Shown piece after piece: positions 1-64,000 of a stretch of 64,000 nt of DNA. Under the pieces are notes generated by a model. It ran no database searches. It worked only from the letters and a program-made list of their open reading frames with translations, and was not told the DNA's origin. Each line of letters opens with the position of its first letter. Positions within the stretch are counted from its first letter, which is position 1. Position numbers and translations under genes: made by a program. The DNA is from Aureimonas sp. AU22 (GTDB lineage: Bacteria > Pseudomonadota > Alphaproteobacteria > Rhizobiales > Rhizobiaceae). The stretch spans positions 1 to 64,000 of the forward strand of contig NZ_BBWJ01000014.1 in the NCBI RefSeq assembly GCF_001463745.1. Reading direction: 5' to 3'.

Positions 1-1126
1 GGCCGAGCTGAAGGGCCTCGACCCCGCGATCACCGCGGTCGGCCTCTACTACGAGGCCCGCCTCGACCATGCCGAGCGGCTCGGACTGGAACTCGTGCTC
101 GACGCGCTGAAGGACAATCCGGGCAGCGAGGCCCGCAGCTACACCAAGGTCCGCTCGCAGGCCGGCGGCGCGATCGAGATCGAGGACGTCCTCACCGGCG
201 CGCGCGAGTGGGTGAGGGCGGATGTCGTCGTCAACGCCGGCGGCGCCTGGATCGACGGCGTCAACGCCGCGCTCGGCCTCAACACGCGCCACATGGGCGG
301 CACGAAGGGCAGCCATGTCGTGGTGGAGCATCCCGAGCTTCTGGAAGCGCTCGGGCAACGCATGGTGTATTTCGGTTCGGCCGACGGACGGGTGAACCTG
401 CTTTATCCGTTCAAGGGGCGGGTGCTGATCGGCTCCACCGACATTCCGGTAAACCATCCCGACGAAGCGAGAGTGAGCGAGGAGGAGATCGCCTACATGA
501 TCGCGGTCGTCTCGGAGGTCTTCCCGGGGATCGCGATCGCGCGCAAGGACGTCGTCTACGCCTTCTGCGGCGTGCGGCCGCTGCCCAACGCCGATGTGGA
601 CGATCCCGGCGCGATCAGCCGCGACCATTCGGTCGCGGAAGAGCGGCTGCCCGGCAGCGACGTGCCGGTCCTGTCCCTGATCGGCGGCAAGTGGACGACC
701 TATCGCGGCTTCTCCGAGGAGGTCACCGACCGCGTGCTGGCCCGGCTCGGTGGCACGCGCCGCGCTTCGACGGCCGAGCTCGCGATCGGCGGGGGGCAAG
801 GCTTTCCCGCGCAGGAAAGCGAGCGCGTCGCGCTGGCCCGGGAGCTCGCGGCCCTTGCCGGATCGCCCGAACCGGTCGGCGAACGGCTCCTGCGCCGCTA
901 CGGCACCCGCGCCCGCGCGATCGCCCGCGCGATCGGCGCATCGGATCGAAAAACCCTGAACGCTGCGCCCGACCATCACGTCGCCGAGATCGCCTGGATC
1001 GCCGCCAACGAACGGGTCCGGACAGCGGACGATATTTTGCGCCGACGAACGGACCTGGCCCTGTCGGGCCGTGTGACGCCCGCGCTCGCGAGCGAGGTGG
1101 AGGCGATCCGCCTCGCCGCCGCCTGA
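1..1126 (+). CDS. FAD-dependent glycerol-3-phosphate dehydrogenase family protein (GlpD/EryB type), 5' end missing
   Basis: The reading frame is open from the first bases of the window, so the FAD-binding N-terminus lies outside; the visible part is about 374 residues. The family oxidises a polyol phosphate (glycerol 3-phosphate, or erythritol 4-phosphate in EryB) and passes electrons to quinone at the inner membrane face. Seen here are family features such as GGAWID, the IGGKWTTYR block near the end of the oxidase domain, and a C-terminal helical DAO_C domain (LLRRYGTRA onward). It ends 54 bases before a PfkB kinase on the same strand, with GGGAGG before that start, so it probably belongs to the same operon. 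The neighbours (SorC regulator, PfkB kinase) resemble erythritol-type loci, so EryB-like activity is possible. Family assignment is secure; substrate is unknown. Confidence 0.88.
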   Translation, partial: AELKGLDPAITAVGLYYEARLDHAERLGLELVLDALKDNPGSEARSYTKVRSQAGGAIEIEDVLTGAREWVRADVVVNAGGAWIDGVNAALGLNTRHMGGTKGSHVVVEHPELLEALGQRMVYFGSADGRVNLLYPFKGRVLIGSTDIPVNHPDEARVSEEEIAYMIAVVSEVFPGIAIARKDVVYAFCGVRPLPNADVDDPGAISRDHSVAEERLPGSDVPVLSLIGGKWTTYRGFSEEVTDRVLARLGGTRRASTAELAIGGGQGFPAQESERVALARELAALAGSPEPVGERLLRRYGTRARAIARAIGASDRKTLNAAPDHHVAEIAWIAANERVRTADDILRRRTDLALSGRVTPALASEVEAIRLAAA

Positions 1127-1180
1127 AGCCACAGTCCGGCGGATCGGGAAGGGGTCCGCCACCCTTGGGAGGAATGCGCC

Positions 1181-2161
1181 ATGCGCTACGACTACTCGTC
1201 GATCGGCTTCTACACGTTCGATTGCCTCGGCCGGCCCGTCGGCGCCATCCCGCCGGGCGGGGGCACGCAGTTCATCGAACAGATCGACCTCGCCGTCTCC
1301 GGCGCGGCGGGCGCAGCGGTCGTCGCGGCCGCCAAGCACGGCCTCAAGTGCCTTGCGGTCGGCGGCGTCGGCGACGACCTGATGGCCGGCTGGGTGCTGG
1401 ACCGCATGGCGCATTTCGGCGTCGACATCTCGACCATGCAGCGCCTGACCGGCGTCGGCACCTCGACCTCGATCGTTCTGACCCGCGCCGACGGCTCGCG
1501 GCCGGCGCTCCACATGAAGGGCGCGACCGGCGCCTTCGTGATCACGCCGGACATGTGGGACCAGGTGCTGGACGCCACCGTCGTCCACATCGGCGGCGTC
1601 GGGCTGATGGATCGCATGGACGGCGAGCCGAGCGCCACGCTCTTCGCGGAGGCCAAGCGGCGCGGCGCGATCACCACGGTGGACGTCTTCGCCGCCGCCG
1701 AGAAGGATCTCGCCAACGTCGTCGGCCTCCTGCCGCACACGGACTACTTCCTGCCTTCCATTGAGGAGGCGCGCGTCCTGTCGGGGCTGGAGGACGTCGA
1801 GGACGTCTCGCGCTTCTTTCTCGACAAGGGCGTGACCTGCTGCATCCTGACGCTCGGCGAGAACGGGGCTTACTATCGTCACGCCAACGGCGACCGCTTC
1901 CTGATGCCGGCCTTCGCGATCGACATGGTCTGCTCCTGCGGCTGCGGCGACGCGTTCAATGCCGGCATCGCCACCGGTCTCGTGCGTGGCATGGACCCCG
2001 AATCCATGGTGCGCTTCGCCCAGGCGACCTCGGCCCTCAACGCTACCGGTCTCGGCAGCCAGGCGGGCGTCACCTCCTTCGAGGCGACGCTGGCCTTCAC
2101 CAAGCACGCGACCCGCCCATCGGAGATCCGTATCGACGGCGTCAGCCGGACCGCGGCCTGA
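1181..2161 (+). CDS. PfkB-family carbohydrate kinase
   Basis: A 326-residue ribokinase-fold kinase expected to phosphorylate a sugar, polyol or related small molecule with ATP in the cytoplasm. The N-terminal GG-rich substrate region and the C-terminal GDAFNAG anion-hole and catalytic-Asp block (residues about 254-260) are visible. The usual DTTGAGD motif is altered to CSCGCGD: the catalytic Asp is kept, but three cysteines replace conserved residues, which is unusual. The start is supported by TTGGGAGGA a few bases upstream. It lies between the GlpD-type dehydrogenase and a SorC regulator, so it likely acts in the same polyol pathway. A specific substrate cannot be assigned from sequence. 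Confidence 0.88.
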   Translation: MRYDYSSIGFYTFDCLGRPVGAIPPGGGTQFIEQIDLAVSGAAGAAVVAAAKHGLKCLAVGGVGDDLMAGWVLDRMAHFGVDISTMQRLTGVGTSTSIVLTRADGSRPALHMKGATGAFVITPDMWDQVLDATVVHIGGVGLMDRMDGEPSATLFAEAKRRGAITTVDVFAAAEKDLANVVGLLPHTDYFLPSIEEARVLSGLEDVEDVSRFFLDKGVTCCILTLGENGAYYRHANGDRFLMPAFAIDMVCSCGCGDAFNAGIATGLVRGMDPESMVRFAQATSALNATGLGSQAGVTSFEATLAFTKHATRPSEIRIDGVSRTAA

Positions 2162-2216
2162 GAGCCAGGGGATGACCCCGATCGAAAGCCCCCTGCCTGC
2201 GATCGGAGGCTGATCG

Positions 2217-3254
2217 ATGGGCTGGCGCGCACGCGTCGGCGCGCCGGGGCTGTCCCTGCACGCCGGCGAGGGGCTAAACGCAAGGCAGACCCCTCCCTCC
2301 GCCGAAAGACAGGCCGTGTCCTCCATCGACAGCGACGACATCAAGGCGCGCGCCGCCTGGCTCTACTACATGGAAGGGCTGACGCAGGACCAGGTGGCCA
2401 AGATCCTGGGGCTCACCCGCACGCGCGTCCTGCGCATGCTGGCGGCGGCGCGCGAGGACGGCACGGTGCAGATCCGCGTCACCTCGCCGATCGCGCGTTG
2501 CGCGAAGCTCGAGCGCGAGGTGCGCGCGCGCTACGACATGGAGCGCGTCGTCGTGGTGCCGGACCCGCAGGACGAGGCGCAACTGCCCGCCATGATCGGA
2601 GCGGCGCTCGGCCAGCTGCTGCCCGATCTCCTCGCCGACGGCATGACGATCGGCCTCGGCTGGGGGCGCACGCTCTCCTCCTCGCTTCCCTTCGTGGAGC
2701 CGATGGTTCATGCGCGTTCGACCACGATCTCGATGCTGGGCGGTCTGACGCACGTCACCCTGTCCAACCCGTCGGAATTCGCCTGGCGCTTCGCCGATCG
2801 GATCGGCGGCGACTGCTACATGCTGGCCTGTCCGGTCTTTGCGCCGGACGGCGCGACGCGCGACGCGCTGCTCGCCCATCGCGGCATCGCCGAAGTCTTC
2901 CGCCGCACCGACAGGCTGGACCTCGCCATCCTCTCCGTCGGCGACTTCACGCGCGATTCGATCTTTGTCCACTACGGGCTTCTGGAGCGCGCCGACCTCG
3001 ACAGCCTGGAGCGGGCGGGGGCGGTGGGTGACATCCTCTGCCGCTTCATCGACGCGGAAGGGCGCGTTCTCGACCACTCCGTCAACGACCGGGTGCTGGC
3101 CGTCGATCCGCGCCGGCTGGTGGATGCGCGGCGAACGGTGCTGGCGAGCGGCGGCTGGTCGAAATTCCCCGCGATCCGCGCCGCGATGACACTGCTCTCG
3201 CCGGAAATCCTCGTGACCGACGAGCGCACGGCCGAACGCCTCCTGGGCGGCTGA
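2217..3254 (+). CDS. SorC/DeoR-family sugar-binding transcriptional regulator
   Basis: 345 residues. A helix-turn-helix (GLTQDQVAKILGLTRTRVLR, about residues 57-76) is followed by a long SorC-type effector domain with the typical TIGLGWGRTL phosphosugar-loop block. The ATG has GGAGG seven bases upstream, which supports a 33-residue extension before the usual family start; a GTG further in would give a shorter protein. Members sense phosphorylated sugars or polyols and control the adjacent operon; EryD of erythritol catabolism is a relative. A perfect inverted repeat lies 29 bases beyond its stop codon, before the next gene, and is its most likely operator. A second SorC regulator sits 11 kb downstream next to the PTS genes. 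Confidence 0.9.
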   Translation: MGWRARVGAPGLSLHAGEGLNARQTPPSAERQAVSSIDSDDIKARAAWLYYMEGLTQDQVAKILGLTRTRVLRMLAAAREDGTVQIRVTSPIARCAKLEREVRARYDMERVVVVPDPQDEAQLPAMIGAALGQLLPDLLADGMTIGLGWGRTLSSSLPFVEPMVHARSTTISMLGGLTHVTLSNPSEFAWRFADRIGGDCYMLACPVFAPDGATRDALLAHRGIAEVFRRTDRLDLAILSVGDFTRDSIFVHYGLLERADLDSLERAGAVGDILCRFIDAEGRVLDHSVNDRVLAVDPRRLVDARRTVLASGGWSKFPAIRAAMTLLSPEILVTDERTAERLLGG

Positions 3255-3282
3255 AAAAGCGCAGCGGACCGATTATGAACTC

Positions 3283-3302
3283 TTGTCTTCAAGAGAAGAC
3301 AA
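3283..3302. promoter_or_regulatory. Perfect 8-bp inverted repeat, likely SorC operator
   Basis: TTGTCTTC-AAGA-GAAGACAA lies in the gap between the SorC regulator and the DRL-like gene. It is placed to control the DRL/E1/E2/HAD genes. The PTS operon at 14150-14168 has TTGACTTC-ACC-GAAGTCAA, which differs only at one symmetric position and in spacer length. The sequence is seen directly; the binding protein is inferred from neighbourhood. Confidence 0.6.
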
Positions 3303-3333
3303 ATGTATCACCTTTCGTATGGGAGGAAACTCG

Positions 3334-4653
3334 ATGACGATTCTTCAGGTTGGCCTCGCGGCCGAGCTCCAGGCCTATGCCAACAAGAACGGCCCGGTGA
3401 CCGTGGGCCTCGCCGGTTCCGGCCAGATGGGCACTGACATGGTGGTGCAGCTCACCCTGATGCCGGGCGTGCGCCTCGGGGCGCTGTCGGAGTTGAACGT
3501 CGCGGGCGCCGAGGCCGCGCTGCGCATGGCCGGCACCGAGTTCATGCATGCGTCCGGCTTCAACGACATCGACCGCGCCATCGAGGGCGGCAAGGTCGCG
3601 CTGACGCAGGATTACAAGGCGCTATGCGCCTCCGGCCGCATCGACGTCATCATCGACGCCACGGGCAACCCCAACGTCGGCACGCTGATCGCGCTGGAAG
3701 CCTTCCGGAACGGCAAGCACGTCGTGATGCTGAACGTCGAGGCCGACATAACGATCGGCCGTTTCCTGCGCGAGGAGGCGGCCAAGGCCGGCGTCGTCTA
3801 TACCGGCGCGGCGGGCGACGAACCGGCGGCCACGATCGAGATCATCGGCTTCGCACAGTCGCTCGGCTTCGACATCGTGTGCGCCGGCAAGGGCAAGAAC
3901 AACCCGTTGAAGTTCGATGCGACGCCGGACGCCTACGAGGAGGAGGCCCGCCAGCGTAACATGAACGCACGCATGCTGGTCGAGTTCGTGGACGGCTCCA
4001 AGACGATGATCGAGATGGTCGCCGTCGCCAACGCCACCGGCCTCGTTCCGGACGTTCCGGGCATGCACGGGCCGGCCGCGACGCGCGACGAACTCGCCTC
4101 CGTCCTCTGCACGAAGGAAGACGGCGGCGTGCTGTCGGGCACCGGCAAGGTCGACTACTCCATCGGCAAGGGCGTCGCGCCCGGCGTGTTCTGCATCGTC
4201 AAGCCGAGGCACGACCGCGTGCTGGAGCGCATGAGCGATCTCAAGATGGGCCCCGGCCCGAACTACACGATCTTCCGCCCCTATCACCTGACCTCGCTCG
4301 AAGTGCCGCTGTCGGCGGTGCGCGCGGTGGTGAAGGGCGCTCCGGACCTCGTTCCCGCCGACCGCCCGGTGGCCGAGTGCGTGACGCTCGCCAAGCGCGA
4401 CCTGAACCCCGGCGATACGCTCGGCAAGATCGGCGAGTACGACTATCGCGGCTTCGCGATGACCTGGGAGGACGCCCGCGACGAGGGGGCCCTGCCGCTG
4501 GGCCTTGCCGAACAGGCGCGGGTCATCAAGCCGATCAAGGCCGGCGAGAAGCTGACCTATGCCAATTGCGAGCCGGACGACAGCCTGGTGATCACTCAGA
4601 TCCGCCGTCGCCTCGACCAGGCCGACGGGCGCTTCGCCACCGCCGCCGAGTGA
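3334..4653 (+). CDS. SAF-domain NAD(P)-dependent oxidoreductase, DXR-like (DRL)/homoserine-dehydrogenase-like
   Basis: 439 residues from the ATG that follows GGGAGGAA; an upstream in-frame GTG would run through the operator and is less likely. The N-terminal Rossmann motif AGSGQMG is at about residues 27-33, [10 protein letters not shown] follows, a central catalytic domain contains [15 protein letters not shown], and the last third is a SAF domain. From memory this order and these blocks match the Brucella abortus DRL enzyme, which converts 1-deoxy-D-xylulose 5-phosphate to 2-C-methyl-D-erythritol 4-phosphate (MEP) and is distinct from canonical DXR. Many homologues are uncharacterised or annotated as homoserine dehydrogenase. 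It is the first gene behind the SorC palindrome, upstream of an acetoin-type dehydrogenase. A catabolic role, MEP-type substrate to deoxyxylulose phosphate, fits the context but is inference. Confidence 0.75.
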
Positions 4654-4673
4654 CCGGATCAGGAGACGCATCC

Positions 4674-5723
4674 ATGTCCGCCATCCCCAGGGTTTCGGAG
4701 GTCGCCGATGCCGCGCCGCAGGCCGGCGGGCGCGAGGGCGACAACCGCCCCTTCGCCTTCCGCCACTTCGCACCGGCGATCCTGAAGGACGCGCTGCGCC
4801 AGATGCATCTGATCCGCCGTTTCGAGGAAGGGGCGGAGGAGAGCTACACGCGCGGGCTGATCCACGGCACGATGCACCTGTCGATCGGCCAGGAAGCCTC
4901 GGCGGTCGGCACCTGCCTCGCCCTCACCGACACCGACCAGATCACCTCGACCCATCGCGGCCACGGCCACTGCATCGCCAAGGGCGCCGAGGTGGGTCGG
5001 ATGTTCGCCGAGTTCTTCGGCAAGGAGACGGGCTACTGCCGCGGCCGCGGCGGCTCGATGCACATCGCAGACGTCACCAAGGGCAATCTCGGCGCCAACG
5101 GCATCGTCGGGGGCGGCCTGCCGATCGCGGTCGGCGCGGCGCTGTCCATGAAGATGCAGAAGCGGCCCGACGTCGTCGTGTCGTTCTTCGGCGACGGCGC
5201 CAACAACGAGGGTGCCTTCCACGAGGCGCTCAACATGGCCTCGATCTGGAAGCTGCCGGTCGTGTTCGTGTGCGAGAACAACAAGTACGGCATGTCGGTC
5301 TCGACCGAACGCTCCACGGCAGTGAAGAACATCGCCGAGCGCGCGGTGGCCTATTCGATGCCTGGCGTCACGGTGGACGGCAACTCGCTGTCCGACGTCT
5401 CGGAAGCCTCCGTCGCCGCCATCGAGCGCGCGCGCCGGGGCGAGGGCCCGACGCTGATCGAGTGCAAGACCTATCGCCACCGCGGCCACTCCAAGAGCGA
5501 CCGCAACCGCTACCGCACGAAGGAGGAGATCGACGACTGGATCTCCAAGGATCCGATCGGCCGTTTCGAGGCCGAGATGATCCAGTACGGGATCGTGTCG
5601 GCTGACGACGTGGAGGAGATCCGCGCCGGCGTCGAGCGCGAGATCGCGGACGGCATCGAGTTCGCCAAGAACTCCCCGTCGCCCGACCCGTCCGACGCGA
5701 CGCGTTTCGTCTACACGGCCTGA
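4674..5723 (+). CDS. Thiamine-diphosphate-dependent dehydrogenase E1 alpha subunit (acetoin dehydrogenase type)
   Basis: 349 residues, starting at an ATG behind AGGAGA, 20 bases after the DRL-like gene. The thiamine diphosphate motif runs from [10 protein letters not shown] (residues 173-182) to ENN (201-203), and the RHRGHSKSD phosphorylation-loop region is present. Together with the next gene it forms an alpha2beta2 E1 that decarboxylates a 2-oxo acid or cleaves an alpha-hydroxy ketone and passes the acyl group to lipoyl-E2. The E2 encoded two genes on is AcoC-like, which favours acetoin-type carbon-carbon cleavage over pyruvate dehydrogenase activity. A hydroxyketone such as 1-deoxyxylulose phosphate, made by the preceding gene, would be a fitting substrate. 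No E3 gene is visible. Confidence 0.88.
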
Positions 5724-5753
5724 AGCCGCACAAGACCCCAAGGAACCACAGGG

Positions 5754-6767
5754 ATGAGCGAACTTGCCGACGCGGCTGGCGGCCGCGAGCTTTCCTATGC
5801 CCAGGCGATCCAGGAAGCGATCGCCATCGCTATGGAGGAGAACCCGCGCGTCTTCATCATGGGTGAGGACATCGGCGTCTACGGTGGCGCCTTCCAGGTG
5901 ACGGGCGATCTCGTCCATCGCTTCGGCGCGGACCGCGTGATCGACACGCCGATCGCCGAACTGGGAGGCGCGGGCGTCGCGGTCGGCGCGGCGCTCACCG
6001 GCATGAAGCCGATCTACGAGTTCCAGTTCTCGGACTTCGCGACGCTGGCGATGGAGCAGATCGTCAACCAGGCGGCCAAGCTTCGCTTCATGCTCGGCGG
6101 CAACGTCTCGGTGCCGCTCGTCATGCGCTTTCCCGCCGGGTCGGGTACGGGCGCGGCGGCGCAGCACTCGCAGAGCCTCGAGGCCTGGCTCGGCCACGTG
6201 CCCGGCCTGAAGGTGCTCCAGCCCTCGACGCCGCACGACGCCAAGGGCATGCTGCTCGCCGCGATCGACGATCCCGATCCGGTGATGATCTTCGAGCACA
6301 AGATCCTCTACAAGTCGAAGGGCATCGTGCCGGAAGGCCGCTACACCGTGCCGATCGGCAAGGCGGCCGTAGTGCGCGAAGGGCGGGATCTCACGATCGT
6401 CGCCTCGGCCATCATGGTCCACAAGTCGCTTGCCGCCGCCGAGGAACTGGCGAAGGACGGCATCGACGTCGAGGTCGTGGACCTCAGAACCGTTCGCCCG
6501 ATGGACCGTGAGACCATCGTCGCCAGCGTGATGAAGACGGGCCGCCTCGTCTGCGTCTACGAGGGCGTGAAGACGCTGGGCGTCGGCGCCGAGATCTCGG
6601 CGATGATCGCGGAAAGCGAGGCCTTCGACTATCTCGACGCGCCGATCGTCCGCCTGGGGGGCGCCGAGGCGCCGATCCCCTACAATCCCGAACTCGAGAA
6701 GGCGGTGGTGCCGCAGGTTCCGGACATCGTCCGCGCCGTGCGCGCGCTCCACAAGAGGGAGCGCTGA
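5754..6767 (+). CDS. Thiamine-diphosphate-dependent dehydrogenase E1 beta subunit (acetoin dehydrogenase type)
   Basis: 337 residues, the partner of the preceding alpha subunit. It shows the transketolase pyrimidine-binding domain with [12 protein letters not shown] near residue 40, [18 protein letters not shown], and the C-terminal transketolase domain ([12 protein letters not shown]) that binds E2. The length matches AcoB/PdhB-type beta subunits. The start is an ATG after AAGGAACCACAGGG. Family assignment is firm; acetoin-like specificity rests on the downstream E2 type. Confidence 0.9.
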
Positions 6768-6772
6768 TCGCC

Positions 6773-8152
6773 ATGCCGACCGAAGTGATCCTGCCCAAGG
6801 TCGACATGGACATGGCGACCGGCCAGATCTCGCGCTGGTTCTACAGGGAAGGCGACGCCATCAAGAAGGGCGAACCGCTCTTCGAGATCGAGACCGACAA
6901 GGCGGCCATGGAGGTGGACGCGCCCGCGAGCGGCACGCTCCGCAACGTGACAGGCGCCGAGGGCGTCGACATCGCGGTCGGCGCGCCGGTCGCCTGGATA
7001 TACGCCGAGGGCGAAGCGTTCGACGCCGCGACTGCAGGCGCCGGTGCCCCGGTCGTGGTCGGTCCCGACCCGGACGTCGAGACGGACTCCAAGCTTCCTT
7101 CCGGCGACAGCGTCCCGGCACGCGCAAGCGTCGATGCCGCCGACAGTGCCGAGACGGGAAGCGAGCGCCGGGGCGTGCGCGCGACCCCGCTGGCCCGGCG
7201 CATCGCCCGCGAGCGCGGCATCGACCTCGCCACCATCGCCGGCAGCGGCCCGCTCGGCCGTATCGGGCGCGACGACGTGGAGAAGGCGGCGACGGCGCGG
7301 GCGACGCCCGTCCCGCTGACGCCGCCTCCGCTGCCCGCGGCGCGCGAACCCGAGGCTCGGCCCGCACCGCGTGCGCCCGCCGAAAGGGCCGACGTCGCAA
7401 CACCGCTGGCCGTCGTCCGGCTGCGCGAAGGGGAGGGCGTGCCCGTCGTCTTGATCCACGGCTTCGGATCGGAATCGGCCAGTTGGCGTCCGCTTCTGGC
7501 CGAAATGGTGGAGGGCGGCCCGGTGCTTGGGCTCGATCTCGCCGGCCACGGTGCATCGCTCGACCGCGTGGCCGACGGCTTCGACGCTTTGGTTTCCGGC
7601 GTCGAGGAGACGCTGATCGCGCTGGGGCTCGCCACCTGCCACCTCGTCGGACATTCGCTCGGCGGCGCGGTGGCGACCGCGGTGGCGAGCGGCACCGCGA
7701 GCGACGTGCGCTCGCTCCTGTTGATCTCGCCGGCCGGCTTTGGACCGGACATCGACACGGGTTTCACCGAAGGGTTCGCCCGCGCGACGGAGGAGGCGCC
7801 GATCCGGACCTGGCTCTGCCATCTTGTGGTGGACCCCGCCGTGCTGACGGACAGCTTCGTGCGGGCGGCCGCCCGCGCGCGTGCCGACGGCCGTCATTCG
7901 CAGGCGCAGACGCGCCTCGGTGCGGCGCTCTTCTCCAACGGAACGCAGCACGTCTCGGTTCGCGATCTCGTTTCCGGCCTGTCCATGCCGGTGAAGATCG
8001 TCGCGGGGGCGGACGATCGCGTCGTGCCGGCACGCCATTTCACCGGTCTGCCGGGGCGGATCGCCTTGCATGTGTTCCCGAGGACGGGACATATGCCGCA
8101 GATCGAACAGAAGGGCGACGTCGCCCGCCTTCTCCGCGAACTGACGCGCTAG
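6773..8152 (+). CDS. AcoC-type E2: lipoyl domain plus subunit-binding domain fused to an alpha/beta hydrolase
   Basis: 459 residues. Residues 1-80 form a biotinyl/lipoyl domain with the lipoylation lysine in ETDKA (K43). A Pro/Ala linker leads to a peripheral-subunit-binding domain at about 134-171 (RATPLARRIARERGI ... GPLGRIGRDDVE). A second linker leads to an alpha/beta hydrolase from about 212, with nucleophile elbow GHSLGG (Ser295) and a C-terminal RTGHMP histidine. A normal E2 acyltransferase catalytic core is absent. This layout is that of acetoin dehydrogenase E2, AcoC, and is the best evidence that the E1 pair cleaves a hydroxyketone to an acyl-CoA plus an aldehyde. It starts 5 bases after E1 beta. 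E3 must come from elsewhere in the genome. Confidence 0.88.
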   Translation: MPTEVILPKVDMDMATGQISRWFYREGDAIKKGEPLFEIETDKAAMEVDAPASGTLRNVTGAEGVDIAVGAPVAWIYAEGEAFDAATAGAGAPVVVGPDPDVETDSKLPSGDSVPARASVDAADSAETGSERRGVRATPLARRIARERGIDLATIAGSGPLGRIGRDDVEKAATARATPVPLTPPPLPAAREPEARPAPRAPAERADVATPLAVVRLREGEGVPVVLIHGFGSESASWRPLLAEMVEGGPVLGLDLAGHGASLDRVADGFDALVSGVEETLIALGLATCHLVGHSLGGAVATAVASGTASDVRSLLLISPAGFGPDIDTGFTEGFARATEEAPIRTWLCHLVVDPAVLTDSFVRAAARARADGRHSQAQTRLGAALFSNGTQHVSVRDLVSGLSMPVKIVAGADDRVVPARHFTGLPGRIALHVFPRTGHMPQIEQKGDVARLLRELTR

Positions 8153-8195
8153 CCGTTTTCGGTCCGCGCGGGGGAGGAACCTTCAGAGGGCGACC

Positions 8196-8855
8196 ATGGC
8201 CGAGATCGACAGCATCATCTTCGACTGCGACGGGGTTCTCGTCGACAGCGAGGTTCTCGCCCGGCGCGCGATGCAGTCCGTCTACCGCCAGGCCGGCATC
8301 GAGGTGACGGCCGACATGGTCAACGCCATGGTCGGCATGAAGATGGCCGACATCCTCCAGGGGATCGAGGCGCGCACCGGGCGCTCTCTCGCCGAAGAAT
8401 ACCATCCCCGTTTCTGGACCGAGACCAAGGCGCTGTTCACCGCCGAACTCGCACCCACGCCCGGGATCGTCGAGTTCCTCGAGCGTTCGTCGCTTCCGCG
8501 CTGCGTCGCCTCGTCGTCCGACCACGAGCGCATCCGACACAGCCTGAAGGTCACCGGCCTCGACCGGTTCTTCTCAGACGACGCGATCTTCTCCTCGCAC
8601 GACGTGAAGCACGGCAAGCCGGCGCCCGATCTCGTGCTCCACGCCGCCGCTCGCATGGGCTTCGAACCGTCCCGCAGCCTGGTGATCGAGGATTCGCGCT
8701 TCGGCGTGATGGGCGCCAAAGCCGCCGGCATGGTGGCCTACGGCTTCCTCGGCGGCGCGCATCTCCTCGCCAACACCGGCGATGCGCTGCGCGAGGCCGG
8801 CGCGGACTTCGTCGCCCGCACCTATGACGAGATCACGGCCGAGATAGCTGGCTGA
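8196..8855 (+). CDS. HAD-superfamily phosphatase (beta-phosphoglucomutase/phosphoglycolate-phosphatase-like)
   Basis: 219 residues of HAD subfamily I. Motif I is FDCDGVLVDSE (nucleophile Asp in DCD), motif II is CVASSSD, the lysine motif is HGKPAPDL, and motif IV is VIEDSRFGV. A helical cap lies between motifs I and II. Such enzymes dephosphorylate or isomerise small sugar phosphates. It ends the operon, 43 bases after E2, and could clear a phosphorylated dead-end product or recycle a pathway intermediate. The substrate cannot be read from the sequence. Confidence 0.85.
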   Translation: MAEIDSIIFDCDGVLVDSEVLARRAMQSVYRQAGIEVTADMVNAMVGMKMADILQGIEARTGRSLAEEYHPRFWTETKALFTAELAPTPGIVEFLERSSLPRCVASSSDHERIRHSLKVTGLDRFFSDDAIFSSHDVKHGKPAPDLVLHAAARMGFEPSRSLVIEDSRFGVMGAKAAGMVAYGFLGGAHLLANTGDALREAGADFVARTYDEITAEIAG

Positions 8856-8950
8856 CAGTCCCTTTGCAACGTTCCGGCGAGTTTTAACCTCTTGAGGACG
8901 CTCCGCGCGCGTTCAAGAACTTGTATTCTCTGATTTTGAAAGGACGCCAG

Positions 8951-9115
8951 ATGCTACGCGGGGTCGTCGTCGTACTGCTCTTGTGCCCTCTTCTCTACTA
9001 TTGTGCCCTATCACTTAGCGACGAGATGGACCGAGTAACCTGCGATGCATCCTATAAGGGCCATCCAAACGAATACGAAAAGTGCAAGCCGAGCGTTCCG
9101 AAGCAGGGTATGTGA
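8951..9115 (+). CDS. Small hypothetical membrane-anchored protein
   Basis: 54 residues with one hydrophobic N-terminal helix or signal anchor (VVVVLLLCPLLYYCALS) followed by a short charged tail with Cys residues. A TTG at 8921 would add ten residues. Base composition from 8860 to 9210 is clearly less GC-rich than the flanks, suggesting acquired or non-conserved DNA between two convergent operons. There is no family recognition and no strong ribosome site, so it may not be a gene. The rest of this gap (8856-8950 and 9116-9211) shows no convincing feature. Confidence 0.35.
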   Translation: MLRGVVVVLLLCPLLYYCALSLSDEMDRVTCDASYKGHPNEYEKCKPSVPKQGM

Positions 9116-9211
9116 TCACTGCGAGTAGAAAAGAGTGCGGGATTGAAACACGCCCCGTAGCGGCCTTTCTGGAAATTACCCCAAAGTGCCCCTTGCTGGA
9201 TTTCGACTTTC

Positions 9212-11158
9212 TTAGATCTCCGTCACGCACTTCTTGGCACGCGGGATCGAGGCCGGGCTCATCGAGAGCTCGCTGACGCCGTTCTCGACGAAGAACGGAA
9301 TGAGGTCGGGACGAGCGGCCGCCTCGCCGCAGACGCCGATCCAGATGCCGGCCTCGCGCGCGGCCCGGGCGGCCATGCGGATCGCGGCGAGCACCGCCGG
9401 ATGCTCCGTGCGGTTGAGCTTGGCGACGCGCGGGTTCAGCCGGTCGGCCGCCATGACGTATTGCGTGAGGTCGTTGGTACCGACGGAGAAGAAGTCCACT
9501 TCCCCGGCGATCTCGTCCGCCACGAAGACGGCCGCCGGCGTCTCGATCATCACCCCGAGCTCGAACGCGCCGTGCGCGTGGCCAGCAGCGTCGAGCTCCG
9601 CCCGGCATTCGTCGATGAGGGCACGCACGGCGCGGACCTCGCCGACATCGGCGATCATCGGCAGGAGGATCTTGACGTTGCCGACGACGCTCGCGCGCAG
9701 CAGCGCCCGGAGCTGCGGCTTGAAGACGTCCGGCCGCTCCAGGCACATGCGCACGCCGCGCCAGCCGAGGAACGGGTTGTCCTCGTGTTCGAAGTCGATG
9801 CCGGCCACCGGCTTGTCGCCGCCGATATCGAGCGTGCGGATCACCACGGGGTGGGGCGCGAAGGCCTTCGCGAGCGCGGTGTAGGTCTCGGACTGCTCGT
9901 CCTCGCCGGGCAGGGCGCGGCGCTCCATGAACAGGAACTCGGTGCGGAAGAGGCCGACGCCCATCGCGCCCGCTTGTCGCGCGGTCTCGATCTCGGCGAG
10001 CGAGCCGAGATTGGCGGCAATCTCGATGCGCCGTCCGTCTCGCGTCGTCGGCTCGACCGCGCGGTAGGCATCGAGCGCCGTGCGCTGTTCCGCCTCGCGC
10101 GCGATGGCCCCGCGCAGGCGGGCGGCGGTCTCCGAATCGGGGTCGAGCACGACTTCGCCGCTGGCACCGTCGAGGCCGATCGTCCGCGCGGCCTTCATGC
10201 GCGCCGGATCCGCCGGGAAGCCGAGGACGGCGGGAATGCCGTGGGCACGCGCCATGATGGCGACATGGCTCGTCGCCGCGCCCTTGCGGCAGACGATGCC
10301 GCCGATGTCGGCGAGCGTCGCCTTGGCGAGGTCCAGCGCGGCGATCTCGTCGGCGATGATCACCGAGCCCTTCGGCATGTCGGCGAGCGTCGCATCCACC
10401 ATGTCGAGGAGGGCGAGGATGATCGCGCGCGTCACGGAGCGGATGTCCTCGGCACGGGCGCGCAGGTAAGGGTCGGCCAGCGCTTCGAAGCTTGCCGCGA
10501 TCGTCCGGCCCGCCTCCTGTACAGCGCTCGGGGCGTCGCGCCCCGCGCGGATCCCGGTTTCGACGGCGCCGATGAACTCGGCGTCCTCGGCGACCTCCAC
10601 CAGCGCATCGATGATGGCCGCGTCGTCGCGCTTGAGGCTCGGGCGGGCCTTCGCTTCGCGAAACGAATGGACGGTCGAGGCCAGCGCTTGCGTGTAGCGC
10701 AGGCGTTCGGCTTCCATCTCGCCCAAGGCCACGGTTCGCGGCCGGATGTCGAGGGCGGCCGGAAAGAATGCGAAGGCCGGACCGATCGCGGTGCCCTCGC
10801 TCGCCGCGACGCCGCGCTCACCGGCGTGGCCCATGTCCGGCGCGGCGGTCGGCGCTTTCGCGGCCGTCGGCGCGGCGGGGGCGGCGAGATCGATATCGCC
10901 GGCGTCCGGCGTCTGGAGGAAGGTCGCGAGGGCTGACACCGCGTCCGCCGCATCGGTGCCCTCGGCCCGCAGGGTCGCCTCGTCATTCTCCTTCACGCCG
11001 AGCAGCATCAGCTTGACGGCGCTCTTGGCGCTGGCGCCCCGGCCGTTGCAGCGGATCTCGACCTCGCTCGCAAAGCTCTTGGCGAGCTTCACGAACTGGG
11101 TGGCCGGGCGTGCATGAAGACCGTCGTGCACGCGCACGACGACGGAGCGCTCGATCAT
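9212..11158 (-). CDS. HPr-Enzyme I fusion phosphotransferase of the PTS
   Basis: 648 residues from the ATG at the HPr domain; the frame is open further upstream but that part lacks family sequence and overlaps srlB. Residues 1-90 are HPr with the phospho-accepting histidine in HDGLHARPAT (His15). After an Ala/Pro linker comes Enzyme I: the phosphohistidine swivel motif GAATSHVAIMARAHG (His298), the GLFRTEFLFM PEP-binding block and the C-terminal GVCGEAA. It takes phosphate from PEP and passes it to the IIA protein encoded next door. It is the last gene of a glucitol-type PTS operon, so the system carries its own energy-coupling proteins instead of relying on the regulatory PTS-Ntr proteins usual in these bacteria. 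Confidence 0.92.
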   Translation of the reverse strand: MIERSVVVRVHDGLHARPATQFVKLAKSFASEVEIRCNGRGASAKSAVKLMLLGVKENDEATLRAEGTDAADAVSALATFLQTPDAGDIDLAAPAAPTAAKAPTAAPDMGHAGERGVAASEGTAIGPAFAFFPAALDIRPRTVALGEMEAERLRYTQALASTVHSFREAKARPSLKRDDAAIIDALVEVAEDAEFIGAVETGIRAGRDAPSAVQEAGRTIAASFEALADPYLRARAEDIRSVTRAIILALLDMVDATLADMPKGSVIIADEIAALDLAKATLADIGGIVCRKGAATSHVAIMARAHGIPAVLGFPADPARMKAARTIGLDGASGEVVLDPDSETAARLRGAIAREAEQRTALDAYRAVEPTTRDGRRIEIAANLGSLAEIETARQAGAMGVGLFRTEFLFMERRALPGEDEQSETYTALAKAFAPHPVVIRTLDIGGDKPVAGIDFEHEDNPFLGWRGVRMCLERPDVFKPQLRALLRASVVGNVKILLPMIADVGEVRAVRALIDECRAELDAAGHAHGAFELGVMIETPAAVFVADEIAGEVDFFSVGTNDLTQYVMAADRLNPRVAKLNRTEHPAVLAAIRMAARAAREAGIWIGVCGEAAARPDLIPFFVENGVSELSMSPASIPRAKKCVTEI

Positions 11159-11193
11159 GGCTCGGGTTCCAGGTTCGAAGAAGGGTCTACGGT

Positions 11194-11574
11194 TCAGTCG
11201 CCGATGACGATGACGGCGCCGGGCACGAGGGCCGCCGCGAGTGCCGCTCCGTCCACGGGGCTGGCCGCCAGCTCGCCGGGGCGCTCGGGCGCCGCCGCGC
11301 CGTTGAAGTTGACGACGACATGGCCGATGTCGCGCACCTTGGCCCAGGCGAGTTCGCCGATGCCGGTGAGCCTCGCCTCGACCGGGCCGACGCGGATGGC
11401 GGCGCCCGGGGCGGGGGCGCTCGCCGCAGGCTCGCCATCGACCGCGTGCATCACCGAGACTTCCGCGAGTTCGGGCGGGGCGCCGTCGGCGAAGAGGATC
11501 AGGACGCCGCCCTCGAGGAGGTCGGGAACGTCGGGCCCGACGGCGGTGACGGTGGTGCGCAGAAACTGGGTCAT
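11194..11574 (-). CDS. srlB: PTS glucitol/sorbitol-family IIA component
   Basis: 126 residues, the usual length for SrlB/GutB. The phospho-accepting histidine lies in SVMHAVDGE at position 43, the same position as in E. coli SrlB as I recall it. A second conserved IGHVVVNFNG block is near residue 83. It receives phosphate from the downstream HPr-EI fusion and hands it to IIB. It sits between srlE and the HPr-EI gene in a five-gene operon. Family is clear; the transported polyol may not be sorbitol. Confidence 0.9.
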   Translation of the reverse strand: MTQFLRTTVTAVGPDVPDLLEGGVLILFADGAPPELAEVSVMHAVDGEPAASAPAPGAAIRVGPVEARLTGIGELAWAKVRDIGHVVVNFNGAAAPERPGELAASPVDGAALAAALVPGAVIVIGD

Positions 11575-11657
11575 GGCAGTCCTTGGGCAGTCCTCGGGCG
11601 GGCATCGCCCGCGGGTAGGGGAGTTGCCGGGCGGCTCCGACCGCCCGGCCGAGGGGA

Positions 11658-12701
11658 TCAGAGCAGGAAGCTCGCGCCCCAGGCGATCAGCACCGCGATC
11701 GGTCCGGTGATCTGCCGGCTAATGAGGACGGCGGGCACGCCGATCTCGATCGTCTTCGGCTTGGCTTCACCGAGCGCGAGGCCGACCGGCACGAAGTCGC
11801 AGCCGACCTGCGCGTTGTAGGCAAAGAGCGCCGGCAGGGCCATCGCCGGGGCGATGGTGCCGTTGGCGATCTGCGGGCCGATGATGGCGACGCCGATCAC
11901 CTGTGCGATCACCGCGCCGGGTCCGAGAATGGGCGACAGGAAGGGCAGGCCGCAGATCGCCGACAGGACGACGAGGCCGAGGATGTTGTTGGCTAGCGGC
12001 CCGAGCGGCGCGGCGAGAAGGTCGCCGATGCCGGTGTAGAGGATGATGCCGATCAGCATGGTCACGAAGGCCATGAACGGCAGGACGTTGCGCACCACCA
12101 TGTCGATGGTACGCCGGCCGGCATTGAAGAAGATGCCGACGGCCCGGCCCATGACGCGGCCGACGCTCGTGATCGCGCCGATCAGTCCGCCCTGGTTCGA
12201 GGCGGGCATCGCGCCGCCGAGGGCCGCGGTCGCCTCCGCTGGCGAAGAGAACGAACGCGGCGCGGCCGTCGGAGAACCCATCGCGGCGGGCGAGGCGGAC
12301 TGCTGTCCGGCCGGCGCGTCCGATCCGTCGGCGGGCACCATGTCGGCCGGCGTCACGCCGGAGACGTAGATGTCTTCCGTGATGAACTGTGCGAGCGGGC
12401 CGCTCTGGCCGACCGGCATGATGTTGATGGTCGGAATGCGCTTGCGGGCATAGACGCCGCAGCGGGCCGTGCCGCCGCAGTCGATCACGACCGCCGCCAT
12501 TTCCGACTCCAGCGGCGGGTTGCGGAACCCGTCCACCACGGTCGCGCCGGTCAGCTCGGCGAGGCGCTGGGCGACGGGCGGGATGCCGCCGCCGGTCACC
12601 GCCACGATCTTGTCGCGCTCCGGCGTCGGCTGGATCACCAGCGGGCCGCCCCAGCCGCCCTTGCCCTGCGAGACGCGAATGGCTCTGAAAACCTTGCTCA
12701 T
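11658..12701 (-). CDS. srlE: PTS glucitol/sorbitol-family IIBC component
   Basis: 347 residues. The N-terminal IIB domain holds the phospho-accepting cysteine in [11 protein letters not shown] (Cys75), followed by [11 protein letters not shown] and EDIYVSGV. An Ala/Ser-rich linker at about 115-165 leads to hydrophobic C-terminal helices (second IIC part) that pack with SrlA in the inner membrane. It transfers phosphate to the incoming polyol. The gene lies 23 bases after srlA. Residue order matches GutE/SrlE of enterobacteria. Confidence 0.92.
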
Positions 12702-12724
12702 CGATCGATCCTCTTCCCCGGGCC

Positions 12725-13576
12725 TTAGAGGGTCACGCCTTCGCGCTGGGCGAGGAAGCGGGTGATGCGTTCGGTGACGATGCCGCGCAGGAGGATCACC
12801 ACCACGCCGACGATGAAGTAGTAGATCGCGAGATTGATATGGTATCCGGCCGGGATGACGCCCCGGTTCTCGAGTTCGAGAAGCGCCACCAGCACGCCGC
12901 CCCAGACGAAGTATTCGCCCGCATTGGCATGGGGGAACAGGCCGAGGATCGGATGGCAGAAGGACACGGCCGAATCGTAGAAGGCCGGCTTGTGCTTCTC
13001 TTCCAGGAAGGTGCCGAACGTGTATGCCATCGGGTTCGTCAGGAAGAACATCGAGAGGACGGGGAGGACCGTGTAGCGCGTCAGCGCGATGCGGCCGGCC
13101 TTCTGGGCGAGGCCGTGGACGCGCTCCTCGCCGATCATGCCGGTGAGCGCGTAGAAGGCGGTCATCAGCACCACCAGTGTCGGGATGATGCCGGTGACGA
13201 AGCCGAGGAACACCTCGCCGCCCTTCTGGAAGACGCCGATGAAGTGTCGGCCGATGGTCGCCAGCCAGCCGAGCTGCTCCTCCTGGTTGCCGGTGGCGGA
13301 GAGTTGCTGAACGCGCCGGGCGTATTCGTCGGCCGAGATCGGTCCGCCCGCGGTGGCCGGAGCGGTCGCCGCCGCGGTGCCGGCTGCGCCGGGATCGGTC
13401 GCCTGCGCCAGGAGCGTCGCGCCGTGATGGGCGGCGTCCGTCGCGGCCCCCGCATGGTGGGCGGCGAGATCCCCGAGCGGCACGGCGAGCGCCGGATCGC
13501 TCAGGGCCTGGACATGCGCGGCGCCGTGCGCGGCGAGATCCGCCGTCGCTTGCGCCAGTATCATCATCGTCAGCAT
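12725..13576 (-). CDS. srlA: PTS glucitol/sorbitol-family IIC component with a long His/Ala-rich N-terminal extension
   Basis: 283 residues, against about 187 for E. coli SrlA. The conserved IIC domain starts near residue 105 ([18 protein letters not shown]) and contains [38 protein letters not shown] and several membrane helices. The first 100 residues are Ala/His-rich (AAHHAG, DAAHHG) and low in complexity, with no counterpart in the E. coli protein. A shorter protein starting just before the IIC domain lacks an obvious start codon. It forms the membrane channel for the polyol with SrlE. The extension could bind metal or be a poorly conserved cytoplasmic tail; this is not known. Confidence 0.9.
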
Positions 13577-13663
13577 GTTCGGCCCTCCCAGCCGTGCCCC
13601 CAGAGGGCGTTGCGACGTTGCACGTTCGAAAGTCGTCGGGCGGCCCGGGCGGGCGGCGCCGAA

Positions 13664-14095
13664 TCAGGCGGTGACCGGCTCACCGCCGCCGAGGTCGGCG
13701 GCTTGTGCCTGCCGCGAGCGCGCCTGCGCCACCTGATCCAGAGCGCTGAGGATGGCGGCCGCCAGTGGTTCGCGCCGGCGCCCTTCGGCGTCGTTTCGCA
13801 GGTCGGACGCGAGGCGGCCTTCCAGTTCGTGCAGGCGCCGCGCCTTGGCGAAGACCGTGCGTCCCTGGAGGCTCGTCGCCCGGCGCACGCGTCCATCGGG
13901 TGCGACGACGATCATCGCGATCGCCCCGCCCCGCAGTGCGCCGCCACCCTTGCCGACGCCCATCCAGCCGTCCGTCGAGGAACTGCCGACGTCACGAAAC
14001 GCCGCGCGATAGCGGCCGACCTGAATCACCGTTCCGACGCACTGAAGCGCCCATGCCAGCGCGAGAAGCGCCAGCGCAGCCTGCCAACCCGTCAT
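13664..14095 (-). CDS. gutM: GutM-family glucitol operon activator-like protein
   Basis: 143 residues with one N-terminal transmembrane helix ([20 protein letters not shown]) and a GRYRAAF/GVGKGGG region typical of GutM, which accompanies glucitol PTS genes. It is the first gene of the PTS operon, just behind the SorC-type palindrome. In enterobacteria GutM is described as an activator of the operon, but the membrane helix makes direct DNA binding doubtful; an accessory PTS role is also possible. The C-terminus is Gln/Ala-rich. Confidence 0.75.
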
Positions 14096-14143
14096 GCCAA
14101 TCCTCCCACGAGACCCGGGCCTCCCTGCCTCGTAACGTCAGAT

Positions 14144-14175
14144 GAACATTTGACTTCACCGAAGTCAATGTGTTC
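14144..14175. promoter_or_regulatory. SorC-type palindrome before the PTS operon
   Basis: The core is TTGACTTC-ACC-GAAGTCAA at 14150-14168, flanked by GAACA on the left and TGTTC on the right (one base off symmetry). It lies between the second SorC gene and gutM, where the promoter of the PTS genes must be. It closely resembles the palindrome before the DRL-like gene. Binding by either SorC regulator is inferred. Confidence 0.6.
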
Positions 14176-14203
14176 TGCCACCCCGTAGCGGCGTCGCGAA
14201 CGA

Positions 14204-15175
14204 TCAGTCGAGGAGGCGAGCGGCCGTCGTTTCGTCCGTCACCAGGATCGTGGGCCTCAGGTATGCCAAGGCGGCGCGGATGATGTCGATCTTCTCGGGT
14301 CCACCCGATGCCAGGATGCGCTCCGGAGCCCGGCGGATCGCCTCCATGTCGGCCGACACGATGCGTTCGTTGATCGGATGATCCACCAAAGCGCCGTCCC
14401 GGTCCAGGAAATGAAACAGGATATCGCCCACGGCCCCCGCCTTTTCGAGGGAACGCCGTTCCGCTTCCGCGATGTAGCCGGTGCGATAGGTGGTCGAGTT
14501 GCGTTCGATGCCGCCGACGCTGAGGACCACGACGTCGAGTTTCTCCGCCATGTCCAGGGTGGAGCGCAGTCCGCAGCGGTGCAGCAGCGCGGTCTTCGTC
14601 TCCAGGCTGTCCACGATCGCCGGGGCACTGAGGAGGAAGGCGTCGCCGTTGAAGATCTGGGCGAAGCGCCAGACGAATTCCTCCGGATTGAAGCGATGGG
14701 CTTCGGAGATGCCGCCGAGCAGCGAGACGACCCGCATGTCCTCCAGCGCCCGAGGCTCGATAAAGGGAAGGGACTCCAAGAGCGTGCGTCCCCATCCGAG
14801 GCCCACCGTCATGCCGCTGTCGACAGCGTCCGACAAGGCACCCCCGATCGCCGCGCTGATCACCGGCGTCGGGTCTTCGCCCTTGCCGGGCGCGGGGGCG
14901 ACGATTGCGCTCTTCAGTCCGTAACGGGCTTCGAGCGCCCGCTCCGCCGCCGTCAGGTCCGCCAAGGCGCCCGACACGGAGATGCGCACTTCGCCGCGGG
15001 CACGCGCTTCCGCCAGAAGCCGCACGACGCTGACGCGGCCGATGTCGAGCTTGGCGGCGATGTCGCTCTGCGTCATCTCCTCGACGTAGTACATCCACGC
15101 GGCGCGCACGCGCATCCGGTCCGCGCGGGTTCCGGATGCAGGCGCCTCGGCGCCGTTTCGCGACCGACCCTTCAC
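14204..15175 (-). CDS. SorC/DeoR-family sugar-binding transcriptional regulator (second copy)
   Basis: 323 residues. Helix-turn-helix EEMTQSDIAAKLDIGRVSVV lies near residues 32-51, and the effector domain has the SorC block TVGLGWGRTLLESLPFIEP. It is a paralogue of the regulator at 2217-3254, with the same length class and matching blocks. Located directly upstream of the PTS operon on the same strand, with a palindrome in between, it likely controls PTS expression in response to a sugar or polyol phosphate. Its own start lies 130 bases from a divergent gene of unknown function. Confidence 0.9.
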   Translation of the reverse strand: MKGRSRNGAEAPASGTRADRMRVRAAWMYYVEEMTQSDIAAKLDIGRVSVVRLLAEARARGEVRISVSGALADLTAAERALEARYGLKSAIVAPAPGKGEDPTPVISAAIGGALSDAVDSGMTVGLGWGRTLLESLPFIEPRALEDMRVVSLLGGISEAHRFNPEEFVWRFAQIFNGDAFLLSAPAIVDSLETKTALLHRCGLRSTLDMAEKLDVVVLSVGGIERNSTTYRTGYIAEAERRSLEKAGAVGDILFHFLDRDGALVDHPINERIVSADMEAIRRAPERILASGGPEKIDIIRAALAYLRPTILVTDETTAARLLD

Positions 15176-15305
15176 GAGACCCTTCGCTCTTGGGCATCGC
15201 GGACGCGGTTACGTGCGTTGGTGGATATGGCCTGCGCGATGTCAGGAAAACGTCTCATGCTTCCGCCGATCGTATGGTAATCGTTGCTCCAGCCCGGAGA
15301 GTCCC

Positions 15306-16010
15306 ATGTTGCCTCACCCCCATAATCTGACGCTGCCGTTCAAGGAAGGGATCAGGGACCTTCGCACCGCAATTCGGCTGGAAGCGGCATCCGGGACGAT
15401 GTCCGCTCGCCTGCTCGGAACGCCGGAGCCGGCGCGACGGTTGGCCCGCATGGCCGACGGCGTCCTGAGCCGCGCCGAGAAGGTCGCCGGTCGGGTCCTG
15501 CCGCGCGGCGAGACCGACATCACACGCGTTCTGGACCGGCTCGCTGCATCGCTCCGGGTGGGGAGCGCGCCGGCCGAGAGCGCCGACCTCTACGCCGCAT
15601 GCCGCAGCGTGCTTGCGCTCGCCGGTCCCGGCGATGCCGTGGTCTCGGAACTGCGCCTCGCGATGGCCTCGGAGGATCCCGGCCGCCGGAGCCGCGACCC
15701 CGATCCGCTGGTGGCCGCGGCGCGCGCGGCGTCGCAGCTCGCCACGGTGGGGGCGGCGCGCCCCTGCCTGACGAGCGCGCTGGGGCCGGTGGACCCGGAA
15801 GAGGCGGCAGAGATCAACGACCACATGGCGCTGGCGGTCTGGCTCGGCGTCCTCGTGCGTCGCGACAGTGCCGCGTCGGGCGACCTCGCGATCCTCGGCG
15901 CGCAGCGCGCCGTGGAGGCGGAGGGCGCGGAATGGCGGGCGATGCTGCGCGACGATCGCCTCGACGACCTTGCCGCCGCCTGGCGAGCGACCATCCCCTA
16001 TCTGCCGTGA
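15306..16010 (+). CDS. Hypothetical protein, first of an unrecognised gene pair
   Basis: 234 residues, mostly Ala/Arg-rich helix with no signal peptide, membrane segment or catalytic motif that I recognise. The ATG is chosen because the region upstream is a divergent promoter shared with the SorC gene. It is followed 28 bases later by another unrecognised gene on the same strand, so the two are probably co-transcribed. Codon use matches the chromosome. The C-terminal part contains a run of acidic and Trp residues (EWRAMLRDDRLDDLAAAW). Confidence 0.65.
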   Translation: MLPHPHNLTLPFKEGIRDLRTAIRLEAASGTMSARLLGTPEPARRLARMADGVLSRAEKVAGRVLPRGETDITRVLDRLAASLRVGSAPAESADLYAACRSVLALAGPGDAVVSELRLAMASEDPGRRSRDPDPLVAAARAASQLATVGAARPCLTSALGPVDPEEAAEINDHMALAVWLGVLVRRDSAASGDLAILGAQRAVEAEGAEWRAMLRDDRLDDLAAAWRATIPYLP

Positions 16011-16038
16011 CCGGCTCGCAGGAGAGGGATCGCATCCC

Positions 16039-16704
16039 GTGGACGACACAGTGCTGACGCTCAGTCTCGACACGCCCGCGACCGACGGGCGGCAGGCGTT
16101 GCGGCGCTCCATCCGCCGGCTCGGCGATTTCTCGCGTACGGTGGACCTCGCCCTGCAGCAGTTCAACGCGCGCTACGGCGTCGAGCTGCGGCTGACGCAG
16201 CGCAGTCTGACGCGCGCCTTCCTCGAATGGATGCGCCGCTTCGACGCGCAGCGCGCGCTGGCCGATCGCGATCGGCGCGACTTCAGCCATTTCGCCGCCG
16301 GCATCCTCCTGTCCAGCCTGATCCGCAACCGTCCGGCCGAGGTGGGGGCGGGCGCGAAGGGGAGGGCGGGCGATCTTGCGCGACCGGAAGAGGCGCTCGT
16401 CTCCTTCTGGCCCGAGGGTGTGTTCTACTTCGAGTTCTGCATCACCGTGCTCGACAAGGTGCTGGCCGAGCAGGACCTCGAGGGCATCCACCTGTCGGCG
16501 GAGGCGCTGCAGTTGCGATCCTGGGCTTCGTTCCGCGAGAACGTCGCCTCCGACCCCGATCTCGGGATCCCCTTCCTCGACCTGTTCCTCGGCGGCGACC
16601 CGAACTGGGACTTCCCGAAGGCCGCTCGGTTCCGCTCGGCGCTGACGGGGCGCATGCTGGATTGGGACAAGCGTCTCGGGGGACCCGCCGCGCCCGACGC
16701 CTGA
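16039..16704 (+). CDS. Hypothetical protein, second of an unrecognised gene pair
   Basis: 221 residues from a GTG behind GGAGAGG. It appears soluble and helical, with an aromatic-rich middle (SFWPEGVFYFEFCITVLDKV near residues 120-139) and an ending with FLDLFLGGDPNWDFP. I do not recognise the family. It ends 4 bases before the convergent GntR gene. Paired with the preceding gene, it may form a two-protein unit. Normal GC and codon pattern argue that it is a real gene. Confidence 0.65.
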   Translation: MDDTVLTLSLDTPATDGRQALRRSIRRLGDFSRTVDLALQQFNARYGVELRLTQRSLTRAFLEWMRRFDAQRALADRDRRDFSHFAAGILLSSLIRNRPAEVGAGAKGRAGDLARPEEALVSFWPEGVFYFEFCITVLDKVLAEQDLEGIHLSAEALQLRSWASFRENVASDPDLGIPFLDLFLGGDPNWDFPKAARFRSALTGRMLDWDKRLGGPAAPDA

Positions 16705-16708
16705 CGGA

Positions 16709-17407
16709 TCAGATCATGTCGGCCACCCGGTCCCAGGCGCGGGACAGGTGGCGGGTGAGGATCTCGGCGAGGCCTTCGCCGTCGCGCCGTTCGAGGGCTG
16801 CGATCATCTCCTCGTGCTCGGCGACCGCCGCCGCCCACTTCTCCGGCCCCTCGTGGGCTATGAAGCGCACGCGCTTCAGCCGCATCTGCAGGCCGGCGTG
16901 GACATGGGCCAGCGCCGCATTGCCGGTCAGTTCGACGATGCGGCTGTGGATCTCCTGGTTGAGCTTGTAGTAGGCGAGCCGATCACCCGCACGATAGCGC
17001 TCCAGCATCGCGTCGTGGGCGCGGCGCACGCCGGCGATGCCGGCGTCGGTCCCCGCTTCGCAGGCCAGGCGACCCGCCAGGTGTTCCAATTCCCGGATCA
17101 CGACGAGCATGTCGTGGACATCCTTGCGGTCGAAGCGCCGAACCACAGCACCGCGGCTGGGGACGAGTTCGACCAGTCCTTCGCTCGCCAGGTACTTGAT
17201 CGCCTCGCGCAGCGGCGTGCGCGACACGCCGAGCTGCTCCCCGAGCTGGCCTTCGTGAAGCCGCGTGCCCGGCTCCAACGAGCCCTCGATGATCATGTCC
17301 CGGAGCCTGCCGACGATCGTGTCGTGCAACGAAGTGCGCGAGATGCGGCCCATGTCCGAACCGGGCGCCGGGTCGATCGCGCGCGGTGCCGACAACGTAT
17401 CGCTCAT
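16709..17407 (-). CDS. GntR-family transcriptional regulator with FCD (FadR-type) domain
   Basis: 232 residues from the ATG preceded by GGGAGGGA; the frame continues 23 codons upstream without a ribosome site. The winged-helix GntR domain covers about residues 25-90 (IIEGSLEPGTRLHEGQLGEQ, LGVSRTPLREAIKYLASEGL) and the all-helical FCD ligand domain follows, with the metal/effector residues HEGP and RHLSRAW near the end. It is divergent from the PdxA/DhaKL/Tct operon and is its likely repressor; an inverted repeat in the shared gap fits an FCD-type operator. Confidence 0.9.
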   Translation of the reverse strand: MSDTLSAPRAIDPAPGSDMGRISRTSLHDTIVGRLRDMIIEGSLEPGTRLHEGQLGEQLGVSRTPLREAIKYLASEGLVELVPSRGAVVRRFDRKDVHDMLVVIRELEHLAGRLACEAGTDAGIAGVRRAHDAMLERYRAGDRLAYYKLNQEIHSRIVELTGNAALAHVHAGLQMRLKRVRFIAHEGPEKWAAAVAEHEEMIAALERRDGEGLAEILTRHLSRAWDRVADMI

Positions 17408-17512
17408 CGATCCCTCCCAAGGCGTCAGAAGCACTGTGTGTCCGCAGCGGCCGAGGCTGAAGACGCAGTCTTTCAAACATCACAAACGTCGAATGCGGTC
17501 AAACGGGAATGC

Positions 17513-17527
17513 TGTATGCAGAATACA
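17513..17527. promoter_or_regulatory. GntR/FCD-type operator TGTAT-N5-ATACA
   Basis: TGTATGCAGAATACA is a 5-bp inverted repeat with a 5-base spacer, in the 193-base gap between the GntR gene and the divergent pdxA-like gene. FCD-type GntR proteins often bind related TGTAT/ATACA dyads. Control of the catabolic operon and of the regulator itself is inferred from position. Confidence 0.5.
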
Positions 17528-17600
17528 AAATGAAAAAGGCTTGATGCGTGAATGCGGATCGGCTAGCGGTGTGTCCAAGCGTCATTCGGGAGGACATGAA

Positions 17601-18638
17601 ATGGCTTTTGCGACCAACGGCACCGAGCGTCCGATCGTGGCCCTCGCCATGGGCGATCCCGCCGGCATCAGCCCCGAACTCACCGCCAAACTGCTGGCAG
17701 ATTCCGAAACGAACGAACGCGCCCGCGTCGTGGTGTTCGGCGATCGCCGCATCCTCGACCGCGGCGCACGGGAGGCCGGCGTCACGCTGGATCTCGGTGA
17801 AGCCGCGGATGTCGCGTCGATCGGCGACGGTTCTCGTCCGGTGATGGTCGATCTGAAGAATCTGGCCGTCGAGGACGTGCGCCGCGGCGAGGCGACCCTG
17901 GAAGGCGGCACCTTCGCGACGACCAATTTCCGCCGCGCTCTCGAAATGGCCCACGCCGGGCAGGCCGACGCGGTGATCTTCACCCCGTTCAACAAGCAGG
18001 CGATGCGCTTCGCCTACCCAGGTTACGACGACGAGATCCGCTTCGTGGTGGATGTCACGGGCTTCCAGGGCAAGGTCCGCGAGTTCAACGTTCTGGAGAA
18101 GGTCTGGAACGCGCGCGTCACCTCGCACATCCCGCTGAAGGACGTGTCGGCCCACCTGTCGGTCGATGCGATCCTCGCCGAGGTGAAGCTCACGCACGAC
18201 TGCCTGAAGCAGTCCGGCATCGAGCGCCCGCGCATCGCGATCAACGGCCTGAACCCGCATGCCGGCGACGGCGGCGCCTTCGGCATGGAGGAGATCGAGA
18301 TCATCGAGCCCGCCGTGCGCGCCGCCAAGGAGGCGGGCTACGAGGTGGACGGGCCGTTCCCGGCCGACACCGTGTTCCTGCGCGCCTTCAAGGAAGGCTG
18401 GCACGCGGTGCTGACGATGTATCACGACCAGGGCCAGATCGCGATGAAGCTGATCGGCTTCGACAAGGGCGTGACGATGATGGGCGGCCTGCCGTTCCCG
18501 CTCTGCACCCCGGCGCACGGCACCGCCTACGACATCGCGGGCACGGGCAAGGCCGATCTCGGCGCGACCCGCGAGGCCTTCCGTCTCGCCGTGCGCATGG
18601 CCAACCAGCGCCGTGCCATGGCCGCCGCCGCCGAGTAG
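17601..18638 (+). CDS. PdxA-family 4-phosphate dehydrogenase (PdxA2-like, sugar-acid catabolism)
   Basis: 345 residues from the ATG behind GGGAGGAC. Family features are LAMGDPAGISPEL at the N-terminus and the three metal-binding histidine motifs TSHIPL, MYHDQGQ and PAHGTAYDIAG. PdxA oxidises 4-phosphohydroxythreonine; PdxA2 homologues in catabolic operons oxidise 4-phospho-erythronate or 4-phospho-threonate, which decarboxylates to dihydroxyacetone phosphate. The context (GntR regulator, isomerase, dihydroxyacetone kinase, Tct transporter) argues for catabolism rather than vitamin B6 synthesis. The DUF1537 kinase that normally makes the phosphorylated acid is not in this operon; the downstream Dak kinase may substitute or act after it. 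Confidence 0.88.
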   Translation: MAFATNGTERPIVALAMGDPAGISPELTAKLLADSETNERARVVVFGDRRILDRGAREAGVTLDLGEAADVASIGDGSRPVMVDLKNLAVEDVRRGEATLEGGTFATTNFRRALEMAHAGQADAVIFTPFNKQAMRFAYPGYDDEIRFVVDVTGFQGKVREFNVLEKVWNARVTSHIPLKDVSAHLSVDAILAEVKLTHDCLKQSGIERPRIAINGLNPHAGDGGAFGMEEIEIIEPAVRAAKEAGYEVDGPFPADTVFLRAFKEGWHAVLTMYHDQGQIAMKLIGFDKGVTMMGGLPFPLCTPAHGTAYDIAGTGKADLGATREAFRLAVRMANQRRAMAAAAE

Positions 18639-18673
18639 GCACGAAGTTCCGCATGCGTCAGGGAGGAATGCGC

Positions 18674-19627
18674 ATGTCCATCGGAGCCGGGCGAACGCTC
18701 GACCGAACCAATTGGCCGATCGCGGCCGCGATGATCCAGTATCCGGGCACGCTGCCGGACGGCCGGTCCACCCAGGACCAGAGTCCGGAGGAGTGGTCTG
18801 CGACGCTGGCCGACGTCGCGGACGCGGGCTTCACCGAGCTCGACCCGACGGACGGCTGGCTGCGGATCGCCGATCTCGAAGCCTCACGCCTTGACGAGTT
18901 CCTCGGCGTGGTCGCCTCGCACGGGCTGCGGATCCCGGCGATCTCGACGGCGCGCAAGAACCTGATCGATCCGGCGCACGGCGAAGCACACGTCGCCTAC
19001 GGGCACCGCGTGCTCGAGACGGCGGCCAAGGTCGGCGCGAGCGCGGTCTCGTTCGGCTTCTTCGGGCCGCTCACGGACGCCCAGAAAAAGGCGCTCTGGT
19101 TCTGGACCGTCCAGGGCGACCGCAATCCGACCGACCCGCAGACCTGGGCGCTCGCCGTCGATCGCCTGCGCGATCTCGGTCGGCATGCCGCCGATCTCGG
19201 CCTCGAGATCTCGCTGGAAATGTACGAGGACACGCTGATCGGCACCGCCGACGGCGCGGTGCGCCTCGTCACCGACGTCGATCTGCCGAACGTGAAGATC
19301 AACGCCGACATCGGCAACCTCATCCGCCTCCATCGCCCGGTCGAGCACTGGCAGGTGATGATGGAGAAGATCGCACCCTTCGCGGGCTTCTGGCACGTCA
19401 AGAACTACACGCGCATCGAGGACGAGACGACGGGCGCGATCATGACCGCACCGGCGCCCCTCGAGTTCGGTACGATCAACTACCGCACCGCGATCCGCAT
19501 GGCCCTGGCGCACGGCTTCCGCTCGCCTTTCCTGGTCGAGCACTACGGCGGCGATGGCCTGTCGGTCAGCGCCACCAATCGCGATTATCTTCGCCGCATC
19601 CTTCCGCGACCGGAGACCACGGCATGA
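18674..19627 (+). CDS. Sugar phosphate isomerase/epimerase-like TIM-barrel protein
   Basis: 317 residues from the ATG six bases after GGGAGGA; two in-frame ATGs lie just upstream. It is a xylose-isomerase-like barrel with metal-ligand candidates in SLEMYED, NADIGNLIRLHRP and HVKNY. Members isomerise or epimerise sugars and sugar acids in the cytoplasm. It overlaps the Dak kinase gene by 4 bases (ATGA), so the two are translationally coupled. The exact reaction is unknown; a role in preparing the substrate for the PdxA-like or Dak enzyme is likely. Confidence 0.8.
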   Translation: MSIGAGRTLDRTNWPIAAAMIQYPGTLPDGRSTQDQSPEEWSATLADVADAGFTELDPTDGWLRIADLEASRLDEFLGVVASHGLRIPAISTARKNLIDPAHGEAHVAYGHRVLETAAKVGASAVSFGFFGPLTDAQKKALWFWTVQGDRNPTDPQTWALAVDRLRDLGRHAADLGLEISLEMYEDTLIGTADGAVRLVTDVDLPNVKINADIGNLIRLHRPVEHWQVMMEKIAPFAGFWHVKNYTRIEDETTGAIMTAPAPLEFGTINYRTAIRMALAHGFRSPFLVEHYGGDGLSVSATNRDYLRRILPRPETTA

Positions 19628-21336
19628 CCCTCATCTACGACGAGCCCGAACGCTTCGCCCAAAGCGCCCTCGAAGGCTTCTGCGACATCAACGCCCATCT
19701 CGTGCACCATGTGCGCGGTGGGGCGGTGCGCTCCACGCAAACGCCGGACGGCAAGGTCGCCCTGGTGATCGGCGGCGGTTCCGGCCACTACCCGGCCTTC
19801 GGCGGCTACGTCGGCGTCGGGCTGGCCGATGCGACGGTGGCGGGCGACGTCTTCGCCTCGCCGTCGACCGAGTCGGTCGCGCGCATCTGCCGCCAGGCCC
19901 ATCGCGGCGGCGGCATCGTGCTCGGTTTCGGCAACTACGCCGGCGACGTCCTGAACTTCGGTGCGGCGGCGACCCGGCTGCGCGGGGAGGGGATCGACGT
20001 GCGCGTCCTCGCCGTCACCGACGATGTCGCGAGCGCGCCGGCGGCGACGCCCGAGCTTCGCCGGGGCGTGGCGGGCGACGTGCCCGTCTTCAAGATCGCG
20101 GGCGCGGCGGCGGAAGCCGGGATGGACCTCGACGCGGTCGAGCGCCTGGCGCGGCTCGCCAACGCGCGGACCCAGTCCTTCGGCATCGCCTTTTCCGGCT
20201 GCACCCTGCCGGGCGCCGACGCGCCGCTCTTCACGGTGGAGAAGGGGGGCGTCGCAGTCGGCCTCGGCATCCACGGCGAACCGGGCATCCGCGACGAAAA
20301 GGCGATGTCGGCGAAGGCGCTGGCCGACCTCCTGGTCGAGCCGTTGCTCGCCGAGCGTCCCGACGGCGCGAACGGACGGGTCGCCGTCCTTCTCAACGGG
20401 CTCGGCGCGACGAAGTACGAGGAACTTTTCGTCCTCTGGACCCATGTCGCGCGGCGCTTGCGCGGCGCCGGCCTGACCCTGGTCCAACCGGAGGTCGGCG
20501 AGTTCGTCACCAGCCTCGACATGGCCGGGTGCTCCCTGACCCTCACCTGGCTCGACGACGAGCTGGAACCGCTCTGGCTGGCGCCCGCGCATGGCGCGGC
20601 CTTCCGGCGCGGCAACGTCGAGCCGCGCGCGGCAAGTATCAAGCCCGTCGAGCCGGATGCGGACGCGCTGTCCTTCCCGGCGGCCTCCGAGGCTTCGCGC
20701 GAGAGCGCTCGCCGGGCCTGCGCGATCGTCGAGCGACTGGCCGCCGTCCTGGCGGACGCGGAAGAGGAACTCGGACGGATCGATGCGGTGGCCGGCGATG
20801 GCGACCACGGGCAGGGCATGCGTCGCGGCTCGGCGTCGGCTGCGGAAAGCGCGCGACGTGCGCTCGCCGCGGGTGCCGGGGCCGGTTCTCTTCTTGCCCA
20901 TGCGGGCGACCGCTGGGCGGATACCGCGGGCGGCACGTCCGGCGCGATCTGGGGTCTGCTCCTGCGCGGCTTCGGCACTGCCCTTGGTGACGACGCCGCG
21001 GTCGATGCGGCCAGCGCCGCGCGCGGGGCTGCCGCGGCCCGCGAGGCGGTCACGACGCTCGGCCGCGCCAAGCCCGGCGACAAGACGCTGGTGGATGCGC
21101 TCGTGCCCTTCGCGGAAACGCTGGAAGCCGAAGTCCGGGGCGGTGCGCGACTGCGCGACGCCTGGGACGCGGCGGCCGCCGCTGCGACCCGTGCGGCCGA
21201 CGAGACCGCCAAACTGACCCCCCGCCTCGGACGCGCGCGCCCGCTTGCGGCCAAGAGCATCGGGCACCCCGATGCCGGCGCCGTATCGCTGGCGCTTTGT
21301 GCACGCACCGCCGCCGAGGTTCTCAAAGCCGGCTAG
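19624..21336 (+). CDS. Dihydroxyacetone kinase-family protein, DhaK-DhaL fusion
   Basis: 570 residues, the normal length of the ATP-dependent single-chain kinase. The DhaK part (1-330) carries GGGSGHYPAF, GDVFASPS and the substrate-binding histidine motif GIHGEPG. The DhaL part (about 360-570) carries the Mg-ATP motif AGDGDHGQGM, GGTSGAIWG and KTLVDALVPF. It phosphorylates dihydroxyacetone or a related ketose such as erythrulose. In this operon it could phosphorylate the product of an unphosphorylated-acid pathway. It overlaps the isomerase gene by 4 bases. Confidence 0.9.
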   Translation: MTLIYDEPERFAQSALEGFCDINAHLVHHVRGGAVRSTQTPDGKVALVIGGGSGHYPAFGGYVGVGLADATVAGDVFASPSTESVARICRQAHRGGGIVLGFGNYAGDVLNFGAAATRLRGEGIDVRVLAVTDDVASAPAATPELRRGVAGDVPVFKIAGAAAEAGMDLDAVERLARLANARTQSFGIAFSGCTLPGADAPLFTVEKGGVAVGLGIHGEPGIRDEKAMSAKALADLLVEPLLAERPDGANGRVAVLLNGLGATKYEELFVLWTHVARRLRGAGLTLVQPEVGEFVTSLDMAGCSLTLTWLDDELEPLWLAPAHGAAFRRGNVEPRAASIKPVEPDADALSFPAASEASRESARRACAIVERLAAVLADAEEELGRIDAVAGDGDHGQGMRRGSASAAESARRALAAGAGAGSLLAHAGDRWADTAGGTSGAIWGLLLRGFGTALGDDAAVDAASAARGAAAAREAVTTLGRAKPGDKTLVDALVPFAETLEAEVRGGARLRDAWDAAAAAATRAADETAKLTPRLGRARPLAAKSIGHPDAGAVSLALCARTAAEVLKAG

Positions 21337-21416
21337 CCGGCCCGTCCACCCGTCCGGTCGCGTTGGCGGCCGGATTGTTCCTTTCCTTCAATGATCCGTC
21401 TGGGAGGCATGATCCA

Positions 21417-22403
21417 ATGAAGCTCTTCGCAACCACCGCTCTTCTCACCCTCGCTCTCGCCGCGCCAGCGATGGCGCAGTGGGCTCCGACCAAGCCGGTC
21501 GAGTTCATCGCGGCCGGCGGCGCCGGCGGCGGCACCGACCAGTTCGCCCGCCAGATCCAGGCCGCGGTCGCCAAGGAGAACCTGTCGCCCACCAACGTCA
21601 TCGTCTCCAACAAGGGCGGTGGCTCGGGCGCCGAGGCCTTCATCTACGGCGCGGGCTCGAAGGGCGACGAGCACAAGCTGATCCTCGGCACTTCCAACGA
21701 ATGGCAGCTGCCGCTCGTCACGCGCCTCGGCTACAAGTCCGAGGACCTGACGCCGGTCGCCACGCTCGCGGTGGACGAGTTCGTGATCTGGGTGCAGGCG
21801 GACAGCCCCTACAACACGATCCCCGACCTCGTTGAGGCCGGCAAGGCGAACCCCGGCAAGATCCGCTTCGGCGGTTCGCAGTCCAAGGACGTCGACCAGA
21901 CGCTCGTCCGCCGGATCGAGGCGGCGACGGGGGCGAAGTTCCTCTACATCCCCTTCAAGTCGGGCTCGGAGGCCGCAGTCCAGCTCGCTGGCAACCACAT
22001 CGACGCCAACACCAACAACCCCGCCGAGAACGTCGGCCAGTGGCGCGCAGGCCAGGCCAAGGCCCTCTGCGTGATGGCGGACGAGCGCATGGCCGACACG
22101 ACGAAGGTCACCGAGACGCAGTCTTGGAACGACATCCCGACCTGCCGCGAGCAGGGGCTCCAGGTGGAAGCCTACCAGATGCCGCGCACCGTCTTCGCCC
22201 CGGCCGACGTGCCCGCCGAGGCGGTCGCCTGGTATGCGGATCTCCTGAAGCGCGCGTCGGCGACGTCGGAGTTCCAGACCTACCTGAAGAACACCTCGCA
22301 GACGGCCCGCTTCGTCACCGGCGACGAATTCAAGTCGATGATCGCCGCGGACGTCGAGCGCTCGCGCAAGCAGTTCGAGGCGGATGGCTGGCTCGTCCAG
22401 TAG
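21417..22403 (+). CDS. TctC-family periplasmic binding protein of a tripartite tricarboxylate transporter
   Basis: 328 residues with a cleavable signal peptide (MKLFATTALLTLALAAPAMA, then QW). The Bug/TctC fold is shown by AAGGAGGGTDQFARQ near the N-terminus and FGGSQSKDVDQTL in the middle. The ATG follows GGGAGG. It captures an organic or sugar acid in the periplasm for the TctB/TctA membrane proteins encoded next. Its position in the PdxA-like operon suggests a C4-type polyhydroxy acid, which is inference. Confidence 0.9.
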   Translation: MKLFATTALLTLALAAPAMAQWAPTKPVEFIAAGGAGGGTDQFARQIQAAVAKENLSPTNVIVSNKGGGSGAEAFIYGAGSKGDEHKLILGTSNEWQLPLVTRLGYKSEDLTPVATLAVDEFVIWVQADSPYNTIPDLVEAGKANPGKIRFGGSQSKDVDQTLVRRIEAATGAKFLYIPFKSGSEAAVQLAGNHIDANTNNPAENVGQWRAGQAKALCVMADERMADTTKVTETQSWNDIPTCREQGLQVEAYQMPRTVFAPADVPAEAVAWYADLLKRASATSEFQTYLKNTSQTARFVTGDEFKSMIAADVERSRKQFEADGWLVQ

Positions 22404-22480
22404 CCCTCGATCCCGGGAACCGGGGCGGCCCGACACAGGCCGCCCCATCTCTCACCCGATCCACATGGGGAGGACGTGCG

Positions 22481-23026
22481 ATGGTCACCCGCCGTCACAT
22501 CGAAGTCGCCACTGGCCTCAGCGCGACGCTGCTTGGGTTGGTCACGGCCTATGGCAGCCTTGAGAACGGGATCGGCTGGACCGACTTCGGGCCGTCCGCC
22601 GGATATTTTCCGTTCCGCATCGGCGTCATCCTGACGATCCTCGGCCTTGCGATCGCCGTGAAGTACGGCCTGACCGGCCGCCGCCGCGCCCCCGCCAACC
22701 TCGAGGCGCAGGCCGCCGGCGGTGCTGTCGCGATGCACGAGCCGACCGGGCTCGACGAGCGTTTCCTGGAAGATGGCGCGCTCGGACGCATCGCATCGGT
22801 GTTCGTGCCGACGGCGGTTTCGGCCGCGCTGATCCCCTGGCTCGGCGTCTACCTCTCGGGCGCGCTGTTCCTCGTCTTCTCCATGATGACGCTCGGCAAG
22901 GTCGGCATCGTCAAGGCCGTGACGATCGCCGTCGCCACCATGGCCGTGTTCTTCGTCACGTTCGAGTTCTGGTTCCAGGTGCCGCTCGCCAAGGGCGTCG
23001 TCATGCCCCTCCTCGGCATCTACTAG
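22481..23026 (+). CDS. TctB-family small membrane subunit of the tripartite tricarboxylate transporter
   Basis: 181 residues from the ATG behind GGGGAGGAC. There are about four hydrophobic segments: one near residues 8-25, one at 40-60 (YFPFRIGVILTILGLAIAV) and two in the last 80 residues. This is the usual poorly conserved TctB layout between TctC and TctA. It assists the large TctA permease in the inner membrane. Confidence 0.85.
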   Translation: MVTRRHIEVATGLSATLLGLVTAYGSLENGIGWTDFGPSAGYFPFRIGVILTILGLAIAVKYGLTGRRRAPANLEAQAAGGAVAMHEPTGLDERFLEDGALGRIASVFVPTAVSAALIPWLGVYLSGALFLVFSMMTLGKVGIVKAVTIAVATMAVFFVTFEFWFQVPLAKGVVMPLLGIY

Positions 23027-23037
23027 GAAGCGCTGCC

Positions 23038-24540
23038 ATGGCCGATATCGCCAATCTCCTGCACGGCTTCTCCGTCGCCCTCTCGTTCTACCACGTCGCC
23101 CTCATCGTCATGGGCGTCCTGCTCGGCATCCTGGTCGGGGTCCTGCCGGGCCTCGGTGCGCCCAACGGCGTGACCCTGCTTCTGCCGCTCACCTTCACCA
23201 TGGAGCCGGTGTCGGCGATCATCCTCCTGTCGTCGATGTACTGGGGGGCGCTGTTCGGCGGATCGACCACCTCGATCCTGTTCAACATCCCGGGCGAGCC
23301 CTCGTCGGTCGCGACCACATTCGACGGCTATCCGATGGCCAAGCAGGGCAGGGCGACGGAAGCCCTGTCGACGGCCTTCTTCTCGGCCGGCATCGGCGCG
23401 CTGACGGGTGTCATCGTCATCACGCTCCTCGCCGGCTGGATCGCCGAGTTTGCCCTTCAGTTCTCCAGCCCGGAATTCTTCGCGATCTACCTTCTCGCCT
23501 TCTGCTCGTTCATCGGACTCGGCGGCGGCGATCCGATGAAGGCGGCCGTCTCGCTGCTCGCGGGCCTCGCCTTCGCGACCGTCGGCATGGACACGGTGTC
23601 GGGCGAGCTGCGCCTCACCTTCGGCTGGACCGATCTCCTGCGCGGCATCTCGTTCCTGGTCGCCGTGATCGGACTCTTCGGCATCGGCGAGCTGCTGCTG
23701 ACGGTTCAAGAGGAACTGAAGTTCAAGGGCGTCTCGTCGAAGATCGAGGTGCGCGAGATCTTCCGCGCGCTCGGCCGGCTGCCGCACTACTGGGTGACGT
23801 TCCTCCGTTCGGCCGCCATCGGCGTCTGGATGGGCATCACGCCGGGCGGGCCGACGGCGGCGTCCTTCATGAGCTACGGCCTCGGCCGCCGCTTCGGCAA
23901 GTACGGCAGGAACTTCGGCAAGGGCGAGCCGGAAGGCGTCATCGCGCCCGAAGTCGCGGACCATTCCGCGGGCACGTCTGCGCTCCTGCCGATGCTGGCG
24001 CTCGGCGTGCCGGGCTCGGCGACGGCGGCGGTGATGATGGGCGGCCTGATGATCTGGGGCCTCCAGCCCGGTCCGCTCCTCTTCGTCGAGCAGCCCGACT
24101 TCGTCTGGGGCCTCATCGCCTCGATGTATCTGTCCAACATCATCGCCGTGGTGCTGGTGCTCGCCACCGTGCCGCTCTTCGCCTCGATCCTGCGCATCCC
24201 CTTCGGCATCATCGGGCCGATCATCATCGTGGTCTGCCTGATCGGCGCCTACACGGTGGCGAACGCCGAGTTCGACGTGATGATGGCGGTGGCCTTCGGC
24301 ATCGTCGGCTACGTGTTCAAGCGACTGGACTACCCGATCGCGCCGCTGGTGCTGGCCATGGTGCTCGGCGACAAGGCCGAGGACGCCTTCCGTCAGTCGA
24401 TGCTCTACTCCGGCGGATCGCTGTCGATCTTCTGGTCCAACGGCCTCGTCGGCACGCTGATGGCGCTGGCCTTGCTGCTCCTCGCCTGGCCGCTGATCTC
24501 GAGGACGATCCAGATCGTGAGGCCAGCGCGCGCGGCCTGA
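23038..24540 (+). CDS. TctA-family large permease of the tripartite tricarboxylate transporter
   Basis: 500 residues with about 11-12 membrane helices. The family hallmarks GVLPGLGAPNGVTLLLPLTF and GALFGGSTTSILFNIPGEPS near the N-terminus and the repeated GITPGGPTAASFMSYG and ALGVPGSATAAVMMGG motifs are clear. It moves the substrate delivered by TctC with an ion gradient. It starts 11 bases after tctB and is the last gene of the operon, before a strong terminator. Confidence 0.93.
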   Translation: MADIANLLHGFSVALSFYHVALIVMGVLLGILVGVLPGLGAPNGVTLLLPLTFTMEPVSAIILLSSMYWGALFGGSTTSILFNIPGEPSSVATTFDGYPMAKQGRATEALSTAFFSAGIGALTGVIVITLLAGWIAEFALQFSSPEFFAIYLLAFCSFIGLGGGDPMKAAVSLLAGLAFATVGMDTVSGELRLTFGWTDLLRGISFLVAVIGLFGIGELLLTVQEELKFKGVSSKIEVREIFRALGRLPHYWVTFLRSAAIGVWMGITPGGPTAASFMSYGLGRRFGKYGRNFGKGEPEGVIAPEVADHSAGTSALLPMLALGVPGSATAAVMMGGLMIWGLQPGPLLFVEQPDFVWGLIASMYLSNIIAVVLVLATVPLFASILRIPFGIIGPIIIVVCLIGAYTVANAEFDVMMAVAFGIVGYVFKRLDYPIAPLVLAMVLGDKAEDAFRQSMLYSGGSLSIFWSNGLVGTLMALALLLLAWPLISRTIQIVRPARAA

Positions 24541-24567
24541 CGGTCGCGACGCACGGCAAAGCCTTGA

Positions 24568-24604
24568 AAAAGGGGGCGCGGGACCAGGATCCCGCGCCCC
24601 TTTG
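24568..24604 (+). terminator. Rho-independent terminator after tctA
   Basis: An 11-bp perfect stem, GGGGCGCGGGA with TCCCGCGCCCC, closes a 6-base loop and is followed by TTTG; AAAA precedes the stem. It ends the GntR-controlled operon and, read on the other strand, could also stop the convergent methyltransferase transcript. Position and stem strength make it convincing. Confidence 0.85.
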
Positions 24605-24684
24605 TCGTTGCGCAAACGGTTGTGATTGCGAGTCCCGTTGCGCGTATCGCCATGCCGCGCTCGGCGTGCGTTCCCGGTACGGCG

Positions 24685-25470
24685 TCAATCCTCCGGGGGC
24701 AGCGCCAGGACGTCCCAGTGCCCGACACGGGCCGCGGCCGGTCGCTCCCGTCGCGCGCGCGCCCAGTCGGCGAGCCCGGTCGCCTCGACCGCACCTGTTT
24801 CGCCGACGGCATCGACGAACCCGGCCAGAAGCGCGTCGCGCAAGGGGCGCTGGTCGGCGCCGAGACGCCAGGGGCTTGGCGCGACCCGCACGACGTACCC
24901 TTGCGCCTCGAACGCGGTGCGCAGGGCTTCGGCGGCCGATGGCCCGAGGGCGGCCCCGAGGCCCTTGTCCCCGCGCTGGTGCGCGTTGAATGCGGCCAGC
25001 ACTTCGCTGTCCAGTTCGAGTGGCGGATCCCAGTTTGTCGATCCGTCGTAGTTGAGTGCGGCGTAGAGCCCGATCCGCCCGGCGGCGAGCCGTGCGGCGA
25101 TCCGCTCGACAACAGCCCGCGAGGCCAGATCGAAGAGGGCCGAGGCGGTGACGAGGCGTGCGCCGGCCAGAGCGTCCGCTGGAAGCGTGCCGAGATCGGC
25201 CACCACCCGTTCCACCGCATCGAACCCTTCGAGGCGCACGAGCGCGGCATCCAGCAATCGCGGGTCGTGGTCGACGAGCCGCCAGCGGACGGCGGCGTCG
25301 GGACCGAAGGCGCGCAGCGTCGAGCCGGTTCCCGAGCCGAGATCGACCGCGAGGGGGGAGGGGCCACCGCCGCGCAGAAACGCACGCGCCGCTTCGAGCA
25401 GCGTCTCGTCGCGTGCGGCGTGGTCGGCGGGCTCGCGCAGGTCGAGCCACGTGGTGTCGAACGCGCTCAT
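24685..25470 (-). CDS. Class I SAM-dependent methyltransferase
   Basis: 261 residues. The SAM-binding motif I is LAVDLGSGTGS near residue 40, followed by WRLVDHDPRLLDAAL (acidic motif II). The C-terminal half is more variable, with an ALNYDGSTNWDPP segment. The ATG overlaps the stop of the glycosyltransferase gene by 4 bases, so it is the last gene of the leftward arm of the cluster at 24.7-33.2 kb. The methyl acceptor is unknown. The frame is open further upstream, but that part lies inside the glycosyltransferase gene. Confidence 0.85.
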   Translation of the reverse strand: MSAFDTTWLDLREPADHAARDETLLEAARAFLRGGGPSPLAVDLGSGTGSTLRAFGPDAAVRWRLVDHDPRLLDAALVRLEGFDAVERVVADLGTLPADALAGARLVTASALFDLASRAVVERIAARLAAGRIGLYAALNYDGSTNWDPPLELDSEVLAAFNAHQRGDKGLGAALGPSAAEALRTAFEAQGYVVRVAPSPWRLGADQRPLRDALLAGFVDAVGETGAVEATGLADWARARRERPAAARVGHWDVLALPPED

Positions 25471-26525
25471 CGTGCCCCCTCGAGTGCCTGGGACAGGATG
25501 CGCGCGGACGCCGCCCAGGTCGGGAGGGCCAATGCGGCGTCCCTTGCGCCGGCACCGAGGGTTCGCCGCAGGGCGGGATCGTCGAGGAGCGTGCGGAGGG
25601 CCTGCGTGAAGCCGACGTGATCGCCCGGCTCCACCAGCCGTCCGGCCTTCGGCGGCACCACGTCTGCCACCGCGCGCCCGCGGCAGCCGACGACCGGGAG
25701 ACCGTGTGCCATGGCCTCCGCGAAGGCCATGCCGTAGCCCTCGAAACGGGATGGCAGCGCGAAGATGTCGGCGTTGCGATACTCCGCACCGACGTCGGGC
25801 ACGGTACCGGCCAAGGCGATCCGTTGCTCGAGCCCGGCCGCCTCGATACGTGCGCGCAAAGCCCTTGCGGTCGCGTGATGGGCGGTCTCGCTGCCGACGA
25901 TCCGGCATCGCCAGCGCCGATCGGCGAGGGAAGCCAGTGCATCGACGAGGAGGGCGTGGTCCTTGCGCGGGATCAGGGCTCCGACCGACAGGATCGTGGG
26001 TGTCGATCCGTCTCGCTCACCCGTCGCAACCGCGGGACGATCCGTGCCGGGCGGCGCGACGGAAACCGACCGGCCGACACCGAACTCGTCCCGGAGGAGC
26101 CGTGCTGTCGCGTTGCTCGTGGCAACCACCGCCCGTGCCTCGGCGAGCGCGGCGCGCTCGCTCGAACGCAGAACCTCTGCGTCGGCGGGCGCAAGGCCGT
26201 CCTCCAACGCGAGCGGATGATGAACGAGCGCGACGAGGCGCAGCCGTTTCGCTTCGCGGCGAACCAGGTCGGGCATCGCGCCGAACGCAAGTCCGTCCAC
26301 CAGAACGAGCGCGCCGTCGGGAAGCCGGGCGAAGGCTTCCGTCGCGGCCGTGAGATCGGCGACGTCGGGCTTTGGGAACGATCCCGGAAGGGGGAGGACC
26401 CGGACCCGCCATCCCAGTTCGCCCAGTTCGTCGATCATACGACGGTCGTAGCCGTAGCCGCCACTCGGGGAGGCAAGGTCGCCGGGAATGGCGAAGACGA
26501 GGGCTCGTCCGGGCGTTGCGATCAA
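25467..26525 (-). CDS. Family 4 glycosyltransferase (GT-B fold)
   Basis: 352 residues. The N-terminal half has a GGYGYDRR acceptor-site glycine motif and the C-terminal half has the donor-binding blocks LSVGALIPRKDH and PSRFEGYGMAFAEAMAHGLP with the EX7E-type glutamates. It should transfer a sugar from a nucleotide donor to an unknown acceptor, in the cytoplasm. It overlaps the methyltransferase downstream and the pterin-synthase-like gene upstream by 4 bases each, so three genes are strictly coupled. Confidence 0.9.
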   Translation of the reverse strand: MIATPGRALVFAIPGDLASPSGGYGYDRRMIDELGELGWRVRVLPLPGSFPKPDVADLTAATEAFARLPDGALVLVDGLAFGAMPDLVRREAKRLRLVALVHHPLALEDGLAPADAEVLRSSERAALAEARAVVATSNATARLLRDEFGVGRSVSVAPPGTDRPAVATGERDGSTPTILSVGALIPRKDHALLVDALASLADRRWRCRIVGSETAHHATARALRARIEAAGLEQRIALAGTVPDVGAEYRNADIFALPSRFEGYGMAFAEAMAHGLPVVGCRGRAVADVVPPKAGRLVEPGDHVGFTQALRTLLDDPALRRTLGAGARDAALALPTWAASARILSQALEGAR

Positions 26526-26920
26526 AGCGCGCCCTCGTACCAGGCCCGCGCGACGTGGCTCTCGTGCAGGGTGACGCGGATTCGGCGGATGCGGGTGCCG
26601 CCGGGGCCGAAGGCGCCTTCCGCGATCCGCGTGGCCAGCGCGTCGAAGACATGGCGGGCCAGCACCTCCGTCGTGGTGACCCGGCCCCGGAAAACCTCGA
26701 GCGCGTCGAGGTTCTGATAGTTCAGCGGCGCGAGAACGGCCTTCAGCGTCGTGGCGGCAAGGCCGATGTCGACACCTAGCCCGTCCGCGTCGAGATCGTC
26801 CGTGAAGAAGGCGGCATCCACCTCGAAGGTAGCGCCGTGCAGGCCTTGCGCGGGGCCGAAGACCGGACGGGGGAGGCTGTGGGCGATCATGATGTGGTCA
26901 CGGACTTCGACGGCGTACAT
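26522..26920 (-). CDS. 6-pyruvoyltetrahydropterin synthase/QueD-fold protein with lost active-site residues
   Basis: 132 residues, the size of QueD/PTPS. The start is the ATG at MYAVEVRDHIMIAHS; the open frame upstream has no family sequence. PTPS enzymes bind zinc with three histidines, the last two as HGH, and use a catalytic Cys a few residues before it plus an Asp-His pair. Here the first His (IAHS) and the HG of HGH are present (GLHGAT), but the third ligand is Ala, the Cys position is not Cys, and the LDH..LN block reads APLNYQNLD. The C-terminal LHESH glutamate is kept. Alignment is by eye. It may bind a pterin-like compound or do a different reaction. Gene coupling ties it to the glycosyltransferase. 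Confidence 0.75.
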   Translation of the reverse strand: MYAVEVRDHIMIAHSLPRPVFGPAQGLHGATFEVDAAFFTDDLDADGLGVDIGLAATTLKAVLAPLNYQNLDALEVFRGRVTTTEVLARHVFDALATRIAEGAFGPGGTRIRRIRVTLHESHVARAWYEGAL

Positions 26921-26952
26921 CGGCAGGCCCTGGCGAACGAGGAGGGGAAGGG

Positions 26953-27897
26953 TCAATCCGCGTAGCGGATGCGGTGGCATAGCGTGTCGGGATCGGAGAG
27001 GATCGATGCGTAGTCCCGGTCCAGGCGCGCAAAGGCACTTTCGCCGGAGAACAGACGGTCGAGTGCGGGGTCGGCAAGGAGGCGCAGCGCCGTGTCGAGG
27101 CGCCGTTCGTTGGTCCACCGCGCCCGGCGCTCGGACGGCACGCTCCCGACCTGCGAGGACACGATCCGCAGGCGCCGCGAATGGAACGCGCCGCCGAGCG
27201 CCAGGGGAACGGTCCGGTGTCCGAACCAGCTCGCCTCCACCACGCGGGCCTCGACGCCGGCGCAGTCCAGCGCAAGGGCGAGGCCGTCCGGATGACCGGA
27301 CGCATGGATCACGACGTCTTGATCGCCGGGAGCCCGCGCCGGAGGTTCGAGCGCGCAGCCCCAGCCCTCGAGGCGGCGCAGCCGCTCGGCGTTGCGCTCC
27401 AGCAGCGTGACCTGCGTGCCGGGCGTGCGCGTCGCCAGATAGGCGACGAGGGAACCAACGAGGCCGGCGCCGACCACGGCGACGCGATCGCCCGGCGCGA
27501 TCGCCGCATCCCAGACGACATTGAGTGCCGTTTCCATGAAAGGGGCGAGCACCGCCCGCTCCAGCGGAACGTCCGCGGGAACCTCGCGCAGCGCATCCGC
27601 CGGGACGGTGAAGCGATCCTGGTGTGGATGGAGACAGAAGACGGTGCGACCGAGAAGCGCCGGCGGTCCCGTTTCGACCACGCCGACGGCGCTGTAGCCG
27701 TATTGCACCGGAAACGGGAAATTCCCCGCCTGGCGCGGGGCGCGCATGCGGTCGTATTCGCTCGGGGGGACGAGGCCCTCGAAGACGAGACGTTCCGTGC
27801 CACGGCTGATGGCCCCGTAACGGGTGTGGACGGTGCAGTCGCTCGCGCCCGCGAGAGGGGCGACGCTTCGACGCAACTCGGCTTTGCCCCGTCCCAC
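26953..27897 (-). CDS. Zinc-type alcohol dehydrogenase-like (MDR family) oxidoreductase
   Basis: 314 residues from a GTG. The medium-chain dehydrogenase Rossmann motif VAVVGAGLVGSLVAYLA is near residue 140, and the GroES-like domain lies before it, with a YGYSAVGVV segment. The cysteine-rich structural-zinc lobe is missing. The start is uncertain: codons directly upstream, in frame, read ERALWIV and look like family N-terminus, but no ATG, GTG or TTG was found in frame before a stop. Either an unusual start codon or a small 5' change is present. It begins the leftward arm, with 245 bases to the divergent ribA-like gene, which must hold both promoters. Confidence 0.78.
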   Translation of the reverse strand: MGRGKAELRRSVAPLAGASDCTVHTRYGAISRGTERLVFEGLVPPSEYDRMRAPRQAGNFPFPVQYGYSAVGVVETGPPALLGRTVFCLHPHQDRFTVPADALREVPADVPLERAVLAPFMETALNVVWDAAIAPGDRVAVVGAGLVGSLVAYLATRTPGTQVTLLERNAERLRRLEGWGCALEPPARAPGDQDVVIHASGHPDGLALALDCAGVEARVVEASWFGHRTVPLALGGAFHSRRLRIVSSQVGSVPSERRARWTNERRLDTALRLLADPALDRLFSGESAFARLDRDYASILSDPDTLCHRIRYAD

Positions 27898-28142
27898 GAT
27901 CCAGAGCGCGCGCTCGCTTGTCGAAGCGTCGCGGTCGATGTCCCCTTGGATTTGCCGGGCCGTGATGACGTCCGCTCCCCCGATGACTGTGCCCGATGTC
28001 GGCGATCGCCCTCCCGGCCGCCGCGCATCATGATTCCCTCGGGAATCTGGATAAAAATCCGCAGTCGTCTAGCTGTCATGATCGGGCGTCGTGCGTCCGC
28101 GTTCGATGCGATCGGCTGTTTTGCGTTCGGGAGGAGCAGATG

Positions 28143-29261
28143 ATGGGCGAGGGCCGTTCCGACGTCCTGTTCGAAGGAGACGAAGCCCTCCTCGAGATCG
28201 CGAGGGTCAACGTCGAGCGGGCGGTGTCGGAATTGCGATACGGCCGGCCGGTCATCCTCCATACGCGCGTCGCGAGCTCCAGCGTCCTGGCGCTCGATGC
28301 CTCCGCGCCTGCCGACCTCGCCCGCTTCCATGGCGCGGGGCCCGATGCGGCCGAGTTGTTCCTGAGCGCCCAGCGGGCGCGGGCGCTCGGTCTCTCGACG
28401 ATCGGTCCCGTTTGCTTCGAGACCGGCCGCCGGGATTTCACGGACCTGTCCCAGCTTGCCTTCGCGCCGGATCTGCAAACCGATGCGCGATGGCGCCCCG
28501 CGCCCGAGTTTGCCTGCCTCGGCGAACTCGCGCGCCTCGCTCTCCTGCTCCCCGCCTTCCTCGTTCGCCCCGTTCGGGACGCGGACGATGCGCGCTGCCT
28601 TTCCGTGAGCGAGCGCGAGATTCGCTCGGCGCCGGCGCAGGAGAGCCGGTTCACCGAAGTCGCACGAACGCCCGTCCCCTTGCGCGACGTCTCGGATTGC
28701 CGCTTCGTGGTGTTTCGCGGCGGCCTTGCGCAGCGCGACCAACTCGCCATCGTCGTCGGGGAGCCCGACACGTCGCGCCCGGTTCCGGTGCGCATCCATT
28801 CGTCCTGCATCACGGGCGATCTCTTCGGATCGCTGAAATGTGACTGCGGGGATCAGCTCCGCGGCGGACTGCAGCTCATCGCGCAGCGCGGCGGAGGTGT
28901 GCTTCTCTACCTCGACCAGGAAGGGCGGGGCACCGGGCTCGCCGCCAAGATGCGCGCCTACCGATTGCAGCATGACGGATACGACACGATCGATGCCGAC
29001 GCGCAACTCGGGCTCGAGCCGGATGGTCGCCGCTACGGCGCGGCGGTGGCTATGTTGCGCGAACTCGGCATTGCGTCGGTGGAACTCCTGACCAACAATC
29101 CGGCCAAGATCGCCGCACTCCAGGCCGCCGGCATCGACGTGCACGCCCGCACTGCCGTGCTGGGTACGGTGACCGCGGAGAACCGGGATTATCTCGTCAC
29201 CAAGGCGCAGCGCGCCGGCCACCTTCTCGACTGGCCGACGATCGCGGCCAAGCTCGGCTGA
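28143..29261 (+). CDS. ribA: GTP cyclohydrolase II (RibA-type) with a long N-terminal domain
   Basis: 372 residues. The C-terminal 200 residues hold the zinc site SSCITGDLFGSLKCDCGDQL (Cys at the C, CDC positions), YLDQEGRGTGLAAKM and LLTNNPAKIAAL, all canonical for hydrolysis of GTP to the diaminopyrimidine DARPP. The N-terminal 185 residues resemble, at most weakly, a decayed dihydroxybutanone-phosphate-synthase domain (SELRYGRPVI), so the second RibBA activity is unlikely. The start ATG follows GGGAGGAG. As first gene of the rightward arm, beside a RibD-type reductase and a pterin-synthase-fold gene, it probably feeds a special pyrimidine or pteridine product rather than riboflavin alone. 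Confidence 0.9.
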   Translation: MGEGRSDVLFEGDEALLEIARVNVERAVSELRYGRPVILHTRVASSSVLALDASAPADLARFHGAGPDAAELFLSAQRARALGLSTIGPVCFETGRRDFTDLSQLAFAPDLQTDARWRPAPEFACLGELARLALLLPAFLVRPVRDADDARCLSVSEREIRSAPAQESRFTEVARTPVPLRDVSDCRFVVFRGGLAQRDQLAIVVGEPDTSRPVPVRIHSSCITGDLFGSLKCDCGDQLRGGLQLIAQRGGGVLLYLDQEGRGTGLAAKMRAYRLQHDGYDTIDADAQLGLEPDGRRYGAAVAMLRELGIASVELLTNNPAKIAALQAAGIDVHARTAVLGTVTAENRDYLVTKAQRAGHLLDWPTIAAKLG

Positions 29262-29268
29262 CCCGGGG

Positions 29269-30054
29269 ATGCGTCTCGATCCCGCCCACGCGCGCCCCGT
29301 CGGCCCGGAGCCCTTGCCGGGGATCGCGTCTGACGGTGTTCGGTCGCTGCCCGTCGCCTGCGCGACGCTCGGCGCATTCGCGCTTCTCGTCACGATCGCG
29401 GCCGGCCTCCTCGTCGCGCATGCCGGCGTCGACTGGCCGGTGCTGCCGCTGTCGCTCGTTCTGTTCCTCCCGGTCGGTGCGTTCGTGGTCTGGCGCATCG
29501 GCGACCATGCCCATTCCCGCTTCGGTCCGGCCAACGTCGTGACCGCGGCACGCGGCGGGCTTGCGGCGTTGATCGGCGCCGGCGCCTGGCAGTTCGGAGC
29601 GCCTTCCGAGACCGCCGACGATTATCGATGGATGCTGGTCGGCACGGCGCTCGTGGCCCTTTCCCTCGACGGCGTGGACGGATGGCTGGCCCGCCGCACG
29701 GGGCTGGTCTCGCGGTTCGGGGAGCGCTTCGACATGGAGGTCGACGCGTTCCTGATTCTCATGCTCTGCGCGGTGGCCTTCGCCGACGGCAAGGCAGGAG
29801 CGTTCGTGTTCGCGATCGGCCTGATGCGCTACGGCTTCCTCGCCTGGGCCGCCGTCGATCGGCGGCTCAGCCGTCCGCTGGCGCCCTCGTTCCGGCGCAA
29901 GACGGTCTGCGTGCTGCAGATCGCGCTTCTCTGCGCTGCGCTGCTGCCGCCTGTTGAGCCTCCCTTGTCGGATGCCCTCGCGCTGGCGTCGCTCGGGTTC
30001 CTGACATGGTCCTTCGCGGCCGACATCCGCGCGCTCCTGGGCCGACGTGCATGA
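29269..30054 (+). CDS. CDP-alcohol phosphatidyltransferase-family membrane protein
   Basis: 261 residues with several hydrophobic helices. The full catalytic signature D-x2-DG-x2-AR-x8-G-x3-D-x3-D is present as DGVDGWLARR ... FGERFDMEVD, around residue 140-165. Such enzymes move a phospho-alcohol from a CDP-activated donor to an acceptor alcohol in the inner membrane. It starts 7 bases after the ribA-like gene and overlaps the next gene by 4 bases. With a cytoplasmic glycosyltransferase nearby, it suggests that the cluster product is linked to a lipid or phosphodiester; donor and acceptor are unknown. Confidence 0.88.
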   Translation: MRLDPAHARPVGPEPLPGIASDGVRSLPVACATLGAFALLVTIAAGLLVAHAGVDWPVLPLSLVLFLPVGAFVVWRIGDHAHSRFGPANVVTAARGGLAALIGAGAWQFGAPSETADDYRWMLVGTALVALSLDGVDGWLARRTGLVSRFGERFDMEVDAFLILMLCAVAFADGKAGAFVFAIGLMRYGFLAWAAVDRRLSRPLAPSFRRKTVCVLQIALLCAALLPPVEPPLSDALALASLGFLTWSFAADIRALLGRRA

Positions 30055-30830
30055 CGGGCGGACTGTTGACGCGCATCGGCGTCGATGCGGCGACGATCGG
30101 TTTGTGGCGGTCGATCGCGATCTACAACGGTCGTCCATGGCGCCGATGGGCTCTGGAGCGCTTCCTGCGAACGCTGGTTCGACCGGGAGACCTCGCCTTC
30201 GACATTGGCGCCCATGTGGGCAGCCGAAGCCGTGCCCTCGCGGGCGCCGGTGCGCGGGTCGTCGCCTTCGAGCCGCAGCCCCTGCTGGCGGACTACCTCG
30301 CGCGGCGGCTCGACCCTACCACGGTGCGTCTCGACCGGCGCGCGGTCGGCCGTGCGCCGGGCCGCGCCGAACTTGCCGTCTCCGCCCGGCACCCGACGGT
30401 CTCGACGCTGTCGCGCGAATGGCGTGGGCGTGTCGCCGACGACGAAGGGTTTCGGGGCGTCGAATGGGGTGAGCGCGTCTGGGTCGAGGTGACCACGCTC
30501 GACCTCCTCATCGCCCAATACGGCGAACCCGCCTTCTGCAAGATCGATGTGGAGGGACACGAGGCCGAGGTGCTGGCCGGGCTGTCGCGCCCCTTGCGCT
30601 GCATCGCCATCGAATACACGCCGGCGACGCTGGACCTCACGCATCGCTGTCTCGACCGGCTGGCGGACCTCGGCGCATACGAGTTCAACCTCGTGGTCGG
30701 CGAGGACACCCGTTTCCGGCTTCCCCGCTGGCTTCGGGACGAGGACTTTCGCGCAAGCTTGAGTGCCGAGGCGCAACGCAACCGGCGCTCCGGCGACGTC
30801 TATGCGCGTCTCGTGGAGCCCCGCACTTGA
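30051..30830 (+). CDS. FkbM-family SAM-dependent methyltransferase
   Basis: 259 residues. SAM motif AFDIGAHVGSRSRALA lies near residue 50, VVAFEPQP follows, and FCKIDVEGHEAEVL is the typical FkbM block around residue 165. FkbM enzymes usually O-methylate hydroxyl groups of sugars or natural products. It overlaps both neighbours by 4 bases, so it is part of the rightward arm. It is the second methyltransferase in this cluster and unrelated in sequence to the one at 24685-25470. Confidence 0.87.
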   Translation: MTGGLLTRIGVDAATIGLWRSIAIYNGRPWRRWALERFLRTLVRPGDLAFDIGAHVGSRSRALAGAGARVVAFEPQPLLADYLARRLDPTTVRLDRRAVGRAPGRAELAVSARHPTVSTLSREWRGRVADDEGFRGVEWGERVWVEVTTLDLLIAQYGEPAFCKIDVEGHEAEVLAGLSRPLRCIAIEYTPATLDLTHRCLDRLADLGAYEFNLVVGEDTRFRLPRWLRDEDFRASLSAEAQRNRRSGDVYARLVEPRT

Positions 30831-32473
30831 GCAGTGGCGCGGCCGAACCTTGCACGCGGTACTCCGACGGCGCCGTTCGGGCGGGACGCGGGACGAGGCT
30901 GCGCGTTGCCATCGGCGTCGTTCTGCTCCTTGCCGTCTTGGCGCTGCCCGCGCGGCCGGGACCGGTCGGCGACCTTCGGTTTCCGCTCGAATGGTTCTGG
31001 GCCGTCGGGCTCCTGGCGCTCGTGCGCGGCCGGCTCTCGGCGCTCCTCACGACGCTCGTGCTGGCGCTCGCTGGTGCCAGCGCGGTGCTGAAGCTGGCGG
31101 ACTGGGGAACGCTTCTGGCCTTCTCCCGCCCCTTCGATCCGGTGGCGGACGGATCCGTGGTCGTGGCGGGCTGGCATCTCCTGTCCGGCACGGTCGGAAA
31201 CGGCCGGGCACTCCTGGTGATCGGCGCTGCTTTGGGATCGTTCGTTGCCCTGATGGCGTTGCTCGCTTGGGGAATGAGCGGCATGCGCAAGCTTTCGAAG
31301 CGGGGGCGCCGTGGTCTCGCCGGGACGCTGCTGGGCGCCGGGGTCATTGGAACGCTGCTCGTGGCGTGGATGCCACCCGGCACCTTGCCCGTGGTGGCCG
31401 ACTTTTCCCGCTACGCCGAGGCCAAGGCCGGCGCCGCGCGACGCTCCGGGGTTGCACAGGCCGCCTTCGCGCGCGAGGTCGCGATCGATCCGCTGCGGCA
31501 GGACCCGCCCGATGACCTCCTCGCGGCGCTTCACGGACATGACGTGCTCGTGGTCTTCGTGGAATCCTATGGTCGCAGCGTCTTGGAAAACCCGCGGTTC
31601 TCCCGGCGTACGCTCGGGCGCCTGCGGGCGGTCGATGCGGAACTCGCCGCTGCCGGGATTTCGGCGCGCAGCGGCTGGATGGGCTCGCCCATCGCCGGCG
31701 GGCAGAGCTGGCTCGCGCACGGGACGCTTCTGTCGGGACTCCTGGTCGACAACCAGATCCGCTACGAGAGCCTCCTGCGAAGCGACCGGGAGAGTTTGAA
31801 CGCCGTGTTTCGCGGGGCCGGTTGGCGCACGGTCGCGGTGATGCCCGCCATCACCATGCCCTGGCCGGAGGCGGCCTGGTTCGGCTTCGACGAGGTTCTG
31901 GCCGCGCACGATCTCGGGTATGCCGGTCTGCCGTTCAACTGGGTGACCATGCCCGACCAGTTCACGCTCCACCGGATCGGCGAGGTTCTGGACCGGTCCA
32001 CGCAACCCGTGATGCTGGAGACCGCCTTGATTTCCAGCCACGCCCCCTGGACGCCGATCCCCCGAATGGTGCCATGGAACGCCGTCGGCGACGGCACGAT
32101 CTTCGACGTCCAGGCCCGCGGCGGCGAAGCGCCCGAAGTGCTGTGGCGCGATCCCGAGCGCGTGCGTGAGAACTACGGACTGTCGATCGACTATGCGATG
32201 GAGGCCTTGGGTTCGTTCATTGCGCGGTTCGCGAAGGACGCGGTCGTCGTCGTGGTGGGGGACCACCAGCCGGCCGAACTCGTGACCGGCCCGGATGCAT
32301 CGCGCGATGTGCCGTTCCACGTCCTGTCCTCCGATGTTGACGTCCTGCGCCGGCTCGAAGGTTGGGGTCTTGCGTCCGGGATGGTGCCGGCGTCGGATGG
32401 ACCGAGCATGCCGATGGACGCCTTTCGCGAGCGCTTCGTGCGCGCCATGAGCGGCGAGGGGAACAGGGAATGA
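30827..32473 (+). CDS. Membrane-anchored sulfatase/phosphoglycerol-transferase-fold protein (LtaS/OpgB-like)
   Basis: 548 residues from a TTG overlapping the preceding stop (TTGA). About four or five membrane helices occupy the first 190 residues, followed by a periplasmic alkaline-phosphatase-superfamily domain: VVFVESYGRSVLE near residue 245 (metal-binding Glu), GGQSWLAHGTLLSG (candidate nucleophile Ser/Thr region), SSHAPWTP and a final metal motif VVVGDHQP. The architecture is that of LtaS and OpgB, which move phosphoglycerol or similar groups onto periplasmic acceptors. It could act on the product of the CDP-alcohol enzyme two genes upstream. The next gene overlaps by 4 bases. Confidence 0.85.
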   Translation: MSSGAAEPCTRYSDGAVRAGRGTRLRVAIGVVLLLAVLALPARPGPVGDLRFPLEWFWAVGLLALVRGRLSALLTTLVLALAGASAVLKLADWGTLLAFSRPFDPVADGSVVVAGWHLLSGTVGNGRALLVIGAALGSFVALMALLAWGMSGMRKLSKRGRRGLAGTLLGAGVIGTLLVAWMPPGTLPVVADFSRYAEAKAGAARRSGVAQAAFAREVAIDPLRQDPPDDLLAALHGHDVLVVFVESYGRSVLENPRFSRRTLGRLRAVDAELAAAGISARSGWMGSPIAGGQSWLAHGTLLSGLLVDNQIRYESLLRSDRESLNAVFRGAGWRTVAVMPAITMPWPEAAWFGFDEVLAAHDLGYAGLPFNWVTMPDQFTLHRIGEVLDRSTQPVMLETALISSHAPWTPIPRMVPWNAVGDGTIFDVQARGGEAPEVLWRDPERVRENYGLSIDYAMEALGSFIARFAKDAVVVVVGDHQPAELVTGPDASRDVPFHVLSSDVDVLRRLEGWGLASGMVPASDGPSMPMDAFRERFVRAMSGEGNRE

Positions 32474-33228
32474 GCGCGGCCCGAATGTCAGTGTCGGTCT
32501 GGAATGCGCTTCTGGCCCTTCGAAACGGCCAGCCCGCCGACGAGCCGCCTGGCAACGACCCGCTCTGGACGCTCTACGAGCCGCTCGCGCGGCGGCGCGG
32601 CGGGTCCTTCGTCGTCGCACAGGTCGGGCAGAGCCTCGACGGTCGCGTCGCGACGGTGGAGGGCGACGCCGCGCCGATTTCCGGGCCGGACGGGTTCCGC
32701 CACCTGCACCGCCTGCGGGCATTGGCCGACGCCGTGGTGGTCGGTGCCGGCTGCGTCGCCGCGGACGATCCGCGCCTGACCGTACGCGAGGTCGACGGGC
32801 CGTCGCCCGTGCGCGTTCTGATCGATCCGAACGGGCGCGTTCCCGCCGAGGCACGGTGCCTGTCGGGCGAGGCGCGGACGATCCTGGTGCGCGCCGAGGG
32901 CTGCGACGCGCCGTCGCCCTGCGAGACCATCCACCTGCCGCGCGGCGAGGGGGGACGCCTGTGCCCCCGGTCGCTCCTAGCCGCCCTTGCGGGGCACGGC
33001 CTGCATCACGTCCTCGTCGAGGGCGGCGCGGCGACGATCCGCCACTTCCTGGAAGCGGGTGTCGTCGACCGGCTCCACGTCTCGATCGCCCCGATCATCA
33101 TCGGCTCCGGCGCGCCGGGCCTCTCCCTGTCGCCCGTCGCCCATCTGTCGCAAGCACTGCGGCCGCGCTGCCGTACGGTCGATCTCGGCAGCGACATGCT
33201 GTTCGATTGCGCCTTCGATCGGCCCTGA
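32470..33228 (+). CDS. RibD C-terminal-type reductase (dihydrofolate-reductase-like fold), stand-alone
   Basis: 252 residues. The N-terminal 50 residues are not recognised; the rest is the RibD_C fold with VAQVGQSLDGRVAT, DAVVVGAGCVAADDPRLTVR and HHVLVEGGAATIRHFL. No deaminase zinc motif (HAE..PCxxC) is present, so only the NAD(P)H-dependent reduction of a ribosyl-aminopyrimidine side chain is expected. Together with the GTP cyclohydrolase II at the other end of the arm, it could make the reduced ribityl-diaminopyrimidine before any deamination. It is the last gene of the arm, coupled by a 4-base overlap. Confidence 0.88.
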   Translation: MSAARMSVSVWNALLALRNGQPADEPPGNDPLWTLYEPLARRRGGSFVVAQVGQSLDGRVATVEGDAAPISGPDGFRHLHRLRALADAVVVGAGCVAADDPRLTVREVDGPSPVRVLIDPNGRVPAEARCLSGEARTILVRAEGCDAPSPCETIHLPRGEGGRLCPRSLLAALAGHGLHHVLVEGGAATIRHFLEAGVVDRLHVSIAPIIIGSGAPGLSLSPVAHLSQALRPRCRTVDLGSDMLFDCAFDRP

Positions 33229-33328
33229 GCCGCGGACCGGCGCGATGCCCCTGCCGGATGCCATCCCGCGGGGCGCGGAACGGAGTTTCCGGTGGAAATC
33301 CCGCATACCGCAAATGTGACGGATCGTC

Positions 33329-33343
33329 TTAAACCGCCGTTAG
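33329..33343. promoter_or_regulatory. CtrA-like site TTAA-N7-TTAG before the tad genes
   Basis: TTAAACCGCCGTTAG matches the alphaproteobacterial CtrA consensus TTAA-N7-TTAA with one mismatch. It lies 26 bases before the first pilin-like gene, in the 140-base gap after the reductase gene. CtrA controls pilus genes in related bacteria, so the fit is biologically sensible, but a single short match can be chance. Confidence 0.4.
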
Positions 33344-33368
33344 ATCGCGTGCCGCTCTAGTCGCGAGC

Positions 33369-33941
33369 ATGGAGAAGTCAGCCCCAGCAATCCCGCGTCG
33401 CATTCCGAAAGCCGTCAGGCGGTTTCGCCGCGATGCGTCCGGCGCCGCAGCCGTGGAATTTGCGCTGGTCGCCCTTCCGTTCTTCTTCTTTCTCATGGCG
33501 ATGATCGAGACGGCGCTCGCGACCACGGCGGGCGTGATGCTGAACAACGCGGTCAATTCGGCCGCGCGGCAGGTGATGACGGGCAGCATCCAGAAATCCG
33601 ACATGGACGCCGACGGCTTCCGCCGGATGATCTGCAGCGACATCGACATGCTGATGTCGTGCGAGCGGCTGAGCCTCGACATGCGCACGTTCCCCGCCGG
33701 CTCGCCCATCCCCACCTCGGTGACGCTGCGCGACGGCGCCGTGGACAGCCAGAATTTCTGCTTCGACCCCGGTGCGGCGGACACGATCACGGTGATCCGT
33801 GCCTATTACGAGTGGCCCTGGACCACGTCGATGCTCAACACCTTGCAGGAGGACACCAACGGCAACGCGATCCTCGGCGCCATGGCCGCCTTCATGAACG
33901 AGCCGTTCGGCGGGGCGACGTCCGGAAAATCCACGTGCTGA
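33369..33941 (+). CDS. TadE-like minor pseudopilin
   Basis: 190 residues. After a basic N-terminus (RRFRRDASGAAAVEFALVAL) comes the TadE-type signal with the conserved Glu of AAVEFAL and a single hydrophobic helix rich in Phe. The rest is periplasmic and contains several cysteines. TadE/F proteins are processed by the prepilin peptidase and support assembly of Tad/Flp pili. Its stop overlaps the start of the next TadE-like gene. No ATPase or prepilin genes lie here, so this is a satellite tad group. Confidence 0.85.
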   Translation: MEKSAPAIPRRIPKAVRRFRRDASGAAAVEFALVALPFFFFLMAMIETALATTAGVMLNNAVNSAARQVMTGSIQKSDMDADGFRRMICSDIDMLMSCERLSLDMRTFPAGSPIPTSVTLRDGAVDSQNFCFDPGAADTITVIRAYYEWPWTTSMLNTLQEDTNGNAILGAMAAFMNEPFGGATSGKSTC

Positions 33942-34492
33942 GCGCGAAACTCAAGGCGGTGTCGCGCAGCCGCTTCGCCCGTCTGCTGCGTGACCGCCGG
34001 GGCGTCGCGGCGGTCGAGTTCGCCATCATCGTTCCCGTGATGCTGATCTTCTATCTCGGCATGTTCGAGGCCTCCCACGCGCTCGTCGTCAAGCGCAAGG
34101 TCGACAATGCGGCCGAGACGGTCGGCGGCATCGTCGCGCGATCCACCGAAATGAGCGCCACGCGGCTGCGCAACATCCTGATGATCTCCGACGCCATCGT
34201 CGGGGACGCCGGCGGTGTTCCGGAGATCACGATCACCACCGTGAAGACCGACGACAAAGGGGTGGCCACCCGCGACTGGGAGCGCATAGGCACCGCGTCG
34301 GGCGCCGCCAAGGGAACGCCTTACCCGCTTCCGAGCGATCTGACGGGCCTGAACGATTCGTACTTCGTGTTCGCCAAGGTGCGCTACCAGTACGTCCCGA
34401 CCTTCGATGTCGGCGGCATCTTCGGTGCGATCGAGTTCGAGCGCACGTTCTCCTACCGCCCGCGCAAAGGCGACAGCATCCCTTGGAAATGA
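33935..34492 (+). CDS. TadE/TadF-like minor pseudopilin
   Basis: 185 residues from a GTG overlapping the previous stop. The RRGVAAVEFAIIVPVMLIFY segment at about residues 17-36 is the TadE processing site plus membrane helix. The remainder is a periplasmic domain with an RSTEMSA segment and beta-rich end. It is paired with the preceding gene as TadE/TadF and followed by the large TadG-like gene, the usual order. Confidence 0.87.
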   Translation: MLSAKLKAVSRSRFARLLRDRRGVAAVEFAIIVPVMLIFYLGMFEASHALVVKRKVDNAAETVGGIVARSTEMSATRLRNILMISDAIVGDAGGVPEITITTVKTDDKGVATRDWERIGTASGAAKGTPYPLPSDLTGLNDSYFVFAKVRYQYVPTFDVGGIFGAIEFERTFSYRPRKGDSIPWK

Positions 34493-34529
34493 CCCGTTCC
34501 CCTTTCGTCCCATCGCATGAGGGCACGCC

Positions 34530-36302
34530 GTGAGCCGCATCCGCTCTTTCCTTCGCAACCCCAGTGGCAACGTCGCGATGATCTTCGCACTGACCATGCC
34601 GGTGATCGTGGTGACCGCCGGCATGGCGGTGGATACGTCCAAGGTGGAATCGTCGAAATGGAGCATGCAGCGATCGCTCGACGCGGCGGCGCTGGGGGCG
34701 GCCAAGCAGTTCGGCCGGACGCAGGACCGCGCAGAACTCGAACATTGGGCTTCGTCGCTGTTCTTCGCCAACGAGGGGCGCAATCCGGCCGACAACACGC
34801 GCTTCACCTACGAGGGCGTCACGCGAAAGGACGGCAACAACGTGCTTCGCGTGTCGGCCACGCGCGACATCCCGACCTATTTCGGCGGTGCCGTGAAGGC
34901 GGTGACCGGCGGCCGGCTCGATCTGGAGCGCTGGCCGGTTCAGGCCTTCAGCGAGGTCGTCGTGGCCAACCGGTCGATCGAACTGGCTCTGGTGCTGGAC
35001 AATTCCGGGTCGATGGAGAGGGCACCCGCGGGCGGAGGGGCGGCAAAGATCACGACCTTGCGCGACGCGACAAAGAAGCTCGTCGAGGAGATGCTCAAGT
35101 CCCAGCCGCAGGCCAACGCGAAGGACCCTGTGCGCATTTCGGTCGTCCCGTTCGCGGCGTCCGTCAATATTGGGAAGGATTATGCCAACGCCGACTGGAT
35201 GGATACGAAGGGCATCAACCCGTCGCATCACGACGATCTCGATTGGTCGAAGCTTGCCGGCGCCAAACAGGCGGCCGACGGCTCATGGCGGCTGTCCAAC
35301 GCGCCTTTGACGAAGTTCACGATCTTCGAAAAACTCAGGCAGCGACGTTCGGACTGGGGATGGGGTGGGTGCGTACAGTCGAGGCCCGAAGGTTTTGCAA
35401 TCACTGACGACACCCCCGACACGCGTTATCCCTCGACCCTCTTCGTCCCGATGTTCGCGCCGTCTGAATATGATTGGAGCGGTACGCTGTCATCGGTGAA
35501 GAACGACTACCTTCCCGATGCCAGCAAACCGTCGAACAGCGCGGACGCAACGGCTCTCGCAAAACAACGCGACGTGACGAAGTACTTCGGAACCGGCGCA
35601 ATGGACACACGCAAGGGCGGACCGAACTCCGGCTGCACGACGTCCGCGATCACGCCACTGACCGCCACGCAATCGACGGTTCAGTCCGCCGTGCGCGACA
35701 TGCAGCCGCTCGGCGGTACCAACATCGCGGAAGGGTTGGCCTGGGGCTGGCGCACGCTGACCAGCGGACAGCCGTTCCCCGAAGGAAGAGCACGCGGTAC
35801 GAAGGAAAACCTGAAGGTCGTCGTCCTCATGACCGATGGCGAAAACACCTACAACGCCGCCTATACGTCCGGCGAACAGATCGAACTCACCAACGCCAAC
35901 CGCTCTCAATTCGGCACGTATGGTTACGGTCAGTTTCTGCAGACCGCTCCCAAGCAGGAAAAGGTGCGCACCGGTCGTATGTTCGAGGCCACGAAGGCGA
36001 CCACACCGAAAGCCGCCATCACCAACATCACCGCGGCCATGAACGAGACGATGAGTCTCACCTGCGAGAACATCAAGAAGGACGGCACCAACGACGAAGG
36101 CGGCGACGGGGTCGTCATCTTCGCGATCGCCTTCGACCTCAAGGACGGGAGCCCGATCAAGGATCGGCTGCGCGCCTGCGCGTCCAACGGCATCGACGGC
36201 AAGAGCGCCAAGCTCTACTATGATGCGAAGAATTCGAGCGACCTCCTGACCGCGTTCTCGTCGATCACGGACGAGATTTCGGCGCTACGCATCGCCCGGT
36301 GA
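34530..36302 (+). CDS. TadG-like pilus-associated protein with von Willebrand factor A domain
   Basis: 590 residues from a GTG. The N-terminus has a Tad-type membrane segment (NPSGNVAMIFALTMPVIVVT) without the full TadE motif. The vWA domain starts near residue 150 with the metal-ion-dependent adhesion motif VLDNSGSM, continues with GTNIAEGLAWGW (Thr ligand region) and VVLMTDGENT. A roughly 130-residue insert lies between the first and second MIDAS parts and is less GC-rich than its flanks. The protein is expected in the inner membrane with a large periplasmic part, helping Tad pilus assembly or adhesion. Confidence 0.87.
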   Translation: MSRIRSFLRNPSGNVAMIFALTMPVIVVTAGMAVDTSKVESSKWSMQRSLDAAALGAAKQFGRTQDRAELEHWASSLFFANEGRNPADNTRFTYEGVTRKDGNNVLRVSATRDIPTYFGGAVKAVTGGRLDLERWPVQAFSEVVVANRSIELALVLDNSGSMERAPAGGGAAKITTLRDATKKLVEEMLKSQPQANAKDPVRISVVPFAASVNIGKDYANADWMDTKGINPSHHDDLDWSKLAGAKQAADGSWRLSNAPLTKFTIFEKLRQRRSDWGWGGCVQSRPEGFAITDDTPDTRYPSTLFVPMFAPSEYDWSGTLSSVKNDYLPDASKPSNSADATALAKQRDVTKYFGTGAMDTRKGGPNSGCTTSAITPLTATQSTVQSAVRDMQPLGGTNIAEGLAWGWRTLTSGQPFPEGRARGTKENLKVVVLMTDGENTYNAAYTSGEQIELTNANRSQFGTYGYGQFLQTAPKQEKVRTGRMFEATKATTPKAAITNITAAMNETMSLTCENIKKDGTNDEGGDGVVIFAIAFDLKDGSPIKDRLRACASNGIDGKSAKLYYDAKNSSDLLTAFSSITDEISALRIAR

Positions 36303-36455
36303 TCCTGCTTGCGTTCAGGCCGAAGATGCGCAACCGCCGCCATCGTTTCTGCGTATAAATTGAGCAGGCCTTCGAACGCATCATTTGTGTTGACGGGCGC
36401 GCCGCGCTGACGCAGGATCGCGCGACATACCGGCTCCGTTCGCCGGGCGGCATCC

Positions 36456-36516
36456 AAGCCCCGTAGGTCCGTCGCGACGCTTCCCAGCCTCGTGGCGCGG
36501 CTGCGGGGCTTTTTCG
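36456..36516 (+). terminator. Terminator in the leader directly before amiC, possible AmiR antitermination site
   Basis: AAGCCCCG (36456-36463) pairs with CGGGGCTT (36505-36512), followed by a run of T, with about 41 bases between the arms. It ends only about 20 bases before the amiC start codon, so it stands between any upstream promoter and the operon. AmiR-type ANTAR proteins act by antitermination. A clear pair of ANTAR hexaloops could not be assigned by eye in the 230-base leader (36303-36532), so a simple terminator for the tad genes is also possible. Confidence 0.55.
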
Positions 36517-36532
36517 TTTTCGGACCTGGCCC

Positions 36533-37627
36533 TTGGAACATCGCATCGATATCGGCGTCCTGTTTTCCCGCTCCGGTAGCTACGACCGGCTCGGCGAAGC
36601 CTGTCGCGCCGGGGTGTTCGGCGCGATCGAAGCCGTCAACGCTGATCCCGGGCGCCGTGTCCGGTTCGACGTCGCCGAGCGCGATCCGGCCGGGCGGGCC
36701 GACCAGTACGCCCCGCTCTGCACGGAGCTTCTGACCAGATCCGGTGTCCGCCACGTCGTCGGCTGCATCACCTCTTGGAGCCGCAAGGAGGTGATCCCGG
36801 TTCTGGAAAAGCATGGCGGGCTTCTCTGGTACCCGGCGCCCTACGAAGGGTTCGAAGCCAACGAACACGTCGTCTACATGAACGCCGCGCCGAACCAGCA
36901 TCTCGTGCCCCTCGTCGCCCATGTCGCGTCCCGCTACGGGCGCGACGCGTTCCTTGTCGGTTCGAACTACATCTGGGGCTGGGAGATGAACCGCATCGCC
37001 CGCGATCTCGTCGCCGATGCGGGGGGCGAGGTCCGGGGCGAGCGCTATCTGCCGCTCGGCGATACGGATGTAAACCGCCTCGTGGCGGAGATCCGCGCCA
37101 CCGTGCCGGACTTCATTCTCAACACCTTGATCGGACCGTCGTCCTACGCCTTCTACGAGGCCTATGCGGCGCTCGGGCGGGACGACGAACGCTTTCGCCC
37201 GGACCGGCGCCCGATCGTGTCCTGCAATCTGACCGAAGCCGAACTTCCGCTGATCGCACCGTTCGGCGAGGATCATCTGTCCTCGCTGCCCTTCATCCAC
37301 GACGGCGGGCCGGGCCCGCGCTCGTCCTTCGAGGCGGCGGCCCATGCCGCCGTGACCGTTCTCGCCGACGCGATCGAGGCGGCCGGCACCGACGAACCCG
37401 AGGCGGTGCGCCGGGCAATGGGCGTCCGCGCGCACGACACCGCGCTCGGAGCGATCCGAGTCGATCCGCGCACGCAGCATGCCGAACTGCCCGCACGCAT
37501 CGCCCGCATTCGCGGCTCGCGCTTCGAAGTGCTGGAAGAAAGCCGGGGCCGCATCGAGGCGGACCCCTACCTCTCGCACTACGACCCGGCCGTGACGTTC
37601 CGGCCGTCGCTGAGGCTCGTGCGATGA
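36533..37627 (+). CDS. amiC: AmiC-like amide-sensing protein (periplasmic-binding fold, cytoplasmic)
   Basis: 364 residues from a TTG; no signal peptide is present, which separates it from the urea/branched-chain binding proteins it resembles. Blocks IGVLFSRSGSY, VVGCITSWSRKEVIPVLEK, GLLWYPAPYEG and GSNYIWGWEMNR are typical of AmiC/UrtA-type proteins. In Pseudomonas, AmiC binds AmiR and releases it when an amide binds. The next gene overlaps by 4 bases and encodes an AmiR-like ANTAR protein, which makes the assignment firm. It likely senses an amide that the encoded transporter imports. Confidence 0.87.
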   Translation: MEHRIDIGVLFSRSGSYDRLGEACRAGVFGAIEAVNADPGRRVRFDVAERDPAGRADQYAPLCTELLTRSGVRHVVGCITSWSRKEVIPVLEKHGGLLWYPAPYEGFEANEHVVYMNAAPNQHLVPLVAHVASRYGRDAFLVGSNYIWGWEMNRIARDLVADAGGEVRGERYLPLGDTDVNRLVAEIRATVPDFILNTLIGPSSYAFYEAYAALGRDDERFRPDRRPIVSCNLTEAELPLIAPFGEDHLSSLPFIHDGGPGPRSSFEAAAHAAVTVLADAIEAAGTDEPEAVRRAMGVRAHDTALGAIRVDPRTQHAELPARIARIRGSRFEVLEESRGRIEADPYLSHYDPAVTFRPSLRLVR

Positions 37628-38229
37628 TGCGCCGCGCCCGCATTCCCAACCTCGGTGGCGCCAAGGCCGTCGTGCTCCACCGCGAGCACGCCTCCGTCGA
37701 GGTGCTGATCCGTCAGCTCGGCGCCATCGGCCTCGATGCCGTGCAGGCCTGGCCCGACCTGCCGGCATCGGCTGCCGGGGCGGACTTCCTGTTCTTCGAC
37801 GTCGACCTCGGGTTCGACGAGCAGTTCCCCTGGAAGGCCGGCGAAGCGCCGATGCCTCTGATCGCGCTGATCGGCTCGGAGGCGCCCGGCCGCATCGAGT
37901 GGGCGCTGTCGCGCCTCGCCGACGCCCAGATCGTGAAGCCCGTCGGCAATGCCGGCGTTTATTCCGCGCTCCTCATCGCCCGTCGCGCGTTCGACGAGCG
38001 TCGGCGGCTGGGCGAGGAGATCGCCGCGCTGCGCGAGCGCATCGCCGAGCGGCAGACCGTCGTCCGCGCGGTGGTCGCCCTGTCGTGCGCAGGGATCGGC
38101 GAAGAACAGGCCTACGCGCAGCTTCGTGCCCTCGCCATGGGCTGGCAGGTGACGCTGGAGGAGGCCGCCCGGCGCGTCGTCGACCTCAAGAACAGGGAGG
38201 CCTCGAATGAGCGTCCTCGTCGGGCCTGA
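37624..38229 (+). CDS. amiR: AmiR-like response regulator with ANTAR RNA-binding domain
   Basis: 201 residues. The N-terminal pseudo-receiver domain lacks a clear phosphorylation site, as in AmiR; a coiled coil (EEIAALRERIAERQ) follows near residue 130, and the ANTAR domain is at about 145-195 (AVVALSCAGIGEEQAYAQLR, ALAMGWQVTLEEAARRVVD). It binds nascent RNA and prevents termination when released by AmiC. It overlaps amiC by 4 bases and the permease gene by 23 bases. The terminator before amiC is the obvious candidate target. Confidence 0.88.
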   Translation: MMRRARIPNLGGAKAVVLHREHASVEVLIRQLGAIGLDAVQAWPDLPASAAGADFLFFDVDLGFDEQFPWKAGEAPMPLIALIGSEAPGRIEWALSRLADAQIVKPVGNAGVYSALLIARRAFDERRRLGEEIAALRERIAERQTVVRAVVALSCAGIGEEQAYAQLRALAMGWQVTLEEAARRVVDLKNREASNERPRRA

Positions 38230-39114
38230 GGCCTCCGCCGTTCCCCCTTCCGCGCCGGTGGGCGGGGAGGGTGTACTGCGTCGGCTCCTGTCGCGGAAGC
38301 TTGCCGTTCTCGGCCTCGCGATCATCGCGCTGGTGGTCCTGGCGGCCGTCTTCGCGCCGCTGGTCGCGCCGTTCGACCCGAACGAGCAGTTCTTCGACGG
38401 GCTGTCGCTCGAGGGCTCGCCGCTGCCGCCGTCCGCCACCTACTGGCTCGGTACCGACCTCCTCGGCCGCGATCTCCTGTCGCGGCTTCTCTACGGGGCG
38501 CGCAACTCGCTCGTCATCGGCATCGTGGCCAACGGCGCGGCACTGGTGATCGGCACGCTGGTCGGCGTCGTCGCGGGCTACTATCGCGGTCTCGTGGGGA
38601 CCGTTCTGATGCGCTTCACCGACCTGATGATGGCCTTTCCCGCTCTGCTGCTCGCCATCTGCCTCGCGGCGGTGCTGCGTCCGAGCCTGTGGATCGTGGC
38701 GCTCGTGATCGCGCTAGTGAACTGGGTGCAGGTGGCGCGCGTCGTCTATTCCGAGACGCGTTCGCTCGCCGAGCGCGAGTTCATCCAGGCGGAGGTGACG
38801 CTGGGGGCGAGTTCGTCGCGGATCCTGTTCCGCCACGTGCTGCCCCATCTCACCTCGACCGTGATCGTCTACGGCACGCTCGGCATCTCGACCACGGTTC
38901 TCCTGGAGGCGACGCTCTCCTTCCTCGGCGTCGGCGTGCAGCCGCCGGACGCTTCGTGGGGCAACATCATCTTCGAGAACCAGACCTATTTCCAGGCGGC
39001 GCCCTGGCTGGTCTTCTTCCCCGGCGCGGCGATCCTTCTCTTGGCGCTCGCCTTCAATCTCGTGGGCGATGCGCTGCGCGACGCGCTCGATCCGACCGAG
39101 GAGGGACGCGGCTG

Positions 39115-39115
<1 letters not shown>
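38207..39115 (+). CDS. ABC transporter permease, DppC type (peptide/nickel family)
   Basis: 302 residues with an N-terminal helix and five or six further helices. The EAA-like coupling motif is seen in EAEVTLGASSSRILFRHVLP form (FIQAEVTLGASSSRI), and GTDLLGRDLLSRLLYGARNS is the family signature near residue 85. It pairs with the DppB-type permease encoded next. The order C before B is unusual for this family, which normally runs B then C. Start overlaps the amiR end by 23 bases. Confidence 0.9.
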
Positions 39116-40035
<920 letters not shown>

Positions 40036-40050
40036 GAAGGAAGCCCGCCC

Positions 40051-41667
40051 ATGATGTCCCTCTTCAAGCGGAGCGCCGCCGCGCTCGCGATCACCGCGTC
40101 CCTTCTCTCGGCCCCCTCGGCAGCGCTCGCCCAGGACGGCAGCACGATCACCGTCACCTACAAGGACGACATCGCGACGCTGGATCCGGCGATCGGATAT
40201 GACTGGCAGAACTTCTCGATGATCAAGGCGATCTTCGACGGGCTGATGGACTACGAGCCGGGCACGGCAAAGCTGCGGCCGGGCCTCGCCGAGTCCTACG
40301 AGATCTCGCCCGACGGCAAGGTCTTCACCTTCAAGCTTCGTGATGGCGTGAAATTCCACAACGGTCGGACGATGACGGCCGAGGACGTGAAGTATTCCTT
40401 CGAGCGCACCGTGAACCCGGCCACCCAGTCGCCGGGTGCGGGCTTCCTCGGTTCGATCGAGGGCTTCGAGGCCATGCAGGGCGGCACGGCGACCGAGCTC
40501 TCGGGCGTCAAGATCGTCGACCCGAAGACGGTCGAGGTCACGCTCTCGCGCCCCGACGCGACGTTCCTGTCGGTGATGGCGCTGAACTTCTCCTTCATCG
40601 TGCCGAAGGAAGAGGTCGAGAAGTCGGGCGCCGACTTCGGCCGCAACCCCGTCGGCACCGGCGCCTTCAAGCTCGCCGAATGGACGCTCGGGCAGCGCCT
40701 GCGGCTGGAGAAGAACCCGGACTATTATCGCGAGGGCGCGCCCAAGCTCGACGGCATCAATTTCGAGATCGGCCAGGAGCCGGTGGTCTCGCTCCTGCGT
40801 GTCCAGAACGGCGAAGTCGACGTGCCGGGCGACGGCATCCCGCCCGCCAAGTTCCGCGAGGTGATGGGCAATCCCGCCGAGGCCGCCCAGGTGGTCGAGG
40901 GCGTGCAGCTCCATACGGGCTACATCACCATGAACGTGAAGTCCGCGCCCTTCGACGATCTCAAGGTACGCCAGGCCGTCAACATGGCGATCAACAAGGA
41001 CCGCATCGTCCAGATCATCAACGGCCGCGCGACCCCGGCCAACCAGCCGTTGCCCCCGACGATGCCGGGCTACGTCCAGAACTTCGAAGGCTACAAGTAC
41101 GACGTAGAGGCCGCCAAGAAGCTGCTTGCCGAAGCCGGTCACCCCGATGGCTTCGAGACCGAACTCTTCGTCGCCAACGTCGATCCGCAGCCGCGCATCG
41201 CGCAGGCGATCCAGCAGGACCTTGCCGCGATCGGCATCAAGGCCTCGCTCCAGAGCCTCGCGCAGGCCAACGTCATCGCGGCCGGCGGCTCGGCGGAAGG
41301 CGCGCCGATGATCTGGTCGGGCGGCATGGCCTGGATCGCCGACTTCCCGGACCCGTCGAACTTCTACGGCCCGATCCTCGGCTGTGCGGGCGCAGTGGAA
41401 GGCGGCTGGAACTGGGCGAAATACTGCAACGAGGCGCTCGACGAGAAGGCGGCCGCCGCCGACGCGATGGTCGATCCGGCGAAGGCCGCCGAGCGGGCGA
41501 GCGCCTGGGGCGAGGTCTACAAGGGCGTCATGGCCGACGCGCCGTGGGTCCCGGTCTTCAACGAGAAGCGCTACACGATGCGCTCCGCCCGGATGGGCGG
41601 CGACGACGCGCTCTACATCGATCCGGTCAACACCCCGATGAACTACCGCTACGTCGAGACGAAGTGA
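40051..41667 (+). CDS. ABC transporter periplasmic solute-binding protein, DppA/family 5
   Basis: 538 residues with a signal peptide (KRSAAALAITASLLSAPSAA, then LAQDG). Family 5 features are ATLDPAIGYDWQNFSMIKAI, LRDGVKFHNGRTMTAEDVKY and RQAVNMAINKDRIVQI. The family binds peptides, nickel, glycosides and amide-like compounds. Its place between permeases and an acetamidase/formamidase suggests that an amide-bearing compound is the ligand; this is inference. The acetamidase gene starts one base after its stop. Confidence 0.9.
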   Translation: MMSLFKRSAAALAITASLLSAPSAALAQDGSTITVTYKDDIATLDPAIGYDWQNFSMIKAIFDGLMDYEPGTAKLRPGLAESYEISPDGKVFTFKLRDGVKFHNGRTMTAEDVKYSFERTVNPATQSPGAGFLGSIEGFEAMQGGTATELSGVKIVDPKTVEVTLSRPDATFLSVMALNFSFIVPKEEVEKSGADFGRNPVGTGAFKLAEWTLGQRLRLEKNPDYYREGAPKLDGINFEIGQEPVVSLLRVQNGEVDVPGDGIPPAKFREVMGNPAEAAQVVEGVQLHTGYITMNVKSAPFDDLKVRQAVNMAINKDRIVQIINGRATPANQPLPPTMPGYVQNFEGYKYDVEAAKKLLAEAGHPDGFETELFVANVDPQPRIAQAIQQDLAAIGIKASLQSLAQANVIAAGGSAEGAPMIWSGGMAWIADFPDPSNFYGPILGCAGAVEGGWNWAKYCNEALDEKAAAADAMVDPAKAAERASAWGEVYKGVMADAPWVPVFNEKRYTMRSARMGGDDALYIDPVNTPMNYRYVETK

Positions 41668-41668
41668 G

Positions 41669-42609
41669 ATGTGCAAGGCCTGCGACTACACCATTCACGG
41701 CCGGCAGCACCATTTCGGCTGGGACAACTCTCTCGAACCGGCGCTGCGGGTGGCGCCGGGTTCCACGATCGAGTTCGAGTGCCGCGACTCGTCCGCCGGA
41801 CAGCTGACGCCGCAATCGACCGTCGAGAGCGTCACGACGCTCGACTTCGGCAAGATCAACCCCGTCTCGGGGCCGATCTTCGTCGAGGGCGCCGAGCCGG
41901 GCGATGCGCTGAAGGTCACGATCGAGGGCTTCAAGCCGTCCGGCTTCGGCTGGACGGCCAACATCCCCGGCTTCGGCCTCCTGGCGGACCAGTTCACGGA
42001 CCCGGCGCTGACGCTCTGGACGTATGACGCGAACTCCCTCGAGCCCGTCGCCTTCGGCGCGCACGGCCGCGTGCCGCTGAAGCCCTTCGCCGGCACCATC
42101 GGCAATGCGCCGGCGGAGCCAGGGCACCACTCCGTGGTGCCGCCGCGCCGTGTCGGCGGCAATCTCGACATCCGCGATCTTGCGGCCGGCACGACGCTCT
42201 ATCTCCCGGTGGAGGTGGCGGGCGCGCTCTTCTCGGTGGGCGACACGCACGCCGCGCAGGGCGACGGCGAGGTCTGCGGCACCGCGATCGAAAGCCCGAT
42301 GAACGCGGTGCTGACGCTCGACCTCGTGAAGGGCGCGAACCTCGCGATGCCTCGCTTCACGACGCCGGGCCCCGTGACGCGCCATCTCGACGCCAAGGGC
42401 TACGAGGTGACGACCGGCGTCGGGCCAGACCTGATGACGGGCGCGCGGCAGGCGGTGGCCGACATGGTCGAACTGCTCGCCGGCCGCTACAACATCAACC
42501 CGGTGGATGCCTACATGCTCGTCTCGACCTGCGGCGATCTGCGGATTTCCGAGATCGTCGACATGCCGAACTGGGTCGTCTCGTTCTACTTCCCGCGGGT
42601 CGTGTTCGA

Positions 42610-42613
<4 letters not shown>
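41669..42613 (+). CDS. Acetamidase/formamidase family amidohydrolase
   Basis: 314 residues. Family features are HFGWDNSLEPALRVAPGS at the N-terminus, DFGKINPVSGPIFVEGAEPGD, GDTHAAQGDGEVCGTAIES and the end YMLVSTCGDLRISEIVD. FmdA-type enzymes hydrolyse formamide or acetamide to ammonia and the acid; no signal peptide is visible, so it acts in the cytoplasm. It lies inside the transporter operon controlled by AmiC/AmiR, supporting uptake plus hydrolysis of an amide as nitrogen source. It overlaps the ATPase gene by 4 bases. Confidence 0.92.
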
Positions 42614-44394
<1,781 letters not shown>

Positions 44395-44473
44395 AGCTTA
44401 CGGGAGGCGACAGGCCGGTCGCACGTGCCCTTGGCTAACGTGCCGGCAAGCGCTCGAAAAACATAGATCCGGG

Positions 44474-44546
44474 TGGGCCCGGCAGGACTCGAACCTGCAA
44501 CCAAGCGGTTATGAGCCGCCGGCTCTAACCATTGAGCTACAGGCCC
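44474..44546 (-). tRNA. tRNA with CAU anticodon, probably tRNA-Ile2 (lysidine-modified) rather than tRNA-Met
   Basis: A 73-nt cloverleaf: acceptor GGGCCTG pairs with CGGGCCC, the D arm is TAGCTCAATGGTTAGAGC, the anticodon stem-loop is GCGGCTCATAACCGC with anticodon CAT, and the T arm is GCAGGTTCGAGTCCTGC. CCA is not encoded (ACCC follows). The anticodon stem and TTGGTTG variable loop look more like E. coli ileX than elongator tRNA-Met, so tRNA-Ile2 read after lysidine modification is favoured. Distinguishing the two needs comparison with the other CAT tRNAs in the genome. Confidence 0.9.
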
Positions 44547-44688
44547 GACCCGGACCCGAACGCCTATCGCAAAGGCGTCGGCTTCTCAAGCGGCGAGGCG
44601 GATCACGGGCAGGGGATTTCGCCGCGCCGCCGGGGGCGCTAGAGCTGGGGGCCAGCCGGTGCATCCGGCGCCGCGTCGAGGAGTTCCC

Positions 44689-46395
44689 ATGGCATCGGAC
44701 CTGTCCCACCGCATTCTGGCCGGCCAGGGTCGTCGGCCCGCCGATCTCGTGATCCGGGATGCTCAGCTTCTGGATCTCGTGACCGGGGGCGTCGAGACGA
44801 CCGACATCGCCATCGTCGGCGACCGGATCGTCGGCACGCATGCCCGATACGAAGGTGAGCGGGTGGTCGAGGCGCGGGGGCGCTTTGCCGTACCTGGTTT
44901 CATCGACACCCACCTGCACATCGAGTCCTCGCTGGTCTCCCCGATGGAGTTCGATCGCTGCGTGCTGCCGCACGGCGTGACCACCGTGTTCTGCGACCCG
45001 CACGAGATCGCCAATGTCCTTGGCGCGGAGGGGATCGCCTATTTCGCCGCCTGCGCCGAGGCGAGCGTGATGGACATCCGCATCAACCTCTCGTCCTGCG
45101 TGCCGGCCACGTCGTTCGAGACCGCGGCGGCAAAGCTGGAGATCGGCGACCTCCTGCCGTTCCTCGACCATCCGAAGGTCCACGGCCTTGCCGAGATGAT
45201 GAACTATCCCGGCGTCCTCGACCTCGATCCCGGCATCCTCGCCAAGCTCGAGGCCTTTCAGAGACGCCACGTCGACGGCCACGCGCCGCTTCTGCGCGGG
45301 ACGGCGCTGAACGGCTATCTCGCGGCCGGCATCCGCACCGACCACGAGGCGACAAGCGCCGCCGAGGCGATGGAGAAGCTGCGCAAGGGCATGGCGATCC
45401 TGATCCGCGAGGGGTCGGCCTCGAAGGACCTCGAGGCCCTCGCCGAAATCCTCGACGCCGATACCTCGGCTCTCGTTGCGCTCTGCACCGACGACCGCAG
45501 CCCGCTCGACATCGTGGAGGAGGGGCACCTCGACGCCATGATTCGGCGGTTGATCGGCCGGGGATGTCCCGTCCATCACGTCTACCGCGCCGCCTCGCTG
45601 TCGGCCGCGCGCATCTTCGGCCTGTCCGACCGGGGTATGGTCGCGCCCGGCTGGCGGGCGGACATCGCGCTTCTCGACGATCTCGAGGCCTGCCGCGTCT
45701 CCGACGTCATCGCGGGCGGCCGGCTGGTCGAGCCCGCGCTCTTCGATGCCCGGCCGCGGATCGCCCCGGTCGGGCTCGGCTCGATGAAGGCCGCGCCCGT
45801 CTCGCCCGAACGTTTCCGCCAGCCCGGCAACGGGGCGGAGCGAACGGTGCCGGTGATCGGCGTGAAGGCCGGACTGCTCCTCACCTCACGGCTCGACGCG
45901 ACCCTTGCGGTCCGGGACGGCCAACTGCAGCCCGACCTGGAACAGGATGTCCTCAAGCTGGCCGTCGTCGAGCGGCACGGGCGCAACGGTAATGTAGGGC
46001 TCGGCTTCGTCAACGGCTTCGGCCTGAAACGCGGTGCCATCGCCTCGTCCGTCGCCCATGACAGCCACAACATCACCGTCGTCGGCACCAATGCACGCGA
46101 CATGGCCGCCGCGGTGAACGGGGTGATCGAGCGCGGCGGCGGGTTCGTCGTGGCCGACGAGGGCCAGGTGCTCGCGGGCCTCGCGCTGCCGATGGCCGGG
46201 TTGATGAGCCTCGATCCGTTCGAGACCGTGGTCCACGACCTCGAGGCGTTGGTGGATGCGGCGCGCGCGCTGGGCTGCACGTTGCCGGAACCCTTCCTTC
46301 AGCTGGCCTTCCTCGCCTTGCCGGTCATCCCCCACCTCAAGCTGACCGATCGCGGCCTCTTCGACGTCGATCGCTTCGCCTTCGTGGAGGACTGA
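44689..46395 (+). CDS. ade: Adenine deaminase
   Basis: 568 residues. The amidohydrolase metal motif is DTHLHIESS near residue 85, then [40 protein letters not shown] and CTDDRSP carry the remaining metal ligands. The C-terminal domain has [20 protein letters not shown] and HDSHNI, which separate adenine deaminase from dihydroorotase-like relatives. It converts adenine to hypoxanthine and ammonia. It stands alone between the tRNA and a convergent thioesterase gene. The start ATG follows GAGGAGTTCCC. Confidence 0.93.
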
Positions 46396-46400
46396 GCGAA

Positions 46401-46418
46401 GCGGCTCCGAAGAGCCGC
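46401..46418. terminator. Hairpin between convergent ade and thioesterase genes
   Basis: GCGGCTC-CGAA-GAGCCGC is a perfect 7-bp stem with a 4-base loop, 6 bases after the ade stop and 22 bases from the stop of the convergent thioesterase gene. There is no T run, so it is at most a weak or bidirectional terminator. Confidence 0.45.
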
Positions 46419-46439
46419 GTCGTAAGGGGACCGACGACG

Positions 46440-46835
46440 TCAGGGGAGGGGGTCGATCGGCCTCGGCTTGCGGTACGCGTCGATGGCGACGAAGGTGAAG
46501 ACGCCCTCGGTGACCTGCTCGACCTCCTCGCCCTCGCGGCTTCGACGCCAGGCCTCGACCTCGATGCGCATGGACGTGCGCCCGACATGAAGGATCGCGG
46601 CATAGAGGCTGACCTCGTCGCCGACATAGACGGGCTTCAGGAACCGCATCGCCTCGATGGCGATCGTGGCGCAACGACCCCGCGCTCGCCGCGCCGCGGC
46701 GGTCCCCGCCGCAAGGTCCATCTGCGCGAGCAACCAGCCGCCGAAGATGTCGCCGGCCGGGTTCGTATCCGCCGGCATGGCGATCGTGCGGATGGTCGGC
46801 GCGCCGCTCGGTGCGGAGGATGGCGGATCGGACAC
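46440..46835 (-). CDS. YciA-like acyl-CoA thioesterase (hotdog fold)
   Basis: 131 residues from a GTG chosen so that about 20 residues precede the conserved block, as in E. coli YciA; the frame is open further upstream but reads as noise. Family features are IRTIAMPADTNPAGDIFGGW (with the catalytic Asp), the hotdog helix LLAQMDLAAGTAAARRARG, and MRFLKPVYVGDEVSLYA. It hydrolyses acyl-CoA thioesters in the cytoplasm. It is a monocistronic chromosomal gene at the edge of a decayed low-GC region. Confidence 0.87.
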   Translation of the reverse strand: MSDPPSSAPSGAPTIRTIAMPADTNPAGDIFGGWLLAQMDLAAGTAAARRARGRCATIAIEAMRFLKPVYVGDEVSLYAAILHVGRTSMRIEVEAWRRSREGEEVEQVTEGVFTFVAIDAYRKPRPIDPLP

Positions 46836-47058
46836 GTCCAACGAATGCTCCTGCGAGAAAGGCGGTTGGCGGCCGTCCGCATCCAAGAAGACCCTTCGCG
46901 AGCTTGCCCGACGCAGCTTGCGCGATTCCGGCAATGACCTAAGCGTTGACACACTAGAGGGGAATATTGCAGTCGCTCGACGACCTTCGGCGCATGTGTT
47001 TTCCACAGCACGGACAAGCGCGAAGCGCCGAGTCAAGCCGGTTTGGACGTTTGACCCT

Positions 47059-47077
47059 TTGAAAGTTGGACTTTCAA
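47059..47077. repeat. Perfect 8-bp inverted repeat TTGAAAGT-TGG-ACTTTCAA
   Basis: A 19-bp palindrome immediately followed, 14 bases on, by a stronger hairpin. It lies in the gene-free stretch after the thioesterase start. It could be a protein-binding dyad or the first part of a structured RNA. No function is known. Confidence 0.5.
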
Positions 47078-47091
47078 TGGTACCAACAAAA

Positions 47092-47126
47092 AAGGACGGC
47101 ACGGTTTTGGAGACCGTGCCGTCCTT
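47092..47126 (-). terminator. Strong hairpin with T run on the minus strand
   Basis: AAGGACGGCACGGT pairs perfectly (14 bp) with ACCGTGCCGTCCTT across a 7-base loop. On the minus strand the stem is followed by TTTTTTGTT, so it is a convincing terminator for leftward transcription. The only candidates upstream are the small gene at 47523-47708 and tRNA-Gln, so it may end an unannotated transcript. Confidence 0.75.
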
Positions 47127-47136
47127 GCAGAGCCAG

Positions 47137-47188
47137 CCTTATGGAAGGGCCAGTTGCTCTTGTGGCCCTTATGGAAGGGGCCGGTTGC
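47137..47188. repeat. Two near-identical 21/22-bp direct repeats, period 30
   Basis: CCTTATGGAAGGGCCAGTTGC occurs at 47137-47157 and again, with one extra G and one A-to-G change, at 47167-47188. The unit GGCCCTTATGGAAGGGGCC at the second copy is itself nearly palindromic. They lie right behind the terminator hairpin. Two copies only, so not a CRISPR. The rest of the gene-poor stretch 46836-47784 shows lower GC content and no recognised gene apart from one small candidate. Confidence 0.6.
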
Positions 47189-47522
47189 CAGTGACAGGGG
47201 CGGGCGCCGTCGGAAGCAAACCCGTCCCGTCACCATTCCGATCTAGCACACGTTTTTCGTTGCTCAAATCCTAAGTAAGTCGCGATCCCCAACTTTGGGA
47301 CGCTATTGGGCGATTCGGGTTGTGCAGAGCCAACGGTGAACTTCCGACTATTGACATCTAACCGGCTGGTTGGACAACGTTTTTTCCTTCTGTGAGTCGG
47401 ATCCTCGCCTGAAAGGAAACGTTGACGGACTCCGAACTTACTTGCAGTCAAGTCGATTCCAGCTGCCTAGTTTATGGTTGGCCGTAAGACAATCCCGAAC
47501 CGTTCAGAGAGTTCGCGCTCCG

Positions 47523-47708
47523 TTAGCGCGGCTTCCTCATCGGCTTCACGCGCTGCGAGAACATGCCATTCTTCCGCATAACAGCACGCGCGATTTCCAA
47601 TTGTTCCTCGCGCGTCAACGCGCCGCTGTGCTTCGAGCGAGGCGTAGGATCAGGCATGTTCGAACGTTCGTCGCGAATGAGTTCCCTCTTGTCTTTCTCG
47701 CCGCTCAT
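47523..47708 (-). CDS. Small hypothetical protein
   Basis: 61 residues from the ATG at MSGEKDKREL. It is highly charged and hydrophilic, with a regular helix-like middle (GALTREEQLEIARAVMRKNG) and a basic end. No family is recognised. It is the best candidate gene in a low-GC region of otherwise poor coding potential; the overlapping frame on the plus strand is Arg/His-rich noise. A downstream minus-strand terminator at 47092-47126 would fit its transcript, though it is 400 bases away. Confidence 0.4.
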   Translation of the reverse strand: MSGEKDKRELIRDERSNMPDPTPRSKHSGALTREEQLEIARAVMRKNGMFSQRVKPMRKPR

Positions 47709-47784
47709 ACTGGCACTTAGGACTAGGACACACGACATGTTTGCCGGTCCCGTAGGTACTTGAAGTATAGCGAAAATAGGACGA

Positions 47785-47859
47785 TGGCTGGGGCGCCTGG
47801 ATTCGAACCAGGGGATGGCGGTACCAAAAACCGCTGCCTTACCGCTTGGCTACGCCCCA
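47785..47859 (-). tRNA. tRNA-Gln (TTG anticodon)
   Basis: A 75-nt gene with encoded CCA. Acceptor TGGGGCG pairs with CGCCCCA, the anticodon stem-loop is GCGGTTTTTGGTACCGC with anticodon TTG, and the T arm is CCTGGTTCGAATCCAGG. It reads CAA (and CAG by wobble). It lies in a decayed island region next to tRNA-Pro of opposite direction. Confidence 0.95.
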
Positions 47860-48011
47860 AAACCTGCCGTCGGCGAGCCGTTCTATAATCGCTCGGCGAC
47901 AGCCACGCAAGGAAGGGAGAGCGAAGGATATGCCGTGGTCTTCGGCACGCTTCGCGCTGTGCGAATCCTGTTGCACGCTGCGCTTTCGCCCGCTATAGAC
48001 CCCCTCGGCCA

Positions 48012-48088
48012 CGGAGTGTAGCGCAGCCTGGTAGCGCACCTCGTTCGGGACGAGGGGGTCGCAGGTTCAAATCCTGCCACTCCGACCA
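48012..48088 (+). tRNA. tRNA-Pro (CGG anticodon)
   Basis: A 77-nt gene with encoded CCA. Acceptor CGGAGTG pairs with CACTCCG, the anticodon stem-loop is CCTCGTTCGGGACGAGG with anticodon CGG, and the T arm is GCAGGTTCAAATCCTGC. An integrase fragment ends 6 bases beyond its 3' end, so the 3' part of this tRNA is the probable attachment site of a lost element. Confidence 0.95.
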
Positions 48089-48093
48089 CTCTT

Positions 48094-48444
48094 TCAAGCA
48101 CCTAGGCCATCCTTTCCAGTTTGCGGCGCGGTTTGCGCCCGGTTACCCATTCTGGTCGCGCTTACGCCCTCCTGAAATTTGGGGGAATGGTGCCAGTAGG
48201 TGCGCTGCAATGCCTCCATCGAAACGGTTGCGAAGCCCCAAACTTCCTCGATCGGTATCCCTGCCTGCATGAGGCAGGTGATCGCGGTATGGCGCAGCGT
48301 GTGCGGCACGACCGAAGCACGCAGCTCCCCGTCCACGCAAACCGCCTGGAACGCCCGCTTCTGCCGCTCGACGCCTTCCCCGTTGAAGTGGACGATAGGC
48401 CCGAGCGATTCGTCCATCCGCTTCCGGCGGCGCCGTTGAGCCAT
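48094..48444 (-). pseudogene. C-terminal fragment of a tyrosine-recombinase integrase
   Basis: About 116 codons of open frame, of which the last 95 match the catalytic end of phage-type integrases: VVPHTLRHTAITCLMQAGIP (catalytic HxxR) and ALQRTYWHHSPK with the nucleophilic Tyr. The N-terminal SAM-like and first catalytic Arg regions are missing, and upstream sequence runs straight into a broken RTX gene on the other strand. Its 3' end abuts tRNA-Pro, the normal position for an integrase beside its attachment site. It is a remnant that marks a past island. Confidence 0.85.
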
Positions 48445-48454
48445 CAGGCGGTCG

Positions 48455-49005
48455 GGGACGGCGGATCAGCTTGCGCAGTTCGCGACGGCCGGCATCGACA
48501 GCGTGTCGTCGCCGTTCTCCGTCACGCTGACGGACGGCATCGAAAATGTCACGCTGACGGGTTAGGCCGACATCGACGCCACAGGCAACAACGTTCTGAC
48601 GGGTGACGCGCCTTCGGCAGCCGCGAACCTCTCGGCATTGGGGCTGGACTCCGCCTTCGCCATGTCCAGCGATACCATCTCGCTCGGCGGCAGCGATACG
48701 ATCACCGCCGGCGCGGGCGATGACGTCGTGTTCGGCGACAAGGGCAGCGACCGCATCTGGGGCGATCTCGGAAACGATACGCTGACCGGCGGCGAGGGGG
48801 CAGACACGTTCTTCTTCGCTGTGAGCTCGGGAACGACGTGGTCACCGACTTCCGGCAGGACGAGGGCGACCGGCTCGATTTCCAGGACCAGAGCTGCATG
48901 GTCTCCGAGGAGGAGGGCTCCGCCCTGTTCACCCTCTCCGGCGGCGGTACGATCGTCCTGAGCGGCGTCGCTCCAACGAGCTTAGACGGCCTCCTGATCG
49001 CCTGA
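48455..49005 (+). pseudogene. Broken RTX (hemolysin-type calcium-binding repeat) protein, C-terminal part
   Basis: The frame reads DGIENVTLTG, then TAG at 48563-48565, then [13 protein letters not shown], the nonapeptide repeats [19 protein letters not shown] and [17 protein letters not shown]. At about 48830-48840 the frame shifts by one base: the continuation [19 protein letters not shown] is read in the next frame and ends SLDGLLIA with TGA at 49003-49005. So both a nonsense change and a one-base deletion disrupt it. RTX proteins of this type are secreted by type I systems. The 5' part is missing at the integrase junction. Confidence 0.85.
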
Positions 49006-49144
49006 TCGGGACGCGGTACGAACACGAAGCTCGCCCGGTTCGCCGCGGCGGGCTTCGTCATGAAAGCTCCCGTTCGTGTCCGGCCAGGATCGATGGAGGC
49101 GGACACTGTCTCGGCGTTCCGCCAAGTCGGCGTGCCGTTGCGAA

Positions 49145-50266
49145 CTACAGGTCGATCCAGTCTCCGCCGGAACGCAGCGCGGCCTCGACCATCATGAGCC
49201 CGCGGATGCCGTCGGCGATGTCGGGCATCGGCGCCTGTGGCGAGCGGACGGGGGCCGCGTCATGCCGGTGCATCAGGCGATCCGCCACGTCGTCGTAGAT
49301 CCGCGACAGCGCCTCGACGAACCCCTCGGGATGACCGGGCGGCAGCCGTCCCGGGTTGCGTGATTGCGGTCCGGCCCTCTCGACGATCTGCGTGCGTCCG
49401 TCGAGCTCGGAGACGAGAAGCCTGTTGGGGTCGTCGCCCTTCCACTGGAGGCCACCGCGGGTGCCGAAAATCCGCAGGACAGGCCCGCCGCTCTGTCCCG
49501 TGGCGACCTGGCTGACCCAGATGCCGCCGCGGGCACCGTTGTCGAAGCGAAGCAGCAGGTCGGCGTTGTCGTCGACCCGTCGGCCGGGGACCAGGGTGTC
49601 GACGACGGCCAGGAGCGACCGGCATTGCAGTCCCGAGACGTACTCGGCCAGGTGGAACGCATGGGTTCCGATGTCGGCAAGGCATCCGGCGCCGCTCCGT
49701 GCGGGATCGGTGCGCCATTCGGCCTGCTTGTTGCCGTCGCGCTCCACCGGCGACGACAGCCAGCCTTGCGAAAAATCCACCTTCACGACCCGGATCTCCC
49801 CGAGCCGGCCGGATGCCACGATCTCCCGCGCGTCCCGCACGATGCCGTAACCGGCGTTGGTGTAGGTGACGGCGAAGAGGAGGCCGGCGCGGCTTGCGAG
49901 GTCGCCGAGGTCTCGGGCGTCGGCCAGCGTTGTGGTGACCGGCTTGTCGCAGACGACGTGAATGCCGTTCTCGAGAAAGGCGCGGGCCGCGGCATGATGG
50001 AGGTGGTTCGGCAGCACCACGGAGACGACGTCGATCCCGTCGTCGCGGCGGGCTTCCGCCTCGGCCATGGCGCGAAAGTCTCCGTAGCTTCGTTCCGGCG
50101 CGACGAGCAGCGCCTCGGCGCTCCGTGCGGCCTTCGACGCGTCCGAGGAGAAGGCCCCGGCGACGAGTTCGAAGCGATCGGTCAATCGTGCCGCGGCCCT
50201 GTGCGCCGTGCCGAAGAAGCCGCCTTCTCCGCCTCCCACCATCCCGAGGCGCAGTCGCCGAGCCAT
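49145..50266 (-). CDS. Gfo/Idh/MocA-family NAD(P)-dependent oxidoreductase
   Basis: 373 residues from the ATG at MARRLRLG. Rossmann motif GMVGGGEGGFFG is near residue 8 and the family motif VCDKPVTTTL near residue 100 holds the catalytic Lys of the KP pair; LADIGTHAFHLAEY gives the second catalytic His. These enzymes oxidise a ring or chain hydroxyl of sugars, inositols or their derivatives. It is the distal gene of the leftward ABC transporter operon, about 90 bases after the binding-protein gene, so it probably acts on the imported sugar. Confidence 0.9.
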   Translation of the reverse strand: MARRLRLGMVGGGEGGFFGTAHRAAARLTDRFELVAGAFSSDASKAARSAEALLVAPERSYGDFRAMAEAEARRDDGIDVVSVVLPNHLHHAAARAFLENGIHVVCDKPVTTTLADARDLGDLASRAGLLFAVTYTNAGYGIVRDAREIVASGRLGEIRVVKVDFSQGWLSSPVERDGNKQAEWRTDPARSGAGCLADIGTHAFHLAEYVSGLQCRSLLAVVDTLVPGRRVDDNADLLLRFDNGARGGIWVSQVATGQSGGPVLRIFGTRGGLQWKGDDPNRLLVSELDGRTQIVERAGPQSRNPGRLPPGHPEGFVEALSRIYDDVADRLMHRHDAAPVRSPQAPMPDIADGIRGLMMVEAALRSGGDWIDL

Positions 50267-50359
50267 GTCGCTTTCTCCGCCCGCTCGCATCGGAGCCGAG
50301 CCTTCACGTCGAAAGAGGCGGCGCCCGGAATGTCTCCGGGCGCCGGTCTTCTCGGGGGG

Positions 50360-51370
50360 TCAGTTGGCCGTCTTGCCGCAAGTCGTCTGCGCGTTCTCCG
50401 GCGTGCAGACCTCGGTCCCGGTGATGATCATCGGCGGGACAGGCTCCTTCTTCGTCAGCTTGTCGAGCGCCATGATGGTCTCGTAGCCCATGTCGTAGGG
50501 TCGCTGGCCGACGTTGAAGTGGCTGAGGCCCTGGGCAAGCAGCGGAAGCTGAGGCCCGAAGTTGTCGCCGAACACGACGACGAGCTGCTTGCTGTCGAGA
50601 CGCGCCTTCAGCGGCTCCATCGCCTGCGTGTAGGCCTGCGGGGCGTACTGCGCCCAGCCGCCGACCGCGATCAGCGCGTCGAGTTCGGGGTTGCTCGTCA
50701 TCACGTCGCGGATCTGCTGGGCGGCGAGCGCGATGTCGTCGTTGTTGTAGACGGGGCATCCCGCCGGTTCGGTCCAGCCGTTGGTGTCCTTCAGCACACC
50801 GGCGGGCTTGTCCTTCGTGGTCCCGGCGAGCGTGTCGCGGATGCCCTGGATGCGGCCGTTGAGGTTCTCCGAGGCCGGGGCGCCGGACTGGATGCAGACG
50901 GTGCCGCCCTTCTTTCCGCTCTCGATGACCTTCTGCGCCAGCACCTTGCCGAACTCGTAGTTGTCCGTTCCGATGTAGGTCGCCCGCAGTCCTGCATCTT
51001 CCGGAAGGACGTCGGTGTCGAAGGTCACGACGGGAATGCCGGCGTCGTTCGCCATCTTGAGGATGCGGGCCATCGCCTTGGGATTGCCCGCGGAGATGCC
51101 GATGCCGTCGACGCCGCGCGTGATGACGTCCTGCGCAAGCTGAACCTGCTTGGCCTCGTCGTATTCCGTCGGGCCGAGATAGGTGCAGGTGACGTCGCCG
51201 AGCTTGGCGGCGGCCGCCTTGCAGCCGGCGTCGATCGGCGGGCTGAAGGCGTTGTTCAGGACCTTGAAGACCAGGGCGAACTCGCGCTCGGCGGCCTGGG
51301 CGGGGGCTGCGAGTGCTCCGGCGAGGCAGGCCGCGGCCATGGCGGCTTTCAGATGCTGTGTCGTGCTCAA
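50360..51370 (-). CDS. Periplasmic sugar-binding protein of a ribose-type ABC transporter
   Basis: 336 residues with a signal peptide (LKAAMAAACLAGALAAPAQA, then AERE). The periplasmic-binding type 1 fold is shown by GVDGIGISAGNPKAMARIL, IPVVTFDTDV and YIGTDNYEFGKVLA. Three Cys pairs in the mature part (CKAAAAKLGDVTC, CIQSG, CTPENAQTTCG) may form disulfides. It delivers a sugar to the permease and ATPase encoded upstream in the same leftward operon. Confidence 0.92.
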   Translation of the reverse strand: MSTTQHLKAAMAAACLAGALAAPAQAAEREFALVFKVLNNAFSPPIDAGCKAAAAKLGDVTCTYLGPTEYDEAKQVQLAQDVITRGVDGIGISAGNPKAMARILKMANDAGIPVVTFDTDVLPEDAGLRATYIGTDNYEFGKVLAQKVIESGKKGGTVCIQSGAPASENLNGRIQGIRDTLAGTTKDKPAGVLKDTNGWTEPAGCPVYNNDDIALAAQQIRDVMTSNPELDALIAVGGWAQYAPQAYTQAMEPLKARLDSKQLVVVFGDNFGPQLPLLAQGLSHFNVGQRPYDMGYETIMALDKLTKKEPVPPMIITGTEVCTPENAQTTCGKTAN

Positions 51371-51407
51371 GTCCGTTTCCTCCCGTTGTGGTTTCTTGTG
51401 CCGCCCC

Positions 51408-52415
51408 TCATCTCCTCGAGGAGCGGATCCTTTCGAGCAGGACAGCGCCGAGGATGAAGCTGCCCACGAAGAAGCCCTGCCAGAACGGGTTGACGCCCGC
51501 GATCAGCAGGGAGTTGCGGATGACCTCGACGAGAACGGCGCCGATCGCCGCACCGATCGCCGTTCCGAAGCCGCCGACGAGGCTCGCCCCGCCGATCACG
51601 GTGGCGGCGATGACCTGAAGCTCGTAACCGGTGCCGATCGCGTTGGTGACGGCGCCGAGCCAGCCGACCAGGAACACGGCGGTGACCGCCGCCATCAACC
51701 CGCTGAAGGCATAGGTCGAGACCTTCACCAGCTCCACGGGAATACCGCAGAGCCGGGCCGCGTCCTCGTTGCCGCCGACCGCGAAGACGTAGCGGCCCCA
51801 CCGGGTCATGGTCAGCAGGAAATGCAGGACGAGGATGCCGGCAGCCAGGGCGTAGATGACGTTGGGCAGCCCCAGCGTCTTGCCGCCGCCGATGGCGAGA
51901 AGAGCGGCGGACCATGGGCCGAAATCGTAGAACACCGTGTTCTGGCTGACCACGAGCGCAAGGCTTCGCCCCATGGAGAGGGTTGCCAGCGTCACCACGA
52001 AGGGCGGCAGCTTGAGGTAGGCGATGATCGCGCCGTTGAACGTTCCGCACAGCGCGCCGAGCGCGAGAACGGCGGGAATGGCGATCGGCAGGGGCCAGCC
52101 CGCGACGAGCAGGATGCCGAGCGTGATGCCGCAGAGGCCGAGGATCGACCCCACCGAAATGTCGATGCCGCCGCTCACGATGACGGGCGTCATGCCCAGC
52201 GCCATGATGCCGATGAAGCAGGCGTTCTGGAGGACGTTGAGAAGGTTGCCCGACGTCGCGAACTTCGGCGAGACGAGCGACACGGCGATGCCGAGCGCCA
52301 CGATGGCGAGCGCGATCCAGGCCTCCTGGGTGCCGCCCAGCCGCCGCACGAAGCTCTGCTCGGGCGCGGCGAGGAGGTCGATGTTCATCCCGTGGGGATC
52401 GGAAGAGCTGGCCAT
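51408..52415 (-). CDS. Ribose-type ABC transporter permease (RbsC family)
   Basis: 335 residues with eight to ten membrane helices. The family motif GGIDISVGSILGLCG is near residue 85 and GTGYELQVIAATVIGGASLV near residue 250 is the coupling region. It transports the sugar bound by the downstream-encoded binding protein. It starts 16 bases after the ATPase gene. Confidence 0.93.
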   Translation of the reverse strand: MASSSDPHGMNIDLLAAPEQSFVRRLGGTQEAWIALAIVALGIAVSLVSPKFATSGNLLNVLQNACFIGIMALGMTPVIVSGGIDISVGSILGLCGITLGILLVAGWPLPIAIPAVLALGALCGTFNGAIIAYLKLPPFVVTLATLSMGRSLALVVSQNTVFYDFGPWSAALLAIGGGKTLGLPNVIYALAAGILVLHFLLTMTRWGRYVFAVGGNEDAARLCGIPVELVKVSTYAFSGLMAAVTAVFLVGWLGAVTNAIGTGYELQVIAATVIGGASLVGGFGTAIGAAIGAVLVEVIRNSLLIAGVNPFWQGFFVGSFILGAVLLERIRSSRR

Positions 52416-52431
52416 GGTGTTCTCCGACCCG

Positions 52432-53175
52432 TCAGGCTGAGGCGATGGCGCCCGTGATGAGGCCGGTGACCTCCTCCGGGCTCGAGTCGGCGACCGGCTT
52501 GTCGGCCACCTTGCGCCCGCGGCGCATGACGACGACGCGATCGCAGACGTCGAAGACGTCGGGCATCCGGTGGCTGATGAGGATCACCGCGAGACCCTGA
52601 TCCCGCATCCGGCGGATCAGCGCGAGGACCTCCGCCACCTGGCGCACGCTGATCGCGGCCGTGGGCTCGTCCATGAGCACGATCTTGGACTTCGCGAGGC
52701 GTGTCCGGGCGATGGCGACAGCCTGGCGCTGGCCACCCGACATGCGGGCTACGAGGTCGGCGGGACGGGTCTCGGACTTCAGTTCCTTGAAGAGCTCGTC
52801 GGCCCGCGCGTTCATGCGCTTCTTGTCGACGACCTTGAACGGCCCCCAGCGACGCATCAGCTCGCGCCCGAGGAAGACGTTGGCGGCGGCCGACAGGTTG
52901 TTGCAGAGCGCAAGGTCCTGGTAAACGACCTCGATGCCGTGACGCCGCGCGTCGGAGGGGCCTGTCAGCTGGAGCGGTTTTCCCTCCAGGAGGTAGGTCC
53001 CGGCCGTCGGAAGGAAGTTTCCGGCAATGGTCTTTACCAGCGTCGACTTGCCGGCGCCGTTGTCTCCCATGAGGCCGAGCACTTCGCCCTCGTGGATGTC
53101 GAGCGAGACGTCGTTCAGCGCCCGGATCGCGCCGAAGTCCTTCACGATCCCCTCGAGACGGGCAAGCACTGCCAT
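52432..53175 (-). CDS. Ribose-type ABC transporter ATP-binding protein, single ATPase domain
   Basis: 247 residues, half the size of RbsA, with one ABC domain: Walker A GDNGAGKST, signature MSGGQRQA, Walker B IVLMDEPTAAI and the switch His in ISHRMPD. Proteins of this length work as homodimers in FrcA/ThuK-like systems of rhizobia. It is the first gene of the leftward operon, divergent from a ROK regulator with a palindrome in the shared gap. Confidence 0.92.
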   Translation of the reverse strand: MAVLARLEGIVKDFGAIRALNDVSLDIHEGEVLGLMGDNGAGKSTLVKTIAGNFLPTAGTYLLEGKPLQLTGPSDARRHGIEVVYQDLALCNNLSAAANVFLGRELMRRWGPFKVVDKKRMNARADELFKELKSETRPADLVARMSGGQRQAVAIARTRLAKSKIVLMDEPTAAISVRQVAEVLALIRRMRDQGLAVILISHRMPDVFDVCDRVVVMRRGRKVADKPVADSSPEEVTGLITGAIASA

Positions 53176-53192
53176 TTCTCACCCGACCGCTA

Positions 53193-53210
53193 TTTTGTCG
53201 ATGGTCAAAA
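53193..53210. promoter_or_regulatory. ROK-type operator candidate TTTTG-N8-CAAAA
   Basis: TTTTGTCGATGGTCAAAA lies 18 bases before the ATPase gene start and is followed by CAAAC. ROK repressors bind TTTG/CAAA dyads of this style, and a cleaner one occurs at 55941-55961. A second, looser dyad (TTTGT-N11-ACAAA, 53310-53330) lies just before the ROK gene start. Regulation by the adjacent ROK protein is inferred. Confidence 0.45.
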
Positions 53211-53337
53211 CAAACACGACTGGTGAGTATCGTCAATCAGGAAGACTTCCGCGGCAATTGTGCGATGCGAAATGAAAACTCGATTTCTTTTCGCATTGCG
53301 TTGCGTTGATTTGTAGATTGCTTAAACAAAAGAGGAT

Positions 53338-54543
53338 GTGGCCGTGCCGAGCCCCTTCAAGGTGAACGAGGCAAGAACACTGAACGCCTTGTTCCGTCAT
53401 GGTCCCCAGACCCGCGCCGAGCTTGCGCGGATCCTGGACCTCACGCGCTCGACCGCAGGGAACCTCGTACAGAGCCTGATCGACAGCGGTCATGTGCAGG
53501 AGCGACCGGGGCTCGGGGATGTCGGCTCGAGGGTCGGCCGACCCGGGGTGTCGGTGGAGATCCGGAGCGGCGGAGCCTACTTCATCGGAGCCGAGATCGG
53601 TGTCGACAGGATCGAGGCGCTCGCCATCGACCTCGCGGGCGAGGTCTGCGTCAGCGCCGAGCGCCCTCATGCGGGAGCGTCGTCGGAACCGGCGGATACG
53701 GTGCAGGCGACACGAAACCTCATCCGCGACGTGGCCTCGCGTTTGCCCCCCGGCGCGACAGTTCATGGCTTCAGCGTCGCCGTTCCCGGATTTCCCGACG
53801 CGTCCGGCGGCCTATGCCAGGCGACGGGGCTGGGGTGGCACGACGTCCCGCTGGCGGACCTCCTGTCCGACGAGTTCGGCGCCGAGCGCCCGTTCCTGGT
53901 TGAGAACGACGCCAACGCCTTCGCCGTGGCCGAGACATACCGTTGGACCGGCGAGGACCACGGACCGGAGGACGTACTGGTCGTCCTTCTGGAGAACGGC
54001 GTCGGCGGCGGCATCATCAACGGCGGCCGCCTCCATCGCGGTCTCCTCGGCGGTGCCGGCGAGATCGGGCACATTCCGGTCGGCGGGGAAGGCTTCCTCT
54101 TCGACGGCCGGCGGCCCGGGCGATGGGAGAGCTACATCGGCAAGGATGCGATCCTGGCACGCGATGCCCATCGCCGCGGCGCGACCCCGCGCACCCTCGC
54201 GGCGTTCCTAGACGCGTTGGGAAGGGGAGAGGCGAACGCGCTCGATACGGCACGGGAATGGGGTACGTGGTTGGCGCGTGGACTGGCAACGGCGACCTCG
54301 ATCCTTCAACCCCAGCGCATCATTCTCGGTGGGTCGGTCGCTCCCGTGTTCGACGCCGTGTCGGTCGAGGTCCGGCAGCAGGTCGCGGCGAGCCTCATCG
54401 ATGGCTATCCCGTTCCGATGATCCAGGCGACACGACCCGGCGAGGGCCGTCCGGCGCTCGGCGCAGCGTTCCTGCTTCATCAGTCCATGCTGACGGGAGC
54501 CGATGCCGCGGCGCGTTCGGACAGGGACGAGCGGGTCGCCTGA
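53338..54543 (+). CDS. ROK-family transcriptional regulator (first copy)
   Basis: 401 residues from a GTG behind AGAGGAT. A MarR-like helix-turn-helix at about residues 15-60 (RAELARILDLTRSTAGNLVQ) is followed by a ROK domain with VENDANAFAVAE, ENGVGGGIINGGRLHRGLLG and GEIGHIPVGGEG. The zinc motif CxCGxxGCxE of sugar-kinase ROK proteins is absent and replaced by GRRPGRWESYIG. It is divergent from the ABC operon and likely represses it in response to the sugar. Confidence 0.9.
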   Translation: MAVPSPFKVNEARTLNALFRHGPQTRAELARILDLTRSTAGNLVQSLIDSGHVQERPGLGDVGSRVGRPGVSVEIRSGGAYFIGAEIGVDRIEALAIDLAGEVCVSAERPHAGASSEPADTVQATRNLIRDVASRLPPGATVHGFSVAVPGFPDASGGLCQATGLGWHDVPLADLLSDEFGAERPFLVENDANAFAVAETYRWTGEDHGPEDVLVVLLENGVGGGIINGGRLHRGLLGGAGEIGHIPVGGEGFLFDGRRPGRWESYIGKDAILARDAHRRGATPRTLAAFLDALGRGEANALDTAREWGTWLARGLATATSILQPQRIILGGSVAPVFDAVSVEVRQQVAASLIDGYPVPMIQATRPGEGRPALGAAFLLHQSMLTGADAAARSDRDERVA

Positions 54544-54583
54544 ACGCCAGCTACATCCATGCGCCTGCCGATGACGTCATCCG

Positions 54584-55858
54584 TCAGAGCGTCCGCCGGT
54601 TTCCCGTCCGTCGGCGGGGACCAGCCGCGTCGTGCCCGCCAGCGAGCGTATTGACGCCGATTCCGAGCCCGGCGCCAAAGACGAGGTCGTCCCGTACCGC
54701 CATCGCGTCGCGATGGAGGAGTGTGGCCGCACCGTAGGCGACGCCGTCGGGTCCCAACTGCGATCGCTTCAGGTGCGGGGCCGGGCGACCCGGCATCAGT
54801 TGGCTCCGCATGGCTCGGTCGACGGGTTCACGGGCGAGGTCGAACAGGACGGCCACGGACCCGCCGACGACGATCTCGCCAGGATCGAATATCGCCGCCA
54901 GCGTCGCCAGCGCACGGCCGAACGCGCCGGCCCAGTCCTCCAGCGTGGCACGGGCTGCCGCTTCCCCCATCTTCACTCGGGCGACGAGTTCGTCCAGCGT
55001 CGCCGCGTTCCCACCGTGGAAGCGGTGCCGCGCGAGAACCGCCTCGCGCCCGACGAAGCTTTCGAGGGACCCGGGAAGCCCGACCGTGTCGGTGAAGCCG
55101 CGATCGCCCAAGGGGATGTGCCCGAACTCGCCGGCAAAGCCGTGCTCGCCGCGTTGCAGCCGCCCGTCGACGACGATCGCCCCGCCGAGCCCGGCGTCCA
55201 TCAGGATGTGGATCGACAGCGATGACGCGGACGCGATCGGCGCGGGGTAACGCTCCGCCATGGCGAAGGCGTTGGCGTCGTTCTCCACGAGGATCGCCTC
55301 GGCTGCCGGAAGGGCGTCGCGCAGCCATGCCTTCAGCGGCACATCGCGCCAGCTGAGAAGGGGCAGGTGGAGGACGTTGCCGGCATCGTCCACCGCGCCG
55401 GGCACGGTCACGCAGACGCCCCGCGGTCGCCGTCCTTCGGGAAGCCGCGCGAGGATGTCGCGGATGAGGGCGACGACGCGCGCGGTTGTCCTCTCGGGCG
55501 TCTCCTCGACAGGTCGGATGTCCTCCGCAAGGGAAGCGACGATCCGCGCCTCCAGGTCGATCGCCACGATTGTGATCCGCCCGACGGCGATGTCCGCGCC
55601 CAGAAACGTCGCGTGACCGGCGCGCAGGCGCACCAGCGTCCCCGGTCGGCCGGTTCGTGCCGAACGCTCGGCCTCGTGCGACGGCGGGCTCTCTGCCAGC
55701 CATCCCTCGGCAACCAGTTCCGACACGATGTTGCCCACCGTCGAGCGCGTCAATCCGAGCGCCCGCGCCAGCGACGCGCGGCTCATCGGGCCGGCGCGAA
55801 AGATCGTCTCGAGCGCGCGCATGGCGTTGATGTGGCGGACCGCCTGCGGCATCGACAT
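54584..55858 (-). CDS. ROK-family transcriptional regulator (second copy)
   Basis: 424 residues from the ATG at MSMPQAVRH, eight bases after AAAGGAG; the open frame continues 34 codons upstream into the promoter. The helix-turn-helix is SRASLARALGLTRSTVGNIV, and the ROK domain has VENDANAFAMAE, LGGAIVVDGRLQRGEHGF and GEFGHIPLG. The zinc cysteine motif is missing, as in its neighbour. It is convergent with the first ROK gene and divergent from the dehydrogenase operon at 56018, with a near-perfect palindrome in the gap. The two are paralogues and share the same gene layout around them. Confidence 0.9.
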   Translation of the reverse strand: MSMPQAVRHINAMRALETIFRAGPMSRASLARALGLTRSTVGNIVSELVAEGWLAESPPSHEAERSARTGRPGTLVRLRAGHATFLGADIAVGRITIVAIDLEARIVASLAEDIRPVEETPERTTARVVALIRDILARLPEGRRPRGVCVTVPGAVDDAGNVLHLPLLSWRDVPLKAWLRDALPAAEAILVENDANAFAMAERYPAPIASASSLSIHILMDAGLGGAIVVDGRLQRGEHGFAGEFGHIPLGDRGFTDTVGLPGSLESFVGREAVLARHRFHGGNAATLDELVARVKMGEAAARATLEDWAGAFGRALATLAAIFDPGEIVVGGSVAVLFDLAREPVDRAMRSQLMPGRPAPHLKRSQLGPDGVAYGAATLLHRDAMAVRDDLVFGAGLGIGVNTLAGGHDAAGPRRRTGNRRTL

Positions 55859-55940
55859 CGATCGATCTCCTTTCGCCTCACCCCTCACGGGGTGTTCGAG
55901 CGGCACCGACGTGACGCCTTGACGGGTAGCGGTCGGCATG

Positions 55941-55961
55941 TTTGTTTTCAACCCAAACAAA
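55941..55961. promoter_or_regulatory. ROK operator TTTGTTT-N7-AAACAAA
   Basis: A perfect 7-bp inverted repeat with a 7-base spacer, in the 159-base gap between the second ROK gene and the divergent oxidoreductase operon. Its size and A/T arms, in otherwise GC-rich DNA, are typical of ROK/XylR-type operators. It probably controls both directions. Confidence 0.65.
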
Positions 55962-56017
55962 CCAAGCGCCTAGCGGTATCGCCTCGGGCGCGCGGAGCGA
56001 CAAGTGGGAATCGCACC

Positions 56018-57094
56018 ATGCCCAAGAAGGAACAGCGACGCCTGCGCATCGGTGTCCTCGGCGCCGGCCAGATCGCCCAGGCCGCGCATTTCGAAAGTTG
56101 CACCAAGGCCGCCAATGCAGACCTCTTCGCGATCTGCGACGTCGCCGACGACTTGCGCGAGCGGATGGCCGTCACGCATGGCGCCGCGAAGACGTTCGCC
56201 GATTACGACGCCATGCTCGCCGATACCGACGTCGAGGCCGTCATCATCGCGACCGCGGACGCCTTCCACGTTCCGGCCTCGATCCGAGCCCTCGAGGCCG
56301 GAAAACACGTCCTTTGCGAGAAACCGGTCGGGCTGACCGTCAAGGAAGCGTTCGACCTCGCGCGGGCGGTCGAGGCGTCCGGCAGGGTGTTCCAGGTCGG
56401 CCACATGAAGCGCTACGATGCCGGGCTCCAGGCAGCCAAGGCCTTCATCGATACCGAGATGGGCGAACTGGTCGCGCTCAAGGCCTGGTACTGCGACTCG
56501 ACGCATCGCTATCCCATGACCGACGCGGTGCAGCCCCTGATCGTCACTAGCGCCAACGCGCGCAAACCCTCGGCCAACCCGAAGGCGGACCTGCGCCGCT
56601 ACTACATGCTGGCGCACGGTTGCCACCTCATCGATACGGTTCGCTACTTCGCCGGCGACATCGTCTCGGTCGAAGCGCGCCTGTCGGAGCGCGCGGGCAT
56701 CTGGTGCTGGTTCGTGGACGTCGAGTTCGCGAACGGCACGCTCGGCCATCTCGACCTGACCGTCGCCGTCCGCATGGACTGGCACGAGGGGTTCCAGATC
56801 TACGGGCAGAACGGCTCGATCCTCGGGAAGACCTTCAATCCCTGGTACTACAAGTCCTCGGAAGTCGACATCTTCCGCGAGGCGGACGGCGCGACCCACC
56901 GGGTTCTGGGCGCCGATGGGCATTTCTACCGCCGACAGGTCGAGGGCTTCGCCCGCACCGTGCTCGACGGGGCGCCAATGACCGGCGCGGACGTTCACGA
57001 CGGCACGGCATCGGTGCGCGCGATGGTGGCGATCGCCCGCTCGGTCGATGAGGGCCGGCGGGTGACCCTGGCCGAGGTGACGGGAGGCGTCTGA
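56018..57094 (+). CDS. Gfo/Idh/MocA-family NAD(P)-dependent oxidoreductase (second)
   Basis: 358 residues. Rossmann motif IGVLGAGQIAQAAHF near residue 11, HVLCEKPVGLTVKEAF near residue 100 with the catalytic KP lysine, and AHGCHLIDTVRYF near residue 200. It is the first gene of a five-gene operon under the ROK palindrome and overlaps the isomerase gene by one base (TGATG). It probably oxidises a sugar or glycoside, possibly at C3, with the isomerase and hydrolase processing the product; this is inference from the gene set. Confidence 0.9.
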   Translation: MPKKEQRRLRIGVLGAGQIAQAAHFESCTKAANADLFAICDVADDLRERMAVTHGAAKTFADYDAMLADTDVEAVIIATADAFHVPASIRALEAGKHVLCEKPVGLTVKEAFDLARAVEASGRVFQVGHMKRYDAGLQAAKAFIDTEMGELVALKAWYCDSTHRYPMTDAVQPLIVTSANARKPSANPKADLRRYYMLAHGCHLIDTVRYFAGDIVSVEARLSERAGIWCWFVDVEFANGTLGHLDLTVAVRMDWHEGFQIYGQNGSILGKTFNPWYYKSSEVDIFREADGATHRVLGADGHFYRRQVEGFARTVLDGAPMTGADVHDGTASVRAMVAIARSVDEGRRVTLAEVTGGV

Positions 57095-57939
57095 TGAAGC
57101 TCGGGATCTTCGCCAAGACCTTCCCGGGCTCGACGCCCGAGGCTGTGCTCGTTGCCGCGAAGGCGGCGGGTTTCTCGGCCGCGCAGTACAACATGGCCTG
57201 TTCGGGTCTCGCGGCCATGCCCGAGGCCATCGAGCCGAACGCGACGGTCGCGGTCGCCCGGGCGTCGCGCACTACGGGCGTCGAGATCGTCGCCGTGTCC
57301 GGTACCTACAACATGATCCATCCCGACCGCACGGTGCGCGAGGCCGGACATCGGCGGCTCGACGTCCTGGCGTCGCGTTGCGCGGCGATGGGAACGCGCC
57401 TCGTCACCCTCTGCACCGGAACGCGTGACCCCGAGGACCAGTGGCGCGAGCACCCCGGCAACCACTTGCCCGATGCCTGGCGCGATCTCGTCGAGGCGAT
57501 GGAGATCGCCGTTGCCATCGCCGAGCGGCACGACGTGGACCTCGGGATCGAGCCGGAACTCGCCAACGTCGTCGATTCCGCCGAAAAGGCGCGGCGCCTG
57601 ATCGACGCGCTGAAGAGCCCCCGCCTCAAGATCGTGCTGGATCCCGCCAATCTGTTCGAGCGGGCCGAGCTACGCGAACAGCGGCGGCTGGTGTCGCAGG
57701 CGACCGATCTCCTCGCCGACCGCATCGTGATGGGCCACGCCAAGGACCGGACGCCGGACGGCGGCTTCACCACCGCCGGCAAAGGCGTCCTTGACTATCC
57801 GCATTATCTGGCCTGCCTCCGTGAGGCGGGTTTCCAAGGCGCCCTGGTGGCCCACGGGCTGTCCGCCGAGGAAGCGCCGGGCGCGGCCTCCTTCCTCCTG
57901 TCGGCCCTGGATCGGGCGGGGATCCCGGTCGAGACATGA
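57094..57939 (+). CDS. Sugar phosphate isomerase/epimerase-like TIM-barrel protein
   Basis: 281 residues. The barrel has metal-ligand candidates in LGIEPELANV, KIVLDPANLF and MGHAKDRTPDG, in the expected order for xylose-isomerase-like epimerases. It shares this fold with the protein at 18674-19627 but the two are not close in sequence. It lies directly after an oxidoreductase, a pairing common in inositol and keto-sugar pathways, and overlaps the next gene by 4 bases. Confidence 0.85.
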   Translation: MKLGIFAKTFPGSTPEAVLVAAKAAGFSAAQYNMACSGLAAMPEAIEPNATVAVARASRTTGVEIVAVSGTYNMIHPDRTVREAGHRRLDVLASRCAAMGTRLVTLCTGTRDPEDQWREHPGNHLPDAWRDLVEAMEIAVAIAERHDVDLGIEPELANVVDSAEKARRLIDALKSPRLKIVLDPANLFERAELREQRRLVSQATDLLADRIVMGHAKDRTPDGGFTTAGKGVLDYPHYLACLREAGFQGALVAHGLSAEEAPGAASFLLSALDRAGIPVET

Positions 57940-58742
57940 GCGGTTTCGAACGCGACGGCCTGTCGCTGCATCTCGACGACGCCGGCGGCGACGGCTTGCC
58001 CGTGTTCTTCCAGCACGGGCTCTGCGGCGACGTGGGCCAGACGCGCGAGGCCTTCCCGGCGGATCGGCGCTTCCGCCGCCTGACGCTGGAGATGCGCGGG
58101 CACGGCAGATCGCAGGCGGGCGACCCGTCGCGCTTCTCCATCCCCGTCTTCACCGACGACCTTGCCGCGGCGATCGAGGCCGAGGGGCGAGGGCCACTCG
58201 TCGTTGGCGGCATTTCGATGGGCGCTGCCATCGCGCTTCGCCTGGCCGTGACCCGCCCGGACCTCGTGCGAGGCCTCGTCATCGCACGCCCCGCCTGGGT
58301 CACCGCTGCCGCGCCGGACAACATGGAGCCGAACGCGGAAGTCGGCCGCCTTCTCGCAAGCCATCCGCCCGCCGAGGCGCTGGCGCTCTTCATGGCCGGC
58401 GCGACGGCACGCCGGCTGGAGTCGGAGGCGCCCGACAACCTGGCCTCGCTCCGCGGCTTCTTCTCGCGCGAGCCGGTCGCCGTCACGGCGGCGCTCCTGA
58501 CGGCCATATCCGCCGACGGTCCGCGCGTCGCGGACGACGAACTGTGGGCGCTGCGGCTGCCGACGCTCGTGATCGGACACGATCGCGACGCGATCCACCC
58601 TCACGCCCATGCGCTCGCTTTGGCCGGGCTCATTCCCGGCGCGAGGCTCGTGACGGTCACGCCGAAGGCCGTCGACAAGCCCGCGTACCTGGCCGACGTC
58701 CACGACGCTCTCACCGCCTTTCTCGAGGGCTTCCAGCGATGA
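57936..58742 (+). CDS. Alpha/beta hydrolase
   Basis: 268 residues. Oxyanion region FFQHGLCGDV, nucleophile elbow GGISMGAAIA (Ser near residue 94), acid region VIGHDRDAIHPH, and a possible histidine in LADVHDAL at the end. No signal peptide is present, so it is cytoplasmic. In a sugar-oxidation operon such a protein may open a lactone or cleave an ester formed by the dehydrogenase. It is coupled to its neighbours by 4-base overlaps on both sides. Confidence 0.85.
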   Translation: MSGFERDGLSLHLDDAGGDGLPVFFQHGLCGDVGQTREAFPADRRFRRLTLEMRGHGRSQAGDPSRFSIPVFTDDLAAAIEAEGRGPLVVGGISMGAAIALRLAVTRPDLVRGLVIARPAWVTAAAPDNMEPNAEVGRLLASHPPAEALALFMAGATARRLESEAPDNLASLRGFFSREPVAVTAALLTAISADGPRVADDELWALRLPTLVIGHDRDAIHPHAHALALAGLIPGARLVTVTPKAVDKPAYLADVHDALTAFLEGFQR

Positions 58743-59443
58743 CGGCCGCCGCGGCCCCGTCCTGGATCCGGGACCTGCCGAGCGACAGACTGGTCGCCGA
58801 ATACTCCGTCTGGTCGGCCGATCTCGTGCGCCTCGCCGACGACATGGCGCGGATCGACCCCTACGCCGACATCCTCCACGTCGATGTGGCGGATGGGCAC
58901 TTCGCCCCCGCCATCCTGTTCTTCCCCGACCTCGTCGCCGGGCTGCGCAAGGTCTCCACGAAGCCGATACACGTCCATCTGATGGTGGCGGACGCGATCG
59001 TGCTGTCGCAGATCGAGCAGTTCGCCGAAGCGGGCGCCGACCTCATCTCGATACATCTGGAGAACGGAACGGTCGCCGAGGCGGCGCTCGATCGACTGGC
59101 GGCACTGCGGGTCGCGGCGGGCATGGTCCTGCGCGTCGAAACGCCGGTCGCAGGCATCGAGCCCTTTCTGCCGCGCCTGTCCTTCGTCACGCTCCTCGGC
59201 ACCGCGATCGGCGTGAAGGGGCAGGGTCTCGACCCGACCGCCTGCGATCGACTGCGGGAGGCGAAGCGCCTCATCGAGGCGCAAGGCCGGGAGCGGCGCA
59301 TCGTGCTGGCGGCGGACGGCGGCATTCGCGAGCATACGGTTCCCGAATTGCGCGCGGCGGGAGCGCAGACGGTCGTGCTCGGCTCCCTCGCTTTCGGCGC
59401 GCCCGATCTTCGGGAGCGCACACGCTGGCTCCACTCGCTCTGA
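58739..59443 (+). CDS. Ribulose-phosphate 3-epimerase-family protein (AlsE/Rpe-like)
   Basis: 234 residues, a TIM barrel with the Rpe signatures ILHVDVADGHFAP (metal-binding His and catalytic Asp), PIHVHLMV and LAADGGIREHTVPEL (second catalytic Asp). The N-terminus is longer than Rpe by about 15 residues. It should epimerise a ketose phosphate at C3. As in the E. coli allose operon, it stands next to a ROK kinase, so a ketohexose 6-phosphate substrate is possible. Confidence 0.87.
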   Translation: MTAAAAPSWIRDLPSDRLVAEYSVWSADLVRLADDMARIDPYADILHVDVADGHFAPAILFFPDLVAGLRKVSTKPIHVHLMVADAIVLSQIEQFAEAGADLISIHLENGTVAEAALDRLAALRVAAGMVLRVETPVAGIEPFLPRLSFVTLLGTAIGVKGQGLDPTACDRLREAKRLIEAQGRERRIVLAADGGIREHTVPELRAAGAQTVVLGSLAFGAPDLRERTRWLHSL

Positions 59444-59457
59444 CGGAGGCCGCCGCG

Positions 59458-60420
59458 ATGCCCAACCTGGCCGTGGCTCTGGATCTCGGGGGCACGCAGA
59501 TCCGCGGCGCGCTCGTCGACGAGGCAGGCGCGATCCTGGCCCGGCAGGTTCGCCGGACCCCGGCGCGCGAAGGCGCCGACGCGGTGGTGGCGGCTCTCGC
59601 GCAGGTGAGCCGCGACGCGGCGGCAGCGGCCGGCACGCGGCCGGTCGTGGGCATCGGGCTTTCCGCCCCCGGGCCGCTCGATGCCGAAAAGGGGATCGCG
59701 TTGGCGACCCCGACGATCGCGGGCTTCACGGACTTCCCGCTCGCACGAAACCTGGAGGCGGCAGCCGGACTACCGGTCGCACTGGAGAATGACGGGATCG
59801 CGGCCGCCATCGGCGAGTGGCGCTTCGGAGCCGGTCGCGGAAAATCGCACATGGTCTACGTCACCGTCTCGACGGGCATCGGCGGCGGTGCGGTCGTGGA
59901 CGGGCATGTGCTGCGTGGGCGCAAGGGAATGGCAACCCACATCGGCCACATGACGGTGATGCACGGCGGGGAGCTCTGCGTCTGCGGCAACCACGGCTGC
60001 TTCGAGGCCTATGCCTCGGGTACCGCCTTTCTCGCGCGGGCGCGGCGCCTCTCGATGCACCGCCCCGACAGCGCGCTCTCCGGCTTGAACGAGGCGTTGA
60101 CGGGGCCGGAGGTCTTCGCCGCCGCCCGCGATGGGGACGAACTGGCCTGCGAACTCGTCGCCGAGGAGGCGACGATGCTCGGCCTCGGGTTCGCCAACCT
60201 TCTTCACCTCTATAGTCCAGAGCTGATCGTCGTCGGCGGCGGCATGTCGAGCGAGTTCAATGCGCTGGAGGCGGGCATCCTGCGCGCGATGCGGGGAGCC
60301 GCGCTCGCCCCGTTCCGCGACGTGCCCGTCGTGACGGCCGCGCTCGGCGACAATTCGGGCCTTTCGGGCGCGGGCGCCATCGCCTACCAGGCCTTCGGCA
60401 CGAACGGTACCCGCCGCTAG
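59458..60420 (+). CDS. ROK-family sugar kinase
   Basis: 320 residues without a DNA-binding domain. ATP motif ALDLGGTQIRGALVD at the N-terminus, substrate/catalytic block ENDGIAAAIGEW, STGIGGGAVVDG, and the complete zinc motif CVCGNHGCFE near residue 180. It phosphorylates a free hexose or aminosugar in the cytoplasm. As the last gene of the operon after an epimerase, it resembles AlsK. Unlike the two ROK regulators nearby, its zinc motif is intact. Confidence 0.92.
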   Translation: MPNLAVALDLGGTQIRGALVDEAGAILARQVRRTPAREGADAVVAALAQVSRDAAAAAGTRPVVGIGLSAPGPLDAEKGIALATPTIAGFTDFPLARNLEAAAGLPVALENDGIAAAIGEWRFGAGRGKSHMVYVTVSTGIGGGAVVDGHVLRGRKGMATHIGHMTVMHGGELCVCGNHGCFEAYASGTAFLARARRLSMHRPDSALSGLNEALTGPEVFAAARDGDELACELVAEEATMLGLGFANLLHLYSPELIVVGGGMSSEFNALEAGILRAMRGAALAPFRDVPVVTAALGDNSGLSGAGAIAYQAFGTNGTRR

Positions 60421-60809
60421 AGCCGTACCGGCTTCATGCTCTGTCCCGCTGTCGCGCCGGAATCCATGCCGACGGGATCATCGTGCCGATCGAGCCGGCG
60501 CAGATGGCTGCAAAGGTCACGCAATCGACGAGGACCGGCATGGTCGGGCAACGCTCTTTTGAGCCGTTGCCACGGTCCCGAAAGTACACCGGGCTTCATC
60601 CTGGTCGATACCGGGGTGTGGCGGACCCGCATGTCGTGAACTTCCTCCCCCGGGCAAGCGTCGGATAGCATCGCTCGGCGTCATTCCGAAGTCGTCGAAC
60701 TTTTCGACGCGCGTCTGTTCCAAGACCTGCACGCGCGCCGAAAATGACCCGATCCGACTTCACAGCCGTGGTTCCACCATAGCGAAGGGGAGGCGGCCCG
60801 TCGTGCGGC
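60421..60809. other. Gene-free stretch between convergent units
   Basis: About 390 bases without a convincing gene. It holds one stem-loop, GGCAACG (60547-60553) pairing with CGTTGCC (60565-60571) with an inner CTC-TTTT-GAG helix, without a T run, possibly a terminator for the ROK kinase operon. Short open frames on the minus strand show no family sequence and no ribosome site. Confidence 0.5.
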
Positions 60810-62390
60810 TTACGGCGCATCCGAGGGCTTGGTGGTCGTATCCCAGTGCGGCGGAGCGGAGAGCACGAGCGAGCGCAGGTCGGCGGGAACGGCCGCGCCC
60901 TCCATCCGGGTGTCGCCCTTTGCGGCGGCGAGCGCGAACGCGGCCATGCGCTTGCCGGCGAGCGTCATGTTCTCGGTGGCTTGCGTCGCGAGCTGGTGCG
61001 GGCCGTGGAAGACGAAGATGTCCTTGAGGCCCTTCGCGCGGTCCAGCGCGTCGAGGCTTCCCTCCAGCCCCTCCACATAGTCCCACGTGCCCTTGACGAT
61101 CTGCAGCGCCGGCCATTGGGCGACGCCCGCCGCAACCTCGCCATCGGGATAATACGTCGTCGAGAACTCCTCGCGCAGCGCCGCCTCGATCATGTCGTGA
61201 CCTTTGACGCGGGTGCCGAGGCCGCCGGCGTTCGGGCCGTAGAGGATCGCGCCCTTGATGTTGGCGCGGCCGAGCGCCGGGCCGCAGGCGCTATCGGGCA
61301 TGTCGCGGTCGCATGTCTCGACGAAGTTCTTCTGCATGGCATAGGCGACGGCGTAGGAGCCGCGCGAGTAGCCCATGAGGACGATCGGCATCGCCGCGAT
61401 GTCGGCGCCGTCCATCACGGCGGATGCCGCCGGCGCACCTTCGAGGGTCTTGCCGTCCGGCCCCATCGCCCGCATGCCTTCGCCGGACGCCAGTTGCTCG
61501 AACTCGCGCACCATGTCGTCCGCCTGCTCGGCGGTGTTGAAGCCGTTCTGCCCGCCCGAGAGGCCGTTGCCGCGCCGATCGGTGACGAGGACGTCGAAGC
61601 CCGCTTCGTGGAAAGCATGGGCGAACCCGCGCCAGTGGCGCATGCCGGGCTCTTCCGACAGGCCGTCCGGCTTTTCGTTCAGGACGTACTTGCCGCTCGT
61701 TTCGTCGCGGGTGACAGGTGCGGAGTTCGGATCGTCCAGGGCGGTGATCTCGTTGCCGCCGCCGTTGTTCATCACGACCAGCGCACGCTGACCTCCGCCA
61801 TTCCCGCTCGGAATGCCGTCACCTCGGATGTACCAGCCGCGCAGCTTGATCTCGCCGTCGGTCTTGAGGTGGACCCGCTCGTAGGCATCGCGCGGCGCGG
61901 TGAACTCGACCACGAAGGCCTCATCATCGGCGCTCGCGATCGGCTCGCCGTAGGGCGCCTTGCCGAAGTCGGCCGGGCGGCGGATGTCGGCGAGATCGAC
62001 CGCGCCTTCGGGATCGATCCGGCCCTTCGTGCCGACCGTGCCGGTTTCGCGCGTCTCGACGCGGGCAAACCCCTTGGCGCCCCTGCGCGCCGCCGCAGCG
62101 CAGGCCTCGTCCGCCTTACACGCCAACCAGCGTTCGCGGATCTTCGCGTCGGTGAACTCCGCGGTGTAGAAGTCGCCGGCATAGCCGTCCGGCACGAGCT
62201 GGTTCAGCGGCATGAAGGGCTGGCAGATGCCGGCCGCGTCGCGGTAACCGGGAAGATCGGCGTTGCGATCGTAGTTGACGCGCGCGGTGCAGTCGGGCGC
62301 GGGCGTGCCGGCGTTCACGACGGGTGTCTCCTGCGCACCCGCGGTGCCCGCCAGGAGCGCGAGGCTCGCGGTCATCAGAATTCGACGCAT
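60810..62390 (-). CDS. Secreted alpha/beta hydrolase-family protein
   Basis: 526 residues from the ATG at MRRILMTASL behind GGGAGGAA. A signal peptide (RILMTASLALLAGTAGAQ, then ET) indicates export. A roughly 250-residue N-terminal part with acidic and Cys-containing segments (KADEACAAAARRG) precedes the hydrolase domain: ALVVMNNGGGNE (oxyanion region), VLVTDRRGNGLSGG, nucleophile elbow MGYSRGSYAVAYAM, and a late FHGPHQLA histidine. Substrate is unknown; an ester or polyester is possible. The next gene upstream also encodes a secreted hydrolase with a GYSRG elbow. Confidence 0.85.
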   Translation of the reverse strand: MRRILMTASLALLAGTAGAQETPVVNAGTPAPDCTARVNYDRNADLPGYRDAAGICQPFMPLNQLVPDGYAGDFYTAEFTDAKIRERWLACKADEACAAAARRGAKGFARVETRETGTVGTKGRIDPEGAVDLADIRRPADFGKAPYGEPIASADDEAFVVEFTAPRDAYERVHLKTDGEIKLRGWYIRGDGIPSGNGGGQRALVVMNNGGGNEITALDDPNSAPVTRDETSGKYVLNEKPDGLSEEPGMRHWRGFAHAFHEAGFDVLVTDRRGNGLSGGQNGFNTAEQADDMVREFEQLASGEGMRAMGPDGKTLEGAPAASAVMDGADIAAMPIVLMGYSRGSYAVAYAMQKNFVETCDRDMPDSACGPALGRANIKGAILYGPNAGGLGTRVKGHDMIEAALREEFSTTYYPDGEVAAGVAQWPALQIVKGTWDYVEGLEGSLDALDRAKGLKDIFVFHGPHQLATQATENMTLAGKRMAAFALAAAKGDTRMEGAAVPADLRSLVLSAPPHWDTTTKPSDAP

Positions 62391-62490
62391 CTTGTTCCTC
62401 CCAGGCTCGCGAGGCGACACCGCCATCGTGCAGGTGTGACCACCATCGCCGGTTCCCTTCGATCCTTGATCGCGATGCCGATCCGCGCAC

Positions 62491-63231
62491 CTACTGGGCG
62501 GTGGCGGACGGCGTCGCCTCCAGCCGCTGATCGGCGAGCCAGTCCCAGAGGGCCGGATCGCCGAGTGCCGCCGCCTCGACCGCCTCGTGGCTCGTGTTCT
62601 CGAACACGGTCAGGCTGGCATTGCGCTTCAAGGCCTTCAGCCGCTCGTAGAGCACGACCGAGTCCGACAGCGGAATGACGTCGTCGTCGGTCCCGTGGAA
62701 GACCCAGAAGGCGGTCGTCTCGCCGGTGCGGTTGAGATAGTGCCGGTTGCCGCCGCCCGCGATCGGCACGACGGCGGCAAACGTCTCGGGATACTGCTCG
62801 GCCATCGCCCAGGCCGCAAAGGCGCCCCGGCTGTAGCCCATGACGACGATGCGGGATCGATCCACGCGGTGGCTGGCGACGACCTCGTCCAGCGCCGCCT
62901 TCACCGTTTCGATGGGATAAAGCAGTTCCTCGCTCGGGTTCTGCGGCGAGAAGACGAGGTAGGGCACCTCGCGTCCGCCCTCGATCATCGCGGGAAGTCC
63001 GCTCGATCGCACCTTGTCGACATCGCTGCCGCCCTGGTCGCCGCCGTGCAGCCAGACGATCAGCGGAAAGGCTTGGCTGGAGGACTCGTATCCCGGCGGG
63101 GTGGACAGGAGATAGTTCAGCTCCGCCGGGATCGAGGCTGTGGACTTGGCTGCCGTTTGCCCGGCGAGAGCCGGTGCCGTTCCGAACCCGAGAGCCGCCG
63201 CGATGGCGAGCGAGGCGATGGTGTTGCGCAT
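62491..63231 (-). CDS. Secreted esterase/PHB-depolymerase-like alpha/beta hydrolase
   Basis: 246 residues with a signal peptide (MRNTIASLAIAAALGFGTAP, then ALAG). The hydrolase core has LIVWLHGGDQGG (oxyanion), VVMGYSRGAFAAWAMA (nucleophile Ser), FHGTDDDVIPLSDS (acid) and NTSHEAVE (His), so the triad is complete. It resembles the catalytic domain of feruloyl-esterase and PHB-depolymerase-type proteins. It lies 100 bases upstream of the other secreted hydrolase and 50 bases after the methylisocitrate-lyase-type gene. Confidence 0.88.
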   Translation of the reverse strand: MRNTIASLAIAAALGFGTAPALAGQTAAKSTASIPAELNYLLSTPPGYESSSQAFPLIVWLHGGDQGGSDVDKVRSSGLPAMIEGGREVPYLVFSPQNPSEELLYPIETVKAALDEVVASHRVDRSRIVVMGYSRGAFAAWAMAEQYPETFAAVVPIAGGGNRHYLNRTGETTAFWVFHGTDDDVIPLSDSVVLYERLKALKRNASLTVFENTSHEAVEAAALGDPALWDWLADQRLEATPSATAQ

Positions 63232-63282
63232 GATCGTCGATGCTCCCTATCGGCGTGGAACGCGGTCCGGGTGGCCCCAGTC

Positions 63283-64000
63283 TTACGCGGGCAGGACGGT
63301 CGCGACGATCGTGCGGTCCAGCGCCTCGTAGTCGTAGTAGCGGATGGTCTCGTAGAGCTCGGCGCGTGTCTGCATGCGATCGAGGAGCGAAGCCGGCGTG
63401 CCCTCGGCCGCAAGACGGGCGTAGAGTTCCCCTTGCGCCTTCGCCGCGACGCGCAGCGAGGTCACCGGCCAGATCACCATGGCGTAGCCGAGGTCTTGGA
63501 ACTCCTGCGCGGTGAGGGCCGGGGTGCGGCCGAACTCCGTCATGTTGGCGAGAAGTTTCACGCCGGGCAGGCGGCCCGCGACCTCGCGGAACATCTCGAC
63601 CGAGGTCAGCGCCTCCGGGAAGATCGCGTCGGCGCCCGCTTCGAGATAGAGCTTGGCGCGCGCGACGGCACCCTCGATGCCCTCGCTCGCGGCGGCGTCC
63701 GTGCGCGCGATCACCACGAGGTCGCGCGAGGCACGCCGCGCGGCGTTCACCTTCGCCGCCATGTCCGTCGGCGCGGCCAGCTGCTTGTCGTTGAGATGGC
63801 CGCACTTCTTCGGCAGGAGCTGGTCCTCGATCTGCACGGCCCCCGCGCCCGCGTCCTCGAAGGAGCGGACCATGTGCATGACGTTCAGCGCCTCGCCGTA
63901 TCCGGTGTCGCCGTCCGCCAGAAGCGGCAGGCCCGAGGCGCGCGCGATCTGGCGGATGAAGAAGCTCATGTCCTCGACGGTGAGGATGCCGAGGTCGGGC
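63283..64000 (-). CDS. Isocitrate lyase/PEP mutase-family enzyme (methylisocitrate-lyase-like), 5' end missing
   Basis: About 239 residues are visible; the frame runs off the window end and the N-terminus is missing. Family features are LLADGDTGYGEALNV (Mg ligands), QIEDQLLPKKCGH with the catalytic-loop cysteine, VIARTDA and LLANMTEFGRTP. These match PrpB, which splits 2-methylisocitrate to succinate and pyruvate, though oxaloacetate decarboxylases and carboxyPEP mutases share the motifs. The two secreted hydrolase genes follow on the same strand. Confidence 0.88.
   Translation of the reverse strand, partial: PDLGILTVEDMSFFIRQIARASGLPLLADGDTGYGEALNVMHMVRSFEDAGAGAVQIEDQLLPKKCGHLNDKQLAAPTDMAAKVNAARRASRDLVVIARTDAAASEGIEGAVARAKLYLEAGADAIFPEALTSVEMFREVAGRLPGVKLLANMTEFGRTPALTAQEFQDLGYAMVIWPVTSLRVAAKAQGELYARLAAEGTPASLLDRMQTRAELYETIRYYDYEALDRTIVATVLPA

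Follow-up and report, generated by a model that had tools for sequence, protein, structure and literature searches.

Two convergent operons at the start of a 64,000-nucleotide stretch of Aureimonas sp. AU22 DNA, referred to here as the window, probably serve the catabolism of a branched C5 polyol, with 2-C-methyl-D-erythritol as the likeliest candidate; we put the probability of this reading at roughly 60%. In the proposed pathway, a glucitol-type PTS would import the polyol as 2-C-methylerythritol 4-phosphate (MEP), and a DRL homologue would oxidise and rearrange MEP to 1-deoxyxylulose 5-phosphate (DXP) with NAD+, which is the second step of isoprenoid synthesis in reverse. A dedicated E1/E2 complex would cleave DXP between C2 and C3, passing the acetyl group to CoA and releasing glyceraldehyde 3-phosphate. 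The E3 of this complex is presumably encoded elsewhere, and the SorC proteins of the locus would sense a phosphorylated intermediate. The equilibrium of DXR favours MEP, so DXP would have to be drained. The catabolic role is well supported at the level of sequence, where gene anatomy, synteny, co-inheritance, the split between paralogues and the active-site and cofactor signatures can be read directly; the exact substrate, the direction of the reaction, the E1 reaction and the regulator ligand we infer.

Eight genes lie in the same direction on the + strand between positions 1 and 8855, with intergenic gaps of 5-79 bp. Base 1 of the window is also base 1 of its contig (C14), and the first gene, encoding a GlpD/EryB-like FAD dehydrogenase (2..1126; Pfam DAO and DAO_C), is therefore cut at its 5' end. 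It is followed by genes for a PfkB-family sugar kinase (1181..2161; PF00294, 123 bits), a SorC/DeoR-type sugar-binding regulator (2217..3254; PF04198, 185 bits) and a DRL (DXR type II) homologue, the predicted NAD+-dependent oxidoreductase-isomerase for MEP to DXP (3334..4653; PF21135 DRL_cat, 224 bits). Downstream are the E1alpha (4674..5723; E1_dh, 306 bits) and E1beta (5754..6767; Transket_pyr and Transketolase_C) of the predicted DXP dehydrogenase complex, both of a DRL-linked E1 group, an AcoC-type E2 acyltransferase with lipoyl, E3-binding and alpha/beta hydrolase domains (6773..8152), and a HAD-family phosphatase (8196..8855; PF13419). Family models confirmed the first-pass annotation of this region from GlpD to the AcoC-type E2. 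That annotation missed the convergent PTS operon, which is half of the locus. Its proposal that DRL works oxidatively in a catabolic route ending in DXP cleavage gains support from synteny, co-inheritance, paralogue division and cofactor signature, as far as sequence can tell, but it overrated GlpD and PfkB as pathway steps.

Two clusters that are complete in other respects have no annotated GlpD or PfkB, and we rejected both as essential steps. The GlpD-like gene is present in some clusters (Aureimonas, Paracoccus, Limimaricola, Agrobacterium) and missing from others, and the HAD gene recurs in several; all three genes are accessory at the window locus. With the PTS, the proposed pathway would close without GlpD and PfkB. 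In clusters that lack the PTS, an ABC transporter and a PfkB kinase would yield the same phosphate ester; Sinorhizobium fredii NGR234 has a cluster of this ABC-kinase type. The window PfkB is 57-59% identical to the kinase of this ABC-transporter version, and among the best 80 of 566 confirmed DRL loci, a PfkB of at least 50% identity was found in 13 of 30 E1-linked loci vs 0 of 49 non-E1 loci.

The PTS operon (9212-15175, - strand) encodes an HPr-EI fusion (9212..11158, its start placed by the HPr domain; PTS_I_fam 466 bits, HPr 77 bits), glucitol-type EIIA (11194..11574), EIIB (11658..12701; NF049924, 441 bits against a cut-off of 400) and EIIC (12725..13576), a GutM-like protein (13664..14095) and a second SorC regulator (14204..15175; PF04198, 192 bits). 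The glucitol-type set is complete, with EIIB identified by model and the rest by synteny and identity: EIIA by its position and 52-86% identity to the EIIA of other clusters, EIIC by 50-95% identity (both are so annotated in Terrarubrum), and GutM by synteny and 31-78% identity (so annotated in two other clusters). The same components characterise the srl/gut glucitol/sorbitol PTS operons. The window differs from these in carrying DRL and E1/E2, its own EI-HPr and SorC regulators, and a sorbitol-6-phosphate dehydrogenase was found neither among the eight genes of 1-8855 nor in the annotated conserved core of two other clusters. The erythritol (ery) pathway known from Brucella and rhizobia resembles the window in its GlpD/EryB-like gene and polyol-phosphate logic. 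In contrast, the window genes scanned with family models include no FGGY (EryA-type) kinase and no EryC-, TpiA- or RpiB-type gene, and the proposed end products differ.

The window DRL aligned with Brucella DRL (PDB 3UPL/3UPY) across residues 3-429 of 439, with a score of 476 bits. As the first-pass annotation had supposed, it was placed inside the DXR-II clade, in a tree where a branch with support of 100 divided 89 DXR-II rows from 8 DLO-like rows, the latter label being assigned here from 34-39% identity and lost residues rather than from a published tree. All five DXR-II residues checked are kept (K186, K188, T224, R315 and H245, for Lys191, Lys193, Thr229, Arg320 and His250 as named in PMC3847144). 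The same five residues as in Brucella DRL stand in all 88 of the DXR-II-clade rows counted, and equivalents of Thr229 and His250 occur in 0 of 8 DLO-like rows. The window DRL and the Brucella abortus DRL have clade, length and active-site residues in common, but the latter has an NADP-like signature and a role in isoprenoid synthesis, whereas the former sits in a PTS/E1 operon. The cofactor signature of the window DRL is E53 (Glu53), an acidic residue at the end of Rossmann beta2 that is typical of NAD enzymes; at the same position Brucella DRL has Ala-Arg-Arg and a second, solo DRL of the same genome Thr-Ser-Arg, both NADP-like. By these signatures the window DRL looks NAD-linked, and the other two look NADP-linked.

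The acidic beta2-end residue was found in 33 of 33 E1-linked rows vs 16 of 48 rows without partner genes; Priestia (L151), with E1 genes approximately 8 kb from DRL and so beyond the distance rule, was labelled E1-linked by hand in these and the clade counts. It was not found at L025, the single locus with AcoC but without E1. Among sole reductoisomerases, 5 of 21 were acidic (21 of 23 such genomes, G394 and G397 being left out): the sole DRLs of two Ancylobacter genomes, which have the NAD-like signature, and three others. A phylogenetically controlled test gave 4 pairs on supported branches and 0 opposing, which was not significant, the test being under-powered with few independent changes.

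The solo DRL, which the first-pass annotation did not see, lies on contig C28. Canonical dxr was not found in the AU22 genome, which has the MEP-pathway gene ispG, and the first-pass annotation had reasoned that such an absence would make the window DRL the biosynthetic enzyme. The absence is real, yet we rejected the conclusion. The solo DRL is core in the genus, occurring in 21 of 21 Aureimonas genomes (3 of the 21 copies have a stop codon inside the match), and canonical dxr was found in 0 of the 21 genomes searched. Window-type DRL, window-type E1 and EIIB were inherited all or none, with 11 genomes having them and 10 lacking them. The window DRL is therefore the extra copy and not the sole candidate MEP-forming enzyme of its genome; the solo DRL would supply MEP for isoprenoids. 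Among 30 cluster genomes, 14 had canonical DXR (DXR-I), a co-occurrence that the first-pass annotation had suggested looking for, 12 others had a second DRL, and 4 (three MAGs and one draft) had neither. It is improbable that the window DRL stands in for DXR in biosynthesis and lies by chance within a polyol or acetoin operon: the missing dxr beside ispG and the four genomes in which no other reductoisomerase was found would fit it, but the solo copy in every Aureimonas genome, the co-inheritance with PTS and E1, the 14 genomes with DXR-I and the NAD-like signature speak against it.

The acetoin dehydrogenase complex AcoABC splits an alpha-hydroxyketone into acetyl-CoA and an aldehyde, and the window has the same E1alpha/E1beta/E2 order. 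Its E2 meets the acetoin dehydrogenase E2 model NF011457 (369.8 bits, cut-off 307), and its E1alpha shares 44-54% identity with acetoin-type E1. Nevertheless, in trees, which were quick trees with long branches flagged, acetoin E1s formed a group of their own (support 95 for E1alpha and 99 for E1beta) separate from the DRL-linked E1s, and the window E1 fell outside this acetoin group. The pocket residues of the window E1 differ from those of both acetoin and PDH types, and its partners are DRL and a polyol transporter. AcoX and AcoR were found at 0 of 50 DRL-E1 loci, some genomes being counted twice, vs 6 of 9 and 7 of 9 acetoin loci, respectively. Other clusters pair a PDH-type E2 with E1s of the same DRL-linked group. 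We rejected an ordinary acetoin dehydrogenase with DRL as an unrelated neighbour, which these E1 groups and neighbours make quite improbable. A lipoyl synthase gene adjoins the Agrobacterium cluster.

A chemical precedent comes from PDH: E. coli aceE (PDH E1) mutants raise DXP levels, and purified PDH is cited as making 1-deoxyxylulose (PMC3424233). We propose the reverse direction for the window E1. The same mutants would fit a DXS-independent biosynthetic front end, in which E1 would join pyruvate and glyceraldehyde 3-phosphate to give DXP and DRL would reduce it to MEP. This is very improbable, as such a route would have no use for dedicated transporters, SorC regulators or a lipoyl E2, and the NAD-like signature and accessory distribution also oppose it.

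The core of SorC/PTS and DRL-E1alpha-E1beta-E2 recurs in further orders. Gene order is conserved across Hyphomicrobiales, Rhodobacterales, Rhodospirillales and Acetobacterales and in one betaproteobacterium, and Priestia has a looser cluster. In two other clusters, DRL is annotated as homoserine dehydrogenase. The first-pass annotation had asked whether the genes co-occur; E1alpha and E1beta were found near DRL on the same strand at 30 loci among the best-scoring 80 of 566, proportions that are not those of the family, and the adjacency is not chance. E1 linkage was found at 30 of these 80 loci vs 0 of 8 DLO-like loci hand-picked from 98 matches below 40% identity (p = 0.047). Within the same best 80, the 30 E1-linked loci had the PTS in 11, a Sinorhizobium-like ABC transporter (at least 58% identity) standing in for it in 9, and both in 0; the 49 non-E1 loci had neither, although some (L043, L045, L055, L058, L065) had other, less similar ABC transporters. 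In a class sample of 385 genomes, 4, including AU22, had a DRL of at least 44% identity.

DRL also occurs with an FGGY kinase but without E1 in Mesorhizobium, and with a PTS but without E1 in Ligilactobacillus, Listeria and Enterococcus, so at least in these last three another fate or substrate is likely. The Ligilactobacillus genes are accompanied by a transketolase and a fructose-6-phosphate-aldolase-like (Fsa-like) gene. This arrangement, the fact that NF049924, which the window EIIB passes, is a sorbitol transporter model, and the distinctive E1 pocket could all suit another polyol (hydroxymethyl-branched and apiitol-like, or linear such as sorbitol). The PTS would import it as a phosphate, from which DRL would form a ketose phosphate, either xylulose 5-phosphate or fructose 6-phosphate; E1/E2 would then cleave this to glycolyl-CoA or act on another alpha-hydroxyketone. 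We consider this unlikely. PDH-family E1s normally move acetyl groups, and we know of none that forms glycolyl-CoA. The conserved DXR-II residues weigh against it too, as does the nesting of Brucella DXR-II, which makes MEP (PMC3847144), among E1-linked DRLs.

Methylerythritol remains our preferred substrate. Literature searches found no pathway for catabolism of methylerythritol, deoxyxylulose or branched polyols, in keeping with the first-pass annotation. Confirmed DXR-II activity is reported from Finegoldia magna, where neither isoprenoid pathway was found, and from Chloroflexus, whose isoprenoids would come only from the mevalonate pathway; additional functional DXR-II paralogues are described from M. 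loti and O. anthropi (PMC3847144). The chances are about even that DXR-II was at its root a catabolic NAD+-linked MEP dehydrogenase-isomerase working with a new DXP dehydrogenase complex, and that the biosynthetic DXR-II of Brucella and its neighbours and of Aureimonas arose from it by repeated recruitment once canonical dxr had been lost, changing from NAD to NADP. A catabolic origin, if true, would explain active DXR-II in organisms without the MEP pathway, and a catabolic role could give a testable answer to the scattered distribution of DXR type II in bacteria. Such a role would also bring a route for degrading methylerythritol and a new reaction that forms an acyl-CoA, from DXP to acetyl-CoA and glyceraldehyde 3-phosphate. 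It would be a case in which catabolism gave rise to an essential enzyme of biosynthesis, and would offer tools for engineering the supply of DXP. Outside solo contexts, it is unsafe to annotate DRL either as homoserine dehydrogenase or as an isoprenoid enzyme.

The eight genes that the first-pass annotation had read as a catabolic operon for a branched C5 polyol were all present on the plus strand, with intergenic gaps of 5 to 79 bp. Pfam and NCBIfam models assigned them to a GlpD-like FAD dehydrogenase, a PfkB kinase, a SorC regulator, DRL (3334-4653), E1alpha, E1beta, an AcoC-type E2 and a HAD hydrolase. The GlpD-like gene is incomplete at the contig end, where the window begins at base 1 of contig C14. 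The window DRL gave a 476-bit match to Brucella DRL, and the relatives named at 93-97% identity to it were Aureimonas, the genus to which the strain is therefore assigned. Converging on this operon from the minus strand is a glucitol/sorbitol-type PTS operon (9212-15175) encoding SorC, GutM, EIIC, EIIB, EIIA and an HPr-EI fusion; SorC, EIIB and HPr-EI were assigned by model, and GutM, EIIC and EIIA by synteny and identity. Upstream of the Aureimonas operon, at locus L093 (313-4195), lie a zinc alcohol dehydrogenase gene and divergent genes for a ribose-type binding protein and an ABC ATPase. Elsewhere in the window, a second small-molecule cluster (16709-24540) encodes a GntR/FCD regulator, a PdxA-like protein, an AP_endonuc_2 isomerase-like protein, a Dak1-Dak2 kinase and a TctC and TctA transporter, and resembles a pathway for a C4 sugar acid or a tetrulose. 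Another sugar cluster (49145-57094) encodes two Gfo/Idh/MocA oxidoreductases, a ribose-type binding protein and a ROK protein.

The first-pass annotation had held that a genome lacking dxr would make the window DRL the biosynthetic enzyme. Canonical dxr was indeed missing: a PF13288 search of the genome gave no match (9 of 14 control genomes were positive), and the MEP-pathway gene ispG was present. However, the genome gave two DRL_cat matches, the window gene and a solo gene on contig C28 whose product is 67% identical to the window DRL. None of the searched partner genes was found in the 20 kb surrounding the C28 gene; transketolase is encoded some 3 kb away. Relatives were searched for DRL in 61 genomes, including 21 Aureimonas counted with our own strain. 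The C28-type DRL (64-71% identity to the window DRL) was found in 21/21 Aureimonas, three of these matches being interrupted by a stop codon, the window-type DRL (89-100% identity) in 11/21, and DXR-I in none. Within family group f1 (37 genomes), all 30 genomes without DXR-I had a DRL of at least 48% identity, and the seven with DXR-I gave no DRL match at E 1e-40. These distributions indicated that it is the solo copy which stands in for DXR as part of the core gene set, the window DRL being additional.

The extra DRL is inherited together with the PTS and E1. E1alpha (at least 88% identity) and EIIB (at least 90% identity) occurred in the same Aureimonas genomes as the window-type DRL, all three being found in 11/11 carriers vs 0/10 others, with zero discordance. 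The DRL-E1 cluster was also found alongside canonical dxr, a check proposed from the first reading, in 14 of 30 genomes with an E1-linked cluster; 12 others carried a second DRL, and no other reductoisomerase was found in the remaining four (the MAGs L018, L039 and L083 and the draft L088). The cluster copy thus appears, by gene content, to be dispensable for isoprenoids. The L018 cluster adjoins polyprenyl synthetase and LytB genes, and because of these neighbors and the lack of another reductoisomerase in that MAG, the same DRL copy may serve isoprenoid synthesis in that lineage.

A quick DRL tree (97 rows, SH-aLRT only, long branches flagged) placed the window DRL in the DXR-II clade, as the first reading had required, separate from eight DLO-like rows (support 100). 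Brucella DRL was nested within a clade of 20 rows (support 98), 13 of them E1-linked. Lys191, Lys193, Thr229, His250 and Arg320 (Brucella numbers) were identical in 88/88 counted DXR-II-clade rows, a count that leaves out the one AcoC-only row, and Thr229 and His250 occurred in 0/8 DLO-like rows. An acidic residue (Asp or Glu) closing the second Rossmann strand usually signals NAD preference. At this position (window Glu53, located from sequence), Asp or Glu was found in 33/33 E1-linked, 4/4 FGGY-linked, 3/3 PTS-linked rows without E1 and 8/8 DLO-like rows, in 16/48 rows without partner genes and in 0/1 AcoC-only rows. The strain's own C28 copy has Thr-Ser-Arg here and Brucella DRL has Ala-Arg-Arg. 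Among DRLs from genomes in which no other reductoisomerase was found, 5/21 were acidic, and in three of these the acidic residue precedes Arg or Thr-Arg. The remaining two, from Ancylobacter (L021 and L023), lie beside a SorC gene and carry the NAD-like signature, an exception to the rule. The cofactor trait changes about five times on the tree, and the four matched pairs on supported branches, none opposing, are too few for significance. DRL chemistry is predicted to be kept, and the cofactor site not.

The locus survey covered the best 80 of 566 confirmed genome loci. The anticipated co-occurrence was borne out: E1alpha and E1beta genes were co-oriented with DRL and no more than 6-7 kb from it in 30 of these 80, the rest having AcoC alone (1), an adjoining FGGY kinase (17) or none of these (32). 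The 30 E1-linked loci had a PTS (11), a Sinorhizobium-like ABC transporter of at least 58% identity (9), or neither (10, some of which end at contig ends), and never both; PfkB was present in 13, SorC within 6 kb in 18, and E2 was of AcoC type in 18, of PDH type in 10 and not found in two. The 49 loci without E1 contained no PTS, Sinorhizobium-like ABC transporter or PfkB; SorC was present in 21, and some encoded ABC transporters of a different, less similar kind. On plasmids of Terrarubrum and Pseudoroseomonas, genes for SorC, EI, EIIA, EIIB, EIIC and GutM occur with divergently oriented DRL, E1alpha, E1beta and AcoC-type E2 genes, and GlpD and PfkB are absent from these clusters. Rhizobium sp. 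B230/85 has a PTS version with a PDH-type E2; thiC, thiS and other thiamine biosynthesis genes lie nearby (L153, 16807-21296). Agrobacterium CFBP7129 combines SorC, a solute-binding protein, two permeases, an ATPase, PfkB kinase, DRL, E1alpha, E1beta, E2, E3 and lipoyl synthase; the Sinorhizobium americanum cluster resembles this set, and S. fredii NGR234, named among DXR-II organisms in the accessible text of PMC3847144, carries it too. Priestia (Bacillota) has a glucitol PTS, E1, E2, E3, SorC, DRL and an FGGY kinase within about 15 kb, E1 lying about 8 kb from DRL. Interchangeable delivery of a polyol phosphate with a constant DRL-E1 pair fits a pathway in which a polyol is phosphorylated, the phosphate is converted by DRL and the resulting product is cleaved by E1.

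Some DRL loci do not conform. In Listeria, Enterococcus and Ligilactobacillus, DRL is coupled to a PTS without E1, the Ligilactobacillus locus also having transketolase and Fsa-like genes; the substrate here may be a different branched polyol that yields a pentulose phosphate. FGGY-type loci also lack E1. In Mesorhizobium (L024, 9986-18569, and other loci), DRL adjoins genes for an FGGY kinase, SorC, a ribose-type ABC transporter and a short-chain dehydrogenase, with no E1.

Acetoin dehydrogenase was distinguished from the DRL-linked E1, which forms its own group. In quick trees with long branches flagged, DRL-linked E1alpha and E1beta grouped with those of Priestia and of a Clostridioides SorC-E1-PTS cluster (support 89 and 95, respectively), whereas nine acetoin-type E1alphas and seven E1betas formed a separate group (95 and 99). 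Thr was found in 41/41 DRL-linked E1alphas where 9/9 acetoin types and the strain's own PDH have Phe, a position aligning to a human PDH E1alpha Phe that presumably lines the active site. His was found in 40/41 where acetoin types and own PDH have Pro or Gly, and E1beta showed further group-specific residues. AcoX and AcoR relatives occurred in 0/50 DRL-E1 loci vs 6/9 and 7/9 acetoin loci, respectively. A protein 28-33% like butanediol dehydrogenase was encoded in 14/50 DRL-E1 and 4/9 acetoin loci, and its Aureimonas representative is the zinc alcohol dehydrogenase whose gene precedes the operon. The Clostridioides difficile locus L159 (1690-15695), whose E1 is nearest to the DRL-linked E1, encodes SorC, E1alpha, E1beta, E2, E3, a sigma-54 regulator, PTS IIA/IIB/IIC, a class II aldolase and lipoate ligase; ispD and ispF follow directly, and no DRL is annotated within the 26 kb examined.

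DXP is an alpha-hydroxy methyl ketone, and its thiamine diphosphate-dependent cleavage would yield the hydroxyethyl intermediate that also arises from pyruvate. In the proposed pathway, MEP would be converted to DXP by the DXR reaction run in reverse, and DXP would be cleaved on thiamine diphosphate, the hydroxyethyl intermediate passing to lipoyl-E2 and then CoA and the other product being glyceraldehyde 3-phosphate. The accessible text of PMC13001223 gives the DXR reaction as reversible, and that of PMC3424233 states that E. coli PDH E1 mutants raise DXP and cites DX formation by PDH. The latter two results suggest that an E1-type fold is capable of joining these fragments, and we infer that the DRL-linked E1 may split DXP into them.

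In the open literature (subscription papers and preprints being outside the scope), neither the pathway nor the presence of DXR-II in operons of this kind was found described; in the accessible main text of the 2013 DXR-II survey, the word "operon" appears a single time, in the title of a reference, and "PTS", "sorbitol" and "catabol" are absent. We judge this to be a new catabolic pathway assembled from known families. Hemiterpene glycosides are plant products of the MEP pathway, and 2-methylerythritol is an oxidation product of isoprene. On this circumstantial basis, plant-associated bacteria could meet the substrate.
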